This document shows positions 1-64,000 of a stretch of 64,000 nt of DNA, in pieces. Every line of letters starts with the position of its first letter. The stretch's first letter is position 1. The translations under genes and the position numbers were made by a program. The notes under the pieces were generated by a model. The model was given only the letters and a program-made list of their open reading frames with translations. It had not been told where the DNA came from and did not search any database. The DNA is from Caulobacteraceae bacterium (GTDB taxonomy: Bacteria > Pseudomonadota > Alphaproteobacteria > Caulobacterales > Caulobacteraceae): assembly GCA_030446805.1 (NCBI GenBank), contig JAUJMO010000001.1, positions 825,241 through 889,240 on the forward strand, read 5' to 3'.

Positions 1-461
1 GGCAAGGCCTGCAATGCGGCGGCCACGCGCCGGCCCACATCGGCGGCGCGAAGTCCGCGATCGGGCCCGAAGCCGGGATCGACCCGCTCCGGCAGGTCAG
101 CCATCGGCTGCTCGCGCCGCCGCCGCAGTCGGTCATAGCAGAGGTTCAGCGCCACCCTGTGCAGCCAGGTGTCGAACCGGGCCTTGCCCGGCCTCCAGCC
201 GGGCGCATGGCGCCAGACCTTCAGCATGGCCTCCTGCGCCACGTCCTCCGCCTCGGCCGGATCGCCAAGGGTGCGGTAGGCGAGCGCCAGCACACGCGGC
301 AGTTTCCGCGCCACCAGCGCCTGGGCTGCAGCCGGGTCGCCCCGGCCGGCCCTTTGCACCAGTTCGCAGTCCGGATCCTCGACCGCCTGCAACCGCCCCC
401 TCTCGCCCGCGCTTCCCAAGGCGGCGGCCGCGAGCATGACCGATGCCGTAGGCGCCGTCAT
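1..461 (-). CDS. ECF-type RNA polymerase sigma factor (C-terminus beyond window)
   Basis: The reading frame starts at the ATG ending at 461 and runs off the left edge, leaving about 153 residues. Residues about 45-117 form a sigma-70 region 2, with DPAEAEDVAQEAMLKVW at about 67-83 and the -10-recognising segment RFDTWLHRVALNLCYDRLRR after it. Region 4 has only just begun at the edge. ECF factors redirect RNA polymerase to small stress or envelope regulons. A GAGGA ribosome site precedes the ATG. The gene lies 22 bp downstream of an exported EF-hand protein, so the two probably share a transcript. No anti-sigma gene is visible, but it could lie beyond the edge. Confidence 0.85.
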   Translation of the reverse strand, partial: MTAPTASVMLAAAALGSAGERGRLQAVEDPDCELVQRAGRGDPAAAQALVARKLPRVLALAYRTLGDPAEAEDVAQEAMLKVWRHAPGWRPGKARFDTWLHRVALNLCYDRLRRRREQPMADLPERVDPGFGPDRGLRAADVGRRVAAALQAL

Positions 462-483
462 GCCCGCAGTCCTCGCCTGCCGC

Positions 484-1089
484 TCAGGCCTGGCCGCGCC
501 GGCTCTGGCGGTGCGCGCGGCGCTCGTCGCGTGTGACGTAGCCATCACGGTTCAGGTCGAGCCGTGCGAACCGCGCCCGGATATGGTTATCGGCCTCAGC
601 GCGGGAAATGGCCCCGTCGCTGTCCGCGTCGGCGCGGAGCGGCTGTCTCCCCGCAGGCTTCGGCCCGCGCTGGCCACGCAATGCGACCTGACCAGCCCGC
701 AGTTCCCCAGCCGTCAGCCGTCCGTCCCTGTTCGCGTCGAACTGGGCGAAGCGCGCCGCCATTCGCCCCGGCGCTTCAGCCTGGGTCAGCGCACCGTCAC
801 GATCGCGGTCGCGTCGCGCGAAGGCGGCGGCCTGGCGTTGCACGCGTTGGCTTTGGCGCGCCGCGCGGAGCGCCTGACCTCCCGCCTGGCGCTCCTGGCG
901 AGTGAGTCGCCCGTCGCGGTTGACGTCCAGCCGGGCGAACCGCTCGGCTTGGGCGGCCTGCATCTCGACCAGCGAGATGCGCCGGTCACCGTCTTGGTCC
1001 GTTCGATCAGCCGGCCGGGCCTCCCCGGCCGCGGCGGCGGCAGCCAGCCCCAAGGTCGCGATGGCCGCCAGCAAGGTCGTCTTCAACAT
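484..1089 (-). CDS. exported protein with six EF-hand loops
   Basis: The 201-residue protein has a Sec signal peptide (residues 1 to about 21, MLKTTLLAAIATLGLAAAAAA). Six 12-residue EF-hand calcium loops follow, beginning at D31, D55, D94, D118, D154 and D178 (for example DVNRDGRLTRQE and DLNRDGYVTRDE). Loop 1 lacks the usual Gly6 (DQDGDRRISLVE); the others are canonical. The protein is Arg/Ala-rich and has no other domain. It probably binds Ca2+ in the periplasm. It sits immediately upstream of the ECF sigma gene in the same orientation, so a role as a calcium-responsive partner of that regulon is possible but is only inferred from position. Confidence 0.8.
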   Translation of the reverse strand: MLKTTLLAAIATLGLAAAAAAGEARPADRTDQDGDRRISLVEMQAAQAERFARLDVNRDGRLTRQERQAGGQALRAARQSQRVQRQAAAFARRDRDRDGALTQAEAPGRMAARFAQFDANRDGRLTAGELRAGQVALRGQRGPKPAGRQPLRADADSDGAISRAEADNHIRARFARLDLNRDGYVTRDERRAHRQSRRGQA

Positions 1090-1136
1090 GGGTGGTCCTC
1101 CGAAGTCGAAACCTGGTTCCTTGCCCCTTGAACGGC

Positions 1137-4016
1137 TCAGTCGGCCGACTCCGTCGCCTCGGCGACCTCAAGCCAGACGCGCCGGACCGCGAACTGCACG
1201 CGCCGGAGCCTGGCGTCCAGAGCTCGCGCGCCACGCACGCCCGCCGTCCGGGCCAGCTTGCGCCGGAACGGATCCGGCTCCCCCAGGGGGTCCGCCCCCT
1301 CCTCCAGCGCCGCTGCAAGAAGTTGCGCCAGGTTCGACTGCAACCGCCAGCCCGCAAGCAGAGGCGTCGCATGCCGAGCTGCGAGCCGGCCGGAGGCGGC
1401 CAGGTCTTCGAGAGCGTCCGCAACCCCTTGCCGCAACGGTCCGCCTCCGGCCGCGTGCGCCAGCTGGAGCAGTTGCGCCGCGAACTCCACGTCCAGGAGA
1501 CCGCCCGGCGCAGCCTTCAGGTCCCACACGCCGTTGGGCGGCTTCTCCCTCTCCAGCAGAGCCCGCATGGCCCGGGCGTCCTGCACCATGCCGCCCCGCT
1601 CAGCTGGACGGCGCAGCAGGGCCTCACGCGCGTGCTCCACCTGTTCGGCGAACCCCGGGGCGCTGGCCCAGAGCACCCGGCTCCGCGTCAACGCCATACG
1701 CTCCCACGTCTCGGCCTCTCGGGCGTAGTAGCTCTGGAACACCGGCAGGCTGACCGCAAGGGGACCGTCCGTTCCGGCGGGCCGCAGCCGCATGTCCACC
1801 GAATAAAGGCCACCGTCCGCCGTCGGCGCCGATAAGGCCGCGATCAATTGCTGCGCGAACCGTCCATAGACCGTCTCCGCCCGCCAACCCTTTTCCGCCG
1901 AGGCGGCCCCCGCCTCCGCCGCGTACACGATCAAGAGATCCAGGTCCGAGCGCGCCGTCATCTCTCGCGAGCCCGCCTTGCCCAGGGCCAGCACCGCGAC
2001 CGCGCCTGGGAAGCCCCCCCCGCGCCGTTCCACCTCGGCCAGGGCGCGCGGCGCGAGCGCCTGGAGACAGACCTCCGCCAGATCGGTATAGGCCAGCCCG
2101 GCCTCGTTTCCGTTTGCAGCCCCTGTCAGGATCTGCAGCCCGATACGGAAGCGCTGCTCCCGTGCGATCCGACGGACCGCCCCCATGGCCGCCTCCAACC
2201 CGAGGCCCTCCCCCACGCCGGCGCGCACGGCCTGGCCGGCTCCGGACATTCCGATCGGCTCGCGGAAGCGGGCGTCCAGCAGGGCGTCCAGCGCGCCCGG
2301 GTGCCTGGACAAGGTCCGGGCCAGGTCCGGCGCGAACGCCAGCACCTCCACCAGCTGCTCCAGCACCGCCGGCTCGGCCAGCAGCATCGATTGCACCGGA
2401 GCGCCCGCGCTGAGCCCCGAGAAGAAGCTTGAGAACCGGCTGAAGGCCGCGTCGGGCGCCCCGGTCCGCCGCGCCGCCTCGAGCAGCCGGGGCGCCAGAC
2501 GGGTGAACAGCTCCCGCCCGCGGGCCGTGGATGTGGCCCGGATACGACCATGGTGCCAGTGGCGGATGGTGGCGGACACCTGCGCCGCCTGCGTGAACCC
2601 CATCCGCTCCAGGGTGCGCATCGTCTCCGGATCGTCCTCCACGCCCGTGAACACCAGGCTGCCGAACCGCGAGCTCAACGGCTCCTCGCCGGCGAACAAT
2701 CCGGCGTACAAGCGGTCCACCCCCCGCAGGGTCCGGCGCACCTCCGCATCGAACCGGCGAAGGTCGCCGAACCCCGACAGGGCCGCGATCCGCCGCCGCC
2801 CCGCGTCCTCGGCCGGCAGCCGGTGGGTCTGCTCGTCGCCCACCATCTGCACCCGATGTTCCCACGCCCGGAGCCGGCCATAGGCGGCGGTGAGTTCCTC
2901 CGCCGTGCCGGCGTCCACATGCCCGGCGTCGCGCAGAGCCTCGAGCGCCTCCACCGTGCGCCTCGACCGGAGCGCGGGATTGCGTCCCCCCAGGATCAAC
3001 TGCTGGGTTTGAACGAAGAACTCGATCTCCCGAATGCCGCCCCGCCCCAGTTTGAGGTCCGCCCCCGCGGGCTTGATCCCCGCTTCCGCCTGCCCGGCCA
3101 GGATCTGCCGCTTGATGGCGTGCACGTCGGCGATGGCGCCGTAATCCAGACTGCGCCGCCAAACAAAGGGCGTCAGCTCGCGCAGGAAGGCCGCCCCGGC
3201 CCTCTGGTCGCCAGCGGCCACCCGGGCCTTGATGAAGGCCGCCCGCTCCCAGTTCTGGCCGGCGGTCTCATAGTAGGTGAGCGCCGCCCCCACGGGCACG
3301 GCCGGCGGCGTGGCGGCCGGGTCCGGCCGGAGCCTGAGGTCGGTACGAAAGACATAGCCATCGGCCGTGCGTTCGCTCAGCAAGGCGGACGTCGCCTGCG
3401 CCAGCCGGATGGCCAGGGCCGCCGGGTCATCCACGGCGGGCAGCTGCTCCGGCTCGAAAAAGAAGGAAATGTCGATGTCGCTTGAGTAGTTCAGCTCGCC
3501 CGCGCCGTGTTTGCCCATGGCCAGCACGAACAAACCGGGGGCCGGCCCGGCCCCGTTCGCCTCGCACGCGGGCATGCGGCCGCGCGCCACCTCCAGCCTG
3601 ACCGCCTCGGCCAAGGCCGCCCCCAGCACCGCGTCGGCGAAACGGGTCATGGCGCCGGTGGCGCCCACCCAGTCCCACGCGCCGCCCAGGTCGGCCAGGG
3701 CGATGGCCAGATGGGCGTCGGCCTTGAGCCGGCGCAGCGCCGTTCCCGTCTCCTCTCCTGCCACGGCCCGCGCGGCCGCGACGATCTCCGCCGAGCGCGC
3801 TTCCGGCGATAACTCCAGCGTTCGGACCAAACCTTCGGGCCGTTGCTGCATCAATCGGGCGAGGTATGGGGCCGCCGCCGCAACCGGGGCCAGCGCAGGC
3901 CAGGCCGCAGCCAGCACCTCCGAAGGCGGCAGAGCCTCCCGGATCCGGGAGGCGGCCTCCCCATCCACCACGGGCCCGCATGGCCGCAAGCTGCTCGCCA
4001 GCGCAACCCCGCTCAC
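1137..4016 (-). CDS. glnE: bifunctional glutamine synthetase adenylyltransferase/deadenylase GlnE
   Basis: GlnE adenylylates and deadenylylates glutamine synthetase in response to PII. The 959-residue protein has the two nucleotidyltransferase modules of the family: GKHGAGELNYSSDIDISFFF in the N-terminal half and GKAGSREMTARSDLDLLIVY in the C-terminal half, each with the metal-binding D-x-D. Two helical linker regions follow the modules. I chose the GTG at 4016: it starts 1 bp after the upstream kinase stop and has GGGAG about 5 bases before it. A longer frame to 4076 would sit inside the kinase gene. Length matches the family (about 950-990). The gene is the last of the ccm-degP-regulator block. 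Confidence 0.95.
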   Translation of the reverse strand: MSGVALASSLRPCGPVVDGEAASRIREALPPSEVLAAAWPALAPVAAAAPYLARLMQQRPEGLVRTLELSPEARSAEIVAAARAVAGEETGTALRRLKADAHLAIALADLGGAWDWVGATGAMTRFADAVLGAALAEAVRLEVARGRMPACEANGAGPAPGLFVLAMGKHGAGELNYSSDIDISFFFEPEQLPAVDDPAALAIRLAQATSALLSERTADGYVFRTDLRLRPDPAATPPAVPVGAALTYYETAGQNWERAAFIKARVAAGDQRAGAAFLRELTPFVWRRSLDYGAIADVHAIKRQILAGQAEAGIKPAGADLKLGRGGIREIEFFVQTQQLILGGRNPALRSRRTVEALEALRDAGHVDAGTAEELTAAYGRLRAWEHRVQMVGDEQTHRLPAEDAGRRRIAALSGFGDLRRFDAEVRRTLRGVDRLYAGLFAGEEPLSSRFGSLVFTGVEDDPETMRTLERMGFTQAAQVSATIRHWHHGRIRATSTARGRELFTRLAPRLLEAARRTGAPDAAFSRFSSFFSGLSAGAPVQSMLLAEPAVLEQLVEVLAFAPDLARTLSRHPGALDALLDARFREPIGMSGAGQAVRAGVGEGLGLEAAMGAVRRIAREQRFRIGLQILTGAANGNEAGLAYTDLAEVCLQALAPRALAEVERRGGGFPGAVAVLALGKAGSREMTARSDLDLLIVYAAEAGAASAEKGWRAETVYGRFAQQLIAALSAPTADGGLYSVDMRLRPAGTDGPLAVSLPVFQSYYAREAETWERMALTRSRVLWASAPGFAEQVEHAREALLRRPAERGGMVQDARAMRALLEREKPPNGVWDLKAAPGGLLDVEFAAQLLQLAHAAGGGPLRQGVADALEDLAASGRLAARHATPLLAGWRLQSNLAQLLAAALEEGADPLGEPDPFRRKLARTAGVRGARALDARLRRVQFAVRRVWLEVAEATESAD

Positions 4017-4017
4017 C

Positions 4018-5391
4018 TCAGCTCCCAGCCAGCACGAGCGCGGTCCGCAGCCCCGGCCCGAAGCCGTTCGCCTCACCTGGGCCCTCCGTGATCTCCAACC
4101 GTCCTCCGTGCGCCTCCGCCACCGCGGCCACGAGCGACAGCCCCAACCCCACGCCCGGCTCGCTCCGGCTGTTCTCCAGCCTCACGAATCGCTGCGCGAT
4201 CCGCGCCCGGTCGGCTTCGGGCACCCCCGGTCCGGTGTCGGTGACCGAGAACTCCACCTCGCCGGACGAGCGTCGACGCGCCCGCACCCTCACCGCGCCG
4301 CCCGGGGGCGTGTATTTAACCGCGTTGTCGATCAGATTGGCCAAGGCCTGGGCCACGAAGGCCTTGTTGCCGGTCGCCACCAGGTCCGGGTCCAACTCGG
4401 CCAGGAACTCCACGCCCTTGTCCTCGCAGACCGGCTCGTAGAGTTCGGCCACGCCCGCGGCAAGCTCGCCTGCGTCGAAGGGCGCAGGATCGGGCGCCTG
4501 CCCCGCCGCCTGCAGTCGAGAAATCGCCAGGACGGCCCCGAAGGTCTTCAACAAGTCGTCCGCATCCTGCAGCGCTTGTTCCAGCGCCGCCTGCGGATGA
4601 CCCCGTCCGGCCTCCACCTCCAGGAGCGCCACTTCAAGCCGCGAGCGCAGCCGGGTCAAGGGCGTCCGCAGGTCGTGGGCGATCGCGTCGCCCGCGTGGC
4701 GCACGCCGCCCATCAGCTTCTCGATGCGGTCCAGCATGTCGTTCATGCCGCCCGCGAGCTCGTCGTATTCGTCCCCCGTTCCACGCAAGGGCGCGCGCGC
4801 CTGCAGGTCGCCGGCCCGCACGGCGGACACCGCCCCGCTCAGCCCGGCCATGTAGTTGCTGGCGCGCCGGCTGATCAGCACGCCTCCGGCCAGTCCCAGC
4901 AAAAGCACCAGCGCGCCCGCGCCCCAGGACGCCCGTGCGACCCGGAGCACATAGCCCCGTTGGTCCTCCACATCGACGCCCACGAACAAAAGCTCGCCGG
5001 ACGGGAGCCGGACTTGTCGGCCGACCGATTCGCGCCCGCTGAGGCTGAACGACACCCAGTCGTCCACACCCGTGGCCGGCTCGGCGGGGGTCGTCTCCAG
5101 CGTGCCGCTGATCTTGCGCCCATCCGGCCGCATCAAGAGGCCCACATAGAGGGGATCGGTGATGGAGCGTTCGATCACCAACTGGTTCACGGCGTTCACG
5201 CCGCCGCGCACATAGGCGCGGTTCACCGTTTGCACCTCGCGGTTGATCTCGGCCCGCGCGCGCCGGTTCACCTCGCCCGCGGTGGCCAGGTAGATGTAGA
5301 TCAGGAAAGCCCCTGCCCCGGCCGCGAACAGCGCCAGGAACAACAGGGTCATCCGGAACGGCGTGGTTCGAAAAAGGGCGGGCGCACGCAT
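4018..5391 (-). CDS. two-component sensor histidine kinase
   Basis: The 457-residue membrane kinase has an N-terminal membrane helix (about 13-35), a periplasmic sensor region, a second helix near 160-180 and a HAMP linker. The HisKA dimerisation helix carries phospho-acceptor H239 in AIAHDLRTPLTRL. The HATPase domain has an N box (NLIDNAVKYTPPGG), a G1 box (DTGPGVPEADR) and a G2 box (GVGLGLSLV). It lies 58 bp downstream of an OmpR-family regulator and upstream of glnE, so it is the regulator's likely partner. A TTG one codon upstream (5394) is an alternative start. The periplasmic region shows no recognisable ligand-binding domain; the signal is unknown. Confidence 0.9.
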   Translation of the reverse strand: MRAPALFRTTPFRMTLLFLALFAAGAGAFLIYIYLATAGEVNRRARAEINREVQTVNRAYVRGGVNAVNQLVIERSITDPLYVGLLMRPDGRKISGTLETTPAEPATGVDDWVSFSLSGRESVGRQVRLPSGELLFVGVDVEDQRGYVLRVARASWGAGALVLLLGLAGGVLISRRASNYMAGLSGAVSAVRAGDLQARAPLRGTGDEYDELAGGMNDMLDRIEKLMGGVRHAGDAIAHDLRTPLTRLRSRLEVALLEVEAGRGHPQAALEQALQDADDLLKTFGAVLAISRLQAAGQAPDPAPFDAGELAAGVAELYEPVCEDKGVEFLAELDPDLVATGNKAFVAQALANLIDNAVKYTPPGGAVRVRARRRSSGEVEFSVTDTGPGVPEADRARIAQRFVRLENSRSEPGVGLGLSLVAAVAEAHGGRLEITEGPGEANGFGPGLRTALVLAGS

Positions 5392-5449
5392 CAACGGCTA
5401 AGCTCGCCCGGCGTCGCTCAAGGAACAACCCCCACATCGGGGGGAGGCG

Positions 5450-6121
5450 TCAGGCCTCCAGCCGATAACCCGCCCCACGCACGGTTTGCAGCATGGGCTT
5501 GGCGAATCCCTTGTCGATCTTGGAGCGCAGCCGCGAGATGTGCACATCGATGACATTGGTCTGCGGGTCGAAGTGGTACTCCCAGACCTTCTCGAGCAGC
5601 ATGGTTCGCGTCACCGACTGGCCGGCGTGACGCATCAGGAATTCGAGCAGCTGGAATTCGCGCGGCTGCAGGTCGATGTCCTTGCCGGCGCGGTGGACGG
5701 TACGGCCGATCAGGTCCATCTCCAGCTCGCCCACGCGGAGCTGGGTCTGCACCGACCCGGTCTCGCGGCGGCGCGCCAGGGCCTCGACCCGCGCCACCAG
5801 CTCAGCCAGGGCGTAGGGCTTCACAAGATAGTCGTCGCCGCCCGCTTTCAGCCCAGCGACCCGGTCCTCGATCTCACCCAAGGCCGAGAGGAACAGCACG
5901 GGGGTGTTGTCGCCGTCGCGCCGCAGCTCCTCCACCATGGTCACGCCGTCCATGCGCGGCATCATGCGGTCAACCACCAGCACGTCGAAGCCGCCCTTCT
6001 GCGCGGCCCGCAAGCCCGCGGCCCCGTCCGGCGCGGTGACGCACTGGTGCCCGGCCTCGCCTAGTCCGCGGCACATGGTTGCCGAGGCCTCCTCGTCGTC
6101 CTCGACGATCAGCAACCGCAC
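5450..6121 (-). CDS. OmpR-family response regulator
   Basis: The 223-residue regulator has a receiver domain with acidic residues D8-D9, phospho-acceptor D51 (VVDRMMPRMDG) and the KPYALAEL lysine loop. A winged-helix DNA-binding domain follows, ending in DVHISRLRSKIDKGF and TVRGAGYRLEA. The start is a GTG only 4 bp after the degP stop, so translation is probably coupled to degP. The membrane kinase encoded next is the obvious partner. Coupling to a Do-type protease suggests an envelope-stress or outer-membrane regulon, but this is inference from position. Confidence 0.92.
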   Translation of the reverse strand: MRLLIVEDDEEASATMCRGLGEAGHQCVTAPDGAAGLRAAQKGGFDVLVVDRMMPRMDGVTMVEELRRDGDNTPVLFLSALGEIEDRVAGLKAGGDDYLVKPYALAELVARVEALARRRETGSVQTQLRVGELEMDLIGRTVHRAGKDIDLQPREFQLLEFLMRHAGQSVTRTMLLEKVWEYHFDPQTNVIDVHISRLRSKIDKGFAKPMLQTVRGAGYRLEA

Positions 6122-6125
6122 CCGG

Positions 6126-7712
6126 TCAGCCGTTCGCGCTGCGCGGCTGCAGCCGGATGGGTACGGGCACGGTGTTCCCGTTGCGGCTGATCCAGGCCAG
6201 CACCGACGGCCGGTTCAGCCGCCGCGCAGCCTCCACGGCCGCCTGGACCTCGGCTACGGAGCGGACCGGCCGGTCGTTGATGCGCGTGACGATGTCCCCG
6301 CGTTGGACGCCCCGCTCGGCGGCGTCGGAGTTGCTCTCCACCCGCTCCACCCGGAGCCCCGGCGTCCCGGCGGGCGCCGGGCTGAGGTTCATGCCCAGCA
6401 CCGGCGGACCCTGCACCTGGGCGGGAGCGCCGGGCGCGCCGCGCGCTCCCGCTGCATCGTTGTCGAGGTTGGCCAGCTCCTGACGCGAGGGGCGCGTACC
6501 GGAAACCACGTTCAGCGTTCGCCGGCCGTCCCCGCGCGCCACCTCCAGACGGATGTTCTGGCCCGTTCGGGTCCCGGCCACCGCGCGCGTCAGGTCGTTT
6601 GCATCGCCCACGGCCCGGCCGTTGACGCTGAGCACGATATCGCCCGATTGCAGCCCGGCGCGCGCCGCGGGGCCGTTCGGCACCACTTCGTTGATGAAGG
6701 CGCCCCGCGCCTCCCGGAGGCCCTGACTTTCGGCGATGTCCCGGTCGACGTCGCCCACCGTGGCGCCGAGGTAGCCGCGGGTGATCCGCCCGCCGCTGAT
6801 CAGCTGCCGGGCCACCTGGTCGGCCGTGTCGGACGGAATAGCGAAGCCCACGCCCGCCGAGGAGCCGGAGGTGGAGTAGATCGCCGTGTTCACCCCGATC
6901 ACCCGGCCGTTGAGGTCGAAGGTCGGCCCGCCCGAATTGCCCCGATTGATGGGCGCGTCGATCTGCAGGTAGTCGACGAAGGCCTCGCCGGGCAGGTCGC
7001 GGCCCTTGGCCGAGACGATGCCCGCCGTGGCCGTGCCGTTCAGCTGGAACGGGTTGCCGATGGCCACCACCCAATCGCCCACGCGCGGCTGAGCGCCGGT
7101 GGCGAACTGCACGAAGGGGAAGTTGCGTCCCTCCACCTTCAGCACGGCCAGATCGGTGTCCTCGTCGCGTCCGACGACCCGCGCCTTGAGTTCGCGCTCG
7201 TCGGACAGGTGGACGGTGATCTCGCGGGCGTTCTCCACCACGTGGTTGTTGGTCACGATGTAGCCGTCGGCCGAGATGAAGAAGCCCGAGCCCGAGGCCT
7301 GGGTCCGCTGGGTTTCGGCTTCTTCGCTTTCCTCGCCGGGTTCAGCCTGGCCGCGGTTGCTCCCCCCCTGTCCCCCCCGCGGGGTGAGGCCGAAGAACTC
7401 CTCGAAGCCGGGCGGGAGACCGCGTCCGCCCGCCGCCGAGCGCGGCGCCTGTCCGGTGACCTCCAGCGACACCACGGCGGGCGAGACCCGCTCGATGATA
7501 TCGGCGAAGGACAGGGGCGCTCCGGTGGGCGGGCGCACCAGCGAAGGCGTCAGGTTCTGGGTGCGGATCAGCTCCGGCTGCTCCACCCCGAACGCATCGC
7601 GGGGCCGGTCGTTGGCGGCGTTGAAGCCGGCCGTGGCGCCCGCGGCGGCCGCCCCGGTCAGGAGCACGCCGACGGCGGCGCCGGTGAGAAAGCCCTTGGA
7701 CTTGACGAGCAT
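6126..7712 (-). CDS. degP: Do-type periplasmic serine protease (DegP/HtrA family)
   Basis: DegP-like proteases degrade or refold damaged envelope proteins. The 528-residue protein has an N-terminal membrane/signal segment (about 6-30). The trypsin-like domain has catalytic H157 (TNNHVV), D187 (DTDLAVL) and S260 (GNSGGP). Two PDZ domains follow, at about 310-400 (GYLGATVGDV) and about 435-520 (LGMNLSPAPAGTPG). Residues 80-125 are a Gly/Glu-rich flexible loop. The chosen ATG at 7712 directly precedes the signal segment and has GGGAAA upstream; a longer in-frame ATG at 7787 would add 25 residues that do not look like a signal. It lies between ccmH and the regulator gene in one directional block. 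Confidence 0.93.
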   Translation of the reverse strand: MLVKSKGFLTGAAVGVLLTGAAAAGATAGFNAANDRPRDAFGVEQPELIRTQNLTPSLVRPPTGAPLSFADIIERVSPAVVSLEVTGQAPRSAAGGRGLPPGFEEFFGLTPRGGQGGSNRGQAEPGEESEEAETQRTQASGSGFFISADGYIVTNNHVVENAREITVHLSDERELKARVVGRDEDTDLAVLKVEGRNFPFVQFATGAQPRVGDWVVAIGNPFQLNGTATAGIVSAKGRDLPGEAFVDYLQIDAPINRGNSGGPTFDLNGRVIGVNTAIYSTSGSSAGVGFAIPSDTADQVARQLISGGRITRGYLGATVGDVDRDIAESQGLREARGAFINEVVPNGPAARAGLQSGDIVLSVNGRAVGDANDLTRAVAGTRTGQNIRLEVARGDGRRTLNVVSGTRPSRQELANLDNDAAGARGAPGAPAQVQGPPVLGMNLSPAPAGTPGLRVERVESNSDAAERGVQRGDIVTRINDRPVRSVAEVQAAVEAARRLNRPSVLAWISRNGNTVPVPIRLQPRSANG

Positions 7713-7793
7713 GTCGATTTCCCGGTTCCAGCCCGATGAGGCCGGATGATTGTGAACAAACCTAGGCGCCCCCGGCCTTGGGGACAATGAGCC

Positions 7794-8369
7794 TCAAGTT
7801 ACGTTTCGGTTAAACGGTTCCGTCTCGTTCAAGGTGCGGAGCCGCTCCGCCTCTTCCGCATTCAACGGAGCCACGGGCGCCACCCCTCGCTCGCGCCCGA
7901 CCACCAGAGCCAGCCCGCCCAGCACCACAAGGAACGGAGTCAGCCAGAGCGCCGCATTTCCTGGTGAAAACGCCGGCCGGAACATCACGAACTCGCCGTA
8001 GCGGGCAACAAGAAAGGCGCGGACTTCCCCGTCGCTCCGCCCAGCCGCGACCTGTTCGCGCACCACCCGCCGAAGGTCCTCCGCGATCTCCGCCTGGGAG
8101 CTGTCGATGCTCTCGTTCTGGCAGACTACGCACCGGATCTCCTTGAACAAGGCTCGCGCCCGCGCCTCTTGGGCCGGGGCCGAGGCCGGTGCCTCGGCCG
8201 GGGCCGGAGTCGGGGCGGGGCTCGGGGCCGGAGCCGCCGCCAGGCAGGAAGCAGCCGCGAGCAAGGCCAGCGCGACTCCTCTCCCGCCCCGCGCCCCCAG
8301 CTTGAAGCCCGGGCTCATCTCGGCGGCCGACGCACCGTCACCGCAAGAAACCGGACAGAGGGCGCTCAT
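7794..8369 (-). CDS. ccmH: cytochrome c maturation protein CcmH (CycL)
   Basis: CcmH is the thioredoxin-like periplasmic protein that keeps apocytochrome c heme-site cysteines reduced for heme ligation. The 191-residue protein has a signal segment, an Ala/Pro-rich stretch, the signature RCVVCQNESI (CxxC redox pair) and a C-terminal membrane anchor (ALWLTPFLVVLGGLALVVG). The ATG at 8369 overlaps the ccmF stop as ATGA. An internal ATG at 8315 (MSPGFKLG) sits closer to the signal peptide and is an alternative start. CcmG is not found between ccmF and ccmH, as expected for the cycHJKL arrangement of alphaproteobacteria. Confidence 0.92.
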   Translation of the reverse strand: MSALCPVSCGDGASAAEMSPGFKLGARGGRGVALALLAAASCLAAAPAPSPAPTPAPAEAPASAPAQEARARALFKEIRCVVCQNESIDSSQAEIAEDLRRVVREQVAAGRSDGEVRAFLVARYGEFVMFRPAFSPGNAALWLTPFLVVLGGLALVVGRERGVAPVAPLNAEEAERLRTLNETEPFNRNVT

Positions 8370-10357
8370 TCCGCCGGCTCCAGCACGGGCGCCCGCCGCG
8401 GGGCGGGAACGGCCAGCCGCAGGCGCCGATCGGACAAGGAAACCAGCCCTCCCAGGGCGATCAGCAGTGGACCCACAAAAATCAGCTTGGCGAAAGGGTT
8501 GTGATAGGCCCGCAGCAGCCACCCTGCAGGCCGCCCGTCCGGACCCGGCCGCCGCTCGCCCAGGACCAGGTACAAATCTCCGGGCCCCGAGCCGCACAGC
8601 GCCACCTCCGAGGTCGTCTGCCGCGAGACCGGATACAGGCGCCGCTCCGGATGGGCGGTGCACACCTCCCGCCCGTTGCGGGAGGCTCGAACCTCCGCCC
8701 GTTCCGCCAGATAGTTCGGTCCCTCCGTCCCGCTCACCCGTTCGAGCGCCAGCTCATAGCCCCCCAGCTTCAGCACGCCCCCGGGCGCCAGGACCCCCAC
8801 CGCTTCCTGTTTTCCAGCCGCCTCCAGACAGGCGCCAAGCACGAACACGCCCAGGCCCAGGTGGGCCAAGGTCGTGCCCCAGGCTCCCGTGGGCAGCCCC
8901 GCCGTGCGGCGGCGCACCTCGGCCCACGGCGCCCGGAACAGCCGCACCCGCTCCACCGCCTCCAACACCGTGCCGGCGACCAGCCAGACCCCCAGCGCTG
9001 CGCCGGCCGCCCCCAGGGCCCGCCCCGGGGTCACCGTCGCGGCGGCCAGCAGGCCCGCGCCCACCGCCAGCGCCGCCGCCAACCACAACCGCTGCAGGGC
9101 CCCCAGCGCGTCCGCCCGCTTCCAGGCCAGCAGCGGCCCAAGCGGCAGGATCAGCATCGCCGCCGCCATGATCGGTGCAAAGGTCAGATTGAAATAGGGC
9201 GGCCCCACCGAGATCGGCCGCCCCGTCGCCGCCTCCGCCATCAGCGGATACAGCGTCCCCAGCACCACCGCCGCCGTCGCCGCCGAAACGAGGAGGTTGT
9301 TGAGCACGATGGAGCCCTCCCGGCTCACCGGCGCGAAGACCCCGCCCGGCGCCAGCGTCCGGGCCCTCCAGGCGAACAGGATGAACCCCGCCCCGGCCGC
9401 CAGCGCGAGGATGGCCAGTAGCAAGGCGCCCCGCGCCGGGTCGACCGCGAAGGCATGCACGGAGGTCAGCACCCCCGAGCGCACGAGGAAGGCTCCAAGC
9501 ATGGCGAAGCTGAACGCGCAGAGCGCCAGGAACACCGTCCAGCCCGCCAGCGCGCCCCGCTTCTCGGTCACCACCGCCGAGTGGAGCAGCGCGGCCCCCG
9601 CCATCCACGGCAGCAGGCTGGCGTTCTCCACCGGGTCCCAGAACCACCAACCCCCCCAGCCCAGTTCGTAATAGGCCCAGAACGCCCCCAGGGTGATGCC
9701 TACCGTGAGCAGGCTGAAGGACCACAAGGTCCAGGGCCGCACCCATCGCGCCCACGCCGCGTCCACTCGCCCCTGGATCAGCGCGGCTACGGCGAAGCTG
9801 AAGACCACGGAGAATCCGACATAGCCCGCGTAGAGAAACGGCGGATGCGCCGCCAGCGCGGGATCCTGCAGCACCGGATTGAGCCCGCGGCCCTCCACCG
9901 GCGCCACCGCCAGCCGGGCGAGCGGGTTGGACGTCGCCACCGTGAACAGCAGGAACAGCGACCCCAGCGCACCCTGCACAGCCACCACCAGCGTGCGCAG
10001 CGCCTCGGGCAGGCATCGGCCATAGACCGCCACCGCGGCGCCGTAGCCGGTCAGCATCAGGCACCACAGCAGCATGGAGCCTTCGTGGTTTCCCCAGGTC
10101 CCGGCCACCCGGTAAAGCAGGGGCTTCTCCGTATGGGAGTTGGCCGCAACCGCCGCCACCGAGAAGTCGGAGGCGAGAAACGCCCAAACCAGCGCCGCCG
10201 CAGCCCCGGCGGTTGCGGCGAAGGCGCCCAGCGCCGCGCCCCGTCCCGCGCCCTGCAAAGCCGCGCCGCCCCGCCATCCCCAGCCGGCCGCCACCACCTG
10301 CACGATCGAAAGGGCCAGCGCCAGGGCCAGGCAGAAGGCGCCCAGTTCGATGATCAA
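8366..10357 (-). CDS. ccmF: heme lyase CcmF (CycK)
   Basis: CcmF is the inner-membrane heme lyase that takes heme from holo-CcmE and ligates it to apocytochrome c. The 663-residue polytopic protein has more than a dozen hydrophobic segments and the tryptophan-rich heme-handling motif WGGWWFWDPVENASLLPW. The usual large C-terminal periplasmic loop is present. Translation starts at a TTG whose last two bases are part of the ccmE stop (TTGA), and the gene ends overlapping ccmH. Length fits the family (about 640-670). Confidence 0.95.
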   Translation of the reverse strand: MIIELGAFCLALALALSIVQVVAAGWGWRGGAALQGAGRGAALGAFAATAGAAAALVWAFLASDFSVAAVAANSHTEKPLLYRVAGTWGNHEGSMLLWCLMLTGYGAAVAVYGRCLPEALRTLVVAVQGALGSLFLLFTVATSNPLARLAVAPVEGRGLNPVLQDPALAAHPPFLYAGYVGFSVVFSFAVAALIQGRVDAAWARWVRPWTLWSFSLLTVGITLGAFWAYYELGWGGWWFWDPVENASLLPWMAGAALLHSAVVTEKRGALAGWTVFLALCAFSFAMLGAFLVRSGVLTSVHAFAVDPARGALLLAILALAAGAGFILFAWRARTLAPGGVFAPVSREGSIVLNNLLVSAATAAVVLGTLYPLMAEAATGRPISVGPPYFNLTFAPIMAAAMLILPLGPLLAWKRADALGALQRLWLAAALAVGAGLLAAATVTPGRALGAAGAALGVWLVAGTVLEAVERVRLFRAPWAEVRRRTAGLPTGAWGTTLAHLGLGVFVLGACLEAAGKQEAVGVLAPGGVLKLGGYELALERVSGTEGPNYLAERAEVRASRNGREVCTAHPERRLYPVSRQTTSEVALCGSGPGDLYLVLGERRPGPDGRPAGWLLRAYHNPFAKLIFVGPLLIALGGLVSLSDRRLRLAVPAPRRAPVLEPAE

Positions 10358-10830
10358 CGTCCGCCCTCGACCAAGGTCGTGGTGGCCACCGGCCGCGCCG
10401 CCGCCTCCAGCCCGCGCTTCAGCTCCGGCGGCATGTAGTTCTCGTCGTGCTTGGCCAGCACCTGCTGCGCCGCGAACACGCCGTCCGCGCCCAACCGCCC
10501 CTGGGCCACCACCCCCTGCCCTTCCCGGAACAGATCGGGCAGGTCCCCACGGTAGCGAACCGGCAGGCTGGCGCTTCCGTCCTCCACCGTGAAGCTCACC
10601 GCGCCCGCGTCCTCATGTCGGACGCTGCCGGCGCGCACCATGCCGCCCACGCGCACGACCCGCTCGGGCGAGATCGCCGCCGCGGCCGCTTGGGACGGCG
10701 TGTAAAAATAAGACACCCCCTCGCGCAGGCCCCAGAGCGCGAGCCCCACCGCGCCCGCCAGCACGGGCGCGATCACGGCGATCGCCAGCAGGCGACCGCG
10801 CGCCTTGCGGGAACGGGGCAACAACGACAT
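10354..10830 (-). CDS. ccmE: heme chaperone CcmE (CycJ)
   Basis: CcmE binds heme covalently in the periplasm and passes it to CcmF. The 158-residue protein has a short N-terminal membrane anchor (about 12-34), a beta-barrel OB-fold domain and the heme-binding motif LAKHDENYMPPE, with H128 as the covalent attachment site and Y132 as axial ligand. The ATG at 10830 lies 18 bp after the ccmI stop. The end overlaps the ccmF start. Confidence 0.95.
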   Translation of the reverse strand: MSLLPRSRKARGRLLAIAVIAPVLAGAVGLALWGLREGVSYFYTPSQAAAAAISPERVVRVGGMVRAGSVRHEDAGAVSFTVEDGSASLPVRYRGDLPDLFREGQGVVAQGRLGADGVFAAQQVLAKHDENYMPPELKRGLEAAARPVATTTLVEGGR

Positions 10831-10848
10831 GGCGCTCAGATAGTCGGC

Positions 10849-11940
10849 TTAACGCCCGCCGCGAAGCGCCCCGGTGGGCGATCGACCTCGGCTGCGCCCT
10901 TCCGCCGCCGCCGTCTCCAGTTCGGCGATCACTTCCGGTCGTCCGCTGAACAGGCGCCGTGCTTCGGCCAGCGCCGCCGCCTGCTCCGCTTCGCGCCCCA
11001 GCACGCCATAAGCACGCACCAGCCGCGCCCACCCTTGCGGATCCAAGGGCTCCGCGCGCAACCGTGCGGCCAGACCGGCCACCATGTTGGAGATGGCGGC
11101 GTCCACCTCCGGCGCGGTCGGCGCGTCAACCGCCGCCAGCTCCGATTGCAGCGCGGCCCGACGCGGGTCGGCAGGCGCCAGATCGGCGGTCAGCGCGCGC
11201 CAAACGGCCTGCCCCCCGGCCCGGTCCCCCTCCGCGAAGGCCGCCCGTCCCAGCCAATACCGCGCGTCCGGATCGCCCGGCGCCAATTGCAAGGCGCGGC
11301 GCAGCACGGTTCGCGCCTCGTCCACCGCCGGGGTCTCCAGCCCCAGCAGCGCCTCCCCCAGCGTGGTCCACCGCTCGGCGCGGCCGGGCTCCAGCCGTGC
11401 GGCGGCCTCAGCCGCCCGAACGGCGCCGAAGCCGTCGCCCGCCGCGGCTCGCGCCCGCGCCAGTTGTCCGAAAGCCTCCGGATCGTTCGGCCGCTCCCGC
11501 ACAATGCGTCCCAGGACGGCGGCGGCCTGATCGGGCCCCAAGCTCTCCGGCGAGGACCGCCATTCCGAAAGCCGGCCCGCATAGCCCTGGTCCGGCGCGC
11601 CGGGCGCCCCGACCGCCAGATAGATGCCGGCCGCCAGCACGGGGGCCGCCATACAGAGAGCCGGGGCCGCCCAGGGGGGCGCGCGTCCCCCGGTCGCCTC
11701 CGCGGTCTCCGCCGCCCGCAGCAGCCGCCGCCCAGCCTCCGCCCGCGCCGCCTCGCGTTCCGTGTCGGCCAACAGCCCGCGCCGGGCGAGCGCGTCGATC
11801 TCGCCCAGGAGCCGCCGGTGCGTGTCCACGGTCGGATCGGCCGCCGGTCCACCGGCGCGCGCCCGCTGAGCCGCAAACAGCAGCCCGACGGCCGCTCCCG
11901 CCGACAACAGCGCCGCCGCCAGGCCGAACGCGATCACCAT
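10849..11940 (-). CDS. ccmI: cytochrome c maturation protein CcmI (CycH)
   Basis: CcmI holds apocytochrome c for the heme lyase. The 363-residue protein has an N-terminal membrane helix (MVIAFGLAAALLSAG), a cytoplasmic coiled segment (THRRLLGEIDALARRGLL), a second membrane helix around 90-110 and a C-terminal TPR domain (LGRIVRERPNDPEAFGQLAR, ARLEPGRAERWTTLGEALL and similar repeats). It is the first gene of the cycHJKL block; the preceding 198 bp (11941-12138) hold no gene and probably carry the promoter. Confidence 0.93.
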   Translation of the reverse strand: MVIAFGLAAALLSAGAAVGLLFAAQRARAGGPAADPTVDTHRRLLGEIDALARRGLLADTEREAARAEAGRRLLRAAETAEATGGRAPPWAAPALCMAAPVLAAGIYLAVGAPGAPDQGYAGRLSEWRSSPESLGPDQAAAVLGRIVRERPNDPEAFGQLARARAAAGDGFGAVRAAEAAARLEPGRAERWTTLGEALLGLETPAVDEARTVLRRALQLAPGDPDARYWLGRAAFAEGDRAGGQAVWRALTADLAPADPRRAALQSELAAVDAPTAPEVDAAISNMVAGLAARLRAEPLDPQGWARLVRAYGVLGREAEQAAALAEARRLFSGRPEVIAELETAAAEGRSRGRSPTGALRGGR

Positions 11941-12138
11941 GCCTGTCTCACGCGCGCCATGTAGGCGGCCAGCGCCGGCGTGTCAGGTTCCCGCACCCTT
12001 CATGGGGCGGGATTGCGCGGGAGGAGGACAGCCGGGCGGCGGAGGAGGTCCTCGCCAAGCCTCCCTCGGCTCCGCCGAACTTCCAGCTCTGGGAGAGGCA
12101 CGCCAAGAGGAGATTCCAGGCCCAGGCGCCGGGTCCGC

Positions 12139-13365
12139 CTAGCGTCCGTACTCCCCGCCCAAGGCCAGCATGGCCGCGCGCTGAGGCACCGAAAAGCCGT
12201 CCAGCGGCTCCGTCTCGCCCTCTCGGATCGCCTGCAGCAGGGCCGGGGTCAGCGCCGAACTGAGCGACCAGTTCCAATAGCGCAACACGGTCTGGGCCCG
12301 GTCCACCGCCATGCTGTCATAGGTGATCATGACCCGCTCCAGCGGCGGCAGAAGAGCGCCCGAGGAGTCTGTCTCCGGCCGCCGCAATCCCCGCCAGATC
12401 GCCCGCACGGCGGCCTTGGGCAGCCCCGCCGCCTTGCACAGAATGGCGATCGGCTCGCCGCCTTCGTCGGCCAGGATCTTGGCCCCGGTCATGGGCTTGA
12501 TCCCGGACAAATAGCTGATCTCCTCGGCGATCTCGCGCGTCAATCCGCTCTGCGCCTGCCGCACGGCGTCCTCCAGGCTCCCGAACGGGCTCTTGTCGAT
12601 GGCCGCCCGGTTCCGCTGCCGCCGCTCAATGAACTGCAGCGCCTTGCGCGAACTGGCGTCCTGCCAGCCTTCAGCCGCGGCGATCGGGAACACGTCGCCC
12701 GCCATGTCCTGCAGCACCTCACGGCTCACCGCGAATCTTTGGAGGATGGTGCGCCGCGCCTCGGCGTCCGCCCACCAGAACATCACATAGGCCTGGCTGG
12801 GCCGAAGCTCGCGCCGCCGCAGCACCCAGGGGATCAGCGAGAGCTCGTCCCGCGAAGCGGCCACGATCACGTCCATTGTAGGCTGCGACAGTCGAGCAGT
12901 CTCGTTCCGGAGCAGGGTCTGGATCACCGCGGGCTCGGCGCGCTCCAGCAGGGCCTCACCCACGATCTCGGCCAGGTCGCGTCGGCGCGCCACCAGCTTG
13001 CGGTGCTCGGTGGCCGCGTTCATCACCACCATCACCAAGTCTGCGTCCGTGAGCGCATGGCTGTCCTCGAGCAGCGGCTGGGCCACCTCCGCCTCGTCCA
13101 GCAAGAGCCGGCGAAGCAGATTGTTGGGGGCGTCCGCCAACTGGCACATCCGCCGCGCGGTGCGCGTGCGCTCGGCGACCGAGGCGTCGTTGAGCATCTC
13201 CACCAGCAGGTCGGCGGTCATGGCCCGCTCAAAGGTGTTCACCCGCGAAGACGGCAGGCACACGACGTCCGTAAGCCGTTTCAGCAGGGTGGTGCGCGAA
13301 CGCGGGGCGGGCGCCTCGGGCGTGTCCCGCGAAAGGTCGGAATAGCTCAACGCAGCTTCGGCCAT
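12139..13365 (-). CDS. DUF2336 family protein
   Basis: The 408-residue, mostly helical, soluble protein resembles the DUF2336 family common in Caulobacterales and relatives, whose function is not established. It shows repeated helical units (for example DLLVEMLNDASVAERTRTAR, LLLDEAEVAQPLLEDS, DLVMVVMNAATEHRKL) like HEAT-type repeats. There is no signal peptide. It starts at the ATG at 13365 and is divergent from the MaoC gene, with an 89-bp shared upstream region. I am confident that it is a gene and moderately confident of the family name. Confidence 0.8.
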   Translation of the reverse strand: MAEAALSYSDLSRDTPEAPAPRSRTTLLKRLTDVVCLPSSRVNTFERAMTADLLVEMLNDASVAERTRTARRMCQLADAPNNLLRRLLLDEAEVAQPLLEDSHALTDADLVMVVMNAATEHRKLVARRRDLAEIVGEALLERAEPAVIQTLLRNETARLSQPTMDVIVAASRDELSLIPWVLRRRELRPSQAYVMFWWADAEARRTILQRFAVSREVLQDMAGDVFPIAAAEGWQDASSRKALQFIERRQRNRAAIDKSPFGSLEDAVRQAQSGLTREIAEEISYLSGIKPMTGAKILADEGGEPIAILCKAAGLPKAAVRAIWRGLRRPETDSSGALLPPLERVMITYDSMAVDRAQTVLRYWNWSLSSALTPALLQAIREGETEPLDGFSVPQRAAMLALGGEYGR

Positions 13366-13454
13366 GGCCTGCCGACCCTGCGGCCAGGATGGTTAAGGCC
13401 GGGTGTGCTTTCCCGCCGCTTGCCGCGGCCAGTCGCGGGCTCTAGCCAAGGTCC

Positions 13455-13955
13455 ATGCGCCAAATCCTGCTCGCCGAATTGCCCGAACTCGTCGGCCAGG
13501 AATTGGGCGTCTCGGACTGGGTCACGGTTGACCAGGAGCGGGTGGACCGCTTCGCCCAGGCCACGGGGGATCACCAATGGATTCACGTCGATGTTGAGCG
13601 CGCGACCGCCGAACTCGGCGGGACCATCGCCCACGGCTACCTGACCCTGTCGCTCATCCCCATGCTGTCGCAGAGCATGATCGCCTTCGTGGGCGTGATC
13701 CGGGGCATCAACTACGGGTGCAACAAGGTCCGCTTCACCAATGTCGTCCGTGTGCCGACTCGGGTTCGGCTGCGCCAGTCGGTGCTGGCCTGCGACAAGC
13801 GCGCCGGGGGCCTCCAGCTCGTCACCGAGTGCACGATCGAGATCGAAGGAGAGACCCGCCCGGCCTGCGTCGCCGAGACGGTGGCGATCCTCTACGGAGA
13901 GCGCCCCGCCCGGGGAGCTGACCCGCCGCCGTCACCTCGGTCGTTACGCGGCTAG
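13455..13955 (+). CDS. MaoC-like (R)-specific enoyl-CoA hydratase
   Basis: The 166-residue hot-dog fold protein carries the hydratase-2 motif [14 protein letters not shown], with catalytic D39 and H44, followed by the acyl-binding stretch [16 protein letters not shown]. Proteins of this size hydrate trans-2-enoyl-CoA to (R)-3-hydroxyacyl-CoA for polyhydroxyalkanoate or other acyl pathways; the substrate cannot be told from the sequence. The ATG at 13455 is the first start after the divergent promoter region. Confidence 0.88.
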
Positions 13956-13999
13956 CAGAGGCTTGGACTTTCCGGTGCGGAGCCCTAAGCCCCGCGCCC

Positions 14000-14866
14000 A
14001 TGTCCGACCCCGCCGTCCAGATCACCGCGCGTGGCCCGCGCGCCCAGGCCGAAGCCGCCGCGGCCCTGCTCGACGCCGACCCGCAGCTGGAAGGCGCCAC
14101 CTATTCCATCCTGGAGGAGGACGAGGACGCGGACGTTTGGCGCATCGACGCCTATCCCACCTCGACGCAAGAGGCCGATGGCATCCGCACCGCCCTCGCC
14201 CGCTTCCCCCTTTCCGTCGCCACCGAAGAGCTCGCGGACGCCGACTGGCTGGCCATGGCGCTCTCCGGTCTGCCTCCGGTGCGGGCCGGCCGCTTCTTTA
14301 TCTACGGCGCGCACGACCGTGGCCGGACGCCGGAAGACACCGTCAACCTGCGCATCGAGGCCGGCGCCGCCTTCGGTACCGGCCACCACGGCACCACCAC
14401 CGGCTGTCTCGAAGCCTATGACCGCCTGCTCTCGGAAGGCGCGACCTTCGCCAAGGTTCTGGACGTGGGCTGCGGCACGGGCGTGCTCGCCATCGCGGCC
14501 GCCCGCACAGGTTCGCCCACGGCGCTCGGCACCGACATCGACCCCGTGTCCGTCCGCATCGCCAACGAGAACGCCGCCCTCAACGACGCGGGCGCCCGTT
14601 TCATCCACGCCGCCGGCCTCGAGGATCCGGCGGTCGCGGACGAAGCTCCTTTCGACCTCGCCTTCGCCAACATCCTGGCCCAGCCTCTGATCGAGCTCGC
14701 CGCCGACATCCACGCCGCCCTGCGCCCTGGTGGAACCACCATACTGTCGGGCCTGCTCCGGACTCAGGAAGAGGCCGTGCGCACCGCCTACGAAGCCGCC
14801 GGCTTCACCCCCGCGAACGTTCTGCATAAGGACGCCTGGGCCACCCTGGTGCTCACCCGGAGGTAG
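14000..14866 (+). CDS. prmA: ribosomal protein L11 methyltransferase PrmA
   Basis: PrmA trimethylates ribosomal protein L11 using S-adenosylmethionine. The 288-residue protein has an N-terminal substrate-recognition domain and a C-terminal class I methyltransferase domain. The latter has motif [17 protein letters not shown] and the PrmA signature [11 protein letters not shown]-like stretch ([19 protein letters not shown]) plus [12 protein letters not shown]. Its 3' end overlaps the 3' end of tlyA on the opposite strand by 14 bp. Confidence 0.94.
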
Positions 14867-15602
14867 GCTCCGGCCGGGCCGCCCATACCAGCGTCTCCAC
14901 GGCGCCCCCACCACCCGCGATCGGGCTCTCCGCCTGGCCCCGCACCGCCCAGCCCTGAGTCTCCAGCCAGCTCTGGACGTCCGCCACCGCCTCAGCGCGG
15001 GCGAGCGGGTCGCGCACCAGCCCGCCCTTGCCCACCCGCTCCGGCCCCACTTCGAACTGCGGTTTGACCAGGGCCACCAGTTCCGCCCCGGGCGCGCTCA
15101 ACCCCAAGGCCGCCCCCAGCACCTTTCCGAGGCCGATGAAGCTGGCGTCGCAGACCACCAGCCTCACCGCCTCCGGGACGAGCACCCTGTCCAGCCGCCT
15201 GGCGTCCACGCCCTCCAGCGGCACAACGCGCGGGTCCGTCGCCAGCCGCGGGTGCAGCTGCCCGCGACCGACGTCCACTGCATAGACCCGCGCCGCGCCC
15301 CGGCTCAGCAGCACTTGGGTGAACCCGCCGGTCGAGGCGCCCACGTCGAGGCACACGCGTCGCTCCACCGCGATCGGCCAGAGCTCCAGCGCATGGACCA
15401 GCTTCAGCGCCCCGCGGCCGACCCAGGGGTGGGCCGGCTCCGCCGCGATGACCGCGTCGGGCGCCACCGTCGCTCCGGGCTTGCGCGCCACCGTTCCGTC
15501 CACGGTCACCCGCCCCGCCGCGATGGCCGCAGCAGCCTTGGCGCGACTCTCGAACAGCCCCACACGCGTGAGGCGGATGTCCAGCCGCTCCCCGCCCGGC
15601 AT
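14853..15602 (-). CDS. tlyA: rRNA 2'-O-methyltransferase TlyA
   Basis: TlyA methylates 16S and/or 23S rRNA on ribose 2'-OH. The 249-residue protein has an N-terminal S4 RNA-binding domain ([20 protein letters not shown]) and an FtsJ-type methyltransferase domain with motif [17 protein letters not shown] and catalytic-region [11 protein letters not shown]. It starts 2 bp after the stop of the acetyltransferase gene, so the two form an operon. Some homologs are called hemolysin A; the rRNA role is the better supported one. Confidence 0.9.
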
Positions 15603-15604
15603 GC

Positions 15605-16141
15605 CTAGGGCCGCCGCCGCTCGAACAGCACGGTCGGATGCCCTTTGAAGACGGTCTCCTGGAAAGGGCGGTAGCCGTGGCGCTCGGCCAGTCGCAGGGA
15701 CGGACCGTTCTCAGGGTGGATCAGGCACACGGTCCGAGGCCACCTTTCGTCCGCCCAGGCCAGGGCGGCCGCCACAGCCTCTCCGGCCAGGCCTCGTCCC
15801 TGCATCTCCGGGGCGATCGCCCAGCCCATTTCGGGCGCTCCCGAAAAGGCCGCCCCCAGGCCGCGCCGGCCGTCGCCGAAGCCCACCTCCCCCACAAAGC
15901 GCCCTCCGCTTCGCTCACGGACCACCCAGAAGCCATATCCCAGCAGCGACCAGAATCCGGCGTAGCGCATCAATCGATTCCAGACCTCGTCCTCGGCCGG
16001 AACGACCCCGCCCACGAAGCGGGTGGTGAGAGGGCTGGACCACAGCGCCAGGCTGTCCCCGAAGTCTTCCAGCCTGTGAGGCCGCATGGCCAGCCGCGCC
16101 GTGCACAGCACCGGCCCCGTGTCCGCCTCCGTCCCGTCCAT
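15605..16141 (-). CDS. GNAT family N-acetyltransferase
   Basis: The 178-residue protein matches the RimJ-like GNAT branch. It has an early TARLAMRPHRLEDFGD strand-helix, the acetyl-CoA-binding EMQGRGLAGEAVAAAL (Q/R-x-x-G-x-A) and the late ENGPSLRLAERHGYRP motif. The start at 16141 has a strong GGGAGGG site; an in-frame extension to 16324 has no supporting site. The substrate is unknown. It is co-transcribed with tlyA. Confidence 0.85.
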   Translation of the reverse strand: MDGTEADTGPVLCTARLAMRPHRLEDFGDSLALWSSPLTTRFVGGVVPAEDEVWNRLMRYAGFWSLLGYGFWVVRERSGGRFVGEVGFGDGRRGLGAAFSGAPEMGWAIAPEMQGRGLAGEAVAAALAWADERWPRTVCLIHPENGPSLRLAERHGYRPFQETVFKGHPTVLFERRRP

Positions 16142-16314
16142 CGCACCCTCCCGGCCCGCGCCGCCAGCGTCCGGGACGCGTGACCGCACTCGCGCTACGC
16201 TCCCCTGCGTCGGCCTTGCAAGTTCGCCCGCCCCGCCGCTACCACGCCACACAACCGACCAACTCTGCCGCAAGCATAACAGCCCAGGTCCCCGCGACCG
16301 GGGCGGAGCGCACC

Positions 16315-17388
16315 ATGCAGCCACCCCGTTCCAAGGATCAGCGGCCCGCCCCCGCCAATCCCTTCGCGCGGCCCTCCCCCTACGGCTCCCTCAAGTCCAT
16401 GGAGCTCATGCCGGCGCCTTCGGCCGCGCCCGCCGAGCCGCGGGCTAGGCCTCAGTCCGCCCCCGCAGCGCCTCCGGCCGGGCCCAAGACCGACCAGTAC
16501 CTCAGCGTTCCCGCCCGCCGCGAGCCGGCGCCCGCTCCGCGCCCCGTCTCCCAGCCCGCGCCCGCCGGCCTGATCAGCGTCCCCGCCCCCAAGGACCCCG
16601 TGGGCGGATTTCGCCCGCAGCCCGCGGCCGCGGCCCCCGCCCCGCCGCCGGCTGCGTCAGCCCCGATAGCACTGGTGGAGGCCGCCCCTGCGCCGATACC
16701 GACGCCCCGCCGCGGTCTGCCCATCACCGTGACGCCTGACCCGGCGCCCCCTCCCCCGGCGCCCGCAGCCCGCCCGCCCGAAGCCGTTGAAGCGGCCACG
16801 CCATTCAGCGTTCCGCGCGCGGCCCTGCGCTCCAAGGGTGGCAAGCGCGGTCCTGACCGCCTGGCGATCGGGGCCGTCCTGCTGGCCATTGTTGGGGTCG
16901 GCGCGGCCTGGCTGATCTCCCGTCCGTCCGAGCCGGAGCCCGCGCCCGCCGTAGCCGCCGCTCCCGCCGCTCCCGCCGCGCCTTCCGCCCGGCCCGCAAC
17001 GAGCGAGGCGCCCACGACGCCGCCGACCCCTCCGCCCGTCGCGGTCGAAACGCCACCGGCGCCGGCGCCGGTCCTTGGCGCCGCTCAGCCTGCTCCCCTG
17101 TCGAGACAATCGCGCCCAGTGGAGGGCACCCGGAGAGTTCCGGTCCGGGCCGGCGCCCGCCCAGCCCGTGCGGCTCAGCCGGCGCAAGCGGCACGGGCGC
17201 CCACGCCCGCGCCTAGGCCCGCGCCCAGTGCCACAGCAGAGGCGCCGGCGCCTGCCCCCGCGCCTGTCCAGGTCCCGCCGCTGGTGCTGCCGCCGCCTCG
17301 CGCGGCCCAGCCCGCTCCGCCGCCCCCGCCCGTGATCCGGCCGCCGGCGGACCCTGACGCCCCGGTGACCACAGGCCCCGAGGGCTGA
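16315..17388 (+). CDS. proline/alanine-rich single-pass membrane protein
   Basis: I do not recognise the family. The 357-residue protein is dominated by Pro and Ala. A cytoplasmic-looking N-terminal region (about 1-180, very Pro-rich) leads to one membrane helix at about 183-203 (LAIGAVLLAIVGVGAAWLIS). Long Ala/Pro/Val-rich repeats follow to the end. The ATG at 16315 has GGAG upstream; an earlier in-frame ATG at 16180 lacks one and would overlap the divergent GNAT promoter. The architecture resembles TonB-like or periplasm-spanning proteins, but there is no TonB C-terminal domain. Low complexity makes homology calls unreliable. Confidence 0.65.
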   Translation: MQPPRSKDQRPAPANPFARPSPYGSLKSMELMPAPSAAPAEPRARPQSAPAAPPAGPKTDQYLSVPARREPAPAPRPVSQPAPAGLISVPAPKDPVGGFRPQPAAAAPAPPPAASAPIALVEAAPAPIPTPRRGLPITVTPDPAPPPPAPAARPPEAVEAATPFSVPRAALRSKGGKRGPDRLAIGAVLLAIVGVGAAWLISRPSEPEPAPAVAAAPAAPAAPSARPATSEAPTTPPTPPPVAVETPPAPAPVLGAAQPAPLSRQSRPVEGTRRVPVRAGARPARAAQPAQAARAPTPAPRPAPSATAEAPAPAPAPVQVPPLVLPPPRAAQPAPPPPPVIRPPADPDAPVTTGPEG

Positions 17389-17544
17389 ATAGCTCGGTTC
17401 GGGTCTCGGCACCCGGGACCCGACGCGCCCCGCGCCAGCTTCCTGTGTGGGGAACATCCGCGGCGGCAGGCCCGCTTGAAGGGGTTCAGGTCCTTCTCGA
17501 CCGGCTCCGCCGACAACCACCCGCAAGCGGGAGAACGCAGGTCA

Positions 17545-18873
17545 TCAACTGTCCAGGCTTTCCGTAAACCGCACGGGCGCCCCGGTTCCTTCCGCGACCA
17601 CCTCGTCCTCGCGCATGACCACCCGGCCGCGGACCACCGTCATCACCGGCCAGCCCACCGCCTCGAAGCCGTCGAACGGCGTCCACCCCGCGCGGCTAGC
17701 CATGTCCTGATGCCGGATCGTCCGGCGCGCCTTGAGATCCACGATCGTCAGGTCCGCGTCGTAGCCCTCCGCCATCCGTCCTTTTCCCGCAATCCCGAAC
17801 ACGCGTTGGGCCCCGGCGCTGGTGAGGTCCACGAAACGCTCCAGCGACAGCCGCCCGGCCGCCACATGGGTCAGCATCACCGCAGCCAGTGTCTGCACGC
17901 CCGGCATCCCGGACGGCGACTGCGGATAGGGTCGCGCCTTTTCCTCTCGCGTGTGCGGCGCGTGGTCGGAGCCCAGCACGTCGAACACCTCCAGTCCCCG
18001 CCACAGTCCGTCACGGTGCGCCCCGTCCCGGATCGGCGGGTTCATCTGCGCGAACCCCCGGAGCCGCTTGTAGGCCTCCGGTCCCGCGAGGGTCAGATGC
18101 TGCGGCGTGACCTCGGCGGTGGCCACGTTCTTGGCCTGGCGCAACAGCTCGATCTCGTCGGCCGAGCTTACGTGCAGAACGTGAATGCGCTTGCCCAAGC
18201 CTCGGGCGAGCTTGAGCAAACGGCGCGTGCTTCGCACCGCGCTCTCGGAGTCCCGCACCTCAGGGTGGCTGGTCCAATCCCCAGCCCGCGCCAGCCCGCG
18301 CCGCTCGGCCAGCCGGTACTCGTCCTCCGAATGGAAGGTCGCCCGTCGGTTCACGGCGCGCAGCACCGCCTCGACCCCGTCGTCGTCCGGCACGAGCAAG
18401 GAGCCCGTCGAGGCCCCCATGAACACCTTGACCCCGCAGCAGCCCGGGAGCCGCTCCAGCTCGGCCAGTTCCCCGACGTTGTCGTGCGTCCCGCCCACGT
18501 AGAAGGCGTGGTCGCAGTGCATCCGCCCCCGCGCGCGCTCCAGCTTGTCGGCCAGGGTGGTCGCATCGGTGGTGTTGGGATCGGTGTTCGGCATCTCGAA
18601 CACGGTTGTGACCCCGCCCAGCACCGCCGCGCGCGAGCCGGTCTCCAGATCCTCCTTCCAGTCCAGCCCCGGCTCGCGGAAATGGACCTGGGTGTCGACC
18701 AGGCCTGGCAGCACCGTCAGCCCCGCCGCCTCGACCACCTCGCCGGCCGAAGCCGTCCCCAGATCGCCGATGCGCACGACCCGTCCGTCCCGCACGCCCA
18801 CGTCCGCCCTGCCCCGCCCCGCGTGGTTCACCACCTCGCCGCCGCGAACGAGGAGGTCGAAGGTCTCAGCCAA
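17545..18873 (-). CDS. pyrC: dihydroorotase-family amidohydrolase (PyrC-like)
   Basis: The 442-residue amidohydrolase matches type I dihydroorotases, which cyclise carbamoyl-aspartate in pyrimidine synthesis. Seen: DTQVHFREPG near 60-69, FEMPNTDP, the carboxy-lysine segment GVKVFMGAS, TFHSED, HVLHVSSA and catalytic GSDHAPHTREEK. The usual HxH zinc pair is QVH (Q62, H64). This exists in some dihydroorotase subgroups but removes one classical ligand. The gene starts at TTG 18873 with GGGAGAG 5 bases upstream and overlaps the GT9 stop by 8 bp. No pyrB is adjacent. A hydantoinase or allantoinase role is less likely. Confidence 0.82.
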   Translation of the reverse strand: MAETFDLLVRGGEVVNHAGRGRADVGVRDGRVVRIGDLGTASAGEVVEAAGLTVLPGLVDTQVHFREPGLDWKEDLETGSRAAVLGGVTTVFEMPNTDPNTTDATTLADKLERARGRMHCDHAFYVGGTHDNVGELAELERLPGCCGVKVFMGASTGSLLVPDDDGVEAVLRAVNRRATFHSEDEYRLAERRGLARAGDWTSHPEVRDSESAVRSTRRLLKLARGLGKRIHVLHVSSADEIELLRQAKNVATAEVTPQHLTLAGPEAYKRLRGFAQMNPPIRDGAHRDGLWRGLEVFDVLGSDHAPHTREEKARPYPQSPSGMPGVQTLAAVMLTHVAAGRLSLERFVDLTSAGAQRVFGIAGKGRMAEGYDADLTIVDLKARRTIRHQDMASRAGWTPFDGFEAVGWPVMTVVRGRVVMREDEVVAEGTGAPVRFTESLDS

Positions 18874-19987
18874 TTGCGCTCTCCCGCTCGGACGAGGGCG
18901 AGTCGTCGCCTTCCTCCATCCCGTCGCTCAGGCTCCCCCTGCCTCCGTCTTGAAACGAAGAGTTCTGGGGTTCGGCCACGACCGGCGATCCGTCCGCTTC
19001 CGGTGTCTCCGCCAGGAGCTCCAGGACCGCCTTGTACACCCGCTCCACCGCGAGATCCGACATATGAATCAGGCTCTGGTTCAGCTGCGGATCGGCCTGC
19101 TTGTAGCTTTCGAAGTTCCGGGGGCCCCTCAGCGCCCGGGCATGCGGCCCCCAGGGCGCGTACCTGCGATCGTCCGACGGCCCGAACAGTCCCATGGTGG
19201 GAGTTCCGGCCGCCGCGGCCAGGTGCATCAAGCCGCTGTCGTTGCCGACAAAGATGCGGGCCCGCTTCAGCATGGCGTAGGCGATCAACAGGTCCACCTC
19301 GCCCGTGGCGTCGATCACCCGCTTGCGGCTCACCTCGCGGCGAACCGCTTCGGTCGTGCGCCGGTCGTCCGGTCCGCCCAACAGCAGGAGGCGCCCATCC
19401 GGCAGGGGCCCGTCCCGGCCGAGCAGTCGCTGGGTCAGGATCGAGAAACGTTCCGCCGGCCAGGTCTTGCCTACCCAATTAGCCGCCGGCGAAACGGCGA
19501 GAATGGGCTCGCCCCGCCAGCCGTGCTCATGCAGGTGAGCGTCCGCCTCCGCCTGCGTATCTTCGCTGAGGAACAGGTGGGGCGCCGGCGGCGCCTCTCC
19601 GTCCAGCTTCAGCAGCCGGGCCAGTTCCTCCACCTTGTGCACCACGGGCTCGTCTTCGTCCGGGCTTCGCCGCACGATGCGCATCTTGGCCGAGAGCGTC
19701 CCGGCCAGCCCCGACCCCCGCAGGTCCAGCACCAGGCCCCACTTGGTCCCGCGAACCCGCTTCCACAGGTCCACCCAATGCAGCCCGCCGGGCTTCTTCT
19801 CGATGGGGATCAGCGCCTCCAGGTTCGGCGTGTCCCGGAACAACGGGGCGGCCAGCGCCCCCGCGGCGAGGGTGAACCGCGCGTGCGGGATCTCGGCATG
19901 CAGGCGCGCGAGCAAGCCTGACGACAGCACGGCGTCGCCGATGCGCGTGGAGGTTATGAACAGAATCGGAAACGGTTTGGCCGACAT
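18866..19987 (-). CDS. GT9 family glycosyltransferase (heptosyltransferase-like)
   Basis: The 373-residue protein has the two-Rossmann layout of ADP-heptose:LPS heptosyltransferases. It has an N-terminal RIGDAVLSSGLLARLH, VSPAANWVGKTWPAERF for donor binding, and IFVGNDSGLMHLAAAAGTP near the C-terminal nucleotide-sugar site. GT9 enzymes add core sugars to lipopolysaccharide; the exact sugar is unknown. The last about 35 residues are acidic and Ser-rich and look disordered. It is the first gene of a two-gene unit with the dihydroorotase and is divergent from the YgfZ-like gene. Confidence 0.87.
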   Translation of the reverse strand: MSAKPFPILFITSTRIGDAVLSSGLLARLHAEIPHARFTLAAGALAAPLFRDTPNLEALIPIEKKPGGLHWVDLWKRVRGTKWGLVLDLRGSGLAGTLSAKMRIVRRSPDEDEPVVHKVEELARLLKLDGEAPPAPHLFLSEDTQAEADAHLHEHGWRGEPILAVSPAANWVGKTWPAERFSILTQRLLGRDGPLPDGRLLLLGGPDDRRTTEAVRREVSRKRVIDATGEVDLLIAYAMLKRARIFVGNDSGLMHLAAAAGTPTMGLFGPSDDRRYAPWGPHARALRGPRNFESYKQADPQLNQSLIHMSDLAVERVYKAVLELLAETPEADGSPVVAEPQNSSFQDGGRGSLSDGMEEGDDSPSSERESAIG

Positions 19988-20025
19988 TGGTTCGCTTATA
20001 CCCCGTCCGGACCCTAGATGGGCTC

Positions 20026-20838
20026 ATGCCCTGCAAGATCGCCGCCTTATCCGAAAGGGCCTTGATCCGGGTCGAAGGTCCGGACTGGCGGGCCTTTCTC
20101 CACAACCTCCTTACCCACGACATCGAGGCCCTGGCGCCTGGAACGGTCCGCTTCACCGCCCTGCTCACCCCGCAAGGCAGGCTGCTTCACGACCTGTTTG
20201 TCCACGCTGGAGAAAGCGGGGCCGTTCTCGACGTCGCCGCCGCGGGCCGCGACGGCCTTCTGAAGCGGCTCACCCTTTACAAGCTCCGCGCCAAGGTCCG
20301 GCTGGAACCTATGGAAGGCGCCGTGCATGCGGCCTGGGAGCGGCCGCCGCCCCAAGGCGGATGGGCCCCCGACCCTCGCCTTCCCGACCTTGGCTGGCGG
20401 TCAGCCGCCTACCCCGGCCCGACCACCGCCACCCCCGACGACTACGACGCCCACCGCTTGTCGCTGGGCGTGCCCGATCCCGCCCTGGACGGCCGCGAGA
20501 CCGACTACCCCATCGAGCTCGATTTCGATCTCCTGAACGGGATCGACTTCAAAAAGGGATGCTTCATCGGCCAGGAGATCACCAGCCGGATGAAGCGCCG
20601 CGGGGCGATCAAGACCCGCGCCGTCCCCCTGGCCTTCGAGGGCCCGCCCCCGCCTCCGGGCGCCGAGGTCCTCTCGGGGGAGCTCCGCGCCGGGGAGGTC
20701 CGCTCGGGTCGCGACGGCCGCGCCATCGCCCTGCTCCGCCTGGACCGCGCTCAAGGCGGCGCCCTCACCGCCGCAGCCCGCCCCGTCCGCCTGGACCCGC
20801 CCCCCTGGCTGGCCGACAGCTTGGGCCTGACCCCCTAG
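20026..20838 (+). CDS. ygfZ: YgfZ/GcvT-like folate-binding Fe-S maintenance protein
   Basis: The 270-residue protein matches the COG0354 (YgfZ/IBA57) family, folate-binding relatives of GcvT needed for Fe-S enzyme upkeep. The diagnostic K-G-C-F-I-G-Q-E motif is at residues 177-184 (KGCFIGQEITSRM). N-terminal SERALIRVEGPDWRAFLHNL is typical. The ATG at 20026 aligns with the family start; an in-frame extension begins at 19987 inside the divergent promoter. It converges with ilvE. Confidence 0.88.
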   Translation: MPCKIAALSERALIRVEGPDWRAFLHNLLTHDIEALAPGTVRFTALLTPQGRLLHDLFVHAGESGAVLDVAAAGRDGLLKRLTLYKLRAKVRLEPMEGAVHAAWERPPPQGGWAPDPRLPDLGWRSAAYPGPTTATPDDYDAHRLSLGVPDPALDGRETDYPIELDFDLLNGIDFKKGCFIGQEITSRMKRRGAIKTRAVPLAFEGPPPPPGAEVLSGELRAGEVRSGRDGRAIALLRLDRAQGGALTAAARPVRLDPPPWLADSLGLTP

Positions 20839-20861
20839 GCCGGCGCCAGGCCGCCGCGCCT

Positions 20862-21743
20862 TCAGCCCCGTCGCACCAGTCGGCCGTAATCTTCGACCAG
20901 CGCTCGGGAAATGTCGGCGGGCCTGTAGCGGAACTCGCCGATCTCCGACACGGGCGTGACCTCCGCCGCCGTTCCGGTGATGAAGCATTCCGAGAAGGAG
21001 GGGAGTTCGGCCTCCTGGATGTGGCGTTCGATCACCTCCAGCCCCCGCGCCTTGGCCAAGCCGATGACGGTGCGCCGCGTGATCCCGTCAAGGAAGCAGT
21101 CGGGGGTGGGCGTGTGGATCTGTCCGTCCCGGACGAAGAAGACGTTGGCGCCGGTGGCCTCCGCCACATACCCCCGCCAGTCCAGCATCAAGGCGTCCGC
21201 ATACCCCTCCCGCTCCGCGGCGTGCTTGGACAGGGTGCAGATCATGTACAGCCCCGCCGCCTTGCTGTTGGTGGGCGCCGTTTCCGGCGAGGGTCGCCTG
21301 TAGCGGGCGCGCCCGAGCCGCACGCCCTTCATCTTCTGCTCGGGGTCGTAGTAGCTGGGCCAGGCCCAGCTCGCGACCGCCACATGGATCTGCGAATTAG
21401 GGGCCGACACCCCCATCTGCTCCGCTCCCCGCCAGGCCAGCGGCCGGACATAGGCGTCGGGCATTCCCATCCGCGCCGCCGTCTCCGTGCAGGCCCGGTC
21501 GATGTCCTCCACCGAGTATGGAAGTTTGAAGTCCAGGATCTCCGCCGACCGGAACAGCCGCTCCGTGTGCTGTCTCAGCGCGAAAATCTCGCCGTCGTAG
21601 AGCCGCTCACCTTCGAACACGCAGGAAGCGTAGTGCAGGGCGTGCGTCAGCACATGGACCTTGGCGTCGCGCCATGCGACGAACTCGCCGTCCATCCAGA
21701 TCCAGCCGTCGCGATTGTCGAAGGGAACCAAGGAAAGGGCCAT
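20862..21743 (-). CDS. ilvE: branched-chain amino acid aminotransferase
   Basis: This PLP enzyme performs the last step of Leu/Ile/Val synthesis. The 293-residue protein has the class IV aminotransferase fold with PLP lysine K161 (PTNSKAAGLYM), the substrate segment EGERLYDG and the phosphate-binding C-terminal region FITGTAAEVTPV. Length is typical. The ATG at 21743 is used. The gene is divergent from a two-component pair, with about 100 bp between the starts. Confidence 0.93.
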   Translation of the reverse strand: MALSLVPFDNRDGWIWMDGEFVAWRDAKVHVLTHALHYASCVFEGERLYDGEIFALRQHTERLFRSAEILDFKLPYSVEDIDRACTETAARMGMPDAYVRPLAWRGAEQMGVSAPNSQIHVAVASWAWPSYYDPEQKMKGVRLGRARYRRPSPETAPTNSKAAGLYMICTLSKHAAEREGYADALMLDWRGYVAEATGANVFFVRDGQIHTPTPDCFLDGITRRTVIGLAKARGLEVIERHIQEAELPSFSECFITGTAAEVTPVSEIGEFRYRPADISRALVEDYGRLVRRG

Positions 21744-21846
21744 TGAACGTCCTTCAACAAAAACTCGACACGACGGCCCTGAAGGCTCAGGGCGCGGCGG
21801 CCTTAGAGCGCGGCCCTGAAGGTTCCGTCAACTTAGGTTGCGCCCG

Positions 21847-22569
21847 GTGAGCCGCGACCCGGCGCTGGACGGGGGCGCGGCGGACGCGGCCCGCCGCCAT
21901 CTGCTGGTGGTCGACGACGACGATCGCATCCGCGACCTGCTCCGCCGCTTTCTGGTGCGAGCCGGCTTCCGGGTCACCGTGGCCGAGGACGCCGCCGCCG
22001 CCCGTCGCCTGTTCGAGAGTTTCAGCTTCGACTTGGCCGTGGTGGACGTGATGATGCCCGGCGAGGACGGCTTCTCCCTCACCGCCTGGCTCCGCAAGCG
22101 CACCGCCGTCCCGATCCTCATCCTGACCGCCCGGGGGCTCCCCGGCGATCGTATCGAGGGCCTGAGCCTTGGCGCGGACGATTATCTGGCCAAACCTTTC
22201 GAGCCTCAGGAGCTGCTCCTCCGCATCGAAGCCGTTCTTCGCCGCACGGGCCCGGTCTCCTCCGGTCCCCGACAGGTCTCCCTGGGCGAGCTGACCTTCG
22301 ACCTGGAGCGCGCCGAGCTCTCGCGGAACGGCGCCGCCATCCGGCTTACTGAAAGCGAGGCGGCCATTCTCCGCGCCCTGGCCCAGAACGCCCACGCCGC
22401 CGTGGACCGTTGGGATCTCGCCCGCCCTGGCGAATCCGACGCCGAAGCGCGACTGCGCGCGGTGGACATCCACGTCACTCGCCTGCGCAAAAAGCTCGAA
22501 GTCGACCCCAAGGCCCCGCGCTACCTCCAAACCGTGCGCGGGATCGGCTACATGCTGGCCCCAGACTGA
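21847..22569 (+). CDS. OmpR-family response regulator
   Basis: The 240-residue regulator has a receiver with DDDD at 23-26, phospho-acceptor D67 (VVDVMMPGEDG) and KPFEPQEL. A winged-helix effector follows (DIHVTRLRKKLEVDPKAPRY, TVRGIGYML). I chose the GTG at 21847 (MSRDPALD); a TTG at 21838 is in frame but its AGG is too close. The stop overlaps the kinase start (TGATG), so the pair is translationally coupled. It resembles OmpR of the EnvZ/OmpR system of alphaproteobacteria. Confidence 0.9.
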   Translation: MSRDPALDGGAADAARRHLLVVDDDDRIRDLLRRFLVRAGFRVTVAEDAAAARRLFESFSFDLAVVDVMMPGEDGFSLTAWLRKRTAVPILILTARGLPGDRIEGLSLGADDYLAKPFEPQELLLRIEAVLRRTGPVSSGPRQVSLGELTFDLERAELSRNGAAIRLTESEAAILRALAQNAHAAVDRWDLARPGESDAEARLRAVDIHVTRLRKKLEVDPKAPRYLQTVRGIGYMLAPD

Positions 22570-23999
22570 TGTCCGAGCACCCGGCCTCTCCTCCGCGCCA
22601 AGCCCCTGCCCCGGCCCGCCCCGGACCGGAGGCCGTGGGCGAAACCGCGCCGCGTCCGAGCGCGGCTCGGGCGACCGCCGATGCTCGCCGACGCCGGCGC
22701 TGGCTCACGGTGAAGCGGTTCCTGCCGACCTCCCTATACGGCCGCGCCCTGCTGATCATCATCCTGCCGATCGCGCTGATGCAGGGCGCCGTGACCTGGG
22801 TCTTCTTCGCCGGGTACGACGAGCGAGTGAATTCGCGCTTGAGCGGGGCGCTGGCGGGCGACGTGGCCTGGGTGGTGGACGCCTACACCGCGGACCGAGC
22901 CGCCTTTCCCGTGGTGGCCGCGCGCGCCCGGGCCCACTCCGACCTGCAGGTCAGCCTTCGCCGGGGACCTCTGCCACTCGGCGACCCGCGTCCTTCCGGG
23001 GGGGCGGATCGCATTCTGGAGGCCGCCCTCGCCCAACGGCTTGACCGCCCCTTCCGCGCCGACGCCGACCGCCTCCCCGGGGCCGTCCAGATCGAGGTCG
23101 ACGCGGGTCGGGGCGAGGTGCTCCGGGTCCTGGCCTCCCGCGAGCGAGTTTCCGCCAGTCGCGCTCACGTTTTCCTTCTTTGGCTCGCTGGCGCCACCAT
23201 CCTGCTCACGGCCGTGGCCGTGGTGTTCATCAAGAACCAGGTTCGGGCCATCGAGCGGCTGGCCGCCGCCGCCGAAGCCTTCGGCAAGGGCGCGGACGCC
23301 CCGCTCAAGCCCCACGGGGCGCGCGAGGTGCGCCAAGCCGCCCGCGCCTTTCTGGACATGCGTGAACGCATCAACCGCCATCTCGACCAGCGCACCGCCC
23401 TGCTGGCCTCCGTCAGCCATGACCTGCGCACCCCGCTCACGCGCCTGAAGCTCGAGCTGGCGCTGGCCCGTCCCTCCAAGAAGCTCGACGCCATGAAGCG
23501 GGACCTGGTGGAGATGGAGCACACCATCGACGAGTACCTCGCCTTTGCTCGAGGCGAGGGCGGGGAGGAGTTGGAGTGCGTGGGCCTCCGGGGTCTGCTG
23601 GACGAGGTCGCCGAGGGCGCACGGCGGGCCGGCGCCGAGGTGGCGCTGTTCGCCGATCCAGGGCTCACCGCCAACGTACGGCCGAACGCCTTGAGGCGCG
23701 CCCTGTCCAACCTCGTCATGAACGCCGCCGTCCATGGCGAGCACGTGCAGATCGCCGCCCATCCGCGATCGTCGGGTGTCGAGATCATCGTGGACGACGA
23801 CGGGCCAGGCATCCCGGCCGACCGGCACGAAGACGCATTCAAGCCCTTCTCCCGCCTGGACGAGAGCCGCAACCAAAACCGCAAGGGGGTGGGTCTGGGC
23901 CTGGCCATCGCCCGGGACGTCGCCCGCAGCCACGGCGGCGACATCCGCCTGGAGCGCAGCCCGGCCGGAGGGCTGCGGGCAGTGCTCCGCCTCCCCTGA
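22569..23999 (+). CDS. EnvZ-like sensor histidine kinase
   Basis: The 476-residue kinase has a disordered Pro/Arg-rich N-terminus (about 1-48), membrane helix 1 (about 57-80, YGRALLIIILPIALMQGAV), a periplasmic domain, helix 2 (about 200-220) and HAMP. HisKA carries H284 (SVSHDLRTPLTRLKLEL), and the HATPase domain has NLVMNAAVHG, DDDGPGIP and GVGLGLAIARD. The RLDESRNQNRKGVGLGL stretch is typical of EnvZ-type kinases. It starts inside the regulator stop codon. Confidence 0.9.
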   Translation: MSEHPASPPRQAPAPARPGPEAVGETAPRPSAARATADARRRRRWLTVKRFLPTSLYGRALLIIILPIALMQGAVTWVFFAGYDERVNSRLSGALAGDVAWVVDAYTADRAAFPVVAARARAHSDLQVSLRRGPLPLGDPRPSGGADRILEAALAQRLDRPFRADADRLPGAVQIEVDAGRGEVLRVLASRERVSASRAHVFLLWLAGATILLTAVAVVFIKNQVRAIERLAAAAEAFGKGADAPLKPHGAREVRQAARAFLDMRERINRHLDQRTALLASVSHDLRTPLTRLKLELALARPSKKLDAMKRDLVEMEHTIDEYLAFARGEGGEELECVGLRGLLDEVAEGARRAGAEVALFADPGLTANVRPNALRRALSNLVMNAAVHGEHVQIAAHPRSSGVEIIVDDDGPGIPADRHEDAFKPFSRLDESRNQNRKGVGLGLAIARDVARSHGGDIRLERSPAGGLRAVLRLP

Positions 24000-24088
24000 G
24001 CCGCTCCGGAACGGGCTGGAACAGCCGGCGGCCCGACCCGTTAAGCCGCCGGACGCGGGGGCTGCCGCGCCGCCATCAAGAAGAACCG

Positions 24089-25198
24089 ATGATCCGCACA
24101 CTATCCCGGGGCGCGAAGCTCGCGCTCACCGCCGGCTGCGCCACGGTCGCGCTGGCGGGCTGCGCCAACCTCCCCAAGACCCTGAGCCGAGCCCCCGCCG
24201 GCCAGATGGGCATACCCGCCAGCGGCGTGAGGCCGGACGCTCAGAACCAGGCGGTGATCTCGGCCATGATGCAGTTGGGCGCCCGCCCGCTTCACACCTT
24301 GACGCCGCAGCAAGCCCGCAACAACGTCACCCCGACCGACGGCGTCAAACGAGTCCTGCTCGACCAGGGCCGCCCCACGGCGCCGCCGCCCGGCGTCAAC
24401 ACCCGCGAGATCACCATCCCCCGCGCACCAGGGGCGGCGGGGACCAACCCGGCCCGCGTCTACACGCCCACGAACGCGACGGGGCCCCTGCCCGTCATCG
24501 TCTATTTCCACGGCGGCGGCTGGGTGATCGGCGACCGCAACGTCTATGACGCCGGCGCGCGCGGCATCGCCCGCGAAGGTCAGGCTGTCGTGGTCTCGGT
24601 CGACTACCGCCTGGCGCCCGAGGCCAAGTTCCCGGCGCAGCACGAGGACGCCCTGGCCGCCTATCGATGGGCCCTGGCCAACGCCGCCTCGATCGGCGGC
24701 GACCCCCGCCGGGTGGGTCTGGCCGGAGAGTCGGCCGGCGGCAATCTGGCGGTGGCCACCGCCATAGCGGCTCGGGACGCCGGGCTGCAGCAGCCCTTCC
24801 ACATCGTCTCGATCTATCCGATCGCCGGCGCCGACCCGAATACGCGCTCCTATCAGGAGAACGCCAACGCCATGCCGCTGAACCGGGCGGGCATGCTGTG
24901 GTTCTTCGAGCAGGTGAAGCGCACGGACGCCGACCTCTTGGACCCTCGGATCAATCTGGTGGCGGCCGACGTCCGCGGCCTGCCGCCCACGACCATGGTC
25001 TTCGCCCAGATCGATCCGCTCCGCTCCGAAGGCACGATGCTCGAGCAGCGGCTGCGGAGGGCGGGCGTCGATGTTCGAAGCCGCGGCTTTGAAGGGGCGA
25101 CCCACGAGTTCTTCGGCATGGACGCCGTGTTCGAAGACGCACAGCAGGCGCAGCGCTTCGTGGGCGACCGCCTGCGGGGCGTGGCGGCGCCTCGCTGA
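24089..25198 (+). CDS. alpha/beta hydrolase lipoprotein (HSL-type esterase)
   Basis: The 369-residue protein begins with a lipoprotein signal ending in lipobox LAGC (residues about 22-25), so it is probably membrane-anchored in the envelope. The catalytic domain matches hormone-sensitive-lipase esterases. It has oxyanion motif HGGG (H141-G144), nucleophile S215 in GESAGG, a downstream Asp in FAQIDPLRSEG and His in GATHEFFG. Such enzymes hydrolyse short-chain esters; the substrate is unknown. It follows the EnvZ-like kinase by 89 bp but has no obvious link. Confidence 0.88.
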   Translation: MIRTLSRGAKLALTAGCATVALAGCANLPKTLSRAPAGQMGIPASGVRPDAQNQAVISAMMQLGARPLHTLTPQQARNNVTPTDGVKRVLLDQGRPTAPPPGVNTREITIPRAPGAAGTNPARVYTPTNATGPLPVIVYFHGGGWVIGDRNVYDAGARGIAREGQAVVVSVDYRLAPEAKFPAQHEDALAAYRWALANAASIGGDPRRVGLAGESAGGNLAVATAIAARDAGLQQPFHIVSIYPIAGADPNTRSYQENANAMPLNRAGMLWFFEQVKRTDADLLDPRINLVAADVRGLPPTTMVFAQIDPLRSEGTMLEQRLRRAGVDVRSRGFEGATHEFFGMDAVFEDAQQAQRFVGDRLRGVAAPR

Positions 25199-25265
25199 CG
25201 GCCACGCTTCAGCTTCGGTTCAGCTTGGCTTCGCCACAGGTGAGGCAAGCTGAACGGGGGCGATC

Positions 25266-25643
25266 ATGAAGGTAAGCGTTTCGGCCGGCGTGCTTGCTGC
25301 TGCGGCGATCGCCAGCGCGGCGGAGGCGCAGCAGGGCGTCCAAGGCGACTGGATGACCGAGGGCGGCCAGGCGAAAGTTCGCATCGGCCCCTGTGAGGGC
25401 CAGCCCGCCCAGCTTTGCGGCCGGTTCGTCAATCCCAAGACGGGCGGGCTGGCGAAAACGGCTTTCCTGACCGGGTTCAAGCCCAGCGGCGCCAACAAGT
25501 GGGGCGGCGGCAAGATCGCCAATCCACAGGACGGCAAGACCTACAGCTCGAAGATGACGCTGAACCCGAACGGGACCCTCAGCGTCAGCGGCTGCGTCTT
25601 GATGATCTGCAAGGCCCAGACCTGGCGGCGCGCGCCCTCGTGA
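25266..25643 (+). CDS. DUF2147 family exported protein
   Basis: The 125-residue protein has a signal peptide (MKVSVSAGVLAAAAIASAAEA) and one small beta-rich domain of the DUF2147 type. It starts with GDWMTEGGQAKVRIGPC and ends with GCVLMICKAQTWRR. Conserved Cys residues could form periplasmic disulfides. Members are common in alphaproteobacteria and have no proven function. The ATG at 25266 follows GGGGGCGATC closely. Confidence 0.82.
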   Translation: MKVSVSAGVLAAAAIASAAEAQQGVQGDWMTEGGQAKVRIGPCEGQPAQLCGRFVNPKTGGLAKTAFLTGFKPSGANKWGGGKIANPQDGKTYSSKMTLNPNGTLSVSGCVLMICKAQTWRRAPS

Positions 25644-25662
25644 GCCCGAGCCCCGCCCCGGC

Positions 25663-26208
25663 CTAGAACCCGGCGCCGATCCGGCCCAGGCGGTCGCGCA
25701 TCTGCTTTAGGCGGCTGTCGATCTCGGCCATGGTTCGGTTCAAGGCGCCTTCGTCGTCGCGCCAGACCTGGAGCACCCGGGCCCAGACGGCCGTCATGGC
25801 GGCCACGCGCGCGGCGCCGGCCAGCCCCTCCGTCGGCACGCCCGCCGCTTGCAACAGCACGCGCGCGGTTCGGGGCAGTCGCGCCGCGATCCGCTCCGCC
25901 TGTTCGTCGCGCGCAATGGCCAGCAACACGAACCGATGGGGCTCCATCGCCTCCAGCCGAGCCATGGCGGCTTCGAACAACCGGTCGTGCGTTTCGCCAT
26001 CCAGCGCAGCCTCCGCGGCGGCCGTGTCGAAGCGTCGGGCCAGACGGCTCAGCAAGGCGTCCTTGGACGGGATTCGCGCATAGAGTTCCGCGAAGCTGAG
26101 GCCGGTTTCCTGAGCGATGTCGCCCAGGGTGATCTCGCGCCAGGGCCGGTCGGACGCCAGGGCCAAGGCGGCGTCCACCGCTCGGTCGAGCGCCTCGCCC
26201 TCCGTCAC
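25663..26208 (-). CDS. TetR-like / COQ9 family protein
   Basis: The 181-residue all-helical protein has a TetR-type N-terminal helix-turn-helix (EITLGDIAQETGLSFAELYARIPSKDALLSRLARRFD) and a C-terminal half of the COQ9 type seen in alphaproteobacteria. COQ9 proteins bind lipids and assist ubiquinone synthesis, whereas true TetR proteins bind DNA; the sequence alone does not separate them. GTG start at 26208 overlaps the proC stop (GTGA). Confidence 0.72.
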   Translation of the reverse strand: MTEGEALDRAVDAALALASDRPWREITLGDIAQETGLSFAELYARIPSKDALLSRLARRFDTAAAEAALDGETHDRLFEAAMARLEAMEPHRFVLLAIARDEQAERIAARLPRTARVLLQAAGVPTEGLAGAARVAAMTAVWARVLQVWRDDEGALNRTMAEIDSRLKQMRDRLGRIGAGF

Positions 26209-27002
26209 CGTAGCTGCTCGGCCCGAAGAATCGCGGCGGCCAGCGCGTCGCGCAGCAAGGGCCCGAAGCCGCGCTCGCCCTCAAGCACCCGCAGTGCGGC
26301 TTCCGTGGTGCCGCCTGGCGAGGCCACCTCGGCGCGCAACTCGGCCAGGCTCTCCTCCGAGCCGTCCATCAAGGCAGCCGCGCTCACTATGGTCGAGGTC
26401 GCAAGCCGCAAGGCCGCCTCGGCCGGCAGGCCCGCCTCCGTTCCCGCCGCAGCCAGCGCCTCCGTAAAGGCGTACAGATAGGCCGGCGCCGAGCCGGAGG
26501 TCGCCGCCGCCACATCCATCAAGCCCTCGTCGTCCAGGTCGACGGTGGTCGCCACAGGGTCGAAGAGGGCGTGAGCGCGGGCCCGCGCCTCTGGGTCCTG
26601 GGCGTAGATGCTGGCCACGCCCCGCCCGATGCTCACTCCAGTGGTGGGCATCACCCGCGCGGTCCGCCGCCCCCCGAAGACCTGGGAGATGTCGCCGGCG
26701 CGCACGCCTACGGCGACCGACACCACCACGGCCTCCGGCCGTAGCTGATCGCGGTAGGTCTCGGCCACCTCGCGCCAGACCTGCGGCTTTACCGCCATCA
26801 GCACAGTCTGCGCCTCGGCCAGCTTCGCCCGCGGCGGGTTTAGCACCGCGCCCGAATACTCGGCCGCGCTGGCCGCGGCGTTGGGCGATGGGTCCAGAAT
26901 GTAGAGGTCGCCCGGCGCAAAGGCGTGCGCGCCCAGCCAGCCTTCGAGCAGCGCCCCGCCGAGCCGGCCGGCGCCCAGCAGCAGAACAGGCGCGGTGCTC
27001 AC
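26205..27002 (-). CDS. proC: pyrroline-5-carboxylate reductase
   Basis: ProC makes proline from pyrroline-5-carboxylate using NAD(P)H. The 265-residue protein has an N-terminal dinucleotide fold (LLLGAGRLGGALLEGWL), VLMAVKPQVWREVAETY, RVMPTTGVSIGRG and the C-terminal signature ELRAEVASPGGTTEAALRVLE. It starts with GTG at 27002, 7 bp after the YbjN-like gene, and overlaps the next gene, so the three genes form an operon. Confidence 0.92.
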   Translation of the reverse strand: MSTAPVLLLGAGRLGGALLEGWLGAHAFAPGDLYILDPSPNAAASAAEYSGAVLNPPRAKLAEAQTVLMAVKPQVWREVAETYRDQLRPEAVVVSVAVGVRAGDISQVFGGRRTARVMPTTGVSIGRGVASIYAQDPEARARAHALFDPVATTVDLDDEGLMDVAAATSGSAPAYLYAFTEALAAAGTEAGLPAEAALRLATSTIVSAAALMDGSEESLAELRAEVASPGGTTEAALRVLEGERGFGPLLRDALAAAILRAEQLR

Positions 27003-27009
27003 AACAGTC

Positions 27010-27507
27010 TCAGGCCTCGCCCACCGTTTCGAACATGCAGGCGGCCATGGCGTCGTCGGCGTTCTTTCCCTTGAGCAGAAAGTCGAACGCTGGATGGAAA
27101 CGGTCCGCCGCCTCCACCGCGCTGTCGATCATGGACGCCGCCTGCGCCAGGGTCGGCCGCTCGCCGGTGGGCAGCCCCATGGCATGGCGGTAGACGATCT
27201 CGCCGTCCTCGGCCCAAACCTCGAAATGCCCCAACCAGACCCGCTGGTTGATGAGACTGAGCAGTTCGTGAGCATCGCCACGGCGCTTCTTCGGCACACG
27301 CATGTCGATGGAAAGGCACAGCTGCAGGCAGTCGGCCTCCGGACGCCAGGCGAACCAGAGCTCATAGTCCTTCCAGTCGCCGGCCAGGGCGAAGGCGAGG
27401 TCGCCGTCTTCCGTGCGGTCGAACGTGAGGTTTTCAGCCGTCAGCACGTGCTCGACCACATCCAGGGGATCGTAGCCGAACTCGACGTCTTCCTGCGGCG
27501 TATCCAT
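27010..27507 (-). CDS. YbjN domain-containing protein
   Basis: The 165-residue protein matches the YbjN family (type III secretion chaperone-like fold). It has FGYDPLDVVEHVLTAENLTF at the start, WFAWRPEADCLQLCLSIDMR in the middle and FHPAFDFLLKGKNADDAM near the end. In other bacteria YbjN proteins affect stress and motility, but the mechanism is unclear. The ATG at 27507 (MDTPQED) fits the family; an upstream in-frame ATG adds an Arg-rich segment. It is the first gene of a unit with proC. Confidence 0.82.
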   Translation of the reverse strand: MDTPQEDVEFGYDPLDVVEHVLTAENLTFDRTEDGDLAFALAGDWKDYELWFAWRPEADCLQLCLSIDMRVPKKRRGDAHELLSLINQRVWLGHFEVWAEDGEIVYRHAMGLPTGERPTLAQAASMIDSAVEAADRFHPAFDFLLKGKNADDAMAACMFETVGEA

Positions 27508-27636
27508 GGCGGGGAGCAAACGCGTCCTTCGGCGCAACGAGGCGGGCCGACCGTCCAATCGGAGCGAGTCATCCCAGAAAACAGCCTAGCGGGTTAGACA
27601 GCGGGGCGGAACGCCCGTCGTCCATAGGGCGAGCGA

Positions 27637-27864
27637 TCAGGCGCCCGGCTCGGCTTTGAGGCGTTCGATCTCGGCGCGGAGCGCGGCCACTTCGTCGCGC
27701 AAGGCCTCGTATTCGTCGCGCCGGACCAGGTCGAACTCCGAAGCCAGCCGATCGGTCCCGGCACGGGCGGCGGAGCGCACCTCCTCGCCGGCCGCCTGGG
27801 CGATGCCCACTGCGGCGACCGACAGCTTTGCGACCTGATCGAGAAGGGGATTGCGCGTGTGCAT
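27637..27864 (-). CDS. ubiK: ubiquinone biosynthesis accessory factor UbiK (BMFP family)
   Basis: The 75-residue protein has the membrane-fusogenic BMFP layout. An amphipathic helix (LLDQVAKLSVAAVGIAQAAG) is followed by a C-terminal coiled coil (EYEALRDEVAALRAEIERLK). UbiK assists the Ubi complex in aerobic ubiquinone synthesis. ATG at 27864; it is divergent from lgt, with under 100 bp between them. Confidence 0.85.
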   Translation of the reverse strand: MHTRNPLLDQVAKLSVAAVGIAQAAGEEVRSAARAGTDRLASEFDLVRRDEYEALRDEVAALRAEIERLKAEPGA

Positions 27865-27953
27865 AGCCGGACGGGGATATAGGCCGTCCCCGCCGGTCTC
27901 GTAACCCGCCGCCGCGCCTGCTACATCGCCCACGCGCGACTCCGGAGCCGCCC

Positions 27954-28796
27954 TTGCCTTTCCCCGACTTCGATCCGGTGCTGTTGCAGATCGGGCCCTT
28001 CGCCCTGCGCTGGTACGCCCTGGCCTATGTGGCCGGCATCGTGCTGGCCTGGCTCTACGCCGTTAAGCTGATCAAGACGCCGGCCCTCTGGCGCGGCGAA
28101 GCGCCGCCCGCCACCCAGCAGCAAGTCGACGACCTGATCCTGTGGGTCACGCTGGGCATCATCCTGGGCGGGCGCATCGGCTATGTCCTCTTCTACCGCC
28201 CCGACCTGTTCTGGACCAATCCGCTGGAGGTGCTCCAGATCTGGAACGGCGGCATGTCGTTTCACGGCGGCTTTCTGGGCGTGGCCCTGGGCGTGGCCGT
28301 CTTCGCCCGGGTCAACCGGATCGAGTTGCTGCGCTTGGGCGACCTGGTGGCGCCTTGCGCGCCCTTTGGATTGTTCTTCGGCCGGGTCGCCAACTTCATC
28401 AACGGCGAGCTCTGGGGCCGACCGACGGATGCGCCTTGGGGAGTGGTCTTCCCGGCCGCGCCGGACAGCCTGCCGCGCCACCCCAGCCAGCTCTATGAGG
28501 CGGCGCTGGAGGGCGTGGTCCTGTTCCTTATCCTGCGTTGGGCCACGCACAGGGCCAAGCTCCTGCCCCGCCGCGGCATGCTCACCGGCCTGTTCCTTCT
28601 CTTCTACGGCCTGTTCCGGATCGGGGTGGAGTTCCTGCGTGAGCCCGACCAGCATCTCCCCGAGGTGCTGCGCCAATACGCGACCCTGGGCATGCTGCTC
28701 TCCATCCCCATGGTCCTCGCCGGAGCCTGGCTGGTGGCGCGTGCGCGCCGGCGCAGCGAACCCGCCGCCCGGGCCGACGGCGCCGTGCCCGCGTGA
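27954..28796 (+). CDS. lgt: prolipoprotein diacylglyceryl transferase
   Basis: Lgt transfers diacylglycerol from phosphatidylglycerol to the lipobox Cys of prolipoproteins in the inner membrane. The 280-residue polytopic protein has the essential MSFHGGFLGV segment, the Lgt signature GRVANFINGELWGRPTD, and HPSQLYEAALEG. Start is TTG at 27954 with GGAG 6 bases upstream. The stop overlaps the start of the next gene (GTGA). Several predicted lipoproteins in this window would be its substrates. Confidence 0.95.
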   Translation: MPFPDFDPVLLQIGPFALRWYALAYVAGIVLAWLYAVKLIKTPALWRGEAPPATQQQVDDLILWVTLGIILGGRIGYVLFYRPDLFWTNPLEVLQIWNGGMSFHGGFLGVALGVAVFARVNRIELLRLGDLVAPCAPFGLFFGRVANFINGELWGRPTDAPWGVVFPAAPDSLPRHPSQLYEAALEGVVLFLILRWATHRAKLLPRRGMLTGLFLLFYGLFRIGVEFLREPDQHLPEVLRQYATLGMLLSIPMVLAGAWLVARARRRSEPAARADGAVPA

Positions 28797-29869
28797 GCCT
28801 CGAGGACCGGCTCAAGGCGCGCATCCGCGAGGCGGGTCCGATCACCGTGGCCGACTTTATGGCGGCCTGCCTTCACGATCCCATCGACGGCTACTACGCC
28901 ACACGCCCCAGGCTGGGCGCGGATGGCGACTTCGTGACCGCGCCCATGATCAGCCAGATGTTCGGCGAGTTCCTGGGCCTGTGGGCGGTGGCGGTCTGGC
29001 GGGGGCTGGGCGCACCCGACCGCTTCCGCCTGGTCGAGGTCGGGCCGGGCGACGGCACGCTCATGCAGGACGCCCTGCGCGCGGCCGCGCTCGATCCAGC
29101 CTTCCTCCAGGCCGCGGAGCTGGTGCTGGTGGAGCCCAGCCCTCCGCTGCGGGAGCTGCAGGCCGAGCGTCTGGCGGACGGACCGCTCCGGCCCCGCTGG
29201 CTGGCCAGCCTCGACGGCCTGGGCGCGGACACGCCGCTGATCTTGCTCGCCAACGAGGTGCTCGACTGCCTTCCCGCCCGTCAGTTCGTTCGCGTGGGCG
29301 AGGGCTGGGCCGAGCGGCGGGTCGGCGTGGACGAAGCGGACGCGCTGGTCTTCGGCCTGACGCCCGCGCCCGACGTTCCGCCGGCCTTCCGGGCCGAACC
29401 GGGCGAACTGATGGAGGTGTCGCCGGCCCAGGCGGAGTTCGCGCGCCGTTTGGCGGCCTTGATCGTGGAGGCGAGCGGCGCGGCTCTGCTGATCGACTAC
29501 GGGCGAGCCCGCCCCGAGCCCGGGGACACCCTGCAGGCCTTGCGCAATCACCAGAAGGTCCCGCCCTTGTTGGATCCCGGGCATGCCGACCTGACGGTGT
29601 GGGCGGACTTCCCGACCGTTCTGGCCACGGCCGCGGCCGAGGGGGCGGGGGTGACGGAGATCCTCACCCAGGGCGAATTCCTGCGCAGGCTGGGCGTGGA
29701 GGCCCGCGCCCACGCCCTGATCGCCGCCAACCCCGATCGCGAGGCGGTGCTCCGCCGTCAGCTCGCGCGGCTGATCGAGCCCGACGGCATGGGCGAGCTG
29801 TTCAAGGCCGCGGCGGTGATGTCTCCGCCCGAGTTGATCCCGCCCGGCTTCGCAGGCGCAGCCCGATGA
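28793..29869 (+). CDS. MidA/NDUFAF7-type SAM-dependent methyltransferase
   Basis: The 358-residue protein matches the DUF185/NDUFAF7 family, whose mitochondrial members methylate an arginine of complex I subunit NDUFS2. Seen: the entry motif GPITVADFMAACLHDPIDGY, SAM site LVEVGPGDGTLMQDALR, LVEPSPPLRELQ and LLANEVLDCLPARQF. In bacteria the target is not proven. GTG start overlaps the lgt stop and its own stop overlaps pgeF (ATGA), so lgt, this gene and pgeF form a coupled operon. Confidence 0.85.
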   Translation: MSLEDRLKARIREAGPITVADFMAACLHDPIDGYYATRPRLGADGDFVTAPMISQMFGEFLGLWAVAVWRGLGAPDRFRLVEVGPGDGTLMQDALRAAALDPAFLQAAELVLVEPSPPLRELQAERLADGPLRPRWLASLDGLGADTPLILLANEVLDCLPARQFVRVGEGWAERRVGVDEADALVFGLTPAPDVPPAFRAEPGELMEVSPAQAEFARRLAALIVEASGAALLIDYGRARPEPGDTLQALRNHQKVPPLLDPGHADLTVWADFPTVLATAAAEGAGVTEILTQGEFLRRLGVEARAHALIAANPDREAVLRRQLARLIEPDGMGELFKAAAVMSPPELIPPGFAGAAR

Positions 29870-30642
29870 GCCTGCCCGTCCTGACCTCTCCCCTGCTCGA
29901 CGCCCTGCCGGGCGTCCGCCACGCCTTTTTCACGCGCGAAGGCGGGGTCTCCACGGGCGTGTACGCGAGCCTGAACCTCGGCCGAGGTTCGCGTGACGAC
30001 CCTGTCGCCGTGGCCGAGAACCGGCGACGGGCGGCCGCCCACCTGGCGGTGGAGGAGCCCGCGCTTCTGGCCTGCTACCAGGTTCATTCCGCCGAGGCCG
30101 TGCAGGCGGACCGCGCCTGGGGCGAAGCTCGGCCCGAGGCCGACGCCGTGGTCACGGGCGCGCCGGGCCTGGCCTGCGGAGCCCTGTCGGCCGACTGCGC
30201 CCCGATCCTCATGGCCGACCCGCAGGCTGGAGTGGTGGGCGCCGCCCATGCCGGGTGGAAGGGCGCGCTGGGCGGCGTGGTGTTGTCCGCCGTCAACGCC
30301 ATGACGCGGCTGGGCGCAGACACGGATCGGATCGTGGCCGTGGTGGGCCCCTGCATCGGCCCGGACTCCTACGAGGTCGGCCCGGAGTTCCACGCCCGCT
30401 TCCACGCGGAGACGCCGCTCGCCGGACGCTTCTTCCGCCCCGCGCGCAGCCCCGGCAAGCGCCTCTTCGACCTGCCCGCCTTTGTGCTCCAGCGGCTTGC
30501 GGAAGCGGGGGTGGCCAGGGCGGAGTGGATCGGGGCCGACACCCTGGCCGACGAGCGCCGCTTCTTCTCCAACCGCCGCGCCGTCCAGCGCGGAGAGCCC
30601 GACTACGGTCGCCTGATGTCAGCCATTGTGTTGACCTCCTGA
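29866..30642 (+). CDS. pgeF: peptidoglycan editing factor PgeF (multicopper oxidase-like)
   Basis: PgeF (YfiH, DUF152) removes wrongly incorporated L-Ser from muropeptide precursors. The 258-residue protein has the metal/active-site set of the family: [18 protein letters not shown] and [12 protein letters not shown], plus [13 protein letters not shown]. Older names call it a laccase domain protein. ATG at 29866 overlaps the preceding stop. Confidence 0.9.
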
Positions 30643-30682
30643 CACCGCCCCGTCATTGGGAGCCCCCCTCGCGAGACCCCCG

Positions 30683-31615
30683 ATGAAGCTGCTGGCCGGC
30701 AACTCCAACCGCGCCTTGGCGCAGGCCATCGCCGACTACCACGACGTCCCCCTGTGCCGGGCGCAGGTGCGCCGCTTCGCCGATGCGGAAGTGTTCGTAG
30801 TGATCGAAGAGAACGTCCGCGGCGAGGACGTCTTCGTCATCCAGTCCACCTCGGCTCCGGCCAACGACAATCTCATGGAGCTGCTGATCTGCATCGACGC
30901 CCTGGTCCGGGCCTCGGCGCGACGGATCACGGCGGTGCTGCCCTACTTCGGCTACGCCCGCCAGGATCGGAAGATGGGGGGCCGTACACCGATCTCGGCC
31001 AAGCTGGTGGCCAACCTCCTGACGCGCGCCGGGGCGGACCGGGTGCTGTCGATGGACCTGCACTCAGGCCAGATCCAGGGCTTTTTCGACATCCCCACGG
31101 ACAATCTTACACCGGTGCCCGTTCACGCAGCGGACATCCGCCAAAGGCTGGACGGCGGCGACCTGATGATCGTCTCGCCCGATGTGGGCGGGGTGGTGCG
31201 CGCCCGCCAACTAGCCGATCGCCTGAACGCCGACCTGGCCATCGTGGACAAGCGCCGCTCGGCTCCGGGCGAAAGCGAGGTGATGAACATCATCGGCGAC
31301 GTTTCCGGCCGTCGCTGCATCCTTTATGACGACATCGTCGACAGTGCGGGCACGCTCTGCAACGCCGCCACCGCCATTGCGGCCGCCGGCGCCACCGAGG
31401 TCTACGCCTATGTCAGTCACGGCGTGCTGTCCGGCTCGGCCGTCGAGCGGGTGGAGAAATCCGTGCTGCGCGAATTGGTGGTGACCAACTCCATCGCCTT
31501 GTCGGACACCGCCGCCGGATCCAGCAAGGTCCGGGCGATCAGCGTGGCGCCGCTCATCGGCGAAGCCATCCGGCGGATCGCCAACGAAGAGTCCGTCTCC
31601 AAACTGTTCGACTGA
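30683..31615 (+). CDS. prs: ribose-phosphate pyrophosphokinase
   Basis: Prs makes PRPP from ribose 5-phosphate and ATP, the precursor for purines, pyrimidines, His and Trp. The 310-residue protein has the class I layout: ATP-loop [15 protein letters not shown], flexible loop [19 protein letters not shown] and the PRPP-binding [18 protein letters not shown] at 30683 matches the family start. The apt gene at 49.8 kb uses its product. Confidence 0.95.
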
Positions 31616-31692
31616 CCCGGCGCCGGGATTGCAGGGAAGATGCACCGGGCGGCGCGCCGTTCCGTTTCGAACCACGCCCCTCGCGCGGCGGG

Positions 31693-31722
31693 GGTTCACT
31701 TCGTGCCTAACGCACGTGAACC
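31693..31722 (+). terminator. candidate hairpin terminator downstream of prs
   Basis: GGTTCAC (31693-31699) pairs with GTGAACC (31716-31722), with an inner GTGC/GCAC pair and a CTAA loop. Three T follow shortly after (GCGTTTCC). It lies 78 bp after the prs stop and before the next gene, consistent with a terminator, though the T tract is weak. Confidence 0.45.
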
Positions 31723-31804
31723 GCGTTTCCTGACAGGAGCTTAAGCCCCGCTGGGCCACCTTGAGCAGGCCGGACCGAACCTCCCGGCCCATTCGGGGAA
31801 GATC

Positions 31805-32938
31805 ATGCCCACCTTTCCGCGGCTGCGTTCGGCGGCCTTTCTGGCCAGCATGGCCGGCCTGTTCCTCCTCCACAGCGCTCCCGCTTCGGCCGACACCGTC
31901 CAAGGCCCCGGGCCCGAGGAGCTGGCCTCCTTGGGTTTGGCGTCGCCCGAGCCGGCGGTCCCGGCAGCGCTGCCCGTCGCTGCGGCCCCCAGCCCGACCC
32001 CGACCCCTGCCGCGACCCCGACCGTGGGGCTTCCACGCGAGGTGCTGGAGGCTGCCGGCGCTTATCGGCTCTATATGCGCCAGGCGGCGGCCGTGTCGGC
32101 GAGCTTCGCCGACGGCGCCGCCATCGCGAGCGCGCTGGAGCTCGGCGCGGCTTATGAGCCCAAGCAGATGACCCGGGGTGCCGTGGCGTTCGCGGCCGTG
32201 GCCGCGCTGCACGAGCCCCGCTTCGTGGAGGGCGTGCGCGCGGCGGGGTCGGATCCGGTGCTGCGCGCCGCCCTGTTGGCCCGGCTGACCGCCGCGCCCC
32301 ATTCCGCCGGCGAGCTTCCCGGAGCCCATGCCGCCGCCGGCCGGGCAGCGGCCGCCTTGGGCGGCGAAGGCGAGCGGGTGCGCGCCGCCGGCCAACGGGT
32401 CAAGCAGGCCGCCTATGATGTGCAGAAGCAGGCCTGGGCCAAGGGCGAGGTCAGCGCGCGCGTGGAGCGCCTGGCCCTCGCCAAGTCGCTGTCCGCCCAG
32501 CCCCTCTCGGCTCCTGTCACCGACCTCGCGGAGTTGCAGCTCGCTTCTCTGGGCGCCGGCCGCCTGAGCTTGCCCGAAGGGCCCCCCGAACCCTCCGCGC
32601 GACCGGTCGTGGCCCGCGGCTTGGCGCTGGCCGCCCTGGCCGTGCTGGGCGAGGCGGACCTGGCCAAGGCCGATCCGCTCATGGACGACGCCAGCTGCGG
32701 CTCCTGCCTGCGGATGTCCAAATTGAACCTTTTCCAATGCCTGGCCGTGGCCAAGCCCTGGTATGAGGACGTCTTCTGCCTCGGCCAGCACGTCTTGATC
32801 GACACCGGCGAGTGCATCCAGGCCGCCGCGGCCAAGCAGCCGTCCCCTTCCCTGCCCGCGGTGGCTCTTGCGGCGCCGTCAAGACCTTACGAGCCCGAGC
32901 CGGCGGCGGCCCTGACCACCGTGGCCGCCCTGCACTGA
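31805..32938 (+). CDS. exported protein of unrecognised family, paralog 1
   Basis: The 377-residue protein has a signal peptide (about 1-29, ending APASA) and a Pro/Ala linker. A helical Ala-rich domain (about 70-270) begins EVLEAAGAYRLYMRQAA. A compact Cys-containing end has SCLRMSKLNLFQCLAVAKPW, YEDVFCLGQHVLIDTGEC. The same blocks occur in order in the next gene, so the two are tandem paralogs. The five cysteines in the end block, in a periplasmic protein, suggest disulfides or metal binding. I do not recognise a named domain. The ATG at 31805 follows GGGGAAG. Confidence 0.75.
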   Translation: MPTFPRLRSAAFLASMAGLFLLHSAPASADTVQGPGPEELASLGLASPEPAVPAALPVAAAPSPTPTPAATPTVGLPREVLEAAGAYRLYMRQAAAVSASFADGAAIASALELGAAYEPKQMTRGAVAFAAVAALHEPRFVEGVRAAGSDPVLRAALLARLTAAPHSAGELPGAHAAAGRAAAALGGEGERVRAAGQRVKQAAYDVQKQAWAKGEVSARVERLALAKSLSAQPLSAPVTDLAELQLASLGAGRLSLPEGPPEPSARPVVARGLALAALAVLGEADLAKADPLMDDASCGSCLRMSKLNLFQCLAVAKPWYEDVFCLGQHVLIDTGECIQAAAAKQPSPSLPAVALAAPSRPYEPEPAAALTTVAALH

Positions 32939-32966
32939 GGCCGGCCACCGGATTGTGAACACGGGA

Positions 32967-32994
32967 GGGGGTGCTGCGGCGACGCAGCACCCCC
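32967..32994 (+). terminator. strong GC hairpin between the two paralogs
   Basis: A perfect 12-bp stem (GGGGGTGCTGCG / CGCAGCACCCCC) closes a GCGA loop 28 bp after the first paralog's stop. Only TTC follows, not a long T run, so it may act as a terminator or as an RNA stability element for the upstream message. Confidence 0.6.
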
Positions 32995-33116
32995 TTCGCC
33001 GTTGAGGCGACTCGTCGGCTCCGGTATGAGCCTGCTGACGGTCGATGCTGGCGTCCTCTCGCCACATTGCCGGCCCTTTTCATGCCTTAGTTCAACCCCC
33101 TGAGGGGAGGCCGTTC

Positions 33117-34181
33117 ATGCTTCGCAACCACCACCGCCGCGCCGCCGTCCTGGGCGCGGTCTGCATCGCCGCCATCAGCCTGGGGAGCTGCGAAACGCCC
33201 GCCCCGGAACCCGTTCCGGTTGTGGTCGCGCCGCCGCCGGCCCCGCTTCCGCCCTTGACGGTGTTCCCGCGCGTGATCGAACAGGCCGCAGCGTTCGAGG
33301 CCTACATGAACCGTGCGGCCGGGATCACGCCGTCGTTCACGGACGGGCCCTCCGTCGCGCGCTCGCTCACCATCGCCGCCGCCTATGAGCCTCGCCAGCT
33401 CGCCACCGGCGCAGTGGCCTATGGCGCGGTGGCGGCCCTGCAGGATCCGGTCTTCGTTGAAGGCGTGCGCGCCTACACCCGCAATCCAACGCAGCGCGCC
33501 AACATCGCTGCGCGCATCGCCGCCGATCCGGCCTACATCACCGGGTTCCCCGGCGCCTCCAGCGCGGCCAGTCTTGTGGCCCAGGCTCTGGACCGCGAAG
33601 GCCGCCGGGTCCGCCTGGCCGGCGAGAGCGTAAAGCAGAGCGCTTACAGCGTTCAGCGTCAGGCCTGGTCCAAGGCCACCATTCCGAACCGGGAAGAGCG
33701 GCTGGCCAGCGTCAAGGCCTTGGGCACGGCGCTCGCGCCCGCCGACACGCCCACCATCGAGCGCCTGCGCGGCTTGGCGCTGGGCCAGACCCCGTCCGCG
33801 GCTACGCCGGCCAGCCTGCAGCCGCCCTACACGCCCGTGGTGGTGCGCAGCATGGCCATCGCAGCGCTGTCCGCGCTCGGCTACGGCGACGATCCCGCCT
33901 TTGCGCCGTCCTTCGACACTTTGTTGGTTGAGCCCACGGGCGGGTCCTGCCTGAACATGAGCAAGCTCAACCTCAACCAGTGTCTGGCGGTGGCCAAGCC
34001 CTGGTACGAGGACGTGTTCTGCCTGGGTCAGCACGTGCTGATCGACACCGGCCAGTGCATGGTTCAGGCTGGTAACGCACCGCCTCCGGCCATGGCCGCC
34101 GCCGTGGTTCCGGTCGCGGCGCCGACCGCCGCCGCGACCGCGGCCCAGGCCCAGCCCGCGACGCCGAAGCCTGGAAGCTGA
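33117..34181 (+). CDS. lipoprotein of unrecognised family, paralog 2
   Basis: The 354-residue protein is a paralog of the preceding gene but has a lipoprotein signal (AAISLGSCETPAPEP; lipobox LGSC). It shares the helical block (IEQAAAFEAYMNRAAGITPS, AAAYEPRQLATGAVAYGAVA, VKQSAYSVQRQAWSK) and the C-terminal block CLNMSKLNLNQCLAVAKPWY with EDVFCLGQHVLIDTGQC. The ATG at 33117 has GGGGAGG upstream. It is probably anchored in the outer or inner membrane, facing the periplasm. Function unknown. Confidence 0.75.
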   Translation: MLRNHHRRAAVLGAVCIAAISLGSCETPAPEPVPVVVAPPPAPLPPLTVFPRVIEQAAAFEAYMNRAAGITPSFTDGPSVARSLTIAAAYEPRQLATGAVAYGAVAALQDPVFVEGVRAYTRNPTQRANIAARIAADPAYITGFPGASSAASLVAQALDREGRRVRLAGESVKQSAYSVQRQAWSKATIPNREERLASVKALGTALAPADTPTIERLRGLALGQTPSAATPASLQPPYTPVVVRSMAIAALSALGYGDDPAFAPSFDTLLVEPTGGSCLNMSKLNLNQCLAVAKPWYEDVFCLGQHVLIDTGQCMVQAGNAPPPAMAAAVVPVAAPTAAATAAQAQPATPKPGS

Positions 34182-34319
34182 CGTCCTGGCGGACGGCGAA
34201 GCGTCGCCGTCCCGCTTGCCTCTCGGGCGGTGTCCGTGTAAGGACGCCGCCCAATTCCGTTCCCGTGAACGCCCGCCGCCGCGCCTGTGCGCGGCGTTCG
34301 CTTTAGAGAAGACCCACCC

Positions 34320-34931
34320 ATGGCCGACATCGTCCTGAACGTTGAAGTGCGTGAGAACATCGGCACGGGCGGCGCCCGCGCGGTCCGTCGCGCCGGCCGC
34401 GTTCCCGGCGTGCTGTACGGCGGCACGCGCGGCCCCGTGCCGCTGTCGGTCGACGCCAACGCCTTCCGCAAGGCGCTGTTCACGGGCGGCCTGCTGGGCC
34501 ACCGCGTGACCCTGCAATACGGCTCCGAAACCCAGACGGTGATCGCCAAGGACATCCAGTTCCATCCGGTCAACGACCAGCCCGTCCACTTCGACCTGTA
34601 CCGGGTGGAGGAAGGCCAGTTGATCCGCATCGCCGTACCGGTGCGCTTCGACAACCCGGAGGATGCTCCGGGCCTCAAGCGGGGCGGCACCCTGAACGTG
34701 GTCCGCCACGAGGTGGAGCTGTGGGCCCCGGCCGAAAGCATCCCGGAGGTGCTGGTGGCCGACCTGACCGGTCTCGACATCGGCGAGCAGGTTCGGATGT
34801 CGTCCATCACCCTGCCCCAGGGCGTGCAGCCCACCATCACCGACCGCGACTTCGTGATCGCCACTGTGGCTTCGAGCTCGGCGATGGTCTCCAGCGAGGC
34901 TGACGCCGCCGGCGAGACCGCCGAAGGCTGA
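34320..34931 (+). CDS. rplY: 50S ribosomal protein L25 (Ctc/TL5 form)
   Basis: L25 binds 5S rRNA in the large subunit. The 203-residue protein is the long Ctc-type: an N-terminal L25 domain (NIGTGGARAVRRAGRVPGVL, DIQFHPVNDQPVHFDLYRV) plus the C-terminal TL5 beta domain (PRFDNPEDAPGLKRGG-like, VDLTGLDIGEQVRMSSI-like segments). ATG at 34320 follows GAGAAG. Its stop overlaps the pth start (TGATG), a common rplY-pth pairing. Confidence 0.94.
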   Translation: MADIVLNVEVRENIGTGGARAVRRAGRVPGVLYGGTRGPVPLSVDANAFRKALFTGGLLGHRVTLQYGSETQTVIAKDIQFHPVNDQPVHFDLYRVEEGQLIRIAVPVRFDNPEDAPGLKRGGTLNVVRHEVELWAPAESIPEVLVADLTGLDIGEQVRMSSITLPQGVQPTITDRDFVIATVASSSAMVSSEADAAGETAEG

Positions 34932-35551
34932 TGCTGCTGCTGGCGGGGCTGGGCAATCCCGGCCCCAAGCACGCCCAGGACCGCCACAACATCGGCTTCA
35001 TGGCCGCCGACGCCATCGCGCAACGATGGCGGTTCGGGCCGGAGCGGTCACGCTTCTCCAGCTTGGCTTCCGAAGGCGCCCTGCCGACGCCGGAGGGCGG
35101 CTCCGTGCGCGCCCTGCTGCTCAAGCCGCAGACCTTCATGAACGAGAGCGGCCGGGCGATCGCCGAAGCGGCCCGGTTCTTCAAGGTCGACCCCGCGGAT
35201 GTGGTCGTCTTCTACGACGAGATCGACATGGCTCCAGGGCGGTTCCGCATGAAGACGGGCGGGGGCGCGGCGGGGCACAACGGGATCCGCTCCACCATGG
35301 CGCGGTTCGGGCCGGACTTTCGGCGCGCGCGGTTGGGCGTTGGGCATCCCGGGCACAAGGACTTGGTGCATGCCTATGTGCTGGGGCCGTTCGCCAAGGC
35401 GGAGCAGCCCTGGGTGCGGGCCTTGCTGGACGCCTGCGCCGAGGCCCTGCCCTTCCTGGCCGCCGGGGACGACGAACGCTATCAGGCGGAGGTGCTGCGC
35501 CTGGCTCCCGCGCCCAAGGGCGATCCCAGAAGACCGCGCAGCCAGGACTGA
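34931..35551 (+). CDS. pth: peptidyl-tRNA hydrolase
   Basis: Pth frees tRNA from stalled peptidyl-tRNA. The 206-residue protein has GLGNPGPKHAQDRHNIGFMA with the catalytic His in RHNIGF, LLKPQTFMNESGRAI, VVFYDEIDMAPGRFRMK and GGGAAGHNGIRS. It is translationally coupled to rplY. Length and motifs are normal. Confidence 0.95.
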   Translation: MLLLAGLGNPGPKHAQDRHNIGFMAADAIAQRWRFGPERSRFSSLASEGALPTPEGGSVRALLLKPQTFMNESGRAIAEAARFFKVDPADVVVFYDEIDMAPGRFRMKTGGGAAGHNGIRSTMARFGPDFRRARLGVGHPGHKDLVHAYVLGPFAKAEQPWVRALLDACAEALPFLAAGDDERYQAEVLRLAPAPKGDPRRPRSQD

Positions 35552-35688
35552 CCCCGACGGGAGTTCAGGGCCAGGAACTTAGGCTAAGTCTTACAACGAT
35601 TTAATCACCAGAGCCCAATTGCTTGGGTGAGCTCTCGTCCATTCAGGCGTATGCTCACCGCCGTCTCACCCCGACAGAGGAGAGCGGA

Positions 35689-36009
35689 ATGGCTGAGCAG
35701 CAAGCGAACCGAACGAACCCTCTCATCGGCCTCCAGGTCTTCGACTTCACCGGTCGAAAGCTGGGCCACATCGAAGAGGTCAAGCTCCAAGCCCACACCG
35801 GCGAGATCGACCAGGTCACGGTCGAGGACGACGGCCTCTTGGGATTTCGAAAGAAACGCTTCTCGGTGGCCTGGCCCATGCTGAGCTATAGCGAGACCCG
35901 GCACGCCCTGGTGTTCGCGCCCGGCGTCCACCGCGATCACGAGGAGCACTTGCCGCCTCCCGAAGCGCGCTCGGAACCGACGGATCGGGTCCCCTGGCCG
36001 CACCTCTAG
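35689..36009 (+). CDS. PRC-barrel domain protein
   Basis: The 106-residue protein contains one PRC-barrel (about 12-65: NPLIGLQVFDFTGRKLGHIE, then a TGEIDQVTVED strand) and a short Pro/His tail. PRC-barrels stabilise protein complexes, as in RimM or photosynthetic reaction centres, but single-domain members have no fixed role. ATG at 35689 has a clear AGAGGAGAG site 4 bases upstream. The preceding 137 bp carries a short CCCAA-TTGC-TTGGG hairpin at 35614-35627. Confidence 0.75.
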   Translation: MAEQQANRTNPLIGLQVFDFTGRKLGHIEEVKLQAHTGEIDQVTVEDDGLLGFRKKRFSVAWPMLSYSETRHALVFAPGVHRDHEEHLPPPEARSEPTDRVPWPHL

Positions 36010-36075
36010 GCCCTCCCGGCTGTTCAGCGGCGGTGCAGCGGGTCATATAGCGGCTTTCCTTGCTCCGAGACCCTG

Positions 36076-37173
36076 ATGGCTTTGAAAGTTGCGATCGTGG
36101 GCTTGCCCAATGTGGGCAAGTCCACGCTGTTCAATGCGCTGACTCAAACGGCGGCGGCCCAGGCGGCCAACTATCCCTTCTGCACCATCGAACCGAATGT
36201 CGGCGATGTCGCGGTGCCTGAGCCCCGGCTGGAAAGCTTAGCCGCAATCGCAGGTTCCAAGGAGATCATCCCCGCACGCATCAACTTTGTGGATGTGGCG
36301 GGGCTGGTGAGGGGCGCCAGCAAGGGCGAGGGCCTCGGAAACCAGTTCCTGGCCACCATCCGGGACACGGACGCGATCGCCTTTGTGGCCCGGTGCTTCG
36401 AAGGCGGCGACGTCACCCATGTGGAGGGCCGGGTCGATCCGATCGACGATCTGGAGATCATCGAAACCGAGCTGATGCTGGCCGACCTAGAGAGCTTGGA
36501 GAAGCGGGTCGACAATCTGACCAAGCGGGCCAAGGGCGGGGACAAGGAGTCGGCCGCGACCCTGAAGCTGGTGGAGCTGGCGCTGACGGAGCTGCGGGCC
36601 GGGCGCCCGGCCCGGCGGGCGGACGTGCCCAGGGAGGAGGAGAAGGGCTGGCGGATGCTGCAGCTGCTGACCTCCAAGCCCGCGCTGTATGTGTGCAATG
36701 TGGACGAGGAAAGCGCGGCCGCGGGCAATGCGCTCTCGGCCCGGGTGTTCGAGCGCGCCCGGGAGGAAGGCGCGGAGGCGGTGGTGATCTCCGCCAAGAT
36801 CGAGAGCGAGATCGCCCTCCTCCCACCCGATGAGCGGGCGGAGTTCCTGGAGGCTGTTGGACTGGAGGAACCGGGGCTGAACCGGCTGATCCGGGAGGCC
36901 TACAAGCTCTTGGGGCTGCGGACCTATTTCACCGCGGGTCCCAAGGAGGCGCGCGCCTGGACGATCGACGCGGGAGCGACCGCGCCGCAGGCGGCTGGGG
37001 TGATCCACAGCGACTTCGAAAAAGGCTTCATCCGGGCGGAAACCATCGCCTTTGACGACTATCTGGCGCTGAAGGGCGAGGCGGGCGCGCGCGAGGCGGG
37101 CAAGCTCCGCGCGGAGGGCAAGGGCTATGTGGTCAAGGACGGGGACGTGCTGAACTTCCTGTTCAGCGGCTAG
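36076..37173 (+). CDS. ychF: ribosome-associated ATPase YchF
   Basis: YchF is an Obg-family P-loop protein that binds ATP and associates with ribosomes. The 365-residue protein has G1 GLPNVGKSTLFNAL, G3 VDVAGLVRGASKGEGLGNQF, NVDEE in place of NKxD (the change tied to ATP preference) and a C-terminal TGS domain (LLGLRTYFTAGPKEARAWTI, AYVVKDGDVLNF-like end). Length is typical. It begins 66 bp after the PRC-barrel gene. Confidence 0.95.
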   Translation: MALKVAIVGLPNVGKSTLFNALTQTAAAQAANYPFCTIEPNVGDVAVPEPRLESLAAIAGSKEIIPARINFVDVAGLVRGASKGEGLGNQFLATIRDTDAIAFVARCFEGGDVTHVEGRVDPIDDLEIIETELMLADLESLEKRVDNLTKRAKGGDKESAATLKLVELALTELRAGRPARRADVPREEEKGWRMLQLLTSKPALYVCNVDEESAAAGNALSARVFERAREEGAEAVVISAKIESEIALLPPDERAEFLEAVGLEEPGLNRLIREAYKLLGLRTYFTAGPKEARAWTIDAGATAPQAAGVIHSDFEKGFIRAETIAFDDYLALKGEAGAREAGKLRAEGKGYVVKDGDVLNFLFSG

Positions 37174-37182
37174 AGGCCCGGA

Positions 37183-38199
37183 TCAGGCCGCCTCGGCCGC
37201 CCTCTCCTGCCCCAGCACCCCCAGCACCTCGGCGGCGATCTTGAAGCTGCGCAGCCGGGCGAGGTGATCGTAGGTCTGGGAGGTCAAGATCAGTTCGTCG
37301 GCGCCGGTGCGCGCGATGAAGCCCTGGAGCTGGCGCCGGACGGTCTCCGGCGCGCCCATGGCGGTGCAGGACAGCGCCTCGGCCAACATGGCCCGGGCTT
37401 CGGGCGGGAGGGTGTCGGCGTAGCCCGGAGCCGGCGGGGGCAGCGGCCCGGGCCGGCCGGTGCGCAGGTTGACAAAGGCCTGCTGGACGGAGGTGGCGAG
37501 GAGCCCCGCCTCCGCCTCGGTTTCCCCGGCGAAGACGTTGAACCCGGCTGCGGCGTAGGGCCGAGCCAGATAGGCGGACGGGCGGAAGTCCCGGCGGTAG
37601 ACGTGAAGCGCCTGCTCCAGCGCACGGGGCGCGAAATGGCTGGCGAAGGCGTAGGGCAGGCCCAGCACGGCTGCGAGCTGGGCGCCGTACAGGCTGGAGC
37701 CCAGGATCCAGACGGGGACGTTCAGGCCGGCCCCGGGCACGGCGGTCACGCGCTGGCCGGGTTGAACGGGCGCGAAATAGCCGATCAGCTCCAGCACATC
37801 CTGCGGAAACTCATCGACCTCGCCTTGCAGGGTGCGGCGAAGCGCACGGGCGGTGAGCCCGTCCGTGCCGGGGGCGCGGCCCACGCCCAGGTCGATCCGG
37901 CCCGGATGCAGCGCGGCCAAGGTGCCGAACTGCTCGGCGATGACAAGGGGCGCGTGGTTGGGCAGCATGATCCCGCCCGCGCCGACGCGGATGGTGGAGG
38001 TCCCGGCGGCGACATGGGCCAGCGCCACGGCGGTGGCGGCGCTGGCCACCCCCGGCATATTGTGGTGCTCGGCCATCCAGTAGCGGCGATAGCCCCAGCG
38101 CTCGGCGTGCCGGGCGAGGTCCAGGCTGTTGCGCAACGCCCCGCCCGCGTCGCCGCCCTCCACGATGGGCGACAGATCAAGGAGGGAGAAGGCGGTCAT
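37183..38199 (-). CDS. luciferase-like flavin monooxygenase (LLM family)
   Basis: The 338-residue protein matches the MsnO8-type bacterial luciferase-like family. Seen: [56 protein letters not shown] and [14 protein letters not shown]. It is predicted to use reduced flavin to oxidise an unknown substrate. ATG at 38199 fits the family; the longer frame to 38394 has no signal. It is convergent with ychF and marks the left edge of the accessory island. Confidence 0.87.
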
Positions 38200-38539
38200 G
38201 GGCCCGATATAGGGGCCGGGCGATCGGGTGCGCGGATGATCCGGCCCAGCCGACCCCCTCTGGGCGCCTGACCTTGGCGCCTGGCGAGCGCGGCTGGAGC
38301 CGATCGGTACGGACGCGAGCCATGGGATGGAGCGCGCGGGCGAAGGCGCTGCCGTCCGTGAGTTCGCTAGCCACTCGCAGCCTGGAGCCCCCACCAGCCT
38401 TAGCCAGCAGCACCATCCTCCCTAGTGATGTCCGCTTCGCGCCAGGAGCAGACATCGGCCCCAAGCCGAGAGCGGACCTTAGGACGGTCTATCGGCTGCC
38501 GACCGTTGCTCACCTCACTCGGGGGAGGCAGAATCGGGC
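38200..38539. other. gene-free island border
   Basis: I see no credible gene in these 340 bp. Base composition drops relative to the flanking luciferase-like gene. The stretch contains one copy of the palindromic repeat at 38428-38455 and a nearby AGAGCGGACCTTAGG half-copy. It is the left border of the low-GC accessory region. Confidence 0.5.
38428..38455. repeat. island palindromic repeat, copy 1
   Basis: ATGTCCGCTTC and GGAGCAGACAT are near-complementary arms around GCGCCA. The unit matches copies 2 and 3 (GTCCGCTTTGCGCCAGAAGC followed by AGAC) with few substitutions. Both arms can pair with one mismatch, so the transcript would fold into a hairpin. Confidence 0.7.
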
Positions 38540-38944
38540 ATGCGAATGGCTCTCTGTGCCACACCGTTCTCCAAGTGTGCGCTGCTCGCGCTGAGCATCT
38601 GGGGCTGCGCTCCGGATCCTTCACCCCAGCTGGCCTCGCAGGACATTCGATTGGCCAGGGCTCTCGTTGGCGGCTGGGTTCGCGAGGGTGATGACTGCGC
38701 CGGTGATGCGGGGGTCGTCTACGCCGCCGATGGGACCTTCGCTGCTTACGACGTGAGCGGGACGTGGAGCTTGAGACGCAATCGACTAACCACCGTGATC
38801 TTGGAACGAGGCGAGCCCGACGAGCTGGCGGTCAGGCTTCCGCAGCCGGAGCGTCAGGTCTCGACGATCGTATCCACGTCGAACAACCGGCTGATCGAAC
38901 GCTGGAGCGACGGATCGATCCACACCTTTGCCCGGTGCCGATAG
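38540..38944 (+). CDS. small hypothetical lipoprotein
   Basis: The 134-residue protein has a signal with lipobox-like SIWGC (residues about 19-23, CALLALSIWGCAPDP). A short beta-rich domain follows, of the kind that measures out GGWVREGDDCAGDAGVVYAADGTFAAYDVSGTWSL-type repeats of one lipocalin-like fold. There are three cysteines after the lipobox. No named family recognised; function unknown. It lies in the accessory island and has more A/T than core genes. Confidence 0.6.
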   Translation: MRMALCATPFSKCALLALSIWGCAPDPSPQLASQDIRLARALVGGWVREGDDCAGDAGVVYAADGTFAAYDVSGTWSLRRNRLTTVILERGEPDELAVRLPQPERQVSTIVSTSNNRLIERWSDGSIHTFARCR

Positions 38945-39055
38945 AAGGTCCGCTGCGCGCCGGCAGCCGTCATTCAGTCGACCCGCGAGGATCGGCCCGA
39001 GGTCAGCCTAAAGGGGTGAGCGGACACCAGAACCTTCCTGGGCCATAAAGGGTAG

Positions 39056-40048
39056 ATGACGGGTGCTCGGTTTCGTGAGGCAGTCGATATCGCGGCCGGA
39101 TTGGTGGTGGCCAGCGGCGCTGCCTCGGCCCTCATAGCTTTGCTGACTGCAGAAGTTCGCCTCTTCACGCTGGCTTTCGCCATCGTGTCGGTCGTCGCGT
39201 TTATTCTCGGCCTGCCGATGTATCTGGCGGCCCGAGCGACGCGAAGGGACACTCCTGTCCTGCTATCGGTCATGGGTTTTATCGTCGGCGCAGCGATTCC
39301 CAGCATGCTGGTGCTCGCGGGCCCCGCAGCGGACCAAGCTTCAATCGGTGGAACGGCCACGATCATCGATGGCTCCTACACGGCGGCGGGATGGCTGCAG
39401 AATCTCGCGCTGGTCGGGACGTTTGGACTTCTCGGCACGGGTGCGGCGCTTCTGTTCTGGCGAGTCGTCCGCCGAAGAGAGCCGAGTGAAGACGTGCACG
39501 GGGAACAGTCATCCCATAGGACCTTACGGACGACTCTGTTGTCCGTTACGGCCGCCGGTTTCATCGTAGCGGCCTTTATCGTTCCTCGGGCTACTGCTGA
39601 CCGAAGTTGCCACAACCCGATGCGAGACGGTCGCAACTCCATCGCGCCAGTCGCGAGCTTCGATCTTCGCGTTGGAGTCGACGAATGGCGGGCCATCGAA
39701 AGTGAGATGGAACAGTTCCGGCGTGCCGGCGAGTGGTTGATTAGAAGCGATGTCAGAACCGACGAGAGCTTTCGCTGGCTACAAATCAGTATGTGCAGGC
39801 AGTCGGGGACCAACATCTTCGTTCAAGGCCTGCCTGACCAAAGCGAGGTGAGCTTCTTTATCTTTCAGCCGCAGGGCGGCTCAAGCTGGGAGCAGGACTT
39901 CCAAACGCTCTACAAACGCATCAGCGGCCGGTGGCCAACCAAGATCGTCTTCGAGGATCATCAAGGCAGAGAGTCCAGTCCGCCTGACTGGGTCGATGCG
40001 AAGGCCGGAATCGGTGAGGCCACGCCGAGTGGTAACCGCAACCCCTGA
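39056..40048 (+). CDS. hypothetical membrane protein
   Basis: The 330-residue protein has about five hydrophobic helices in the first 180 residues (AAGLVVASGAASALIALL, LFTLAFAIVSVVAFILGL, SVMGFIVGAAIPSMLVLAG, ALVGTFGLLGTGAALLFW, TTLLSVTAAGFIVAAFIV). A soluble domain follows to the end, with two cysteines (SCHNPM, SMCRQSG). I do not recognise the family. ATG at 39056 with GGGTAG just before it. It is in the same direction as the small lipoprotein, 111 bp away, and could form one unit with it. Confidence 0.6.
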   Translation: MTGARFREAVDIAAGLVVASGAASALIALLTAEVRLFTLAFAIVSVVAFILGLPMYLAARATRRDTPVLLSVMGFIVGAAIPSMLVLAGPAADQASIGGTATIIDGSYTAAGWLQNLALVGTFGLLGTGAALLFWRVVRRREPSEDVHGEQSSHRTLRTTLLSVTAAGFIVAAFIVPRATADRSCHNPMRDGRNSIAPVASFDLRVGVDEWRAIESEMEQFRRAGEWLIRSDVRTDESFRWLQISMCRQSGTNIFVQGLPDQSEVSFFIFQPQGGSSWEQDFQTLYKRISGRWPTKIVFEDHQGRESSPPDWVDAKAGIGEATPSGNRNP

Positions 40049-40150
40049 GTGTGAACCCAGCCGAACCGGCAAACGTGCAGGCTCAGGCTCTATTCCGAAA
40101 GCGGACGGGCTGAACGTCGGCTGCGAGTCACAAGCGGTCACCTGCCCTGC

Positions 40151-40174
40151 GTCCGCTCTGCGCCAGAAGCGGAC
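40151..40174. repeat. island palindromic repeat, copy 2
   Basis: GTCCGCT at 40151-40157 and AGCGGAC at 40168-40174 are perfect inverted arms around CTGCGCCAGA. It lies just downstream of the 113-residue gene on the minus strand, so it could act as its terminator. Confidence 0.75.
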
Positions 40175-40191
40175 GTTGGTGCTGCCCGATG

Positions 40192-40533
40192 CTACTTCGA
40201 GGTCGAAGCACCTTCGGTTGCAAGGTCCTCGCGCCAGATCACGCCGTTTCCCCAGTAACGAATGAGGCGCGTAGTGCCCTTGTTGACTCGGATCTCGAAC
40301 CAGGACTGATCACACCACAACGCCTCGCTGCCCGTTGTCATCCCTCCAAGCTCGATTTCACCAACCTCATCACCCTCACACGCGATCACGTCCCACAACA
40401 TCTCGACCCCGCCGATCGACGCCTGGATGGTGCCCCCCCACTCGTCCCTTGGCTCAAAGAGGATGGTGTATGGGCCCTCGACCCCGACGAACGACGCGCT
40501 GAAGGGGGGCGGAACCGTTGTTCTGGTTGGCAC
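40192..40533 (-). CDS. hypothetical protein flanked by palindromic repeats
   Basis: I chose GTG 40533 because AGGAGG precedes it by about 10 bases. The 113-residue product (MPTRTTVPPPFSASFVG..., PYTILFEPRDEWGGTIQA, WFEIRVNKGTTRLIRYWGNG, VIWREDL) has the even composition of a real soluble protein. The open frame extends further upstream to 40923, but that part is Arg/Ser/Cys-rich and looks non-coding. Repeat copies 2 and 3 sit about 20-40 bp from its two ends. No family recognised. Confidence 0.55.
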   Translation of the reverse strand: MPTRTTVPPPFSASFVGVEGPYTILFEPRDEWGGTIQASIGGVEMLWDVIACEGDEVGEIELGGMTTGSEALWCDQSWFEIRVNKGTTRLIRYWGNGVIWREDLATEGASTSK

Positions 40534-40570
40534 AGCTTCTTTGCCTCCTACGACACCGAGACGAAGCCAG

Positions 40571-40594
40571 GTCCGCTTTGCGCCAGAAGCAGAC
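40571..40594. repeat. island palindromic repeat, copy 3
   Basis: GTCCGCTT at the left pairs with AAGCAGAC at the right with one mismatch, around TGCGCCAG. It is nearly identical to copy 2 and lies 38 bp upstream of the 113-residue gene's GTG. Confidence 0.75.
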
Positions 40595-40743
40595 TCTCCC
40601 CCTGCACGCGAGCTGGCGGCCGGATCGCACGATCCGGGTCGACGGCAGTCCCATTTACCCTTCTGGACGACAGAACAGCGACGGTATCCACTCGAAGCGC
40701 CGTAACGCTGCGTGCGGGCGCAGCTCATCGCAGCCTGGCAAAA

Positions 40744-41574
40744 ATGGGTCAGACAATCGCTACACTCGCCAGCTGCGTTGCCCAGTGGCGACCGCTCGAG
40801 CAGGAACGTGCGCAAGTGCTCGCCACTCACCCGGTGAGTGGTGAAGAGCGGCTGACCGAGACACCGGCGTGGCTTTTTCGCGGAGAGCGCGAGGAGTACC
40901 CGACCACCTGTTCGTCCTTTCACCGCTTCTCACAGTGCCAGCTGTCTGAAGCGGCTCAGGCCGAGGTGCTTGCAGCCACCAAGCGGTTGGACTTCATCCT
41001 CCGCGAGCGCGGCCTGCATCCGATGTACTCAACGGCGCTCCTGCAGCACTACTCCCTTCCGACCGAGATGCTGGACATGACGTCCTCACTGGACGACGCT
41101 GCCGCGTTCGCTGCCTACCGAAACGACGGGTCTCCGGGAGTCCTGATGGCGTTCCCGGCGTCAGTGCTGGCGGCGAACGGAGTTCTAATCGAGCTGAGCG
41201 AGATCCACTTTGCGAGGCGGCCTCGCCACCAGCATGCCTACTGCTGGTTCCACCGGACCGAGCCAGACTTGCAGGAGGGTGGGCTGCAGAGCGCATTGAA
41301 AGCCAGGCGGGCGTTATTCCAAGGCAGCCAGCCTGATCTGGAGCGATAGGTAGAGCACTACCATTCCATTTGCGGCCCCCCGAACACCGACCCTACGTCC
41401 GGCCTGTTGAACAAGTTGCTCCACGACGAGGTGATGCTGGATAGGACACGCGGCGTGCGTTTCACGATGAGCACTGAGGCCACGAATTGGCTGGAGGAAC
41501 GAATACCCTTCGCCCCGATTCCGCTCCGAAGGACAGCGGACGACATGCTCGAACCAGTCTGGGAGCGGTTCTAG
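40744..41574 (+). pseudogene. FRG-domain protein gene interrupted by an in-frame TAG
   Basis: From ATG 40744 the frame encodes 201 residues with the FRG motif (WLFRGERE, F45-R46-G47) and the family's second block LQHYSLPTEMLDMTSSLDDA. It meets TAG at 41347-41349. The same frame then stays open to TAG 41572-41574. It reads VEHYHSICGPPNTDPTSGLL, then DEVMLDRTRGVRFTMS and LEERIPFAPIPLRRTADD, which looks like a protein C-terminus of this family. One base change therefore splits a gene of about 276 codons. The N-terminal part may still be made. Amber readthrough is possible but less likely. FRG domains have no agreed biochemical function. Confidence 0.7.
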
Positions 41575-41593
41575 GATATGCGAGCGGCGCAGG

Positions 41594-41812
41594 CTGGGCC
41601 TGCTGCGGTGTGGCAGACGCGCGCTGTTCTCCATCCTGGTGCTGATGGCGATCGTGACCACCCTAATGGCCTCGCCGCTCTTCGAACTGGCTTACGGCCG
41701 CAAGGCGCGACAGCAAGGCACCCTTGGTGCGCTTGAGGACACGGCAGGCCGGGAGTTCGACGTGGGCGCTTCCATCATCTTCACTCGCATCACCCTTCAA
41801 GGACCTGCATGA
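41594..41812 (+). pseudogene. C-terminal remnant of a cation/proton antiporter gene
   Basis: The frame from about 41594 to TGA 41810-41812 encodes LFSILVLMAIVTTLMASPLF followed by ELAYGRKARQQGTLGALED. This matches the last membrane helix and tail of CPA2/Kef-type Na+(K+)/H+ antiporters. There is no start codon with a ribosome site and the rest of the about 400-residue transporter is absent, so this is a stub. Its stop overlaps the KAP gene start (ATGA). Identification rests on family memory of that helix, not on a search. Confidence 0.55.
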
Positions 41813-44757
41813 GCAAGCAACCGCCCCCCGACGAGCTCAGCGAGGCCGAGCGGGGCTCTACGCCGAGCTGGAGCGCCCTTGCTGAGCAGGTCGCTGTGGC
41901 CCTGGGCGTCCGGACGCTCCGCTCCCCCACCCTCCGGACGGTGATCGAGCGGGGGGTACGGTACGTTCGCGGTGGTGAGGGCGACCGCGCGCTCGTATTC
42001 GACCGCCGCGCGCTCTTTCTGGGGTTCGTCGCAGCCGGCCAGGAGGATCCGGACTCGATCCACTACGGGAACACCGCCTCCTGGTTCGTCCATTGGTTGG
42101 GGCGGCGGGTCGGTCGGGCGAACCTTGGCTCGGCGCTCGCCCGCGCCCGCATGGCGGACACGGATCAAGTGTTCCGGGCCCTTTCAAGCGGCCGCAAAGT
42201 GACGCTGTCCCCGTCCGTCTACGGCCTCTTGCGGCCGGCGGAGGCCCTCGCCGCCTCCACGATCGACCGTCCCGCCTTTGAAGCTCGGCACGTCTTCAGC
42301 GTCATGATCCTCAGCGGGGCCTTGACGGCCCAGGTGCAGGATCTCCTCGGGGTGAAGCTCACGCCCCGCGACCTGGACGAACTCAAGCGGGAGCTGGCGG
42401 AACGCATCCTGGAGAACCCGGAGCCGCAGGAGACGCGCGAGCGATGGTTCCGGGCCCTTGAACTCGTCCACAGCCTCCCCGACGAGGAGGGTCACGGCGC
42501 ACCTGTCGACGAGCCGGACGGAGTGTCTCCCTTCAGGAATGACGCGCCGGGCGGAGCGGACGTGCTGGGCACCGAGCGGGACGTCCGCGCGCTGGCCCGC
42601 CTCATGTGCCTGAAGAGCTCGGCCCCGCTCGCGGTCGCCATCTTCGGGGAATGGGGCTCCGGCAAGTCGACCTTCATGGATCGGCTCGACTGGGAGGTGG
42701 AGGCCATCACCGCGGAAGCCTCACGGAGCCCGTCTTCTCCAGTAACACCCGAGACGGAGTTTGTGCGCCGGGTGGTGCAGGTGCGCTTCAACGCTTGGCA
42801 CTTCGTGGACGCCAATCTGTGGGCCAGCCTTACGGCGGAGTTCTTCGATCAGCTCCGCGCAGGCGGGCACGCCCTCGCGCGGAAGGCCAGCCACGCGGAG
42901 CTGGTGGCCAGGGTGAACAGCCACGTTCACGCCCTCAGCACCGAGACGGAGAAGACGCGTCGGTCGGTGGACGAAAGCGGCAAAACCCTGCGTGACGCTC
43001 AAAGCCGGCGCGACGAGGCGGCCGTAGCCGTCCGAAGCGCAGGCCGACACGCCCTTGGAGAAGCCTCGCTCACTGTTCTGGGCGAGCTCTACGCCTCGCA
43101 GCGCGCGAACCTGTCCGCCCTCGGCCTCGCCGTCTCAGGCGTCGACACGGCCAAAGCCGTGGACGCGATCGTCGACGCCGCCAAGAGCTCCGACACAATA
43201 GTCGGGCGCTGCACGGTCATCGCACGAGTCCTCGCCAAGTCCCGCTGGCGGCTTTGGACGACCGTGATCATGACCGTCATCTTCCTGGGGGGCGTCGCAG
43301 CTCTCTGGGCCCGGCGCGACGACGCTTTCACCCTTGCGATCGGGATGGTCAGCGCCGTCGGCGGCTTCGGCATGGCGTGTCTGGCGGCCGCGCCCGCAAT
43401 CCGCATCGTCGCCGAGGCGACCCGGCGCGCAGCGGACATCGCGGGGCGCGTCGACCAGGCGGAGGGTGACGCGCTCAAAGCGCTGCTCGGCGCCGAGGCG
43501 GGCCTGCAGGACGCCGCGCGAGAGGCCGAGGCGCGCCAGTCCGCGGCCCGGACGGCCGAGCAGCGGCTGGCTCGGTATGTGGATCCGAAGGCGGCAGCCA
43601 ACCCGCCTCGCCTTCTGCGCTACGTGCTGGAGGATGATCCGGACACCCGCGCGCTTCAGGCCGACCTCGGACTGCTCGCCCGCGCCCGCAGGCTGTTCGA
43701 GGCCGTCGACCAAATCGTCCGTGAGGAGCGCGGCAAGCCCCACGGCTCCCAGCTGGACGGCGAAGTGCCCGACCGGGTGGTCATCTACATCGACGACCTC
43801 GACCGCTGCACGGAGGCGCAGGTCTACAACGTCCTGCAGGCCATCCACCTCCTGCTTGCGTTCGAGCTGTTCGTGGTGGTGGTCGGAGTCGACGCTGGGC
43901 GGGTGGAGAGCGCACTCGCCCATGCGCTGAAGGAGCCCGCCTCAGCGGGCGGCCACCCGGTCGCGGAGGGGGGCGGGGGCGAGACTCCGAATCAGAGGCT
44001 ACGCCAGGAGGCGGCGCGCTATTTGCAGAAGATCTTCCAAGTCGCCTTCTGGCTCGAGGGGCTGCACTCCGGGGCGGACGGGGGGAGCTTCGGCCGCTAT
44101 GTCCAATCGCTGACGGAGTTCGACACGGCCGTCGACCATTCTGGAGCGCCCACGGCCTCCTCCCCGTCCCCGGCGCCGCCCGAAAGCGTCGCGGACTCCG
44201 GCCCCGACATGCCAACCAGCCCTCCGCCCGAGGAGTTCAAGCCCCTGGATGAAGGTTCGCCGGCGCTCGCCGCGATCCGGCTCTCGCCAGCGGAGGCGGA
44301 GTTCCTGGGCTCCCCCATCATAGGCGCGCTCGCGGCCACCACCCCAAGGGCCGTCAAACGCCTAGTCAACACCTACCGCCTGGTAAGAGCCCGGCTGGCC
44401 GACAGCGGAGTCTCGGTCCTGGGTGCGGGCGGCGCGCCGCCCGCCTACCCCCTCATCGCCCTGCTCGTGGCCGTGGAGACCGGGCAGTCCGTCGCGGTCG
44501 CCGACGACCTCTACGAGGGCCTTATGGAGCTAAGCCCTGGCGAGGCCATCATGCAGGCCGCGTTGACGGACATCCGGAGCGGCGATCTGAAGTCCGAGGC
44601 GAAACCCCACAGGGTGACCCAGGCCGTCGCCGGTTGCCCCGCACTCCGCCCGGCCCTCGAAGCTGCCTACCGCCTGCGGGGCGCAAGTCTGGTCGCTGGA
44701 GACATGCAGGAGGTGGCTCGGGTGGCCAGGCGGTACTCGTTCAATCGCTACGCCTGA
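41809..44757 (+). CDS. KAP-family P-loop NTPase with membrane hairpin
   Basis: The 982-residue protein has a soluble N-terminal module (1 to about 240, with a ClpN-like FEARHVFSVMILSG stretch) and a KAP NTPase domain. Walker A is G280-EWGSGKS-T288; Walker B is VVIYIDDLDRC near 657-667. Between them lie a coiled segment (about 385-430) and two membrane helices near 482-502 and 506-535, as in KAP proteins. A Pro/Ser-rich insert (about 780-830) precedes the C-terminal KAP segment TPRAVKRLVNTYRLVRARL. AAGGA precedes ATG 41809. PifA of plasmid F, a KAP protein, blocks phage T7; a defence role here is an inference from family and island context. Confidence 0.88.
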   Translation: MSKQPPPDELSEAERGSTPSWSALAEQVAVALGVRTLRSPTLRTVIERGVRYVRGGEGDRALVFDRRALFLGFVAAGQEDPDSIHYGNTASWFVHWLGRRVGRANLGSALARARMADTDQVFRALSSGRKVTLSPSVYGLLRPAEALAASTIDRPAFEARHVFSVMILSGALTAQVQDLLGVKLTPRDLDELKRELAERILENPEPQETRERWFRALELVHSLPDEEGHGAPVDEPDGVSPFRNDAPGGADVLGTERDVRALARLMCLKSSAPLAVAIFGEWGSGKSTFMDRLDWEVEAITAEASRSPSSPVTPETEFVRRVVQVRFNAWHFVDANLWASLTAEFFDQLRAGGHALARKASHAELVARVNSHVHALSTETEKTRRSVDESGKTLRDAQSRRDEAAVAVRSAGRHALGEASLTVLGELYASQRANLSALGLAVSGVDTAKAVDAIVDAAKSSDTIVGRCTVIARVLAKSRWRLWTTVIMTVIFLGGVAALWARRDDAFTLAIGMVSAVGGFGMACLAAAPAIRIVAEATRRAADIAGRVDQAEGDALKALLGAEAGLQDAAREAEARQSAARTAEQRLARYVDPKAAANPPRLLRYVLEDDPDTRALQADLGLLARARRLFEAVDQIVREERGKPHGSQLDGEVPDRVVIYIDDLDRCTEAQVYNVLQAIHLLLAFELFVVVVGVDAGRVESALAHALKEPASAGGHPVAEGGGGETPNQRLRQEAARYLQKIFQVAFWLEGLHSGADGGSFGRYVQSLTEFDTAVDHSGAPTASSPSPAPPESVADSGPDMPTSPPPEEFKPLDEGSPALAAIRLSPAEAEFLGSPIIGALAATTPRAVKRLVNTYRLVRARLADSGVSVLGAGGAPPAYPLIALLVAVETGQSVAVADDLYEGLMELSPGEAIMQAALTDIRSGDLKSEAKPHRVTQAVAGCPALRPALEAAYRLRGASLVAGDMQEVARVARRYSFNRYA

Positions 44758-45064
44758 GGTTCTGCCCGGGTGGGGACGCGTCGCAACTCTGCAGGGTTTA
44801 GCCCTAGAAGCAGACGTTCACCTCCCGCTAGGGGAAGCGAACGCCCGCCTTTGCTGTCCATCTTCTGGGCAGACTGCCTCAAAGCAGACCTTGTAAAGGT
44901 CCGCTTTGTGTCAAAACCAGACCTTCCCGCCAGGTGGAACTTGCTTTGGCTGCGGGTGGCCAGCGGGCTTGACCACCCCTGGCGCGGGGGACGGCCGGCA
45001 GCAAGGCGCCCAGCGGAACGCGCTGACGCCCCCGTCGTTGGGCCTGACTGCACGGGAGATGGCG
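44758..45064. other. gene-free right border of the island
   Basis: These 307 bp contain no credible gene. They hold a half repeat (GAAGCAGACGTT near 44807-44818) and the compound hairpin at 44881-44923, then a ribosome site for the hydrolase at 45065. Confidence 0.5.
44881..44923. repeat. island palindromic repeat, compound copy
   Basis: AAAGCAGACCTT (44881-44892) pairs with AAGGTCCGCTTT (44896-44907) around GTA with one mismatch, making a long hairpin. The same GGTCCGCTTT then opens a second, poorer unit ending AACCAGACC at 44923. The arms are the same sequence as in copies 1-3. It lies between the KAP gene and the hydrolase and may also work as a terminator. Confidence 0.65.
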
Positions 45065-45787
45065 ATGTCGGGCGACATGAAGCTGGTGAGCGCGGCGGAC
45101 GGGTTTGCGCTGGGGGCCTATCACGTGGAGGCCCAGGTTCAGGACCAGGAAACCCAGCGGCGCGGCGGGCTGGTGCTGCTGCAGGAGATCTTCGGCGTGA
45201 ACGCCAACATCCGGGCGCTCGCCGACAGTTTCGCGGCGGACGGGTTCGAGGTCGTGGCGCCGTCGGTGTTCGATCGGATCGAACCGGGGTTCCAGGCGGG
45301 CTATGACGAGGACGGGTTCCAGAAGGGTCTGGCGACCGCCGGGGCGACCAATTGGGACGTGGCCACCGGCGACATCCAGGCCGTCGTCGACTGGCTGAAC
45401 GGGCCGGTGTTTGTGGCGGGCTTCTGCTGGGGCGGCACGGCGGCCTGGCTGGCGGCCGCGCGGTGCCACGGGATCACGGCGGCCTCGAGCTTCTACGGGC
45501 ACGCGATCAAGGGTTTCCTGAGCGAGAAGCCCAAGTGTCCCATCATCCTGCACTATGGCGAGCGCGATCCCTTCGTCCCGCCGGAGGATGTGGACGCCAT
45601 CGAGCAGGCTCTGCCGGACATCCGCGTGTTCCGCTACGACGCGGGCCACGGCTTCTTCTCGGACCGGGCGGGGGCGATGGGCGGGGGAGACGCGCGGTTC
45701 GTGAACGGGTTCGACGCGGAGGCCTCGGCGCTGGCGCGCCGGCGCACGCTGCAGTTCTTCGACAACTACGACGCGGTGCCGGACTGA
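45065..45787 (+). CDS. dienelactone hydrolase family protein
   Basis: The 240-residue alpha/beta hydrolase has LLQEIFGVNANIRALADSFA, the Cys nucleophile in GFCWGGTAAWL, Asp in YGERDPFVPPEDV and His in YDAGHGFFSDR. This is the Cys-Asp-His triad of dienelactone hydrolases, which open lactone rings in aromatic catabolism; many chromosomal homologs act on other esters. I chose ATG 45065 with GGAG 6 bases upstream; ATG 45059 is in frame but inside that site. It begins the core region right of the island. Confidence 0.88.
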   Translation: MSGDMKLVSAADGFALGAYHVEAQVQDQETQRRGGLVLLQEIFGVNANIRALADSFAADGFEVVAPSVFDRIEPGFQAGYDEDGFQKGLATAGATNWDVATGDIQAVVDWLNGPVFVAGFCWGGTAAWLAAARCHGITAASSFYGHAIKGFLSEKPKCPIILHYGERDPFVPPEDVDAIEQALPDIRVFRYDAGHGFFSDRAGAMGGGDARFVNGFDAEASALARRRTLQFFDNYDAVPD

Positions 45788-45830
45788 CCCCTCAGCAGAA
45801 CCAAAGCCGCGGCGTCAAACCGCTCGAAGG

Positions 45831-47489
45831 TCACTGACGCGAGGCGGCGGACGGAACCCGCGCCGCGCCGAACTCGGCGGTCGCACGCCAGCCGGGCCAT
45901 CCGGCGCCGTCAGCGACTGAACGACCGACGGCGTAGGCCGCACGAGCCTCCTGGGCGGCGCCTTCCAGGGTCCAGGATCGATCGAACTCGTCGGAGGGTT
46001 GGTGGTAGCGCTCGCGGTTGTAGCGGTCGACCAGCGCGCTTCCGGCCGGGCGGCCGCCTGCAACCAGGTCCCGGCCGATGCGGAAGGCCAGGGCGGGAAC
46101 GCCGCGCTTGCTAAAGGCGAAGTGGTCCGAACGATAGTACCAGCCGGCTTCGGGGTTGGGCTCCGGCTCGACGCGAAGGCCCTGGGCGGCGGCGGCCCGG
46201 GACAGGTCGTCCTCGAGCGTGGTTCGCCCCCCGCCGATCAGCTCGATGCTGCGCGAGCGGGGCAAGGCCACGTGCGGGTCGAGGTTGATCACCGCGGCCG
46301 TGGTCTCCAGCGGACGCAGCGGATGGGCGGCGTAGTACTCCGCGCCGAGCAGTCCCCGCTCCTCCGCCGTCCAGCCGGCGAAGAGCAGGGTGCGGGCGGG
46401 GCGTGGGCCGCGCGCAAAGGCGCGGGCGATCTCCAGCAGCTCGGCAGTCCCCACGGCGTTGTCCACCGCGCCGTTGTGAATGCTGTCGCCGGTGGCGTCC
46501 GGGCGGGGGCCCAGGCCGTAGGCGTCCCAATGGGCGCCGTAGAGCACCGCTTCCTCGGGCCGTGTCGCACCGGTCAGGCGGGCGATGATGTTCCGGCTGC
46601 GGAGCGGGCTGGCGCGCGTCTCGAAGCGGGCCGACAGCCGAGCGTCGCCCAGCGGGCGGCCGCGGAAGCCCGGGCGCTGCGCCTGCGCCTTGAGGGCGGC
46701 GTAGTCCAGGCCGGCGCGGCGGATCAGGTCCTGAGCCGCTTCCAGCCGCAGCCAGCCGGAAAGGAAGGCGGGGTCGGGGGTGAGCTGGGCCGGGCGGGCG
46801 ACCTCCACCAGGGGCGCGTCGGCGCCGGTCTGGACGATGAGCCACGGGTAGGAGGCGGCGGCCGTCTCGTGGATGGACAGCAGGCCCGCGGCGCCGCGTC
46901 TTCGCGCTTCTTCTCCCTTAGTGCCGACCCGGCCGTAGTAGCTGAGGTTACGGCCGCCGAAGGGGCCTGAACCGGCCTCGAAGTCCGGGTCGTTGGCCAG
47001 CACGACCACGATCTTGCCTCGGACGTCGAGGCCCTCGTAGTCGCTCCAGCCCAGCTCGGGCGCATGGACGCCGTATCCGGCGAACACCAGGGGGGCCCCA
47101 TCCAGCGTGTAGCGGCCCGCCCCACGGACGCTGGCGGTCGCGTCCTCGCCCAGGCGAAGCGGCAGCGCCGCGCCGCCGACCCGCAGGCTCAGGCTCCCCT
47201 CCCCGATCCGGTCGTATCGCGTGAGCTCCACCTCCTGGAACCAGGAGCCGTTCGGGCCGCCGGGCTCCAGCCCCGCGGCGGCGAACTGGGCGGCGAGGTA
47301 GTCGAGCGCCTTGGCCTCGCCAGGGCCGCCGGGACCGCGGCCCAGGAACTCGTCCGACGACAGCACGCGGACGTGCTCGCGGATGCGCGCGGCGGAGATC
47401 TCCGGGGCGGACCCGCTGCTTACGGGCGCGGTGGCGCAGCCCGCGACCAGGGCCCCGAGCAGCAGGGTGGCGAGCGCCCTCCCCCTCAT
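45831..47489 (-). CDS. M28 family zinc metallopeptidase lipoprotein, copy 1
   Basis: The 552-residue protein has a lipoprotein signal (ALATLLLGALVAGCA, lipobox VAGC). A protease-associated domain (about 110-250) is inserted in the M28 peptidase. Zinc residues are in GAHWDAYG (H320, D322), GAVDNAVG, TAEERGLLG, VINLDPH and the late YHQPSDEFD His. It is predicted to be an envelope aminopeptidase. The ATG at 47489 overlaps the stop of the next gene upstream (ATGA). It is a diverged tandem duplicate of that gene. Confidence 0.88.
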   Translation of the reverse strand: MRGRALATLLLGALVAGCATAPVSSGSAPEISAARIREHVRVLSSDEFLGRGPGGPGEAKALDYLAAQFAAAGLEPGGPNGSWFQEVELTRYDRIGEGSLSLRVGGAALPLRLGEDATASVRGAGRYTLDGAPLVFAGYGVHAPELGWSDYEGLDVRGKIVVVLANDPDFEAGSGPFGGRNLSYYGRVGTKGEEARRRGAAGLLSIHETAAASYPWLIVQTGADAPLVEVARPAQLTPDPAFLSGWLRLEAAQDLIRRAGLDYAALKAQAQRPGFRGRPLGDARLSARFETRASPLRSRNIIARLTGATRPEEAVLYGAHWDAYGLGPRPDATGDSIHNGAVDNAVGTAELLEIARAFARGPRPARTLLFAGWTAEERGLLGAEYYAAHPLRPLETTAAVINLDPHVALPRSRSIELIGGGRTTLEDDLSRAAAAQGLRVEPEPNPEAGWYYRSDHFAFSKRGVPALAFRIGRDLVAGGRPAGSALVDRYNRERYHQPSDEFDRSWTLEGAAQEARAAYAVGRSVADGAGWPGWRATAEFGAARVPSAASRQ

Positions 47490-49147
47490 CGGCGCCGGGC
47501 CGCGGACTGGTCGCGGACTGGCCGGAACTCGCTGGTGGATCGGTAGTTCGGCCATTCCCGGCTGTTGGCGATGTCCAGACCGAGGCGCTGGAGCACGGTC
47601 GCGTCCTGGACCATGCCCAGGAAGTTCCAGCTCTCGTCGTACTCGTCCGCCGGCTGGTGGTATTTGTCGCGGCGGTAGGCGTCCTCGGCGGTCTTGGCCG
47701 CGGCCGTGCCGCCCACCACCAGGTCCTGCCCGCTGTCGACATAGAGCATGGGCACCCCGCGCTTGGCCAAGGGGAAGTGATCCGAACGGTAGAAATAGCC
47801 CGCCTCGGGCGACTGGTCGGGGCGGATCACCCGATTGTTCTCGGCCAGCACAGCCTGGAGCCGATCCTCCAGTTCGCTCTGGCCGGAGCCGATCACCAGA
47901 AGGTCGCGTGCGGGCCCGAGCGGAGTGAGCGCATCGATGTTGAAGCCGGCCGCCGTCGTCTCGAGCGGGTAGAGCGGGTTGGCCGCATAGTATTCCGAGC
48001 CCAAGAGGCCTTTCTCTTCGACGGAGACGACCACAAACACGACCGAGCGCTCGGGTCGGGGACCCTGGGCGAAGGTGCGGGCGATCTCGAGGATGGCCGC
48101 GACCCCGGTCGCATTGTCCACCGCGCCGTTATAGATGCGGTCGCCTCGAGCATCCGGAGCGCCCACCCCCAGGTGGTCCCAGTGGGCGGTGTAGAGCACG
48201 GTCTCGTTGGGTCGGGTGCGGCCGGGCAGCCGGGCCACCACATTCTTGGACGCGACATTGACTTGGCGCAGCGCATAGTCGGCGCTGAAGGTGGCGTTGG
48301 CCAGCGACACCGGGCGGAAGTTCGGCGTCTGGGCCTGCTTCTTCAGGGCTTCGAAGTCCTGCCCGGCGCGGCGGAACAGGTCCACCGCCACGTCCCGCTG
48401 GATCCAGCCTTCCAGGGGCGGGTGGGTGGCCGCCGGGTCGGCGCGTACGATGTCGAACATGGTGTTGGTGTTGGAGTTCTTGACCGTGGCCCAGCCGTAG
48501 GAGGCGGGCTCGGTTTCGTGCACGATCAGGATGCCGGCCAGGCCCTGGCGTGCGGCCTCCTCGTACTTATAGGTCCAGCGGCCGTAGTAGGTCATGGCCT
48601 TGCCGCCGAAGGGGCCCTGCCCCGTTTCGAAGTCCGCGTCGTTGACCAGGACCACGCCCACCTTGCCGCGCAGGTCCATGCCCTTGAAGTCGTCCCAGTT
48701 CCGCTCGGGCGCCTTGATGCCGTAGCCGAGGAAGACCAAGGGTGCGTTCTCGATGGTGACGCGGTCGCGCTTCTGCAGGCTGGCGCGGATGGCGATCTGC
48801 TCGCCCTGGGTCAGCGCCTGGCGGCGGCCGCCGACGGTGAAGGCCGCGGTGGGCTGGCCAACGATGTCGGACTGGAGCAGCGGCACGTCCTGCGTCCAGG
48901 AGCCGTTGCGACCCCCAGGCTGCAGGCCGGCGGCGGCGAACTGCTGGGACAGATAGGCCACGGTCTTGGTCTCGCCGGGCGTGCCGGGACCACGACCCTC
49001 GAAGGCGTCGGAGGCCAGGGTGCGGACGTGCTCGGCCAAGCGGGCGGGGCTGATGGCGGCAGGAGGAGCGGCCGGGGCCGAGGTGCGCTGCGTTGCGCAG
49101 GCGGACAGCAGCAGGGCGGCGGCGAGCGAGAGGAGCGCGGTTCTCAT
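47486..49147 (-). CDS. M28 family zinc metallopeptidase lipoprotein, copy 2
   Basis: The 553-residue paralog has lipobox LLSAC (SLAAALLLSACATQ), the same inserted domain and M28 ligands AHWDHLG (H322, D324), GAVDNATG, SVEEKGLLG and a YHQPADEYDE His. It keeps every zinc ligand, so both copies look active. It is translated first and coupled to copy 1. ATG at 49147 begins the signal; a longer frame to 49183 adds a Ser-rich segment with no site. Tandem M28 genes suggest different peptide preferences. Confidence 0.88.
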   Translation of the reverse strand: MRTALLSLAAALLLSACATQRTSAPAAPPAAISPARLAEHVRTLASDAFEGRGPGTPGETKTVAYLSQQFAAAGLQPGGRNGSWTQDVPLLQSDIVGQPTAAFTVGGRRQALTQGEQIAIRASLQKRDRVTIENAPLVFLGYGIKAPERNWDDFKGMDLRGKVGVVLVNDADFETGQGPFGGKAMTYYGRWTYKYEEAARQGLAGILIVHETEPASYGWATVKNSNTNTMFDIVRADPAATHPPLEGWIQRDVAVDLFRRAGQDFEALKKQAQTPNFRPVSLANATFSADYALRQVNVASKNVVARLPGRTRPNETVLYTAHWDHLGVGAPDARGDRIYNGAVDNATGVAAILEIARTFAQGPRPERSVVFVVVSVEEKGLLGSEYYAANPLYPLETTAAGFNIDALTPLGPARDLLVIGSGQSELEDRLQAVLAENNRVIRPDQSPEAGYFYRSDHFPLAKRGVPMLYVDSGQDLVVGGTAAAKTAEDAYRRDKYHQPADEYDESWNFLGMVQDATVLQRLGLDIANSREWPNYRSTSEFRPVRDQSAARRR

Positions 49148-49188
49148 GGCCACCACGCTAGCCATCGCCGCGCCCGTCGACAACCGGG

Positions 49189-49704
49189 TCAGCGCTCGAT
49201 CAGATTGCGCACGTCGGGTTCGCGTTCGAGCGCGCGGCAGAGCCAGGCCTGGGCGACCATCAGCGCCACCCCCGCCGCATAGGCCGAGAAGATCCCGCCC
49301 GGATAGCGCCCTCCCCGCCCGAACTCGCTGATCTGCAGCAGGATGGCGAAGGCCGCGAAGGCCAGCACGCCCAGCACCCCCGCCACGGACCAGGGCGTCT
49401 GGCCGAAGCCCGCCGCGAAGGTGATCCAGACATATTGCTTCAGCAGGCGCCGTATGGGGCCGCCCAGCAGGCTGGCGGCCAGGGTGAGCGCAAAGAAGCC
49501 CAGCGGCGCGCCCACGAACACGAAGAGCTTGTCGCGCAACGCCCCGGGCAGGACGTCAAAGGCCCGAACCACCACCAGGGCGAAGATCAAGCCGCCGAAC
49601 AGGCAGGCGGAGGTTTGCATGCGCTTGAAGTTGCGCCAGGCCTGGGTGTGCAGCTCGGGCCTGGGTTTGGGCGGCTCCACCTGCGGGCCTGAGAGTCGCG
49701 GCAT
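49189..49704 (-). CDS. hypothetical four-helix membrane protein
   Basis: The 171-residue protein has a Pro-rich cytoplasmic start and four hydrophobic helices (SACLFGGLIFALVVVRAF, LFVFVGAPLGFFALTLAA, WSVAGVLGVLAFAAFAILL, GGIFSAYAAGVALMVAQAW). I do not recognise a named family. ATG 49704 has GGAGGAGG upstream. It is encoded just upstream of the M28 pair with a 41-bp gap, so it may be co-transcribed with it. Confidence 0.7.
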   Translation of the reverse strand: MPRLSGPQVEPPKPRPELHTQAWRNFKRMQTSACLFGGLIFALVVVRAFDVLPGALRDKLFVFVGAPLGFFALTLAASLLGGPIRRLLKQYVWITFAAGFGQTPWSVAGVLGVLAFAAFAILLQISEFGRGGRYPGGIFSAYAAGVALMVAQAWLCRALEREPDVRNLIER

Positions 49705-49791
49705 GCGCCTCCTCCCTGCGCTTACGGGGGAAACATAGTCGCCCGCACGCCGGGGTGGGGACACGACACCGTGATCGTGAAGGCCGCAGCT

Positions 49792-50319
49792 TCAACCGCC
49801 TGGATAGCTCACCAGGGCCGTGACGGGCACGTCCAGGCCGCGCAGCCGCCCGGCGCCGCCGAGGTCAGGCAGGTCGATCACGAAGGCGGCCGCCGCCACC
49901 TCCGCCCCGCCCTGCCGCAGCAGGTCGACGGCGGCCACGGCGGTGCCGCCGGTGGCGATCAGGTCGTCGACGAACAGGACGCGCTCGCCGGGCCGGATCG
50001 CGTCGTGGTGCATCTCGATGGCGTCGCTGCCGTACTCCAGCGCGTATTCCACGGCGTAGGTGCGGTGCGGGAGCTTGCCGCGCTTGCGCAGGGGAATGAA
50101 GCCGGCCGAAAGCTGGTGGGCCACCGCCCCGCCCAGGATGAAGCCGCGGGCCTCCGCCCCGGCGACCTTGTCGATCTTGGCGCCGGCCAGGGGCTGGACC
50201 AGTTCGTCCACCGCGCGGCGGAAAGCGCGCGCATCGGCGAACAGGGTGGTCACGTCGCGGAACACGATCCCCGGCTTGGGATAGTCCGGGATGGTGCGGA
50301 TGTGGTCGGCCAGGTTCAC
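49792..50319 (-). CDS. apt: adenine phosphoribosyltransferase
   Basis: Apt recycles adenine to AMP with PRPP. The 175-residue protein has [20 protein letters not shown], the adenine-binding [12 protein letters not shown] and the PRPP motif [17 protein letters not shown] at 50319 overlaps the mtnP stop (ATGA). The pairing is functional: MtnP releases adenine and Apt recaptures it. Confidence 0.95.
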
Positions 50320-51185
50320 CGGCGAAGCACCCGGCCGGCCACGGCGTCCAGCTTGGCGACCACGGCGGGGTCTCGGTGGTCCGGCGGGGTGACGACCGCG
50401 AAATCGAGATTGGTGTCGATGGGGCTGGGTTCGCGGGGCGTGCGGGCGAGGATCGCGATCAGGCGGCGGACCGTCTCGCGGGCGCGATCGGCGTTGGCCC
50501 GCATGACGCTCAGGACCGAGCCTACGTCAACGGCGGCGTGCGCCTCGTTCCAGCAGTCGTAGTCGGTGACCATGCACACGCTGGCGTAGGGAAGCTCGGC
50601 TTCCCGGGCGAGCTTGGCTTCGGGCATGTTGGTCATGCCCAGCACGTCGCAGCCCCAGGACCGATAGAGTTCGGACTCCGCGCGGGTGGAGAACTGGGGG
50701 CCCTCCATGGCCAGGTAGGTTCCCCCTTCCACCACCTCGGCGCCGGCTTCTCGCGCGGCCTGGGCGGCGAGCGAGGCCAACCGCGGGCAGACGGGGTGGG
50801 CCATGGAGACGTGCGCCACCAAGCCCTCGCCGAAGAAGGACTTCGGTCGGGCGAAGGTGCGGTCGATGTACTGGTCGACGACGCAGAAAACGCCCGGAGC
50901 CAAGCGATGCTGCAGCGAGCCCACCGCCGAAAGAGAGAGGACGTCCGTGCATCCGGCGCGTTTCAGGGCGTCGATATTGGCCCGGGCGTTGACGGCCGAA
51001 GGCGGCAGGCGGTGCCCCTGCCCGTGCCGGGGAAGGAAGGCCAGGCGAACACCGCCCAGGGTTCCGTGGGTGATCTGGTCGGAGGGAGCGCCCCAGGGGG
51101 TCTCGACCGTCTCGCGTCGAACCTCCTGCAGGCCGGGGATGTCGGTGACGCCGCTGCCGCCGAGGACGCCCAGGGTCCAGTTCAT
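50316..51185 (-). CDS. mtnP: S-methyl-5'-thioadenosine phosphorylase
   Basis: MtnP splits methylthioadenosine into adenine and methylthioribose 1-phosphate. The 289-residue protein has [63 protein letters not shown] and [19 protein letters not shown]. Two residues in the nucleoside site (SAVGSL, TN) favour methylthioadenosine over purine nucleosides in general. The start at 51185 is the family start. Confidence 0.92.
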
Positions 51186-51372
51186 CAATGTCCTGCTCCC
51201 TTTGTGCGGCGGGTCGATTGGGGCTTTGCACTGACCATCCACCCCGCCGAACGCCGCCTTCGGACGTGTTCCGAGGGCCCATCTCTCGGCGACGGAACCC
51301 ATCCGGCTTAGCGGGCCGGCGCTGAGGTCCCACTTGAACCGTCGGCCCCCGGAACACGTCCGAGGGTGGCGG

Positions 51373-52239
51373 TCAGTGCGCGACGTTGCGCCAGATGCGG
51401 CGATAGCTGGCGTAGACCAGGCCGGCGAAGAGGGTGAGATAGATGATCACCGCAAGGCCCGTCTGTTTACGCTCGATCAGCTTGGGCTCGGTGACCCACT
51501 GCAGATAGGCGCCCACGTCCCGGGCCATGTTGTTCACCGTGGCCGGAGTGCCGTCGTCGAAAGTCACCTGACCTTCGCGCAGCGGCGGCGGCATGGCCAG
51601 GAACCCGCCTTTAGGGACGGAGTCGTGCGCCTCCTCCGGCTCCACTCCGGCAGGAGCCCAATAGGAGCTGAGGTCGCCCGCATAGTATTTGTTGTAGTAT
51701 TGGCCGGCCGGCACGGTGAGGCCGCGGGGCGGGTTCGGATAGCCGATCAGCAGGGAGTAGATGTAGTCGGCGCCCCCATGGCGGGCCTTGGTGATCACCG
51801 ACAGGTCGGGCGGCAGAGCGCCCCCGTTGGCGCCGCGGGCCGCGGCCTCGTTCGGATAGGGATTGGGGATCCGGTCGGCCACCGTGCCCGGGCGGAGGAT
51901 GGCGTCGCCCGTTTCCGAATCGATGTCGGGGATCTGGGCCGCGGCGGCGATGGTGCGCGCGTAGGGACTCTCGTTCGGGTTGGGATAGTTCTCGTCCCAG
52001 AAGGGTGCGTTGCGCATGGCCAGGTGACGATAGGCCACCAGATTGGTCGAATGGCAGGAGGCGCAGACCTCCTGATAGACCTTGAAGCCGCGCTGCAGCT
52101 GGGCCTGATCGAAGCGGCCGAACGGCCCTTCGAAGCTGTATTTCACGTCCTTGGGGTGCTCGGCCCCGCCTGCGGCGAGCGCCGGGGCGGCGGTGAGGCA
52201 GGCGACGGCGGCTGCCACCGCGGTGATCAGTTTACGCAT
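51373..52239 (-). CDS. petC: cytochrome c1 of the bc1 complex
   Basis: The 288-residue protein has a signal peptide (1 to about 22), heme motif CASCH with C59, C62 and H63, the Met-ligand region GGFLAMPPPL and a C-terminal membrane anchor (TGLAVIIYLTLFAGLVYASY). It passes electrons from the Rieske protein to soluble cytochromes. It is the last gene of petA-petB-petC and depends on the Ccm system encoded at 8-12 kb for heme attachment. Confidence 0.95.
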   Translation of the reverse strand: MRKLITAVAAAVACLTAAPALAAGGAEHPKDVKYSFEGPFGRFDQAQLQRGFKVYQEVCASCHSTNLVAYRHLAMRNAPFWDENYPNPNESPYARTIAAAAQIPDIDSETGDAILRPGTVADRIPNPYPNEAAARGANGGALPPDLSVITKARHGGADYIYSLLIGYPNPPRGLTVPAGQYYNKYYAGDLSSYWAPAGVEPEEAHDSVPKGGFLAMPPPLREGQVTFDDGTPATVNNMARDVGAYLQWVTEPKLIERKQTGLAVIIYLTLFAGLVYASYRRIWRNVAH

Positions 52240-52244
52240 GAGGT

Positions 52245-53642
52245 TCAGCCCCGACGCTCGGGTTCGGCCACGGCCGGACGCCCGGCGTAACCTGCGCCCG
52301 GCTTGACCACGCCCCCATGGGTGGAGCCGCCATAAGCCCCGCCGTCTCCGCCGTCACCACCCGCATGGGACAGGACGGGCGCGGAGATGGTGGGCGGCAC
52401 CGGAAGCGGCGTCTCCTTGAGCCCCAGCAGCGGCAGCACCACCAGGAAGTAGGCGAAGTACATCAGGGTGAAGAGCCGGGTCAGCCAGAGATAACTGTTC
52501 AGCTGGCCGTCGAAAAGGGTGAAGGTCTCCACCCCCGGGATCACGGGGGCGTCCGGGAGCTGGCCCCCGCAATAGCCCAGCACCAGGGTGGTGACCACGA
52601 ACAGCCAGAAGAACTGTTTGGCGACCGGGCGATAGCGGTTGGACCGCACCTTGGAGGTGTCGAGCCACGGCAGGGCGAAGATCACGGCGATGGAGGCGAA
52701 CATCACGATCACCCCGCCGAACTTGTCGGGCACTGCGCGCAGCATGGCGTAGAAGGGCAGCAGGTACCACTCCGGCACGATGTGCGCGGGCGTGACCAGG
52801 GGGTTGGCCGGGATGTAGTTGTCGGCGTGGCCGAGCGCGTTCGGATTGAAGAACACGAACACCGAGAACATGATCAGGAAGACGATGATCGCGAAGCCGT
52901 CCTTCACCGTGTAGTAGGGGTGGAAGGGCACGGTGTCGCGGCGCTGCAGATCCTGCGGGATGAGCACGCCGACCGGGTTGTTGTTGCCCGGCACGTGCAG
53001 CGCCCAGATGTGCAGCCCCACCACGCCCGCGATCATGAAGGGCATGAGGTAGTGCAGGGCGAAGAAGCGGGACAGCGTCGGGTTGTCGATGGCGAAGCCG
53101 CCCTGCAGCCAGGTCAGTATGCTCCCGCCCACCACCGGCACGGCGCCGATCACATTGGTGATCACGGCCGCGCCGTGGAAGCTCATCTGACCCCAGGGCA
53201 GGACATAGCCCAGGAAGGCGGTGGCGATCAGCAGGAAGAAGAGGATGCAGCCCAGGAGCCAGATGACCTCGCGCGGCGCCTTGTAGGACCCGTAGTAGAG
53301 GCCGCGGAACATGTGGATGTAGGTCGCGATGAAGAACATCGACGCGCCGTTGGAGTGGATGTAGCGGATCATCCAACCGTAGTTCACGTCGCGCATGATG
53401 CGCTCCACCGACGCAAAGGCGTGGTCCACGTGGGCGGTGTAGTGCATCGCCAGCACGACCCCGGTCACGATCTGCGTCAGCAACAGCACGGTGAGGATGC
53501 CGCCGAAGGTCCACCAGTAGTTCAGGTTCCGCGGGGTGGGGTAGTCCACCATGGCGTCGTAGCCCAGCCGTATGATCGGCAGGCGCGCGTCCAGCCATTT
53601 CTCGAAGCCGGACTTGGGGATGTAGGTCGAATGACCGCTCAT
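52245..53642 (-). CDS. petB: cytochrome b of the bc1 complex
   Basis: The 465-residue protein has eight membrane helices carrying the heme-bL and bH His pairs, the Qo-site motif PEWY in [13 protein letters not shown] and the [16 protein letters not shown] segment. Cytochrome b oxidises quinol at Qo and reduces quinone at Qi. A Gly/Ala/His-rich tail (about 415-465) is longer than in mitochondria. It is between petA and petC with gaps of a few bases. Confidence 0.96.
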
Positions 53643-53646
53643 GGGT

Positions 53647-54240
53647 TCAGGCCTGTCCGACGCGGGCGCTGGTGGGGGAAAGGAAGGCCACGGGCGGCAC
53701 CTCCAGGTTCTTGGGGGCCGGGCCTTTGCGGATGCGGCCGGAGATGTCGTAGTGGCTGCCGTGGCAGGGGCAGAACCAGCCGCCGTAGTCGCCGCCCCCG
53801 TGGGTGGGGACGCAGCCCAGGTGGGTGCAGGTGCCGATCATAATGAGCCACTGCTCCTGGCCCGCCACCACACGCGCGGAGTCGGGCTGGGGGTCCTTGA
53901 GGCTGGCGTCGTCGTCGGCGCGCGCCCGGGCGATCTCGGCCGGGGTGCGGTTGCGCACGAACAGCGGCTTGCCGCGGAACTTGAGCGACAGCTGCTGGCC
54001 GGGCGCGACCTTGGTCAGATCCACGTCGATGGTGCCTTGGGCCAGGGTGTCGGCCGCCGGATTCATCTGGGCGATGAAGGGCCAGGCCAGCATGACGCCG
54101 CCGCCCACGGCCGCGGCGCCCGCGGCGATGTGGATGAAGTCGCGGCGGGTCTCGCCCTCCGCCGGCTCCTTGGCCGCATCGATGGCCTGCTGACCCGTGA
54201 TGTCGCCGGCGTAACCTGCGCCGGCCGGAGTGTCCGTCAC
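53647..54240 (-). CDS. petA: Rieske 2Fe-2S subunit of the bc1 complex
   Basis: The 197-residue protein has a twin-arginine type anchor ([20 protein letters not shown]) and the Rieske cluster boxes CTHLGC and CPCHGSHYD near 137-160. It takes one electron from quinol at Qo and delivers it to cytochrome c1. I chose GTG 54240 (MTDTPAGAG); the frame extends further upstream into the divergent hemF promoter, with Arg-rich non-family sequence. First gene of the pet operon. Confidence 0.94.
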
Positions 54241-54417
54241 CTCGAACCGCCTTCTTCTGGAGCCGATCCGGCTCCGGGATTCACATCTATGCACCTGCCG
54301 CCGATCGGCCACGCGGCCGGACGCCGCAAGCCGAACGCTGCGCGGGCACGGCTTAGAGCGCGGCACGGCTTTCCGCAACAGGCGCCGCCGACGCTCGTGA
54401 GCCGCTATATGGCCGCC

Positions 54418-55281
54418 ATGACGGAAAACACCCCCGGACGGCAGGCGCGGGCGAAGGCTTGGTTTGAAGGCCTACGCGACCGGATCTGCGCCGCCCTCGA
54501 GCGGCTGGAGGCCGACGCCGATTCGACCTTGTACGGTCCGGAGCCAGGGACCTTTGTGCGGACACCCTGGAGCCGGGAAGGCGGCGGCGGCGGCGTGATG
54601 TCCGTTCTGCGCGGACGCCTGTTCGAAAAGGCCGGGGTGCACGTCTCGACCGTGCATGGACAATTCGCGCCCGAGTTCGCGCGGAGCATCAAGGGGGCGG
54701 AGGACGACCCCAGCTTCCACGCCACGGGCGTCAGCGTGATCGTGCACCCGCGCAATCCGCGCGTGCCGGCGGTGCACATGAACACGCGTTTCATCACCAC
54801 CACCCACAGCTGGTTCGGCGGGGGAGCGGACCTGACGCCCCTGCTCGACGAGCAGAGAACGGAGGCCGCGCCGGACGCGCGCCAGTTCCACAGCTCGTTG
54901 CAAGCGGCCTGCGACGCCCATGACCCCGACTACTACCGCCGGTTCAAGGCCTGGTGCGAGGACTACTTCCGCCTGCCGCACCGGGGGGAGCCGCGCGGAG
55001 TGGGCGGCATCTTCTACGACCACCTGGAGGGTGGATTCGAGACGGACTTCGCCTTTACGCGCGATGTCGGGACGGCGTTCCTGGAGGCCTACGCCGCCAT
55101 CGCGGAGCGGCGAATGGCGGAGCCGTGGACCGAGGACGAGCGCGAACAACAGTTGGTCCGGCGCGGGCGTTATGTGGAGTTCAACCTGCTCTACGACCGC
55201 GGCACCCTGTTCGGGCTGAAAACGGGCGGAAACGTGGAGTCGATTCTGAGCAGTCTGCCGCCCGTGGTGAAGTGGCCCTAA
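54418..55281 (+). CDS. hemF: oxygen-dependent coproporphyrinogen III oxidase
   Basis: HemF decarboxylates coproporphyrinogen III in aerobic heme synthesis. The 287-residue protein has [63 protein letters not shown] and [23 protein letters not shown] 54418 gives [12 protein letters not shown] 54409 adds three residues. Divergent from the bc1 operon, which fits a shared respiratory promoter region. Its 3' end overlaps the flagellin 3' end by 4 bp. Confidence 0.95.
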
Positions 55282-56192
55282 CGGAACAGGCCCAGCAGGG
55301 CGGTCGGCCCCCGATTGGCGAGTCCCAAGGCTTGGCTCCCCAGCTGCTGGCGAACCTGCAAGGCTTGGAGGCGAGCCGATTCCCGGCCGAGATCGGCGTC
55401 CACCAGAGTTCCAACGCCTGTCATAAGCCCGTCCCGCAGCTTCGAAAGGAAGTCCGCCTGCCGCTCGACTTGACGGAAGTTGGCGCCCATACGGGCCAGG
55501 GCCAAGCCCGTGTTGCGAATGGAGGCCTCGAGCTTGCCGACGATGACCGCGCTGCCGGCGGCGTCCGTCAGGGTGTCCGTGGCCAGGACGGTCACGTTAG
55601 GGCCGCCCAGGTTCAGACGCTCGGCCACGATGTCCACGGTGGATGGACCGGTCACTTCACCGAACTTCGGCTGCCCCGCTTTTTTCGGGTGGTCAGCGGG
55701 GAAGTAGCCCACAATGACCGTCTGCGTCACCGTCGCCAAACCGGCTCGCGCCTTGTAACCCACCGCGTCCGCCTTGATCAGGTTCACCCTGTCGAAGCCG
55801 GCGTTGTTCACCAGCCGGGTGACCTGATCGCGGAGCTGCTCGAAATCCCGGCGTAGGGCCGCCCGGCTGTCGGCGCTCAGTCCCGCGTCGGCGGCGGCCA
55901 GCGCTTTGACCTTCATCTGGACCAGGAGGTCGGACACGCCCGCGCCGGCGGTCAAACCCACGTCCAGGATCGACTGAGCGCGTTGCAGCCCGCCGATGAT
56001 GACGCCGATCGCGCGCGCGTCGCCGCGCTGGCTTTGAGCGATCGACCAGATCGCGCCGTTGTCGCGCGCGCTGGCGATGCGCAGCCCGGTCGAGACCCGC
56101 CGTTGAGTCGTCGCGAGTTGGACCGCCGTTTCGCCGAGATAGCGGACGGCGTCGCGGGCTCCCACATTGGTGTTGACGCTATTGAGCGGCAT
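55278..56192 (-). CDS. flagellin
   Basis: The 304-residue protein has the conserved flagellin N-terminal helices ([40 protein letters not shown]) and C-terminal helices ([48 protein letters not shown]). The middle (about 155-200) is short, as in alphaproteobacterial flagellins. It stands alone: no other flagellar gene is near, and it converges on hemF. It may be a variant or regulatory flagellin like FljJ of Caulobacter, but that is a guess. Confidence 0.88.
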
Positions 56193-56312
56193 CGCTTTCT
56201 GCTTCGCTCCCGGCCGTTCTAGCTGGAAGGTGGAGCGTGCACTTTGCCCTGCATAGCTTACAATCCCGTCACCGTTTCAGGTTAAGGCGCCGGCAAATCG
56301 AAGGAGCGGCGC

Positions 56313-56627
56313 GTGCCGGAGACCTCGGGACCGATCACCTTGATCAACGTCTACACCTGCCAGCCCGAGCGGCAGGAGGAGCTGTTACGCGTGCTGCGCG
56401 CGCTTACGGAGGATGCGCGGCGTCTGCCGGGGTTCCGCTCCGCCCGGCTGCACCGCAGCCTGAACGGCAAGCACGTCGTCAACTACGCCGAGTGGGACCA
56501 GATGGAGCAATGGCGGGCCATGGTGCGCCACCCCTCCGTGCAGGCGCACATGGGGCGGGTGGTGGCGCTGGCGACGTTTCAGCCGCACGCCTATGAGCCC
56601 GGCGAGATCTACGACCCGGCGAGCTGA
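56313..56627 (+). CDS. antibiotic biosynthesis monooxygenase (ABM) family protein
   Basis: The 104-residue protein has the ferredoxin-like ABM fold: ITLINVYTCQPERQEELLRV, GFRSARLHRSLNGKHVVNYA and WDQMEQWRAMVRHPSVQAHM. Small ABM proteins are cofactor-free quinone-forming or heme-degrading enzymes, or are unassigned. The GTG at 56313 has AAGGAG 6 bases upstream. Its end overlaps the 3' end of cca on the other strand by 19 bp. Confidence 0.82.
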   Translation: MPETSGPITLINVYTCQPERQEELLRVLRALTEDARRLPGFRSARLHRSLNGKHVVNYAEWDQMEQWRAMVRHPSVQAHMGRVVALATFQPHAYEPGEIYDPAS

Positions 56628-57823
56628 GCCTGGAGGCGGGCCAAAAGCGCGGGGCGATCCTCTCGGAACCCGCCGTCGATCCAGGCCTGCTCCAGCGCGC
56701 GCAAGGCCTGCCCCAGCTCCGGCCCGCGGGGCACGCCGGCGTCGGCCAGATCGTCGCCCCTCAGCGGGAATTGCGGGCGCGACCAGGCGTCGGCGATCTC
56801 CAGGAGACTGCGGGCCTCGGTTGCGCGACCCGGCTGTTCGGCCCAGGCGCGGATCAGCCGGTCGCGAAATGCGGGCTCCCCGGTCCTGTAAAGGGCCGCC
56901 AGGGTCTGAACGGGACTCATGCCGAGGTGAACGGGGGGCTCGGTTCCAACGGCGGCCAGCAGGCGGGACTTCTGGGCGTTGGACAAACGGAGGCTTTCCG
57001 CCGTGCGACGCACCGCTTCGGCCTCGCGTTCGACCAGGAGCGACAGACGCAGCTCGGGGTCGGCGGTCAGGGCCGTGCCCGCTTCGAACCGGTCCAGCCC
57101 GCCGAGGTCGGGCGACAGCGCGCCCAGCACGCCGGTGCGGTCCATCCAGCGGACCGCCGGCCGGGGATCCGGGGCGGCCAGAAGCTTGAGAAGCTCCTTG
57201 CCGATGCGTTCGGCCGAGAGCGTCCGCAGGCCGCCATGGAGCTCGGCGCAGGCTTTCAGCCCGTCGTGATCGGGCCAGTCACGGCCGTACCAGGCGCCGA
57301 AGCGGAAGAAGCGCAGGATGCGCAGGTAATCCTCCCGGATGCGGGTCTCCGGATCGCCCACGAAAAGGATGCGGCCGGCCAGGGCGTCGTCCAACCCGCC
57401 GCCCACCGGGTCGAACAGCTGGCCGGTCCGGTCGGCGTAAAGCGCGTTCAGGCGGAAGTCGCGGCGGGCGGCGTCCTGGGCCCAGTCGGTGGTGAAGGCC
57501 ACCACCGCGCGACGGCCGTCGGTCTCCACGTCGCGGCGCAGGGTGGTCACCTCGACCGGGCGGTGGTCGTACACGGCGGTGACCGTTCCGTGTTCGACGC
57601 CGGTCGGCACGGCGCGGATGCCTGCGGCCTCCAGGGCGGCCATCACCTCCGGCGGGGTGAGCGGGGTGGCGAGGTCCAGGTCGTCCACAGGGGCGCCCAG
57701 AAGGGCGTTGCGCACGCAGCCGCCCACGAAGCGGGCCTGGCCGCCCGCCGCCTCCAGGGCGTCCAGCACCGCCACGGCGTGCGGGGCCTGCAGCCAGGGC
57801 GCCTGCTGGGTCGAGAGCCTCAT
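56609..57823 (-). CDS. cca: CCA tRNA nucleotidyltransferase / poly(A) polymerase-family
   Basis: The 404-residue class II enzyme adds or repairs the 3' CCA of tRNA. It has FVGGCVRNALLG (GGxVR), catalytic DDLDLAT (DxD), RRDFRLNALYAD and the neck motif EDYLRILRFFRFGAWYG. A single-enzyme or A-adding role cannot be decided from sequence. ATG at 57823 overlaps the methyltransferase stop (ATGA); the longer frame lies inside that gene. Confidence 0.9.
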   Translation of the reverse strand: MRLSTQQAPWLQAPHAVAVLDALEAAGGQARFVGGCVRNALLGAPVDDLDLATPLTPPEVMAALEAAGIRAVPTGVEHGTVTAVYDHRPVEVTTLRRDVETDGRRAVVAFTTDWAQDAARRDFRLNALYADRTGQLFDPVGGGLDDALAGRILFVGDPETRIREDYLRILRFFRFGAWYGRDWPDHDGLKACAELHGGLRTLSAERIGKELLKLLAAPDPRPAVRWMDRTGVLGALSPDLGGLDRFEAGTALTADPELRLSLLVEREAEAVRRTAESLRLSNAQKSRLLAAVGTEPPVHLGMSPVQTLAALYRTGEPAFRDRLIRAWAEQPGRATEARSLLEIADAWSRPQFPLRGDDLADAGVPRGPELGQALRALEQAWIDGGFREDRPALLARLQAQLAGS

Positions 57824-58440
57824 GCCGGCCGGGCCTCGCCGGTAGTGGTCCAGCCGACCAGCTTGGGGACCTTGCGCAGATAGCGGCGCTCCAGGGCGCC
57901 GGGGCGGAAGCCGGCGGGGGCGAGTTCGGCGGCGATGTCGCGCGTCAGCCGGCAGCCGCCCGCCATGGCGGCCCAGGCGGGCTCCAGCCGGCGCTGCCAA
58001 CGGGCCAGCCTGCGATCGGGGGCCAGGCCGTGCTCGCAGAACAGCAGGCGGCCGGAGGGCTTGAGCACGCGGCGGGCCTCCTGCAGGGCCGCCGCCGGGT
58101 CGGGCACGGAGCACAGGGTGAAGGTGGTCACCACCGTGTCGAAGCTGGCGTCGGGATGGGGCAGCGCCTCCGCCCTGCCCGCTTCCAGGCGCACATCCAG
58201 GCCCTCGGGCCGGGGCGCCTGGGCCGCCTTGGTCCGGAGCTCGGCGGAGGGCTCCAGCCCGCGCACAATCGTGACCCGCACGGGGTCGTAGAAGCGCAGG
58301 TTCGCGCCCGCGCCTACCCCCAGCTCCAGCACCCGGCCGCTCGCCAGCGGGATCAGCCGCGCGCGCTGGCGCGTCAGGGCGCGCGTGCGGCAGGCGCAGC
58401 CGATCAGCTCAGACAGGAGGCGGCGGTCGTAGGAGGACAC
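57820..58440 (-). CDS. class I SAM-dependent methyltransferase
   Basis: The 206-residue protein has motif I VLELGVGAGANLRFYDP, motif II SFDTVVTTFTLCSV and a UbiE-like third block RRVLKPSGRLLFCEHGLAPD. The substrate is unknown; phospholipid N-methyltransferase-type homologs have similar size. The start is GTG 58440. It is translationally coupled to cca, which does not reveal function. Confidence 0.85.
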   Translation of the reverse strand: MSSYDRRLLSELIGCACRTRALTRQRARLIPLASGRVLELGVGAGANLRFYDPVRVTIVRGLEPSAELRTKAAQAPRPEGLDVRLEAGRAEALPHPDASFDTVVTTFTLCSVPDPAAALQEARRVLKPSGRLLFCEHGLAPDRRLARWQRRLEPAWAAMAGGCRLTRDIAAELAPAGFRPGALERRYLRKVPKLVGWTTTGEARPA

Positions 58441-58564
58441 GGGCCTTCATAGCGGCGGGCGTGACCGCGTCCCAGAGGGCGTCAGCTCCCTCAGGCGAAA
58501 GCGGCGCAGCGGCGCACCCAACCAGCCCCGCCGCAACCACAACGGCGCATACGGCCTTCATCAT
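58409..58564 (-). CDS. possible small lipoprotein
   Basis: A 51-residue frame from ATG 58564 begins MMKAVCAVVVAAGLVGCAA, a compact lipoprotein signal with lipobox LVGC, followed by APLSPEGADALWDAVTPAAM. Its last 32 bases overlap the 5' end of the methyltransferase gene in another frame. The lipobox is the main evidence; it could be a start of a longer eroded gene. No family is recognised. Confidence 0.4.
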   Translation of the reverse strand: MMKAVCAVVVAAGLVGCAAAPLSPEGADALWDAVTPAAMKARVLLRPPPPV

Positions 58565-58654
58565 CGGCCTTCGTCCTGGCCTCGCCCTTGCGCAGGGCCT
58601 TGGATCGGATTCTCCGGATTGCCGTTGGAGCCAGCCGTCGAGGCGACACCCTGG

Positions 58655-58936
58655 TCAGGACGGAGGATGTAGACCTCTCTCTTCGGGGTCCCTCATCAGA
58701 GCGAGCCGACCATCGGCCAAGACAGCCAAGGCCTCCCCGCCGGCGCAACCCGTCCTGTTGAAGCATCGGACCTCCCAGATCTGGTCAACGGGCACGGCGG
58801 CGGTCGCGCTTCGAACCAGGGCGAGCGAGGTCCGCGCCAAGGACCGGGTTCGGCTTCCCGCGACCTTGAAATGCGGCGCTGCGCAATAGTAGTCCCAGTC
58901 TATATCACCACCCTCGCTCGCCCGGACCCAGGCCAT
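58655..58936 (-). CDS. hypothetical protein
   Basis: The 93-residue product has balanced composition (DIDWDYYCAAPHFKVAG, DQIWEVRCFNRTGCAGGEA, LAVLADGRLALMRDPEERG) with three cysteines, more like a real protein than the overlapping plus-strand frame. No ribosome site is strong and there is no signal peptide. The frame is open for 18 codons before the ATG, so an upstream non-ATG start is possible. No family recognised. Confidence 0.4.
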   Translation of the reverse strand: MAWVRASEGGDIDWDYYCAAPHFKVAGSRTRSLARTSLALVRSATAAVPVDQIWEVRCFNRTGCAGGEALAVLADGRLALMRDPEERGLHPPS

Positions 58937-59004
58937 CTGCTCCGGCGTGATCTCCAGGATGGCAAGTTGATGACCCCCAGCCGCCCGCTGCGGCTAAGAT
59001 CGCG

Positions 59005-59547
59005 TCAGTCCTTACCCGACGCCCCGCGCGGCCAGCCGATCGCGCGGCCGTGGCAACCCCGCTTGGTCCAGCGGAACTCGACCGCCTCCGGAAGCAGGAA
59101 GCGGGCGCAGTGGGTCGGGCTGACGAAGGTGAGACGCGTTCCGTTGGGCCGGGACGCGAAGATCATGACCTTCTTCTCAGTCTCTGTTGTGACCACGACG
59201 CGTGTGCCCTGTCGGGTGTCGCTCCACTGAGAGGCCTGCCAGCCGGTCCTCAAGTCGGCCCTTTTGCCTCGAGCGGCCGCGATGCCGCATTCGTGCATGC
59301 TGAATCCGATCGGACTTCACATGTGGTAGAAGAAGCTGTCGACCTTTCCAGCCTTCCGCGTCAGCTCAAGGGTCGCCTCCGTCTTGGCCAAGCCTGAAAC
59401 GGAGCAGGTGGTGGTCACCGGCCCGGCGGCGCCGAGGCACAGCGCCGCCGCCGCAACCGCCGCCGCTCGCAGGCCGGCGCGCCCTGGACGCCCTCGCGGG
59501 CGCTCGCCCGAGGCGCTTCGTTGACCAGGTGACGACCTTCCAACCAT
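59005..59547 (-). pseudogene. secreted four-Cys protein gene, copy A, with in-frame TGA
   Basis: This copy has exactly the length of copy B (181 codons) and the same start region (MVGRSSPGQRSASG). The N-terminal half ends VTTTCSVSGLAKTEATLELT and KAGKVDSFFYHM, then TGA at 59317-59319 where copy B has Ser. After it the frame continues SPIGFSMHECGIAAARGK to WPRGASGKD as in copy B. One codon change therefore inactivates it. The C-terminal half could only be made from an internal ATG at 59298 without a signal peptide. Confidence 0.8.
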
Positions 59548-59635
59548 GGCCTTGATCTCCCCTCGAACACACGCCGATACTCTGACCGGAGCACCGATGT
59601 TCCGCCTATGTTCCGGCCGCGTCAAGCGCCTGAAC

Positions 59636-59800
59636 TCGGTCATCGCCGAGGCTGGGCCGAGCGTCCTTTGCCTGAACTCGGCGCAGGTCGTTGCATGTAG
59701 TTCTGGGCGGACAAGACATCCCCGACTGCGGTCATGCGTCGAGCTTGATCGGCGCGGACGACGGCGTGATCTCCGTCTCGGTGGGCCAGCGCCTCCAGCC
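59636..59800 (-). pseudogene. 3'-end remnant of the 534-residue protein gene
   Basis: The frame ending at TGA 59636 encodes VRADQARRMTAVGDVLSAQN, then YMQRPAPSSGKGRSAQPRR, nearly identical to the end of the 534-residue protein at 61009. Upstream the reading frame is shifted: ATCACGCC here against ATCAACGCC in the intact gene, a one-base deletion. Similarity stops near 59800. This is a duplication scar, not a gene. Confidence 0.75.
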
Positions 59801-59810
59801 GACCGGCGGC

Positions 59811-60293
59811 CTATTCGGATCGCCTCCGCCCGTTGTATTCGCCGTACTCCTCCAGAGAGACCGTCTTTGACGGGTAGAGCTTGACCTCGAGCCGCCGGTC
59901 GATGGTCGCCTGAGTGGTCGAATAGCCGCCAGTCGGCAAGGCGGTCGTCAGGTACAGCGAGACGCTCCCCAGTCCGAGATTGCACCGCAGGAGGACCCGG
60001 GTTGCGCCCCGCGCCTGGGTAAGGAGTTCAACAAGCGTCGAGTCGCGCGGGAGCTCCCGACGTCTGCCCGCAAAGGTGACGGACACGCCTATGGCTCCCC
60101 GCCCGACGTTGCCCTGCTCACGGACGCGCATGGCGAAAGCCGCGCCCTCGCAGCGCCCCTCGTAGCTGGTGGCGTACCCCTCCAGCCTGATCGGCTCCTG
60201 AACCACGATGACCGGCCCCCCGCTTAGCTCTTGGAGCGCAGCGCAGGAGCCTAGAAGTCCGGAGATCGCGACAGCCACCACCGCCTTTTTCAT
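59811..60293 (-). CDS. hypothetical lipoprotein
   Basis: The 160-residue protein has a lipoprotein signal (KKAVVAVAISGLLGSCAALQ, lipobox LGSC) and a beta-rich domain with two further cysteines (EGRCEGAAF, LLRCNLGLG). I do not recognise the family. It lies between the two copies of the duplicated block and is itself present only once. The ATG at 60293 begins the signal; a GGAGGA site lies 5-6 bases before it. Confidence 0.65.
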   Translation of the reverse strand: MKKAVVAVAISGLLGSCAALQELSGGPVIVVQEPIRLEGYATSYEGRCEGAAFAMRVREQGNVGRGAIGVSVTFAGRRRELPRDSTLVELLTQARGATRVLLRCNLGLGSVSLYLTTALPTGGYSTTQATIDRRLEVKLYPSKTVSLEEYGEYNGRRRSE

Positions 60294-60372
60294 GAAATCC
60301 TCCGTGAAGAGTCCAAGTCCGCAATGGGAGCTCTCACGCCGTCTCCGCTCCTGATCGGCGCGAGAGATCGGG

Positions 60373-60915
60373 TCAGTCCTTACCCGACGCCCCGCGCGGC
60401 CAGCCGATCGCGCGGCCGTGGCAACCCCGCTTGCTCCAGCGGAACTCGACCGCCTCGGGAAGCATGAAGGTGCCGCAGTCGGCCGGGCTGACGAAGGTGA
60501 GGCGTGTTCCGTTGGGGCGGGGCGCGAAGGTCATGACCTTCTTGTCTCGGATGTCTGTTGTGACCACGACGCGTGCGCCCTGTCGGGTGTCGCTCCATTT
60601 GGAGGCCTGCCAGCCGGTTCTCCAATCGGCCCCTTTGCCGCGAGCGGCCGCGATGCTGCACTCGTGCGCGCTGAACCCGACCGGACGGGACATGTAGTAG
60701 AAGAAGCTGTCGATCCTCCCAGCCTTCCGGGTCAGCTCAAGGGTCGCCTCCGTCTCCGCCAGGCCTGAAACGGAGCAGGTGGTGGTCACGGGCCCGGCGG
60801 CGCCGATCCACACCGCCGCCGCCGCAACCGTTGCCGCGCGTAAACCGGCGCGCCCTGGACGCCATCGCGGGCGCCCGCCCGAGGCGCCTCTATGATCAGA
60901 CATCCTCGCGACCAT
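60373..60915 (-). CDS. secreted four-Cys hypothetical protein, copy B (intact)
   Basis: The 180-residue protein has an Arg-rich start and a hydrophobic signal (GLRAATVAAAAVWIGAAG). The mature part has four cysteines (TTTCSVSG, AHECSIAA, PADCGTFM, RGCHGRAIGW) that could form two disulfides. I chose ATG 60915 because copy A keeps that ATG and lacks the upstream one. Codon-by-codon agreement with copy A suggests a recent duplication. It is probably an exported protein of unknown role; loose similarity to invasion-associated IalB proteins is not secure. Confidence 0.65.
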   Translation of the reverse strand: MVARMSDHRGASGGRPRWRPGRAGLRAATVAAAAVWIGAAGPVTTTCSVSGLAETEATLELTRKAGRIDSFFYYMSRPVGFSAHECSIAAARGKGADWRTGWQASKWSDTRQGARVVVTTDIRDKKVMTFAPRPNGTRLTFVSPADCGTFMLPEAVEFRWSKRGCHGRAIGWPRGASGKD

Positions 60916-61008
60916 GGCCTCCATCTCCTCTTCGAACACACGCCGACGCGCTGTCCGAAACACCGACGTTCCACCTATGTTCCGGCCGCGTCAAGCGCCT
61001 GAACTCGG

Positions 61009-62613
61009 TCATCGCCGAGGCTGGGCCGAGCGTCCTTTGCCTGAACTGGGCGCAGGTCGTTGGATGTGATTCTGAGCCGCCAGAACATCCATCACGACGG
61101 TCATGCGCCGAGCCTGATCGGCGCGGATGACGGCGTTGATCTCCGCCTCGGTGGGCTGGCGCTTGAGGCGGTCACGGGCGACGTTGGCCAAACCGCCAGC
61201 GGCCTTAGGGAAGCGGCGGCCTGTCTTGACATCGACGTAGGAGCGGAAACGCAGCTCTTCCAGGCTGGCCTGCGACACGCCGCGCTCTTTGAGCAGTCCG
61301 AGCTGTTGCCGGAACCGACGTGCAGCTTCTTCAGACTGGTTGAAGAGGTCGAAATGGGCTGTCGCGAGGAGAGGGTCGTTAGGGTCGAGACCGGCGGCGC
61401 GGGCAGCTGCCTCGTATTCCGGTCGCTTTTTGGCGAGCTTCTTCAACTGGATGCGATCGGCGTCCTCAGGCGTAGGCGCGACTTCGGGCCCTTGATAGGC
61501 GAAGGAGCCCTTGTTCAGCCTGCCGTTCCCCGGGTCGCGGTGGCCCTTGTAGGCCTCCTTAGGAGACCCATCGAGGTTGCGTGTTCCCTCGGCGGCGCCC
61601 AGGATGGTCACCGCCAGAGGCGGAGTGCCCTCGGACGAATAGAGAAACCGGTCCAGGCTGAATCGGTTCGGCGTGGGCCCTTGTAGGAGCTGAGCGCCGC
61701 CGGAGGTCGGAAGGCCCTGCCGGGGCGGAATGGGGGCGGACCCTCGTCGGGAGCCGCTCGGCGGCGACGCTTGCGGTCTCGGCGGAAGACCGCGCGGGAA
61801 GTCGTGGCCATGAACGATCGCTTGCCCGCCGCGCATGGGGCGCTCGCCGGGGGCGGCGATCCCGCCACGCGGATCGAGCTCAGGCGTCAACGCGTCCTGA
61901 AGCTTTCCGAACCAGCCGCGTGGTCGCCGGGCGCCGTCACGACGGTTCGACATCAATTCGAGGACCGCTTCCGGTTCGCCCTGCCCGGCCAGCTCGAATT
62001 GGCCGCCGGTCGCCCGGAGCTCTGCATCCGGGCGTGGGAAGGCGGCCGCCGAGGCGGGCGTCGGCCGTATCCTCGCTCGGCTCGAGCTGACGCCACCAGC
62101 CAGCATTGCGGACACGGCCGGCCGGGGCCGGTCCATCGTCGTCGCGGGATACAGGGCCCCGGCTCGTCCATGCCGCTCCGGCGGCGGGCCCCAGTCCAGT
62201 TGGTTGGCGTCGACCGGCCGGGAGGGTGTTTCGGGCGCGCGCAGCCCCTCCAAAGCGGGGTCCGCCCCTCCGAAGGCCGCTTGGCCAGTCCGACCCGTCA
62301 TGAGCGCGCGGAGACTCATGGGTGCAGGCGCCGGCAGCGGTCCGCCCGCCGCGGGCGGAACCGCCGCGCTCGGCCCCGCCACTTCGTCCGGCGCTCCCCG
62401 AGCGCCCCACGCGTCCGAAAGGCTCGCGCCCGCGTCGGCGGTCGCCCCATCCGGCCGGCCTGTCAGGAGCGCGCGGAGGCTGGTGGGCGCGGGCGCCGGC
62501 CGCGCCACGCCCAAGGTGCGCAGGATCGCGTCGTTCGAGGCCATCTCATCTTCGGGCTCGCCCAAAGCCGCCTGCCGCGCCCGCGCCGCGAACATCGCCC
62601 TTAACCCCTGCAT
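61009..62613 (-). CDS. large hypothetical protein with repeated SLRAL modules
   Basis: The 534-residue protein has two similar N-terminal modules (PAPAPTSLRALLTGR and PAPAPMSLRALMTGR, about 45 residues apart). A long Pro/Gly/Arg-rich disordered middle follows, then a folded C-terminal domain from about 345 (VTILGAAEGTRNLDGSPKEA, YKGHRDPGNGRLNKGSFAYQ, then LLATAHFDLFNQSEEAARRF). The AEGT element resembles the start of lysozyme-like active sites, but the fold is not proven. There is no signal peptide. ATG 62613 has GGAGG upstream. Its 3' end is partly duplicated at 59.7 kb. Confidence 0.65.
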   Translation of the reverse strand: MQGLRAMFAARARQAALGEPEDEMASNDAILRTLGVARPAPAPTSLRALLTGRPDGATADAGASLSDAWGARGAPDEVAGPSAAVPPAAGGPLPAPAPMSLRALMTGRTGQAAFGGADPALEGLRAPETPSRPVDANQLDWGPPPERHGRAGALYPATTMDRPRPAVSAMLAGGVSSSRARIRPTPASAAAFPRPDAELRATGGQFELAGQGEPEAVLELMSNRRDGARRPRGWFGKLQDALTPELDPRGGIAAPGERPMRGGQAIVHGHDFPRGLPPRPQASPPSGSRRGSAPIPPRQGLPTSGGAQLLQGPTPNRFSLDRFLYSSEGTPPLAVTILGAAEGTRNLDGSPKEAYKGHRDPGNGRLNKGSFAYQGPEVAPTPEDADRIQLKKLAKKRPEYEAAARAAGLDPNDPLLATAHFDLFNQSEEAARRFRQQLGLLKERGVSQASLEELRFRSYVDVKTGRRFPKAAGGLANVARDRLKRQPTEAEINAVIRADQARRMTVVMDVLAAQNHIQRPAPSSGKGRSAQPRR

Positions 62614-63039
62614 CACGCGCCCCTCCTCCAGCCGCGGGCGCGAGCGCCGGGCTTCGGCGCGTCGTCGTCCCGCGACCCAGGCGGGCGGGCCGCGTCGGTT
62701 AAGCCGAGGTTGACGCAGCCCACGCGCCCCGGCCTCGGACGGCGCCCTGAGCGCGGCCAGCTCCCGGCCAGGGCGCACCAGCCGAGGGTGCTCGTTCCGC
62801 CTCCCCGCTCGACGCAGACGGGCGCGACACGCCCGCTCAGAGCCGACCGGCGCCCGCCGCCAGGCTCCGTTCAGCTCAAGGCGCGATCGCTCAACGGCCG
62901 TCGGTCCCGGGCTTGAACGCGGGTGGAGCGGTCGGACGCCTGGCCGACCGGGCGGCGGCTCGGGGCCGAGCGCGCCGGCCGCGCGAGCCGGTCGTGGAGC
63001 CGGGTGTCGGGGGTGAGATCGTGGAGCCCCTCCCCACGC
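62614..63039. other. gene-poor spacer with promoter-like element
   Basis: I see no credible gene in these 426 bp; open frames are Arg/Pro-rich and lack ribosome sites. The spacer separates the 534-residue gene from the Cys-rich pair and contains a near-consensus CtrA box at 62699-62714. Confidence 0.45.
62699..62714 (+). promoter_or_regulatory. possible CtrA binding site
   Basis: TTAAGCCGAGGTTGAC fits TTAA-N7-TTAA(C) with one mismatch. CtrA is the Caulobacterales cell-cycle regulator. It lies about 86 bp upstream of the 534-residue gene start, a usual distance, but one degenerate 16-mer is weak evidence. Confidence 0.3.
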
Positions 63040-63069
63040 AAAAGGGGCGCCCGCTTTCGCGGACGCCCC
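63040..63069 (-). terminator. rho-independent terminator after the Cys-rich pair
   Basis: On the minus strand GGGGCGTCCGC, a GAAA tetraloop and GCGGGCGCCCC form an 11-bp stem with one mismatch, followed by TTTT. It lies 28 bp downstream of the 50-residue gene and ends that transcript. Confidence 0.8.
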
Positions 63070-63097
63070 CCTGTCTCAAGCGATCTGTACGATCAGA

Positions 63098-63250
63098 TCA
63101 GCTGCAGCAGCTCATGACCGCCTGGCAGCAGGCGGCCAGGGCGGCGCAGCATGCGCCGGCCGCCCGGGTCACCGCCTCCGGAGCGGCGGCGTAGGCCGCG
63201 GCGCCGGAAGCCAGGAGCATGACGCTCGCCGTCGAAAGAATTCGCTTCAT
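63098..63250 (-). CDS. 50-residue exported peptide with three CC pairs
   Basis: From ATG 63250 (GGAG 6 bases upstream) the frame encodes a signal peptide (MKRILSTASVMLLASGAAAYAAA) and a mature part of about 27 residues. Cysteine pairs stand at 34-35, 41-42 and 48-49, five residues apart (CCAALAACCQAVMSCCS). The regular spacing would put the pairs on one helix face, suiting metal binding or membrane-anchored disulfides. A strong terminator follows. No known family recognised. Confidence 0.7.
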   Translation of the reverse strand: MKRILSTASVMLLASGAAAYAAAPEAVTRAAGACCAALAACCQAVMSCCS

Positions 63251-63298
63251 CTTCAGTCTCCAATGGATCAGTTCGGGATTTCGCTTGGCTGAACCGCT

Positions 63299-63619
63299 CT
63301 ATCGTGGAGGGGGGCGTTCGGGCGCGGGCGCCAAGCCCACCCCGGCCGAAAGCGCGACCGCATAGGCCGCCCGCGAGGTCTGGCCGGCGGCCGCCGCCTC
63401 GGGAGCCGCCGAAGGGATCGCGCGGCAGAGCACGGCGCAGTGGCGCTGGCAGTCGGCCGCGGCGTCCGTCCGATGCTCGCCCACCGGCGTGTCGCAGCCG
63501 GACGCGGCCGCGACGGCCGGCGTCGGCCCCGTCACCGCGCACCCGGCGACGGCCGTGACCGAGCCCAGGCTCACGAACAAGGCCGTCAAAACCGCCACAA
63601 GGGGGAGGAAGCGCTTCAC
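63299..63619 (-). CDS. small exported Cys/His-containing protein
   Basis: The 106-residue protein has a signal (MKRFLPLVAVLTALFVSLGS) and Cys/His residues in GCAVTG, GCDTPVGEHRTD and DCQRHCAVLCRA. An Ala/Pro-rich tail follows. The first 4 residues resemble the next gene's start (MKR). It lies 48 bp upstream of the 50-residue peptide and is probably co-transcribed. The pattern recalls small periplasmic copper-handling proteins, but I cannot assign it. The start is a GTG and its ribosome site is weak. Confidence 0.55.
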   Translation of the reverse strand: MKRFLPLVAVLTALFVSLGSVTAVAGCAVTGPTPAVAAASGCDTPVGEHRTDAAADCQRHCAVLCRAIPSAAPEAAAAGQTSRAAYAVALSAGVGLAPAPERPPPR

Positions 63620-64000
63620 GACTGTATAGATGGCGCGTTAGGGACGAACGGCAACGGCCTGGGTTTCAGGCGCGGGGGGTGGAGCCGTCTCCACCGCTCT
63701 GGGGAGGCGGTTGCCGTCCGAGTTCCTGGCGGGGGACGTCAGGCTGACGGGGATTGGTATGAAGCGGCAGGGGTCTGAGTACCCTGCGCGAGGAGATGCG
63801 CGCCGTGCCGCACGGCGAGCGGAGCCCTCGCCTCGGCCGGCCGGACCGCTGCTGGCTGCCTTGCCGCCCGAGGCGACTCGACTGCTGGGCCTGACCCTGC
63901 CGGAGACGCCGCCCGGCATCGCGGAAGATCGAACCCTTGTTCCCGAGGGTGCGTGCCCCCGTCCAAGCGAGGGTCCTCCCCCACACGCTGTTTCAGGGAC
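63620..64000. other. right-edge region without a confident gene
   Basis: No gene is convincing here. A plus-strand frame opens at ATG 63759 and is still open at the window edge (PAGPLLAALPPEATRLLGL, PETPPGIAEDRTLVPEG). It could be the 5' part of a gene, but there is no clear ribosome site and minus-strand frames are also open. More sequence to the right is needed to decide. Confidence 0.3.

Follow-up and report, generated by a model that had tools for sequence, protein, structure and literature searches.

Organization of the locus

The window analysed here, a 64,000-nucleotide stretch of a Caulobacteraceae genome, carries the features listed in Table 1. The central gene is an uninterrupted ATG frame of 982 codons whose product belongs to the KAP family of P-loop NTPases, with 66.9 bits against KAP_NTPase (PF07693; Pfam cut-off 20). 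Both Walker motifs are intact, as an earlier note on this DNA had stated, and the FNAW motif was found in all 15 KAP proteins compared. Hydropathy peaks at residues 482-500 and 509-527 (values 1.93 and 1.91), both between Walker A and Walker B, agree with the embedded membrane hairpin described earlier and support it as a prediction. The predicted hairpin conforms to a trait of many KAP proteins, whose P-loop domain is interrupted by transmembrane segments. Exactly two peaks could be counted between the Walker motifs in 10 of the 15 proteins; L065, L066 and L095, in which the Walker B pattern failed, gave three to four in an open-ended scan, a neighbouring pair among them, L012, which is cut by a contig end, gave one, and L013 was unscored as its Walker A pattern failed. 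The Pro/Ser-rich insert, which varies between relatives in the alignment, is a predicted disordered linker.

The full-length model of the KAP protein was poor (pLDDT 58.7, pTM 0.31); it was set aside as structural evidence and used for helix positions and disorder alone. A solved-structure search with the full-length alignment returned five weak matches (best E 0.024), four of the immunity-related GTPase type and one methyltransferase subunit, which were read as generic P-loop or hydrophobic similarity rather than specific kinship. No effector domain was recognised within the KAP protein and no effector gene downstream; the gene that follows, for a dienelactone hydrolase, already borders the variable block.

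Table 1. Positions of the features in the window
Feature	Position	Strand	Basis
Variable block (6.9 kb) between luciferase-like monooxygenase and dienelactone hydrolase genes	38190..45081		absent from same-genus genome G001
Second 113-codon ORF, candidate orphan, inside a 330-codon ORF	39707..40048	+	
113-codon ORF, GTG start, candidate orphan	40192..40533	-	no family match in Pfam or NCBIfam
FRG-domain frame, 201 aa from internal ATG, ends at TAG	40744..41349	+	Pfam FRG, reading frames
Possible FRG-gene remainder, 74 open codons beyond TAG, same frame	41350..41574	+	reading frame; no Pfam match
Open stretch, TGA overlapping KAP start (ATGA)	41591..41812	+	reading frames
KAP-family P-loop NTPase, 982 aa	41809..44757	+	open ATG frame, Pfam match
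Clp/Hsp100 N-domain-like module, residues about 33-207	41905..42429	+	AF2 model, Foldseek/VIA, PDB profile match, hhalign with shuffles
Walker A GEWGSGKST, residues 280-288	42646..42672	+	motif scan
FNAWHF motif, residues 327-332	42787..42804	+	motif scan
Predicted long helix preceding the hairpin, residues 359-437	42883..43119	+	low-confidence full-length model
Predicted transmembrane hairpin, residues 481-526	43249..43386	+	hydropathy; model helices 481-500, 506-526
Predicted long helix following the hairpin, residues 528-591	43390..43581	+	low-confidence model
Walker B VVIYIDDLDRC, residues 657-667 (IDDLDRC = 661-667)	43777..43809	+	motif scan
Pro/Ser-rich insert, predicted disordered, residues 748-817	44050..44259	+	pLDDT <50 at 748-817; alignment

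An FRG gene does lie beside the KAP gene, as noted earlier. The FRG domain (PF08867) scored 39.3 bits against a Pfam cut-off of 25 over 40744-41346, and its frame ends about 460 bases upstream of the KAP gene on the same strand. The gene looks interrupted by an in-frame TAG at 41347; as the open codons beyond it give no Pfam match, their assignment to the FRG coding sequence is presumptive. Two ORFs could be the 113-residue orphan of the earlier note, and the minus-strand one had a single weak match besides its own among 100 relatives. The open stretch running into the KAP start might resemble a transporter tail, a reading for which a Pfam search gave no match.

Variable block and base composition

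The KAP gene lies within a block that is missing from the same-genus genome G001. This genome aligns with the window at 94.5% identity over 32382-38190 and at 95.2% over 45081-50782, and a search of it (93% complete; 40 of 214 candidates scored) with positions 36000-45300 recovered nothing of the intervening stretch; both of its contigs stop shortly past the break, 186 and 241 bases beyond. A 32-nt repeat occurs in five copies within 38428-44928, 69-100% identical to the reference copy (38000-45200 searched), and its core octamers are also present elsewhere in the window. A tRNA-anchored island was rejected, as no tRNA was found in the window.

The description of the region as a low-GC, decaying island held for only part of it. 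Low GC (0.60-0.65) is confined to about 39-42 kb and the upstream frames differ in GC from the KAP gene, which has values similar to the flanking genes (GC 0.70, GC3 0.85). Likewise, decay can be presumed for the FRG frame, whereas the KAP frame is intact. The host-like codon composition of the KAP gene gives no sign of recent transfer.

N-terminal Clp/Hsp100-like module

The first 240 residues had been regarded as novel. Structure prediction largely explains them as a Clp N-domain, and a novel fold was abandoned in its favour given the model and the Foldseek and VIA matches. The AF2 model of the module (pLDDT 76.3, pTM 0.74) shows two four-helix repeats. Clp or Hsp100/104 was named in the titles of 45 among the best 50 of 150 Foldseek matches, although many rows repeat one entry and the best E was 0.06; the remaining five of these 50 were two rows of 4irf (HSP101/ClpB2), two of 4xbi, titled as a malarial proteostasis protein, and the unrelated 6elu at rank 38. 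The top three VIA rows reached Z 10.7 (rmsd 3.1-3.6 across 131-146 residues), a value that helical models can approach through a common arrangement, and sequence identity to Clp N-domains was 10-14% in the top ten rows.

Sequence comparison gave mixed results. A PDB profile search returned three sequence matches, all HSP101 (E 0.019). The hhalign score against the Clp N-domain was 28.8, compared with a maximum of 18.8 among 200 shuffles, none of which reached it, and 12.3 for the reversed sequence; this alignment covers residues 133-202 only, with an HH probability of 16% in local and 2.4% in global mode. Pfam Clp_N (PF02861) matched none of the eight Clp-N/KAP members at E up to 10, and an hmmsearch of 3416 ORFs with the family profile, including the Clp ORFs of 30 loci, retrieved no Clp protein at the same limit. 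Since Pfam Clp_N does not recognise the module, its relation to the Clp N-domain is remote. Taken from the model, residues about 33-207 are predicted to adopt the double Clp_N repeat fold. The protein is a probable Clp-N and KAP combination within a known candidate-defence family, and a search of one open literature collection found no publication joining KAP-family NTPases with a Clp N-domain.

Distribution and neighbourhoods of relatives

Full-length relatives are rare and patchy. Matches were present in 4 of 100 relatives, full length in the own genome only, and in 12 of 385 class genomes, where two, the own one included, were full length (at most two candidates per genome scored). The N-domain profile found the own genome alone among 398 genomes of the phylum. 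A phage or prophage origin was discarded, as no relative occurred in 50,697 phage records and viral contigs gave no pattern match to one. The KAP gene was probably gained by horizontal transfer.

Homologues are not confined to syntenic core positions. The neighbourhoods of three plasmid and three chromosomal loci were tallied, with L012 left out, and all three plasmid Clp-N/KAP loci had toxin- or defence-type neighbours: SIR2_2 and Nuc_deoxyrib_tr (deoxyribosyltransferase) in the first, DUF2971 and VapBC in the second, and AbiEii and HEPN/NTase in the third. Overlaps of 4 nt join KAP to SIR2, SIR2 to the deoxyribosyltransferase, and KAP to DUF2971. In contrast, the chromosomal relatives L008, L009 and L015 had no defence-type neighbour (0/3; 10 neighbouring ORFs scanned) and stood among sigma factor, MdoG, dehydrogenase, DEAD helicase, PRC-barrel, GH43, binding-protein, TPP-enzyme and MFS families, one ORF giving sub-threshold matches only. 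More distant relatives carry the same KAP core with an N-terminal TIR or EAD11 in place of Clp-N. The proposal of a defence locus is favoured by the patchy distribution, the block missing in the sister genome and the plasmid relatives, while the three chromosomal relatives amid ordinary genes do not conform to it.

Proposed function and alternatives

Computation supports three elements: the KAP P-loop NTPase core, the hairpin that separates the two Walker motifs, and the N-terminal Clp/Hsp100-type domain. As the family is linked to virus defence and the plasmid relatives adjoin defence-type genes, this may be an unusual immune gene, and a defence role is plausible. Besides the distribution and plasmid loci described above, this role is favoured by the KAP core, the predicted membrane hairpin, the Clp-N domain, the TIR and EAD11 versions, and a match to the PADLOC PDC-S20 model (27.1 bits), PDC-S being a label for single-gene defence candidates. 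Counted against it are the ordinary chromosomal neighbours, the lack of phage or viral relatives, the host-like codon composition, the remote Clp-N call, the lack of a recognised effector, the narrow range of PifA and the poor full-length model.

The reading put forward, held tentatively at a probability of roughly 45%, is a single-gene, membrane-anchored, immune-type ATPase. The Clp-N domain would recognise an infection signal, candidates being phage proteins, Clp adaptors, exposed degrons and misfolded protein. Signal binding would lead the KAP ATPase to assemble, and the hairpin would then damage or depolarise the membrane, an abortive-infection mechanism like the one proposed for PifA. The core of two plasmid relatives, which is the same, appears to be wired to separate effector-type genes, either SIR2 with the nucleoside deoxyribosyltransferase or the DUF2971 protein.

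A distinctly speculative extension of this scheme is that the Clp/Hsp100 N-domain was recruited as the sensor of the membrane-bound KAP immune ATPase and guards the protein-quality-control system. Disturbed proteostasis, or a phage protein bound to a degron or adaptor, would be read out and answered by membrane damage, or in the plasmid relatives by NAD- or nucleotide-attacking partners (SIR2, deoxyribosyltransferase). To our knowledge, no sensed ligand is known for most KAP NTPases; with a substrate-binding domain of Hsp100 type as the sensor, degrons, unfolded proteins and Clp adaptors would form a testable ligand class and, if true, protein quality control would be tied to immunity in bacteria.

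The gene could instead be an orphan leftover, the sensor and switch half of a KAP-plus-effector operon such as that on the Rhizobium plasmid, its effector lost and its block decaying. The overlapping downstream effector-type gene of two plasmid relatives, in whose position the dienelactone hydrolase gene lies here, and the interrupted FRG frame speak for this, but it is rather unlikely given the intact KAP frame and its host-like composition. Moreover, the effector-operon copies are a longer form, with about 195 extra residues before Walker A, and three more short-form relatives also stand alone, which suggests that the short form is self-sufficient.

Those lone chromosomal relatives amid ordinary genes also suit an inner-membrane stress or protein-quality-control ATPase, in which Clp-N would recruit misfolded or tagged proteins for the KAP core to act on and immunity would not be its task. 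Clp N-domains bind substrates and adaptors, and several matched structures are complexes. This alternative is unlikely, as the gene is rare, patchy and not core, the plasmid relatives have toxin- or defence-type surroundings, and the same core carries TIR or EAD11.

A multi-gene system of KAP, FRG and possibly the 113-aa protein, in which FRG would be the effector and work as an NADase of ART type, is very improbable: the FRG frame is near and co-oriented, PADLOC PDC-S15 models match its protein, and a passage of PMC9503650 assigns FRG to the ART superfamily, with NADase activity as a possibility, but the frame seems interrupted, the upstream frames are unlike KAP in GC, and the FRG peptide occurs in 1 of 289 class genomes (its own) and in no plasmid. 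When 18 loci surrounding KAP relatives were searched by tblastn, neither this peptide nor the minus-strand 113-aa ORF was matched at E up to 0.01; the test is insensitive, since the FRG peptide of the window misses even the FRG gene of L027, the sole one seen near a Clp-N/KAP gene, about 7 kb distant. The FRG gene was accordingly not retained as a conserved partner, nor the trio as one system.

Comparison with known systems

Membership in QatA or PifA was rejected on the scores. QatA of qatABCD shares the KAP core and was the best PADLOC match and the only NCBIfam match, but its 50.5 bits stay below the equivalog cut-off of 600 (NF041923), and no QueC- or TatD-type family was found among six neighbouring ORFs scanned with Pfam. 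PifA of the F plasmid also has the core in common; its PADLOC model gave 24 bits over two short stretches rather than a full-length match, and its Walker A region aligns to positions 26-66 of the 720-position profile, too near the start to accommodate an N-terminal module of 240 residues. According to a section of PMC8594841 citing earlier work, PifA was suggested to sense T7 proteins and then kill by depolarising the membrane; it is described there as active against very few phages and possibly not evolved for immunity.

A close parallel is the KAP-SIR2-deoxyribosyltransferase cluster on plasmid pCC1099_2 of Rhizobium sp. CC1099, which has the same N-domain (38.7% identity) and a KAP core at 27%. 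It differs in its 1219-aa KAP protein, the additional residues lying ahead of Walker A, and in two overlapping downstream effector-type genes. Clp/Hsp100 proteins share the double four-helix repeat with the modelled module, but carry it on an AAA+ unfoldase, while here it is joined to KAP. ClpN repeats are mentioned in part of PMC7159879 as rare variants in conflict systems, and excerpts of PMC10907252 and PMC10853773 place KAP NTPases in diversified or counter-invader systems. The TIR-KAP and EAD11-KAP proteins (L010, L011, L095) have the same core, including the FNAW motif, and differ in their N-terminal module. A passage of PMC8195603 states that STAND NTPases can be displaced by KAP in such systems, and the exchange of Clp-N, TIR and EAD11 before one KAP core suggests a general sensor-switch plan akin to that of STAND ATPases.

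Architecture of the KAP protein

The KAP gene consisted of an uninterrupted 982-codon frame from ATG to stop, and its product was assigned to the Pfam family KAP_NTPase (66.9 bits, cut-off 20). The Pro/Ser-rich insert at residues 748–817 was predicted to be disordered and differed between relatives, and is therefore interpreted as a linker. The gene composition was host-like (GC 0.70, GC3 0.85), and five upstream frames measured within the block at 38190–45081 had a GC of 0.60–0.64; thus, the low-GC island described in the earlier note could be confirmed for approximately 39–42 kb only and does not extend to the KAP gene.

Features of the KAP protein and the surrounding block
Feature	Position	Remark
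KAP gene	41809–44757 (+)	
Walker A GEWGSGKST	from residue 280	KAP protein
FNAWHF motif	from residue 327	KAP protein
Long predicted helices	residues 359–437, 528–591	either side of the hydrophobic helix pair
Two hydrophobic helices	residues 481–500, 506–526	between Walker A and Walker B
Walker B VVIYIDDLDRC	from residue 657	KAP protein
FRG frame	40744–41349	Pfam FRG, 39.3 bits
113-codon ORF		in the block, minus strand
Second 113-codon ORF		inside the 39056–40048 frame

The N-terminal module

Residues 1–240 of the KAP protein matched no Pfam family above its cut-off, and had been regarded as unexplained; this view could be revised by Clp/Hsp100 matches in a PDB profile search, Foldseek and VIA-align. 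The first 240 residues were common to eight proteins (alignment A2). A search of the complete set of PDB chain sequences with the A2 profile (E ≤ 10) gave three matches, all HSP101/ClpB2 (E 0.019, 0.73 and 0.76). Comparison by hhalign with 22 Clp N-terminal segments taken from related genomes gave a score of 28.8 over residues 133–202 (single-pair E 0.0015, HH probability 16%), a score reached by none of 200 column-shuffled templates (maximum 18.8) nor by the reversed template (12.3). When the alignment was forced to be global, it gave an E of 0.007 and a probability of 2.4%.

An AlphaFold2 model of the N-domain, built from four sequences, received a pLDDT of 76.3 and a pTM of 0.74. Foldseek analysis of this model returned 150 matches at E ≤ 10, with a best E of 0.06 and none under 0.001. 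Among the best 50 of the 150, in which the same entry often recurs as several chains, 45 were titled Clp or Hsp100/104 proteins, two (4irf) were HSP101/ClpB2 according to the PDB profile search, two (4xbi) were titled malarial proteostasis protein, and one was unrelated (6elu, rank 38). The top three VIA-align rows, all Hsp104 or ClpC, had a Z of 10.7 and an rmsd of 3.1–3.6 over 131–146 residues; since a common helical arrangement alone can give helical models such a Z, the Clp-N assignment is based on the agreement of several kinds of evidence rather than on Z. Against the assignment, none of the eight A2 members matched Pfam Clp_N at E ≤ 10, and at that threshold hmmsearch with the A2 profile retrieved no Clp proteins from a set of 3416 ORFs in which the Clp ORFs of 30 loci were present.

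Distribution of relatives

The whole-protein search matched 4 of 100 relatives including the own genome, which alone matched at full length; just 54–65 residues aligned in the other three. At class level, with at most two candidates scored per genome, 12 of 385 genomes matched including the own, with full-length matches in the own and G436 only (39% identity in G436). A search with the N-domain alone matched the same two of the 385 class genomes, and in the phylum the A2 profile matched only the own genome (1/398), where the window's copy was the sole Clp-N match. A pattern scan of genome contigs revealed seven relatives among 59 pattern matches, two of which, L008 and L009, matched over nearly the full length at 40% identity. 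Six plasmid records matched the KAP protein, three with the N-domain, and no relatives were found in the phage records and viral contigs searched. The own genome also contains a second, short KAP gene (L067, G000:C1:268000–284000, at 7048–8394; 450-aa frame, 136.7 bits).

Neighbourhoods of the relatives

On the Rhizobium sp. CC1099 plasmid (L027), the KAP gene overlaps a SIR2_2 gene by 4 nt, which in turn overlaps a nucleoside deoxyribosyltransferase gene by 4 nt. Farther along, the PADLOC model PDC-M28B detects a ParA-like protein at 80 bits, and the distance from the KAP gene to an FRG-TPR gene is ~7 kb. Adjoining the KAP-SIR2 cluster (L027, 18332–22017), a nitrilase-like protein (sub-threshold CN_hydrolase) is paired with the PDC-M28B protein. 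On the Agrobacterium sp. T29 plasmid a DUF2971 gene overlaps the KAP gene, followed by VapBC and an integrase. The KAP copy of the Rhizobium sp. 32-5/1 plasmid, split over several frames by either biology or sequencing error, lies near an AbiEii gene (two pieces) and a HEPN/nucleotidyltransferase gene.

The chromosomal loci L008, L009 and L015 (L012, cut by a contig end, is left out of the count) had ordinary neighbours, with a defence family in none of 10 scanned ORFs. In the Desulfobacterales protein of L012, the Clp-N/KAP architecture carries an additional front stretch (8966–9950), which presumably resembles the endonuclease/exonuclease/phosphatase fold but differs at the catalytic residues; no such family was detected there by Pfam.

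Distant KAP relatives were combined with TIR (L011, L095), EAD11 in two stretches (L010), or a sub-threshold front EVE match (L065; 18.2 bits, cut-off 23). Near the TIR-KAP gene of L095 (5126–16717, Sinorhizobium sp. RAC02 plasmid) lie DarT, macro and DUF4062-SIR2 genes together with another SIR2 gene, a dense NAD/ADP-ribose-type cluster. L065 (7504–11589) also weakly matched the Clp-N profile (E 2e-5), and the start of L066 resembles it by eye.

Genomic site and block contents

The same-genus genome G001 was 94.5% identical to the window up to 38190 and 95.2% from 45081 onward, and nothing of the intervening 6.9 kb was found in it (93% complete; contigs end near the break). Two G001 contigs stop 186 and 241 bases beyond the break. 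Upstream of the G001 hydrolase gene, these 241 bases (L080, 5701–5941) are unrelated to the window, so the site carries other sequence in G001. In another genome (G005) the hydrolase gene (53% identical) directly adjoins the YchF gene, whereas the monooxygenase and the block separate them in the window's genome; together with the G001 comparison, this marks the block as a variable site.

The FRG frame reaches an in-frame TAG followed by 74 open codons. By tblastn, the FRG peptide and 113-aa ORF matched none of 18 relative loci, a test that also missed the FRG gene of L027. A degenerate 32-nt element occurs five times in the 38000–45200 region searched (38428, 38946, 40149, 40569, 44897) and carries a GTCCGCT...AGCGGAC-like palindrome; core octamers of the element are also present elsewhere in the window. 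The minus-strand neighbours at 45831–47555 and 47486–49183, which we take to be peptidase-like, share ~65% DNA identity and apparently represent a tandem duplication.

Comparison with known systems

The best reading is that the KAP protein may be an immune-type membrane ATPase that works on its own, in which Clp-N would be the recognition module, KAP the switch and the hairpin the membrane effector; the steps beyond the domain calls are drawn by analogy with PifA. For PifA, PMC8594841 cites earlier work suggesting membrane depolarisation, and states that the effect of RexAB, like that of PifA, was limited to two or three phages, asking whether immunity is what they are for. Another KAP protein, QatA, was shown in purified form to bind DNA, and it seems to assemble into heptamers or octamers (PMC13279940). 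According to the same paper, defence against one phage stays without QatA and QatD and is lost against some others, a warning that members of the family could act as modifiers rather than effectors.

The Clp-N and KAP pairing, which word searches of one open library did not find, may be a new combination within a known family. In published work, FRG is described as ART-type, with NADase activity as a possibility (PMC9503650), ClpN repeats on vWA proteins are rare variants in conflict systems (PMC7159879), and KAP takes the place of STAND ATPases in effector-domain systems (PMC8195603).
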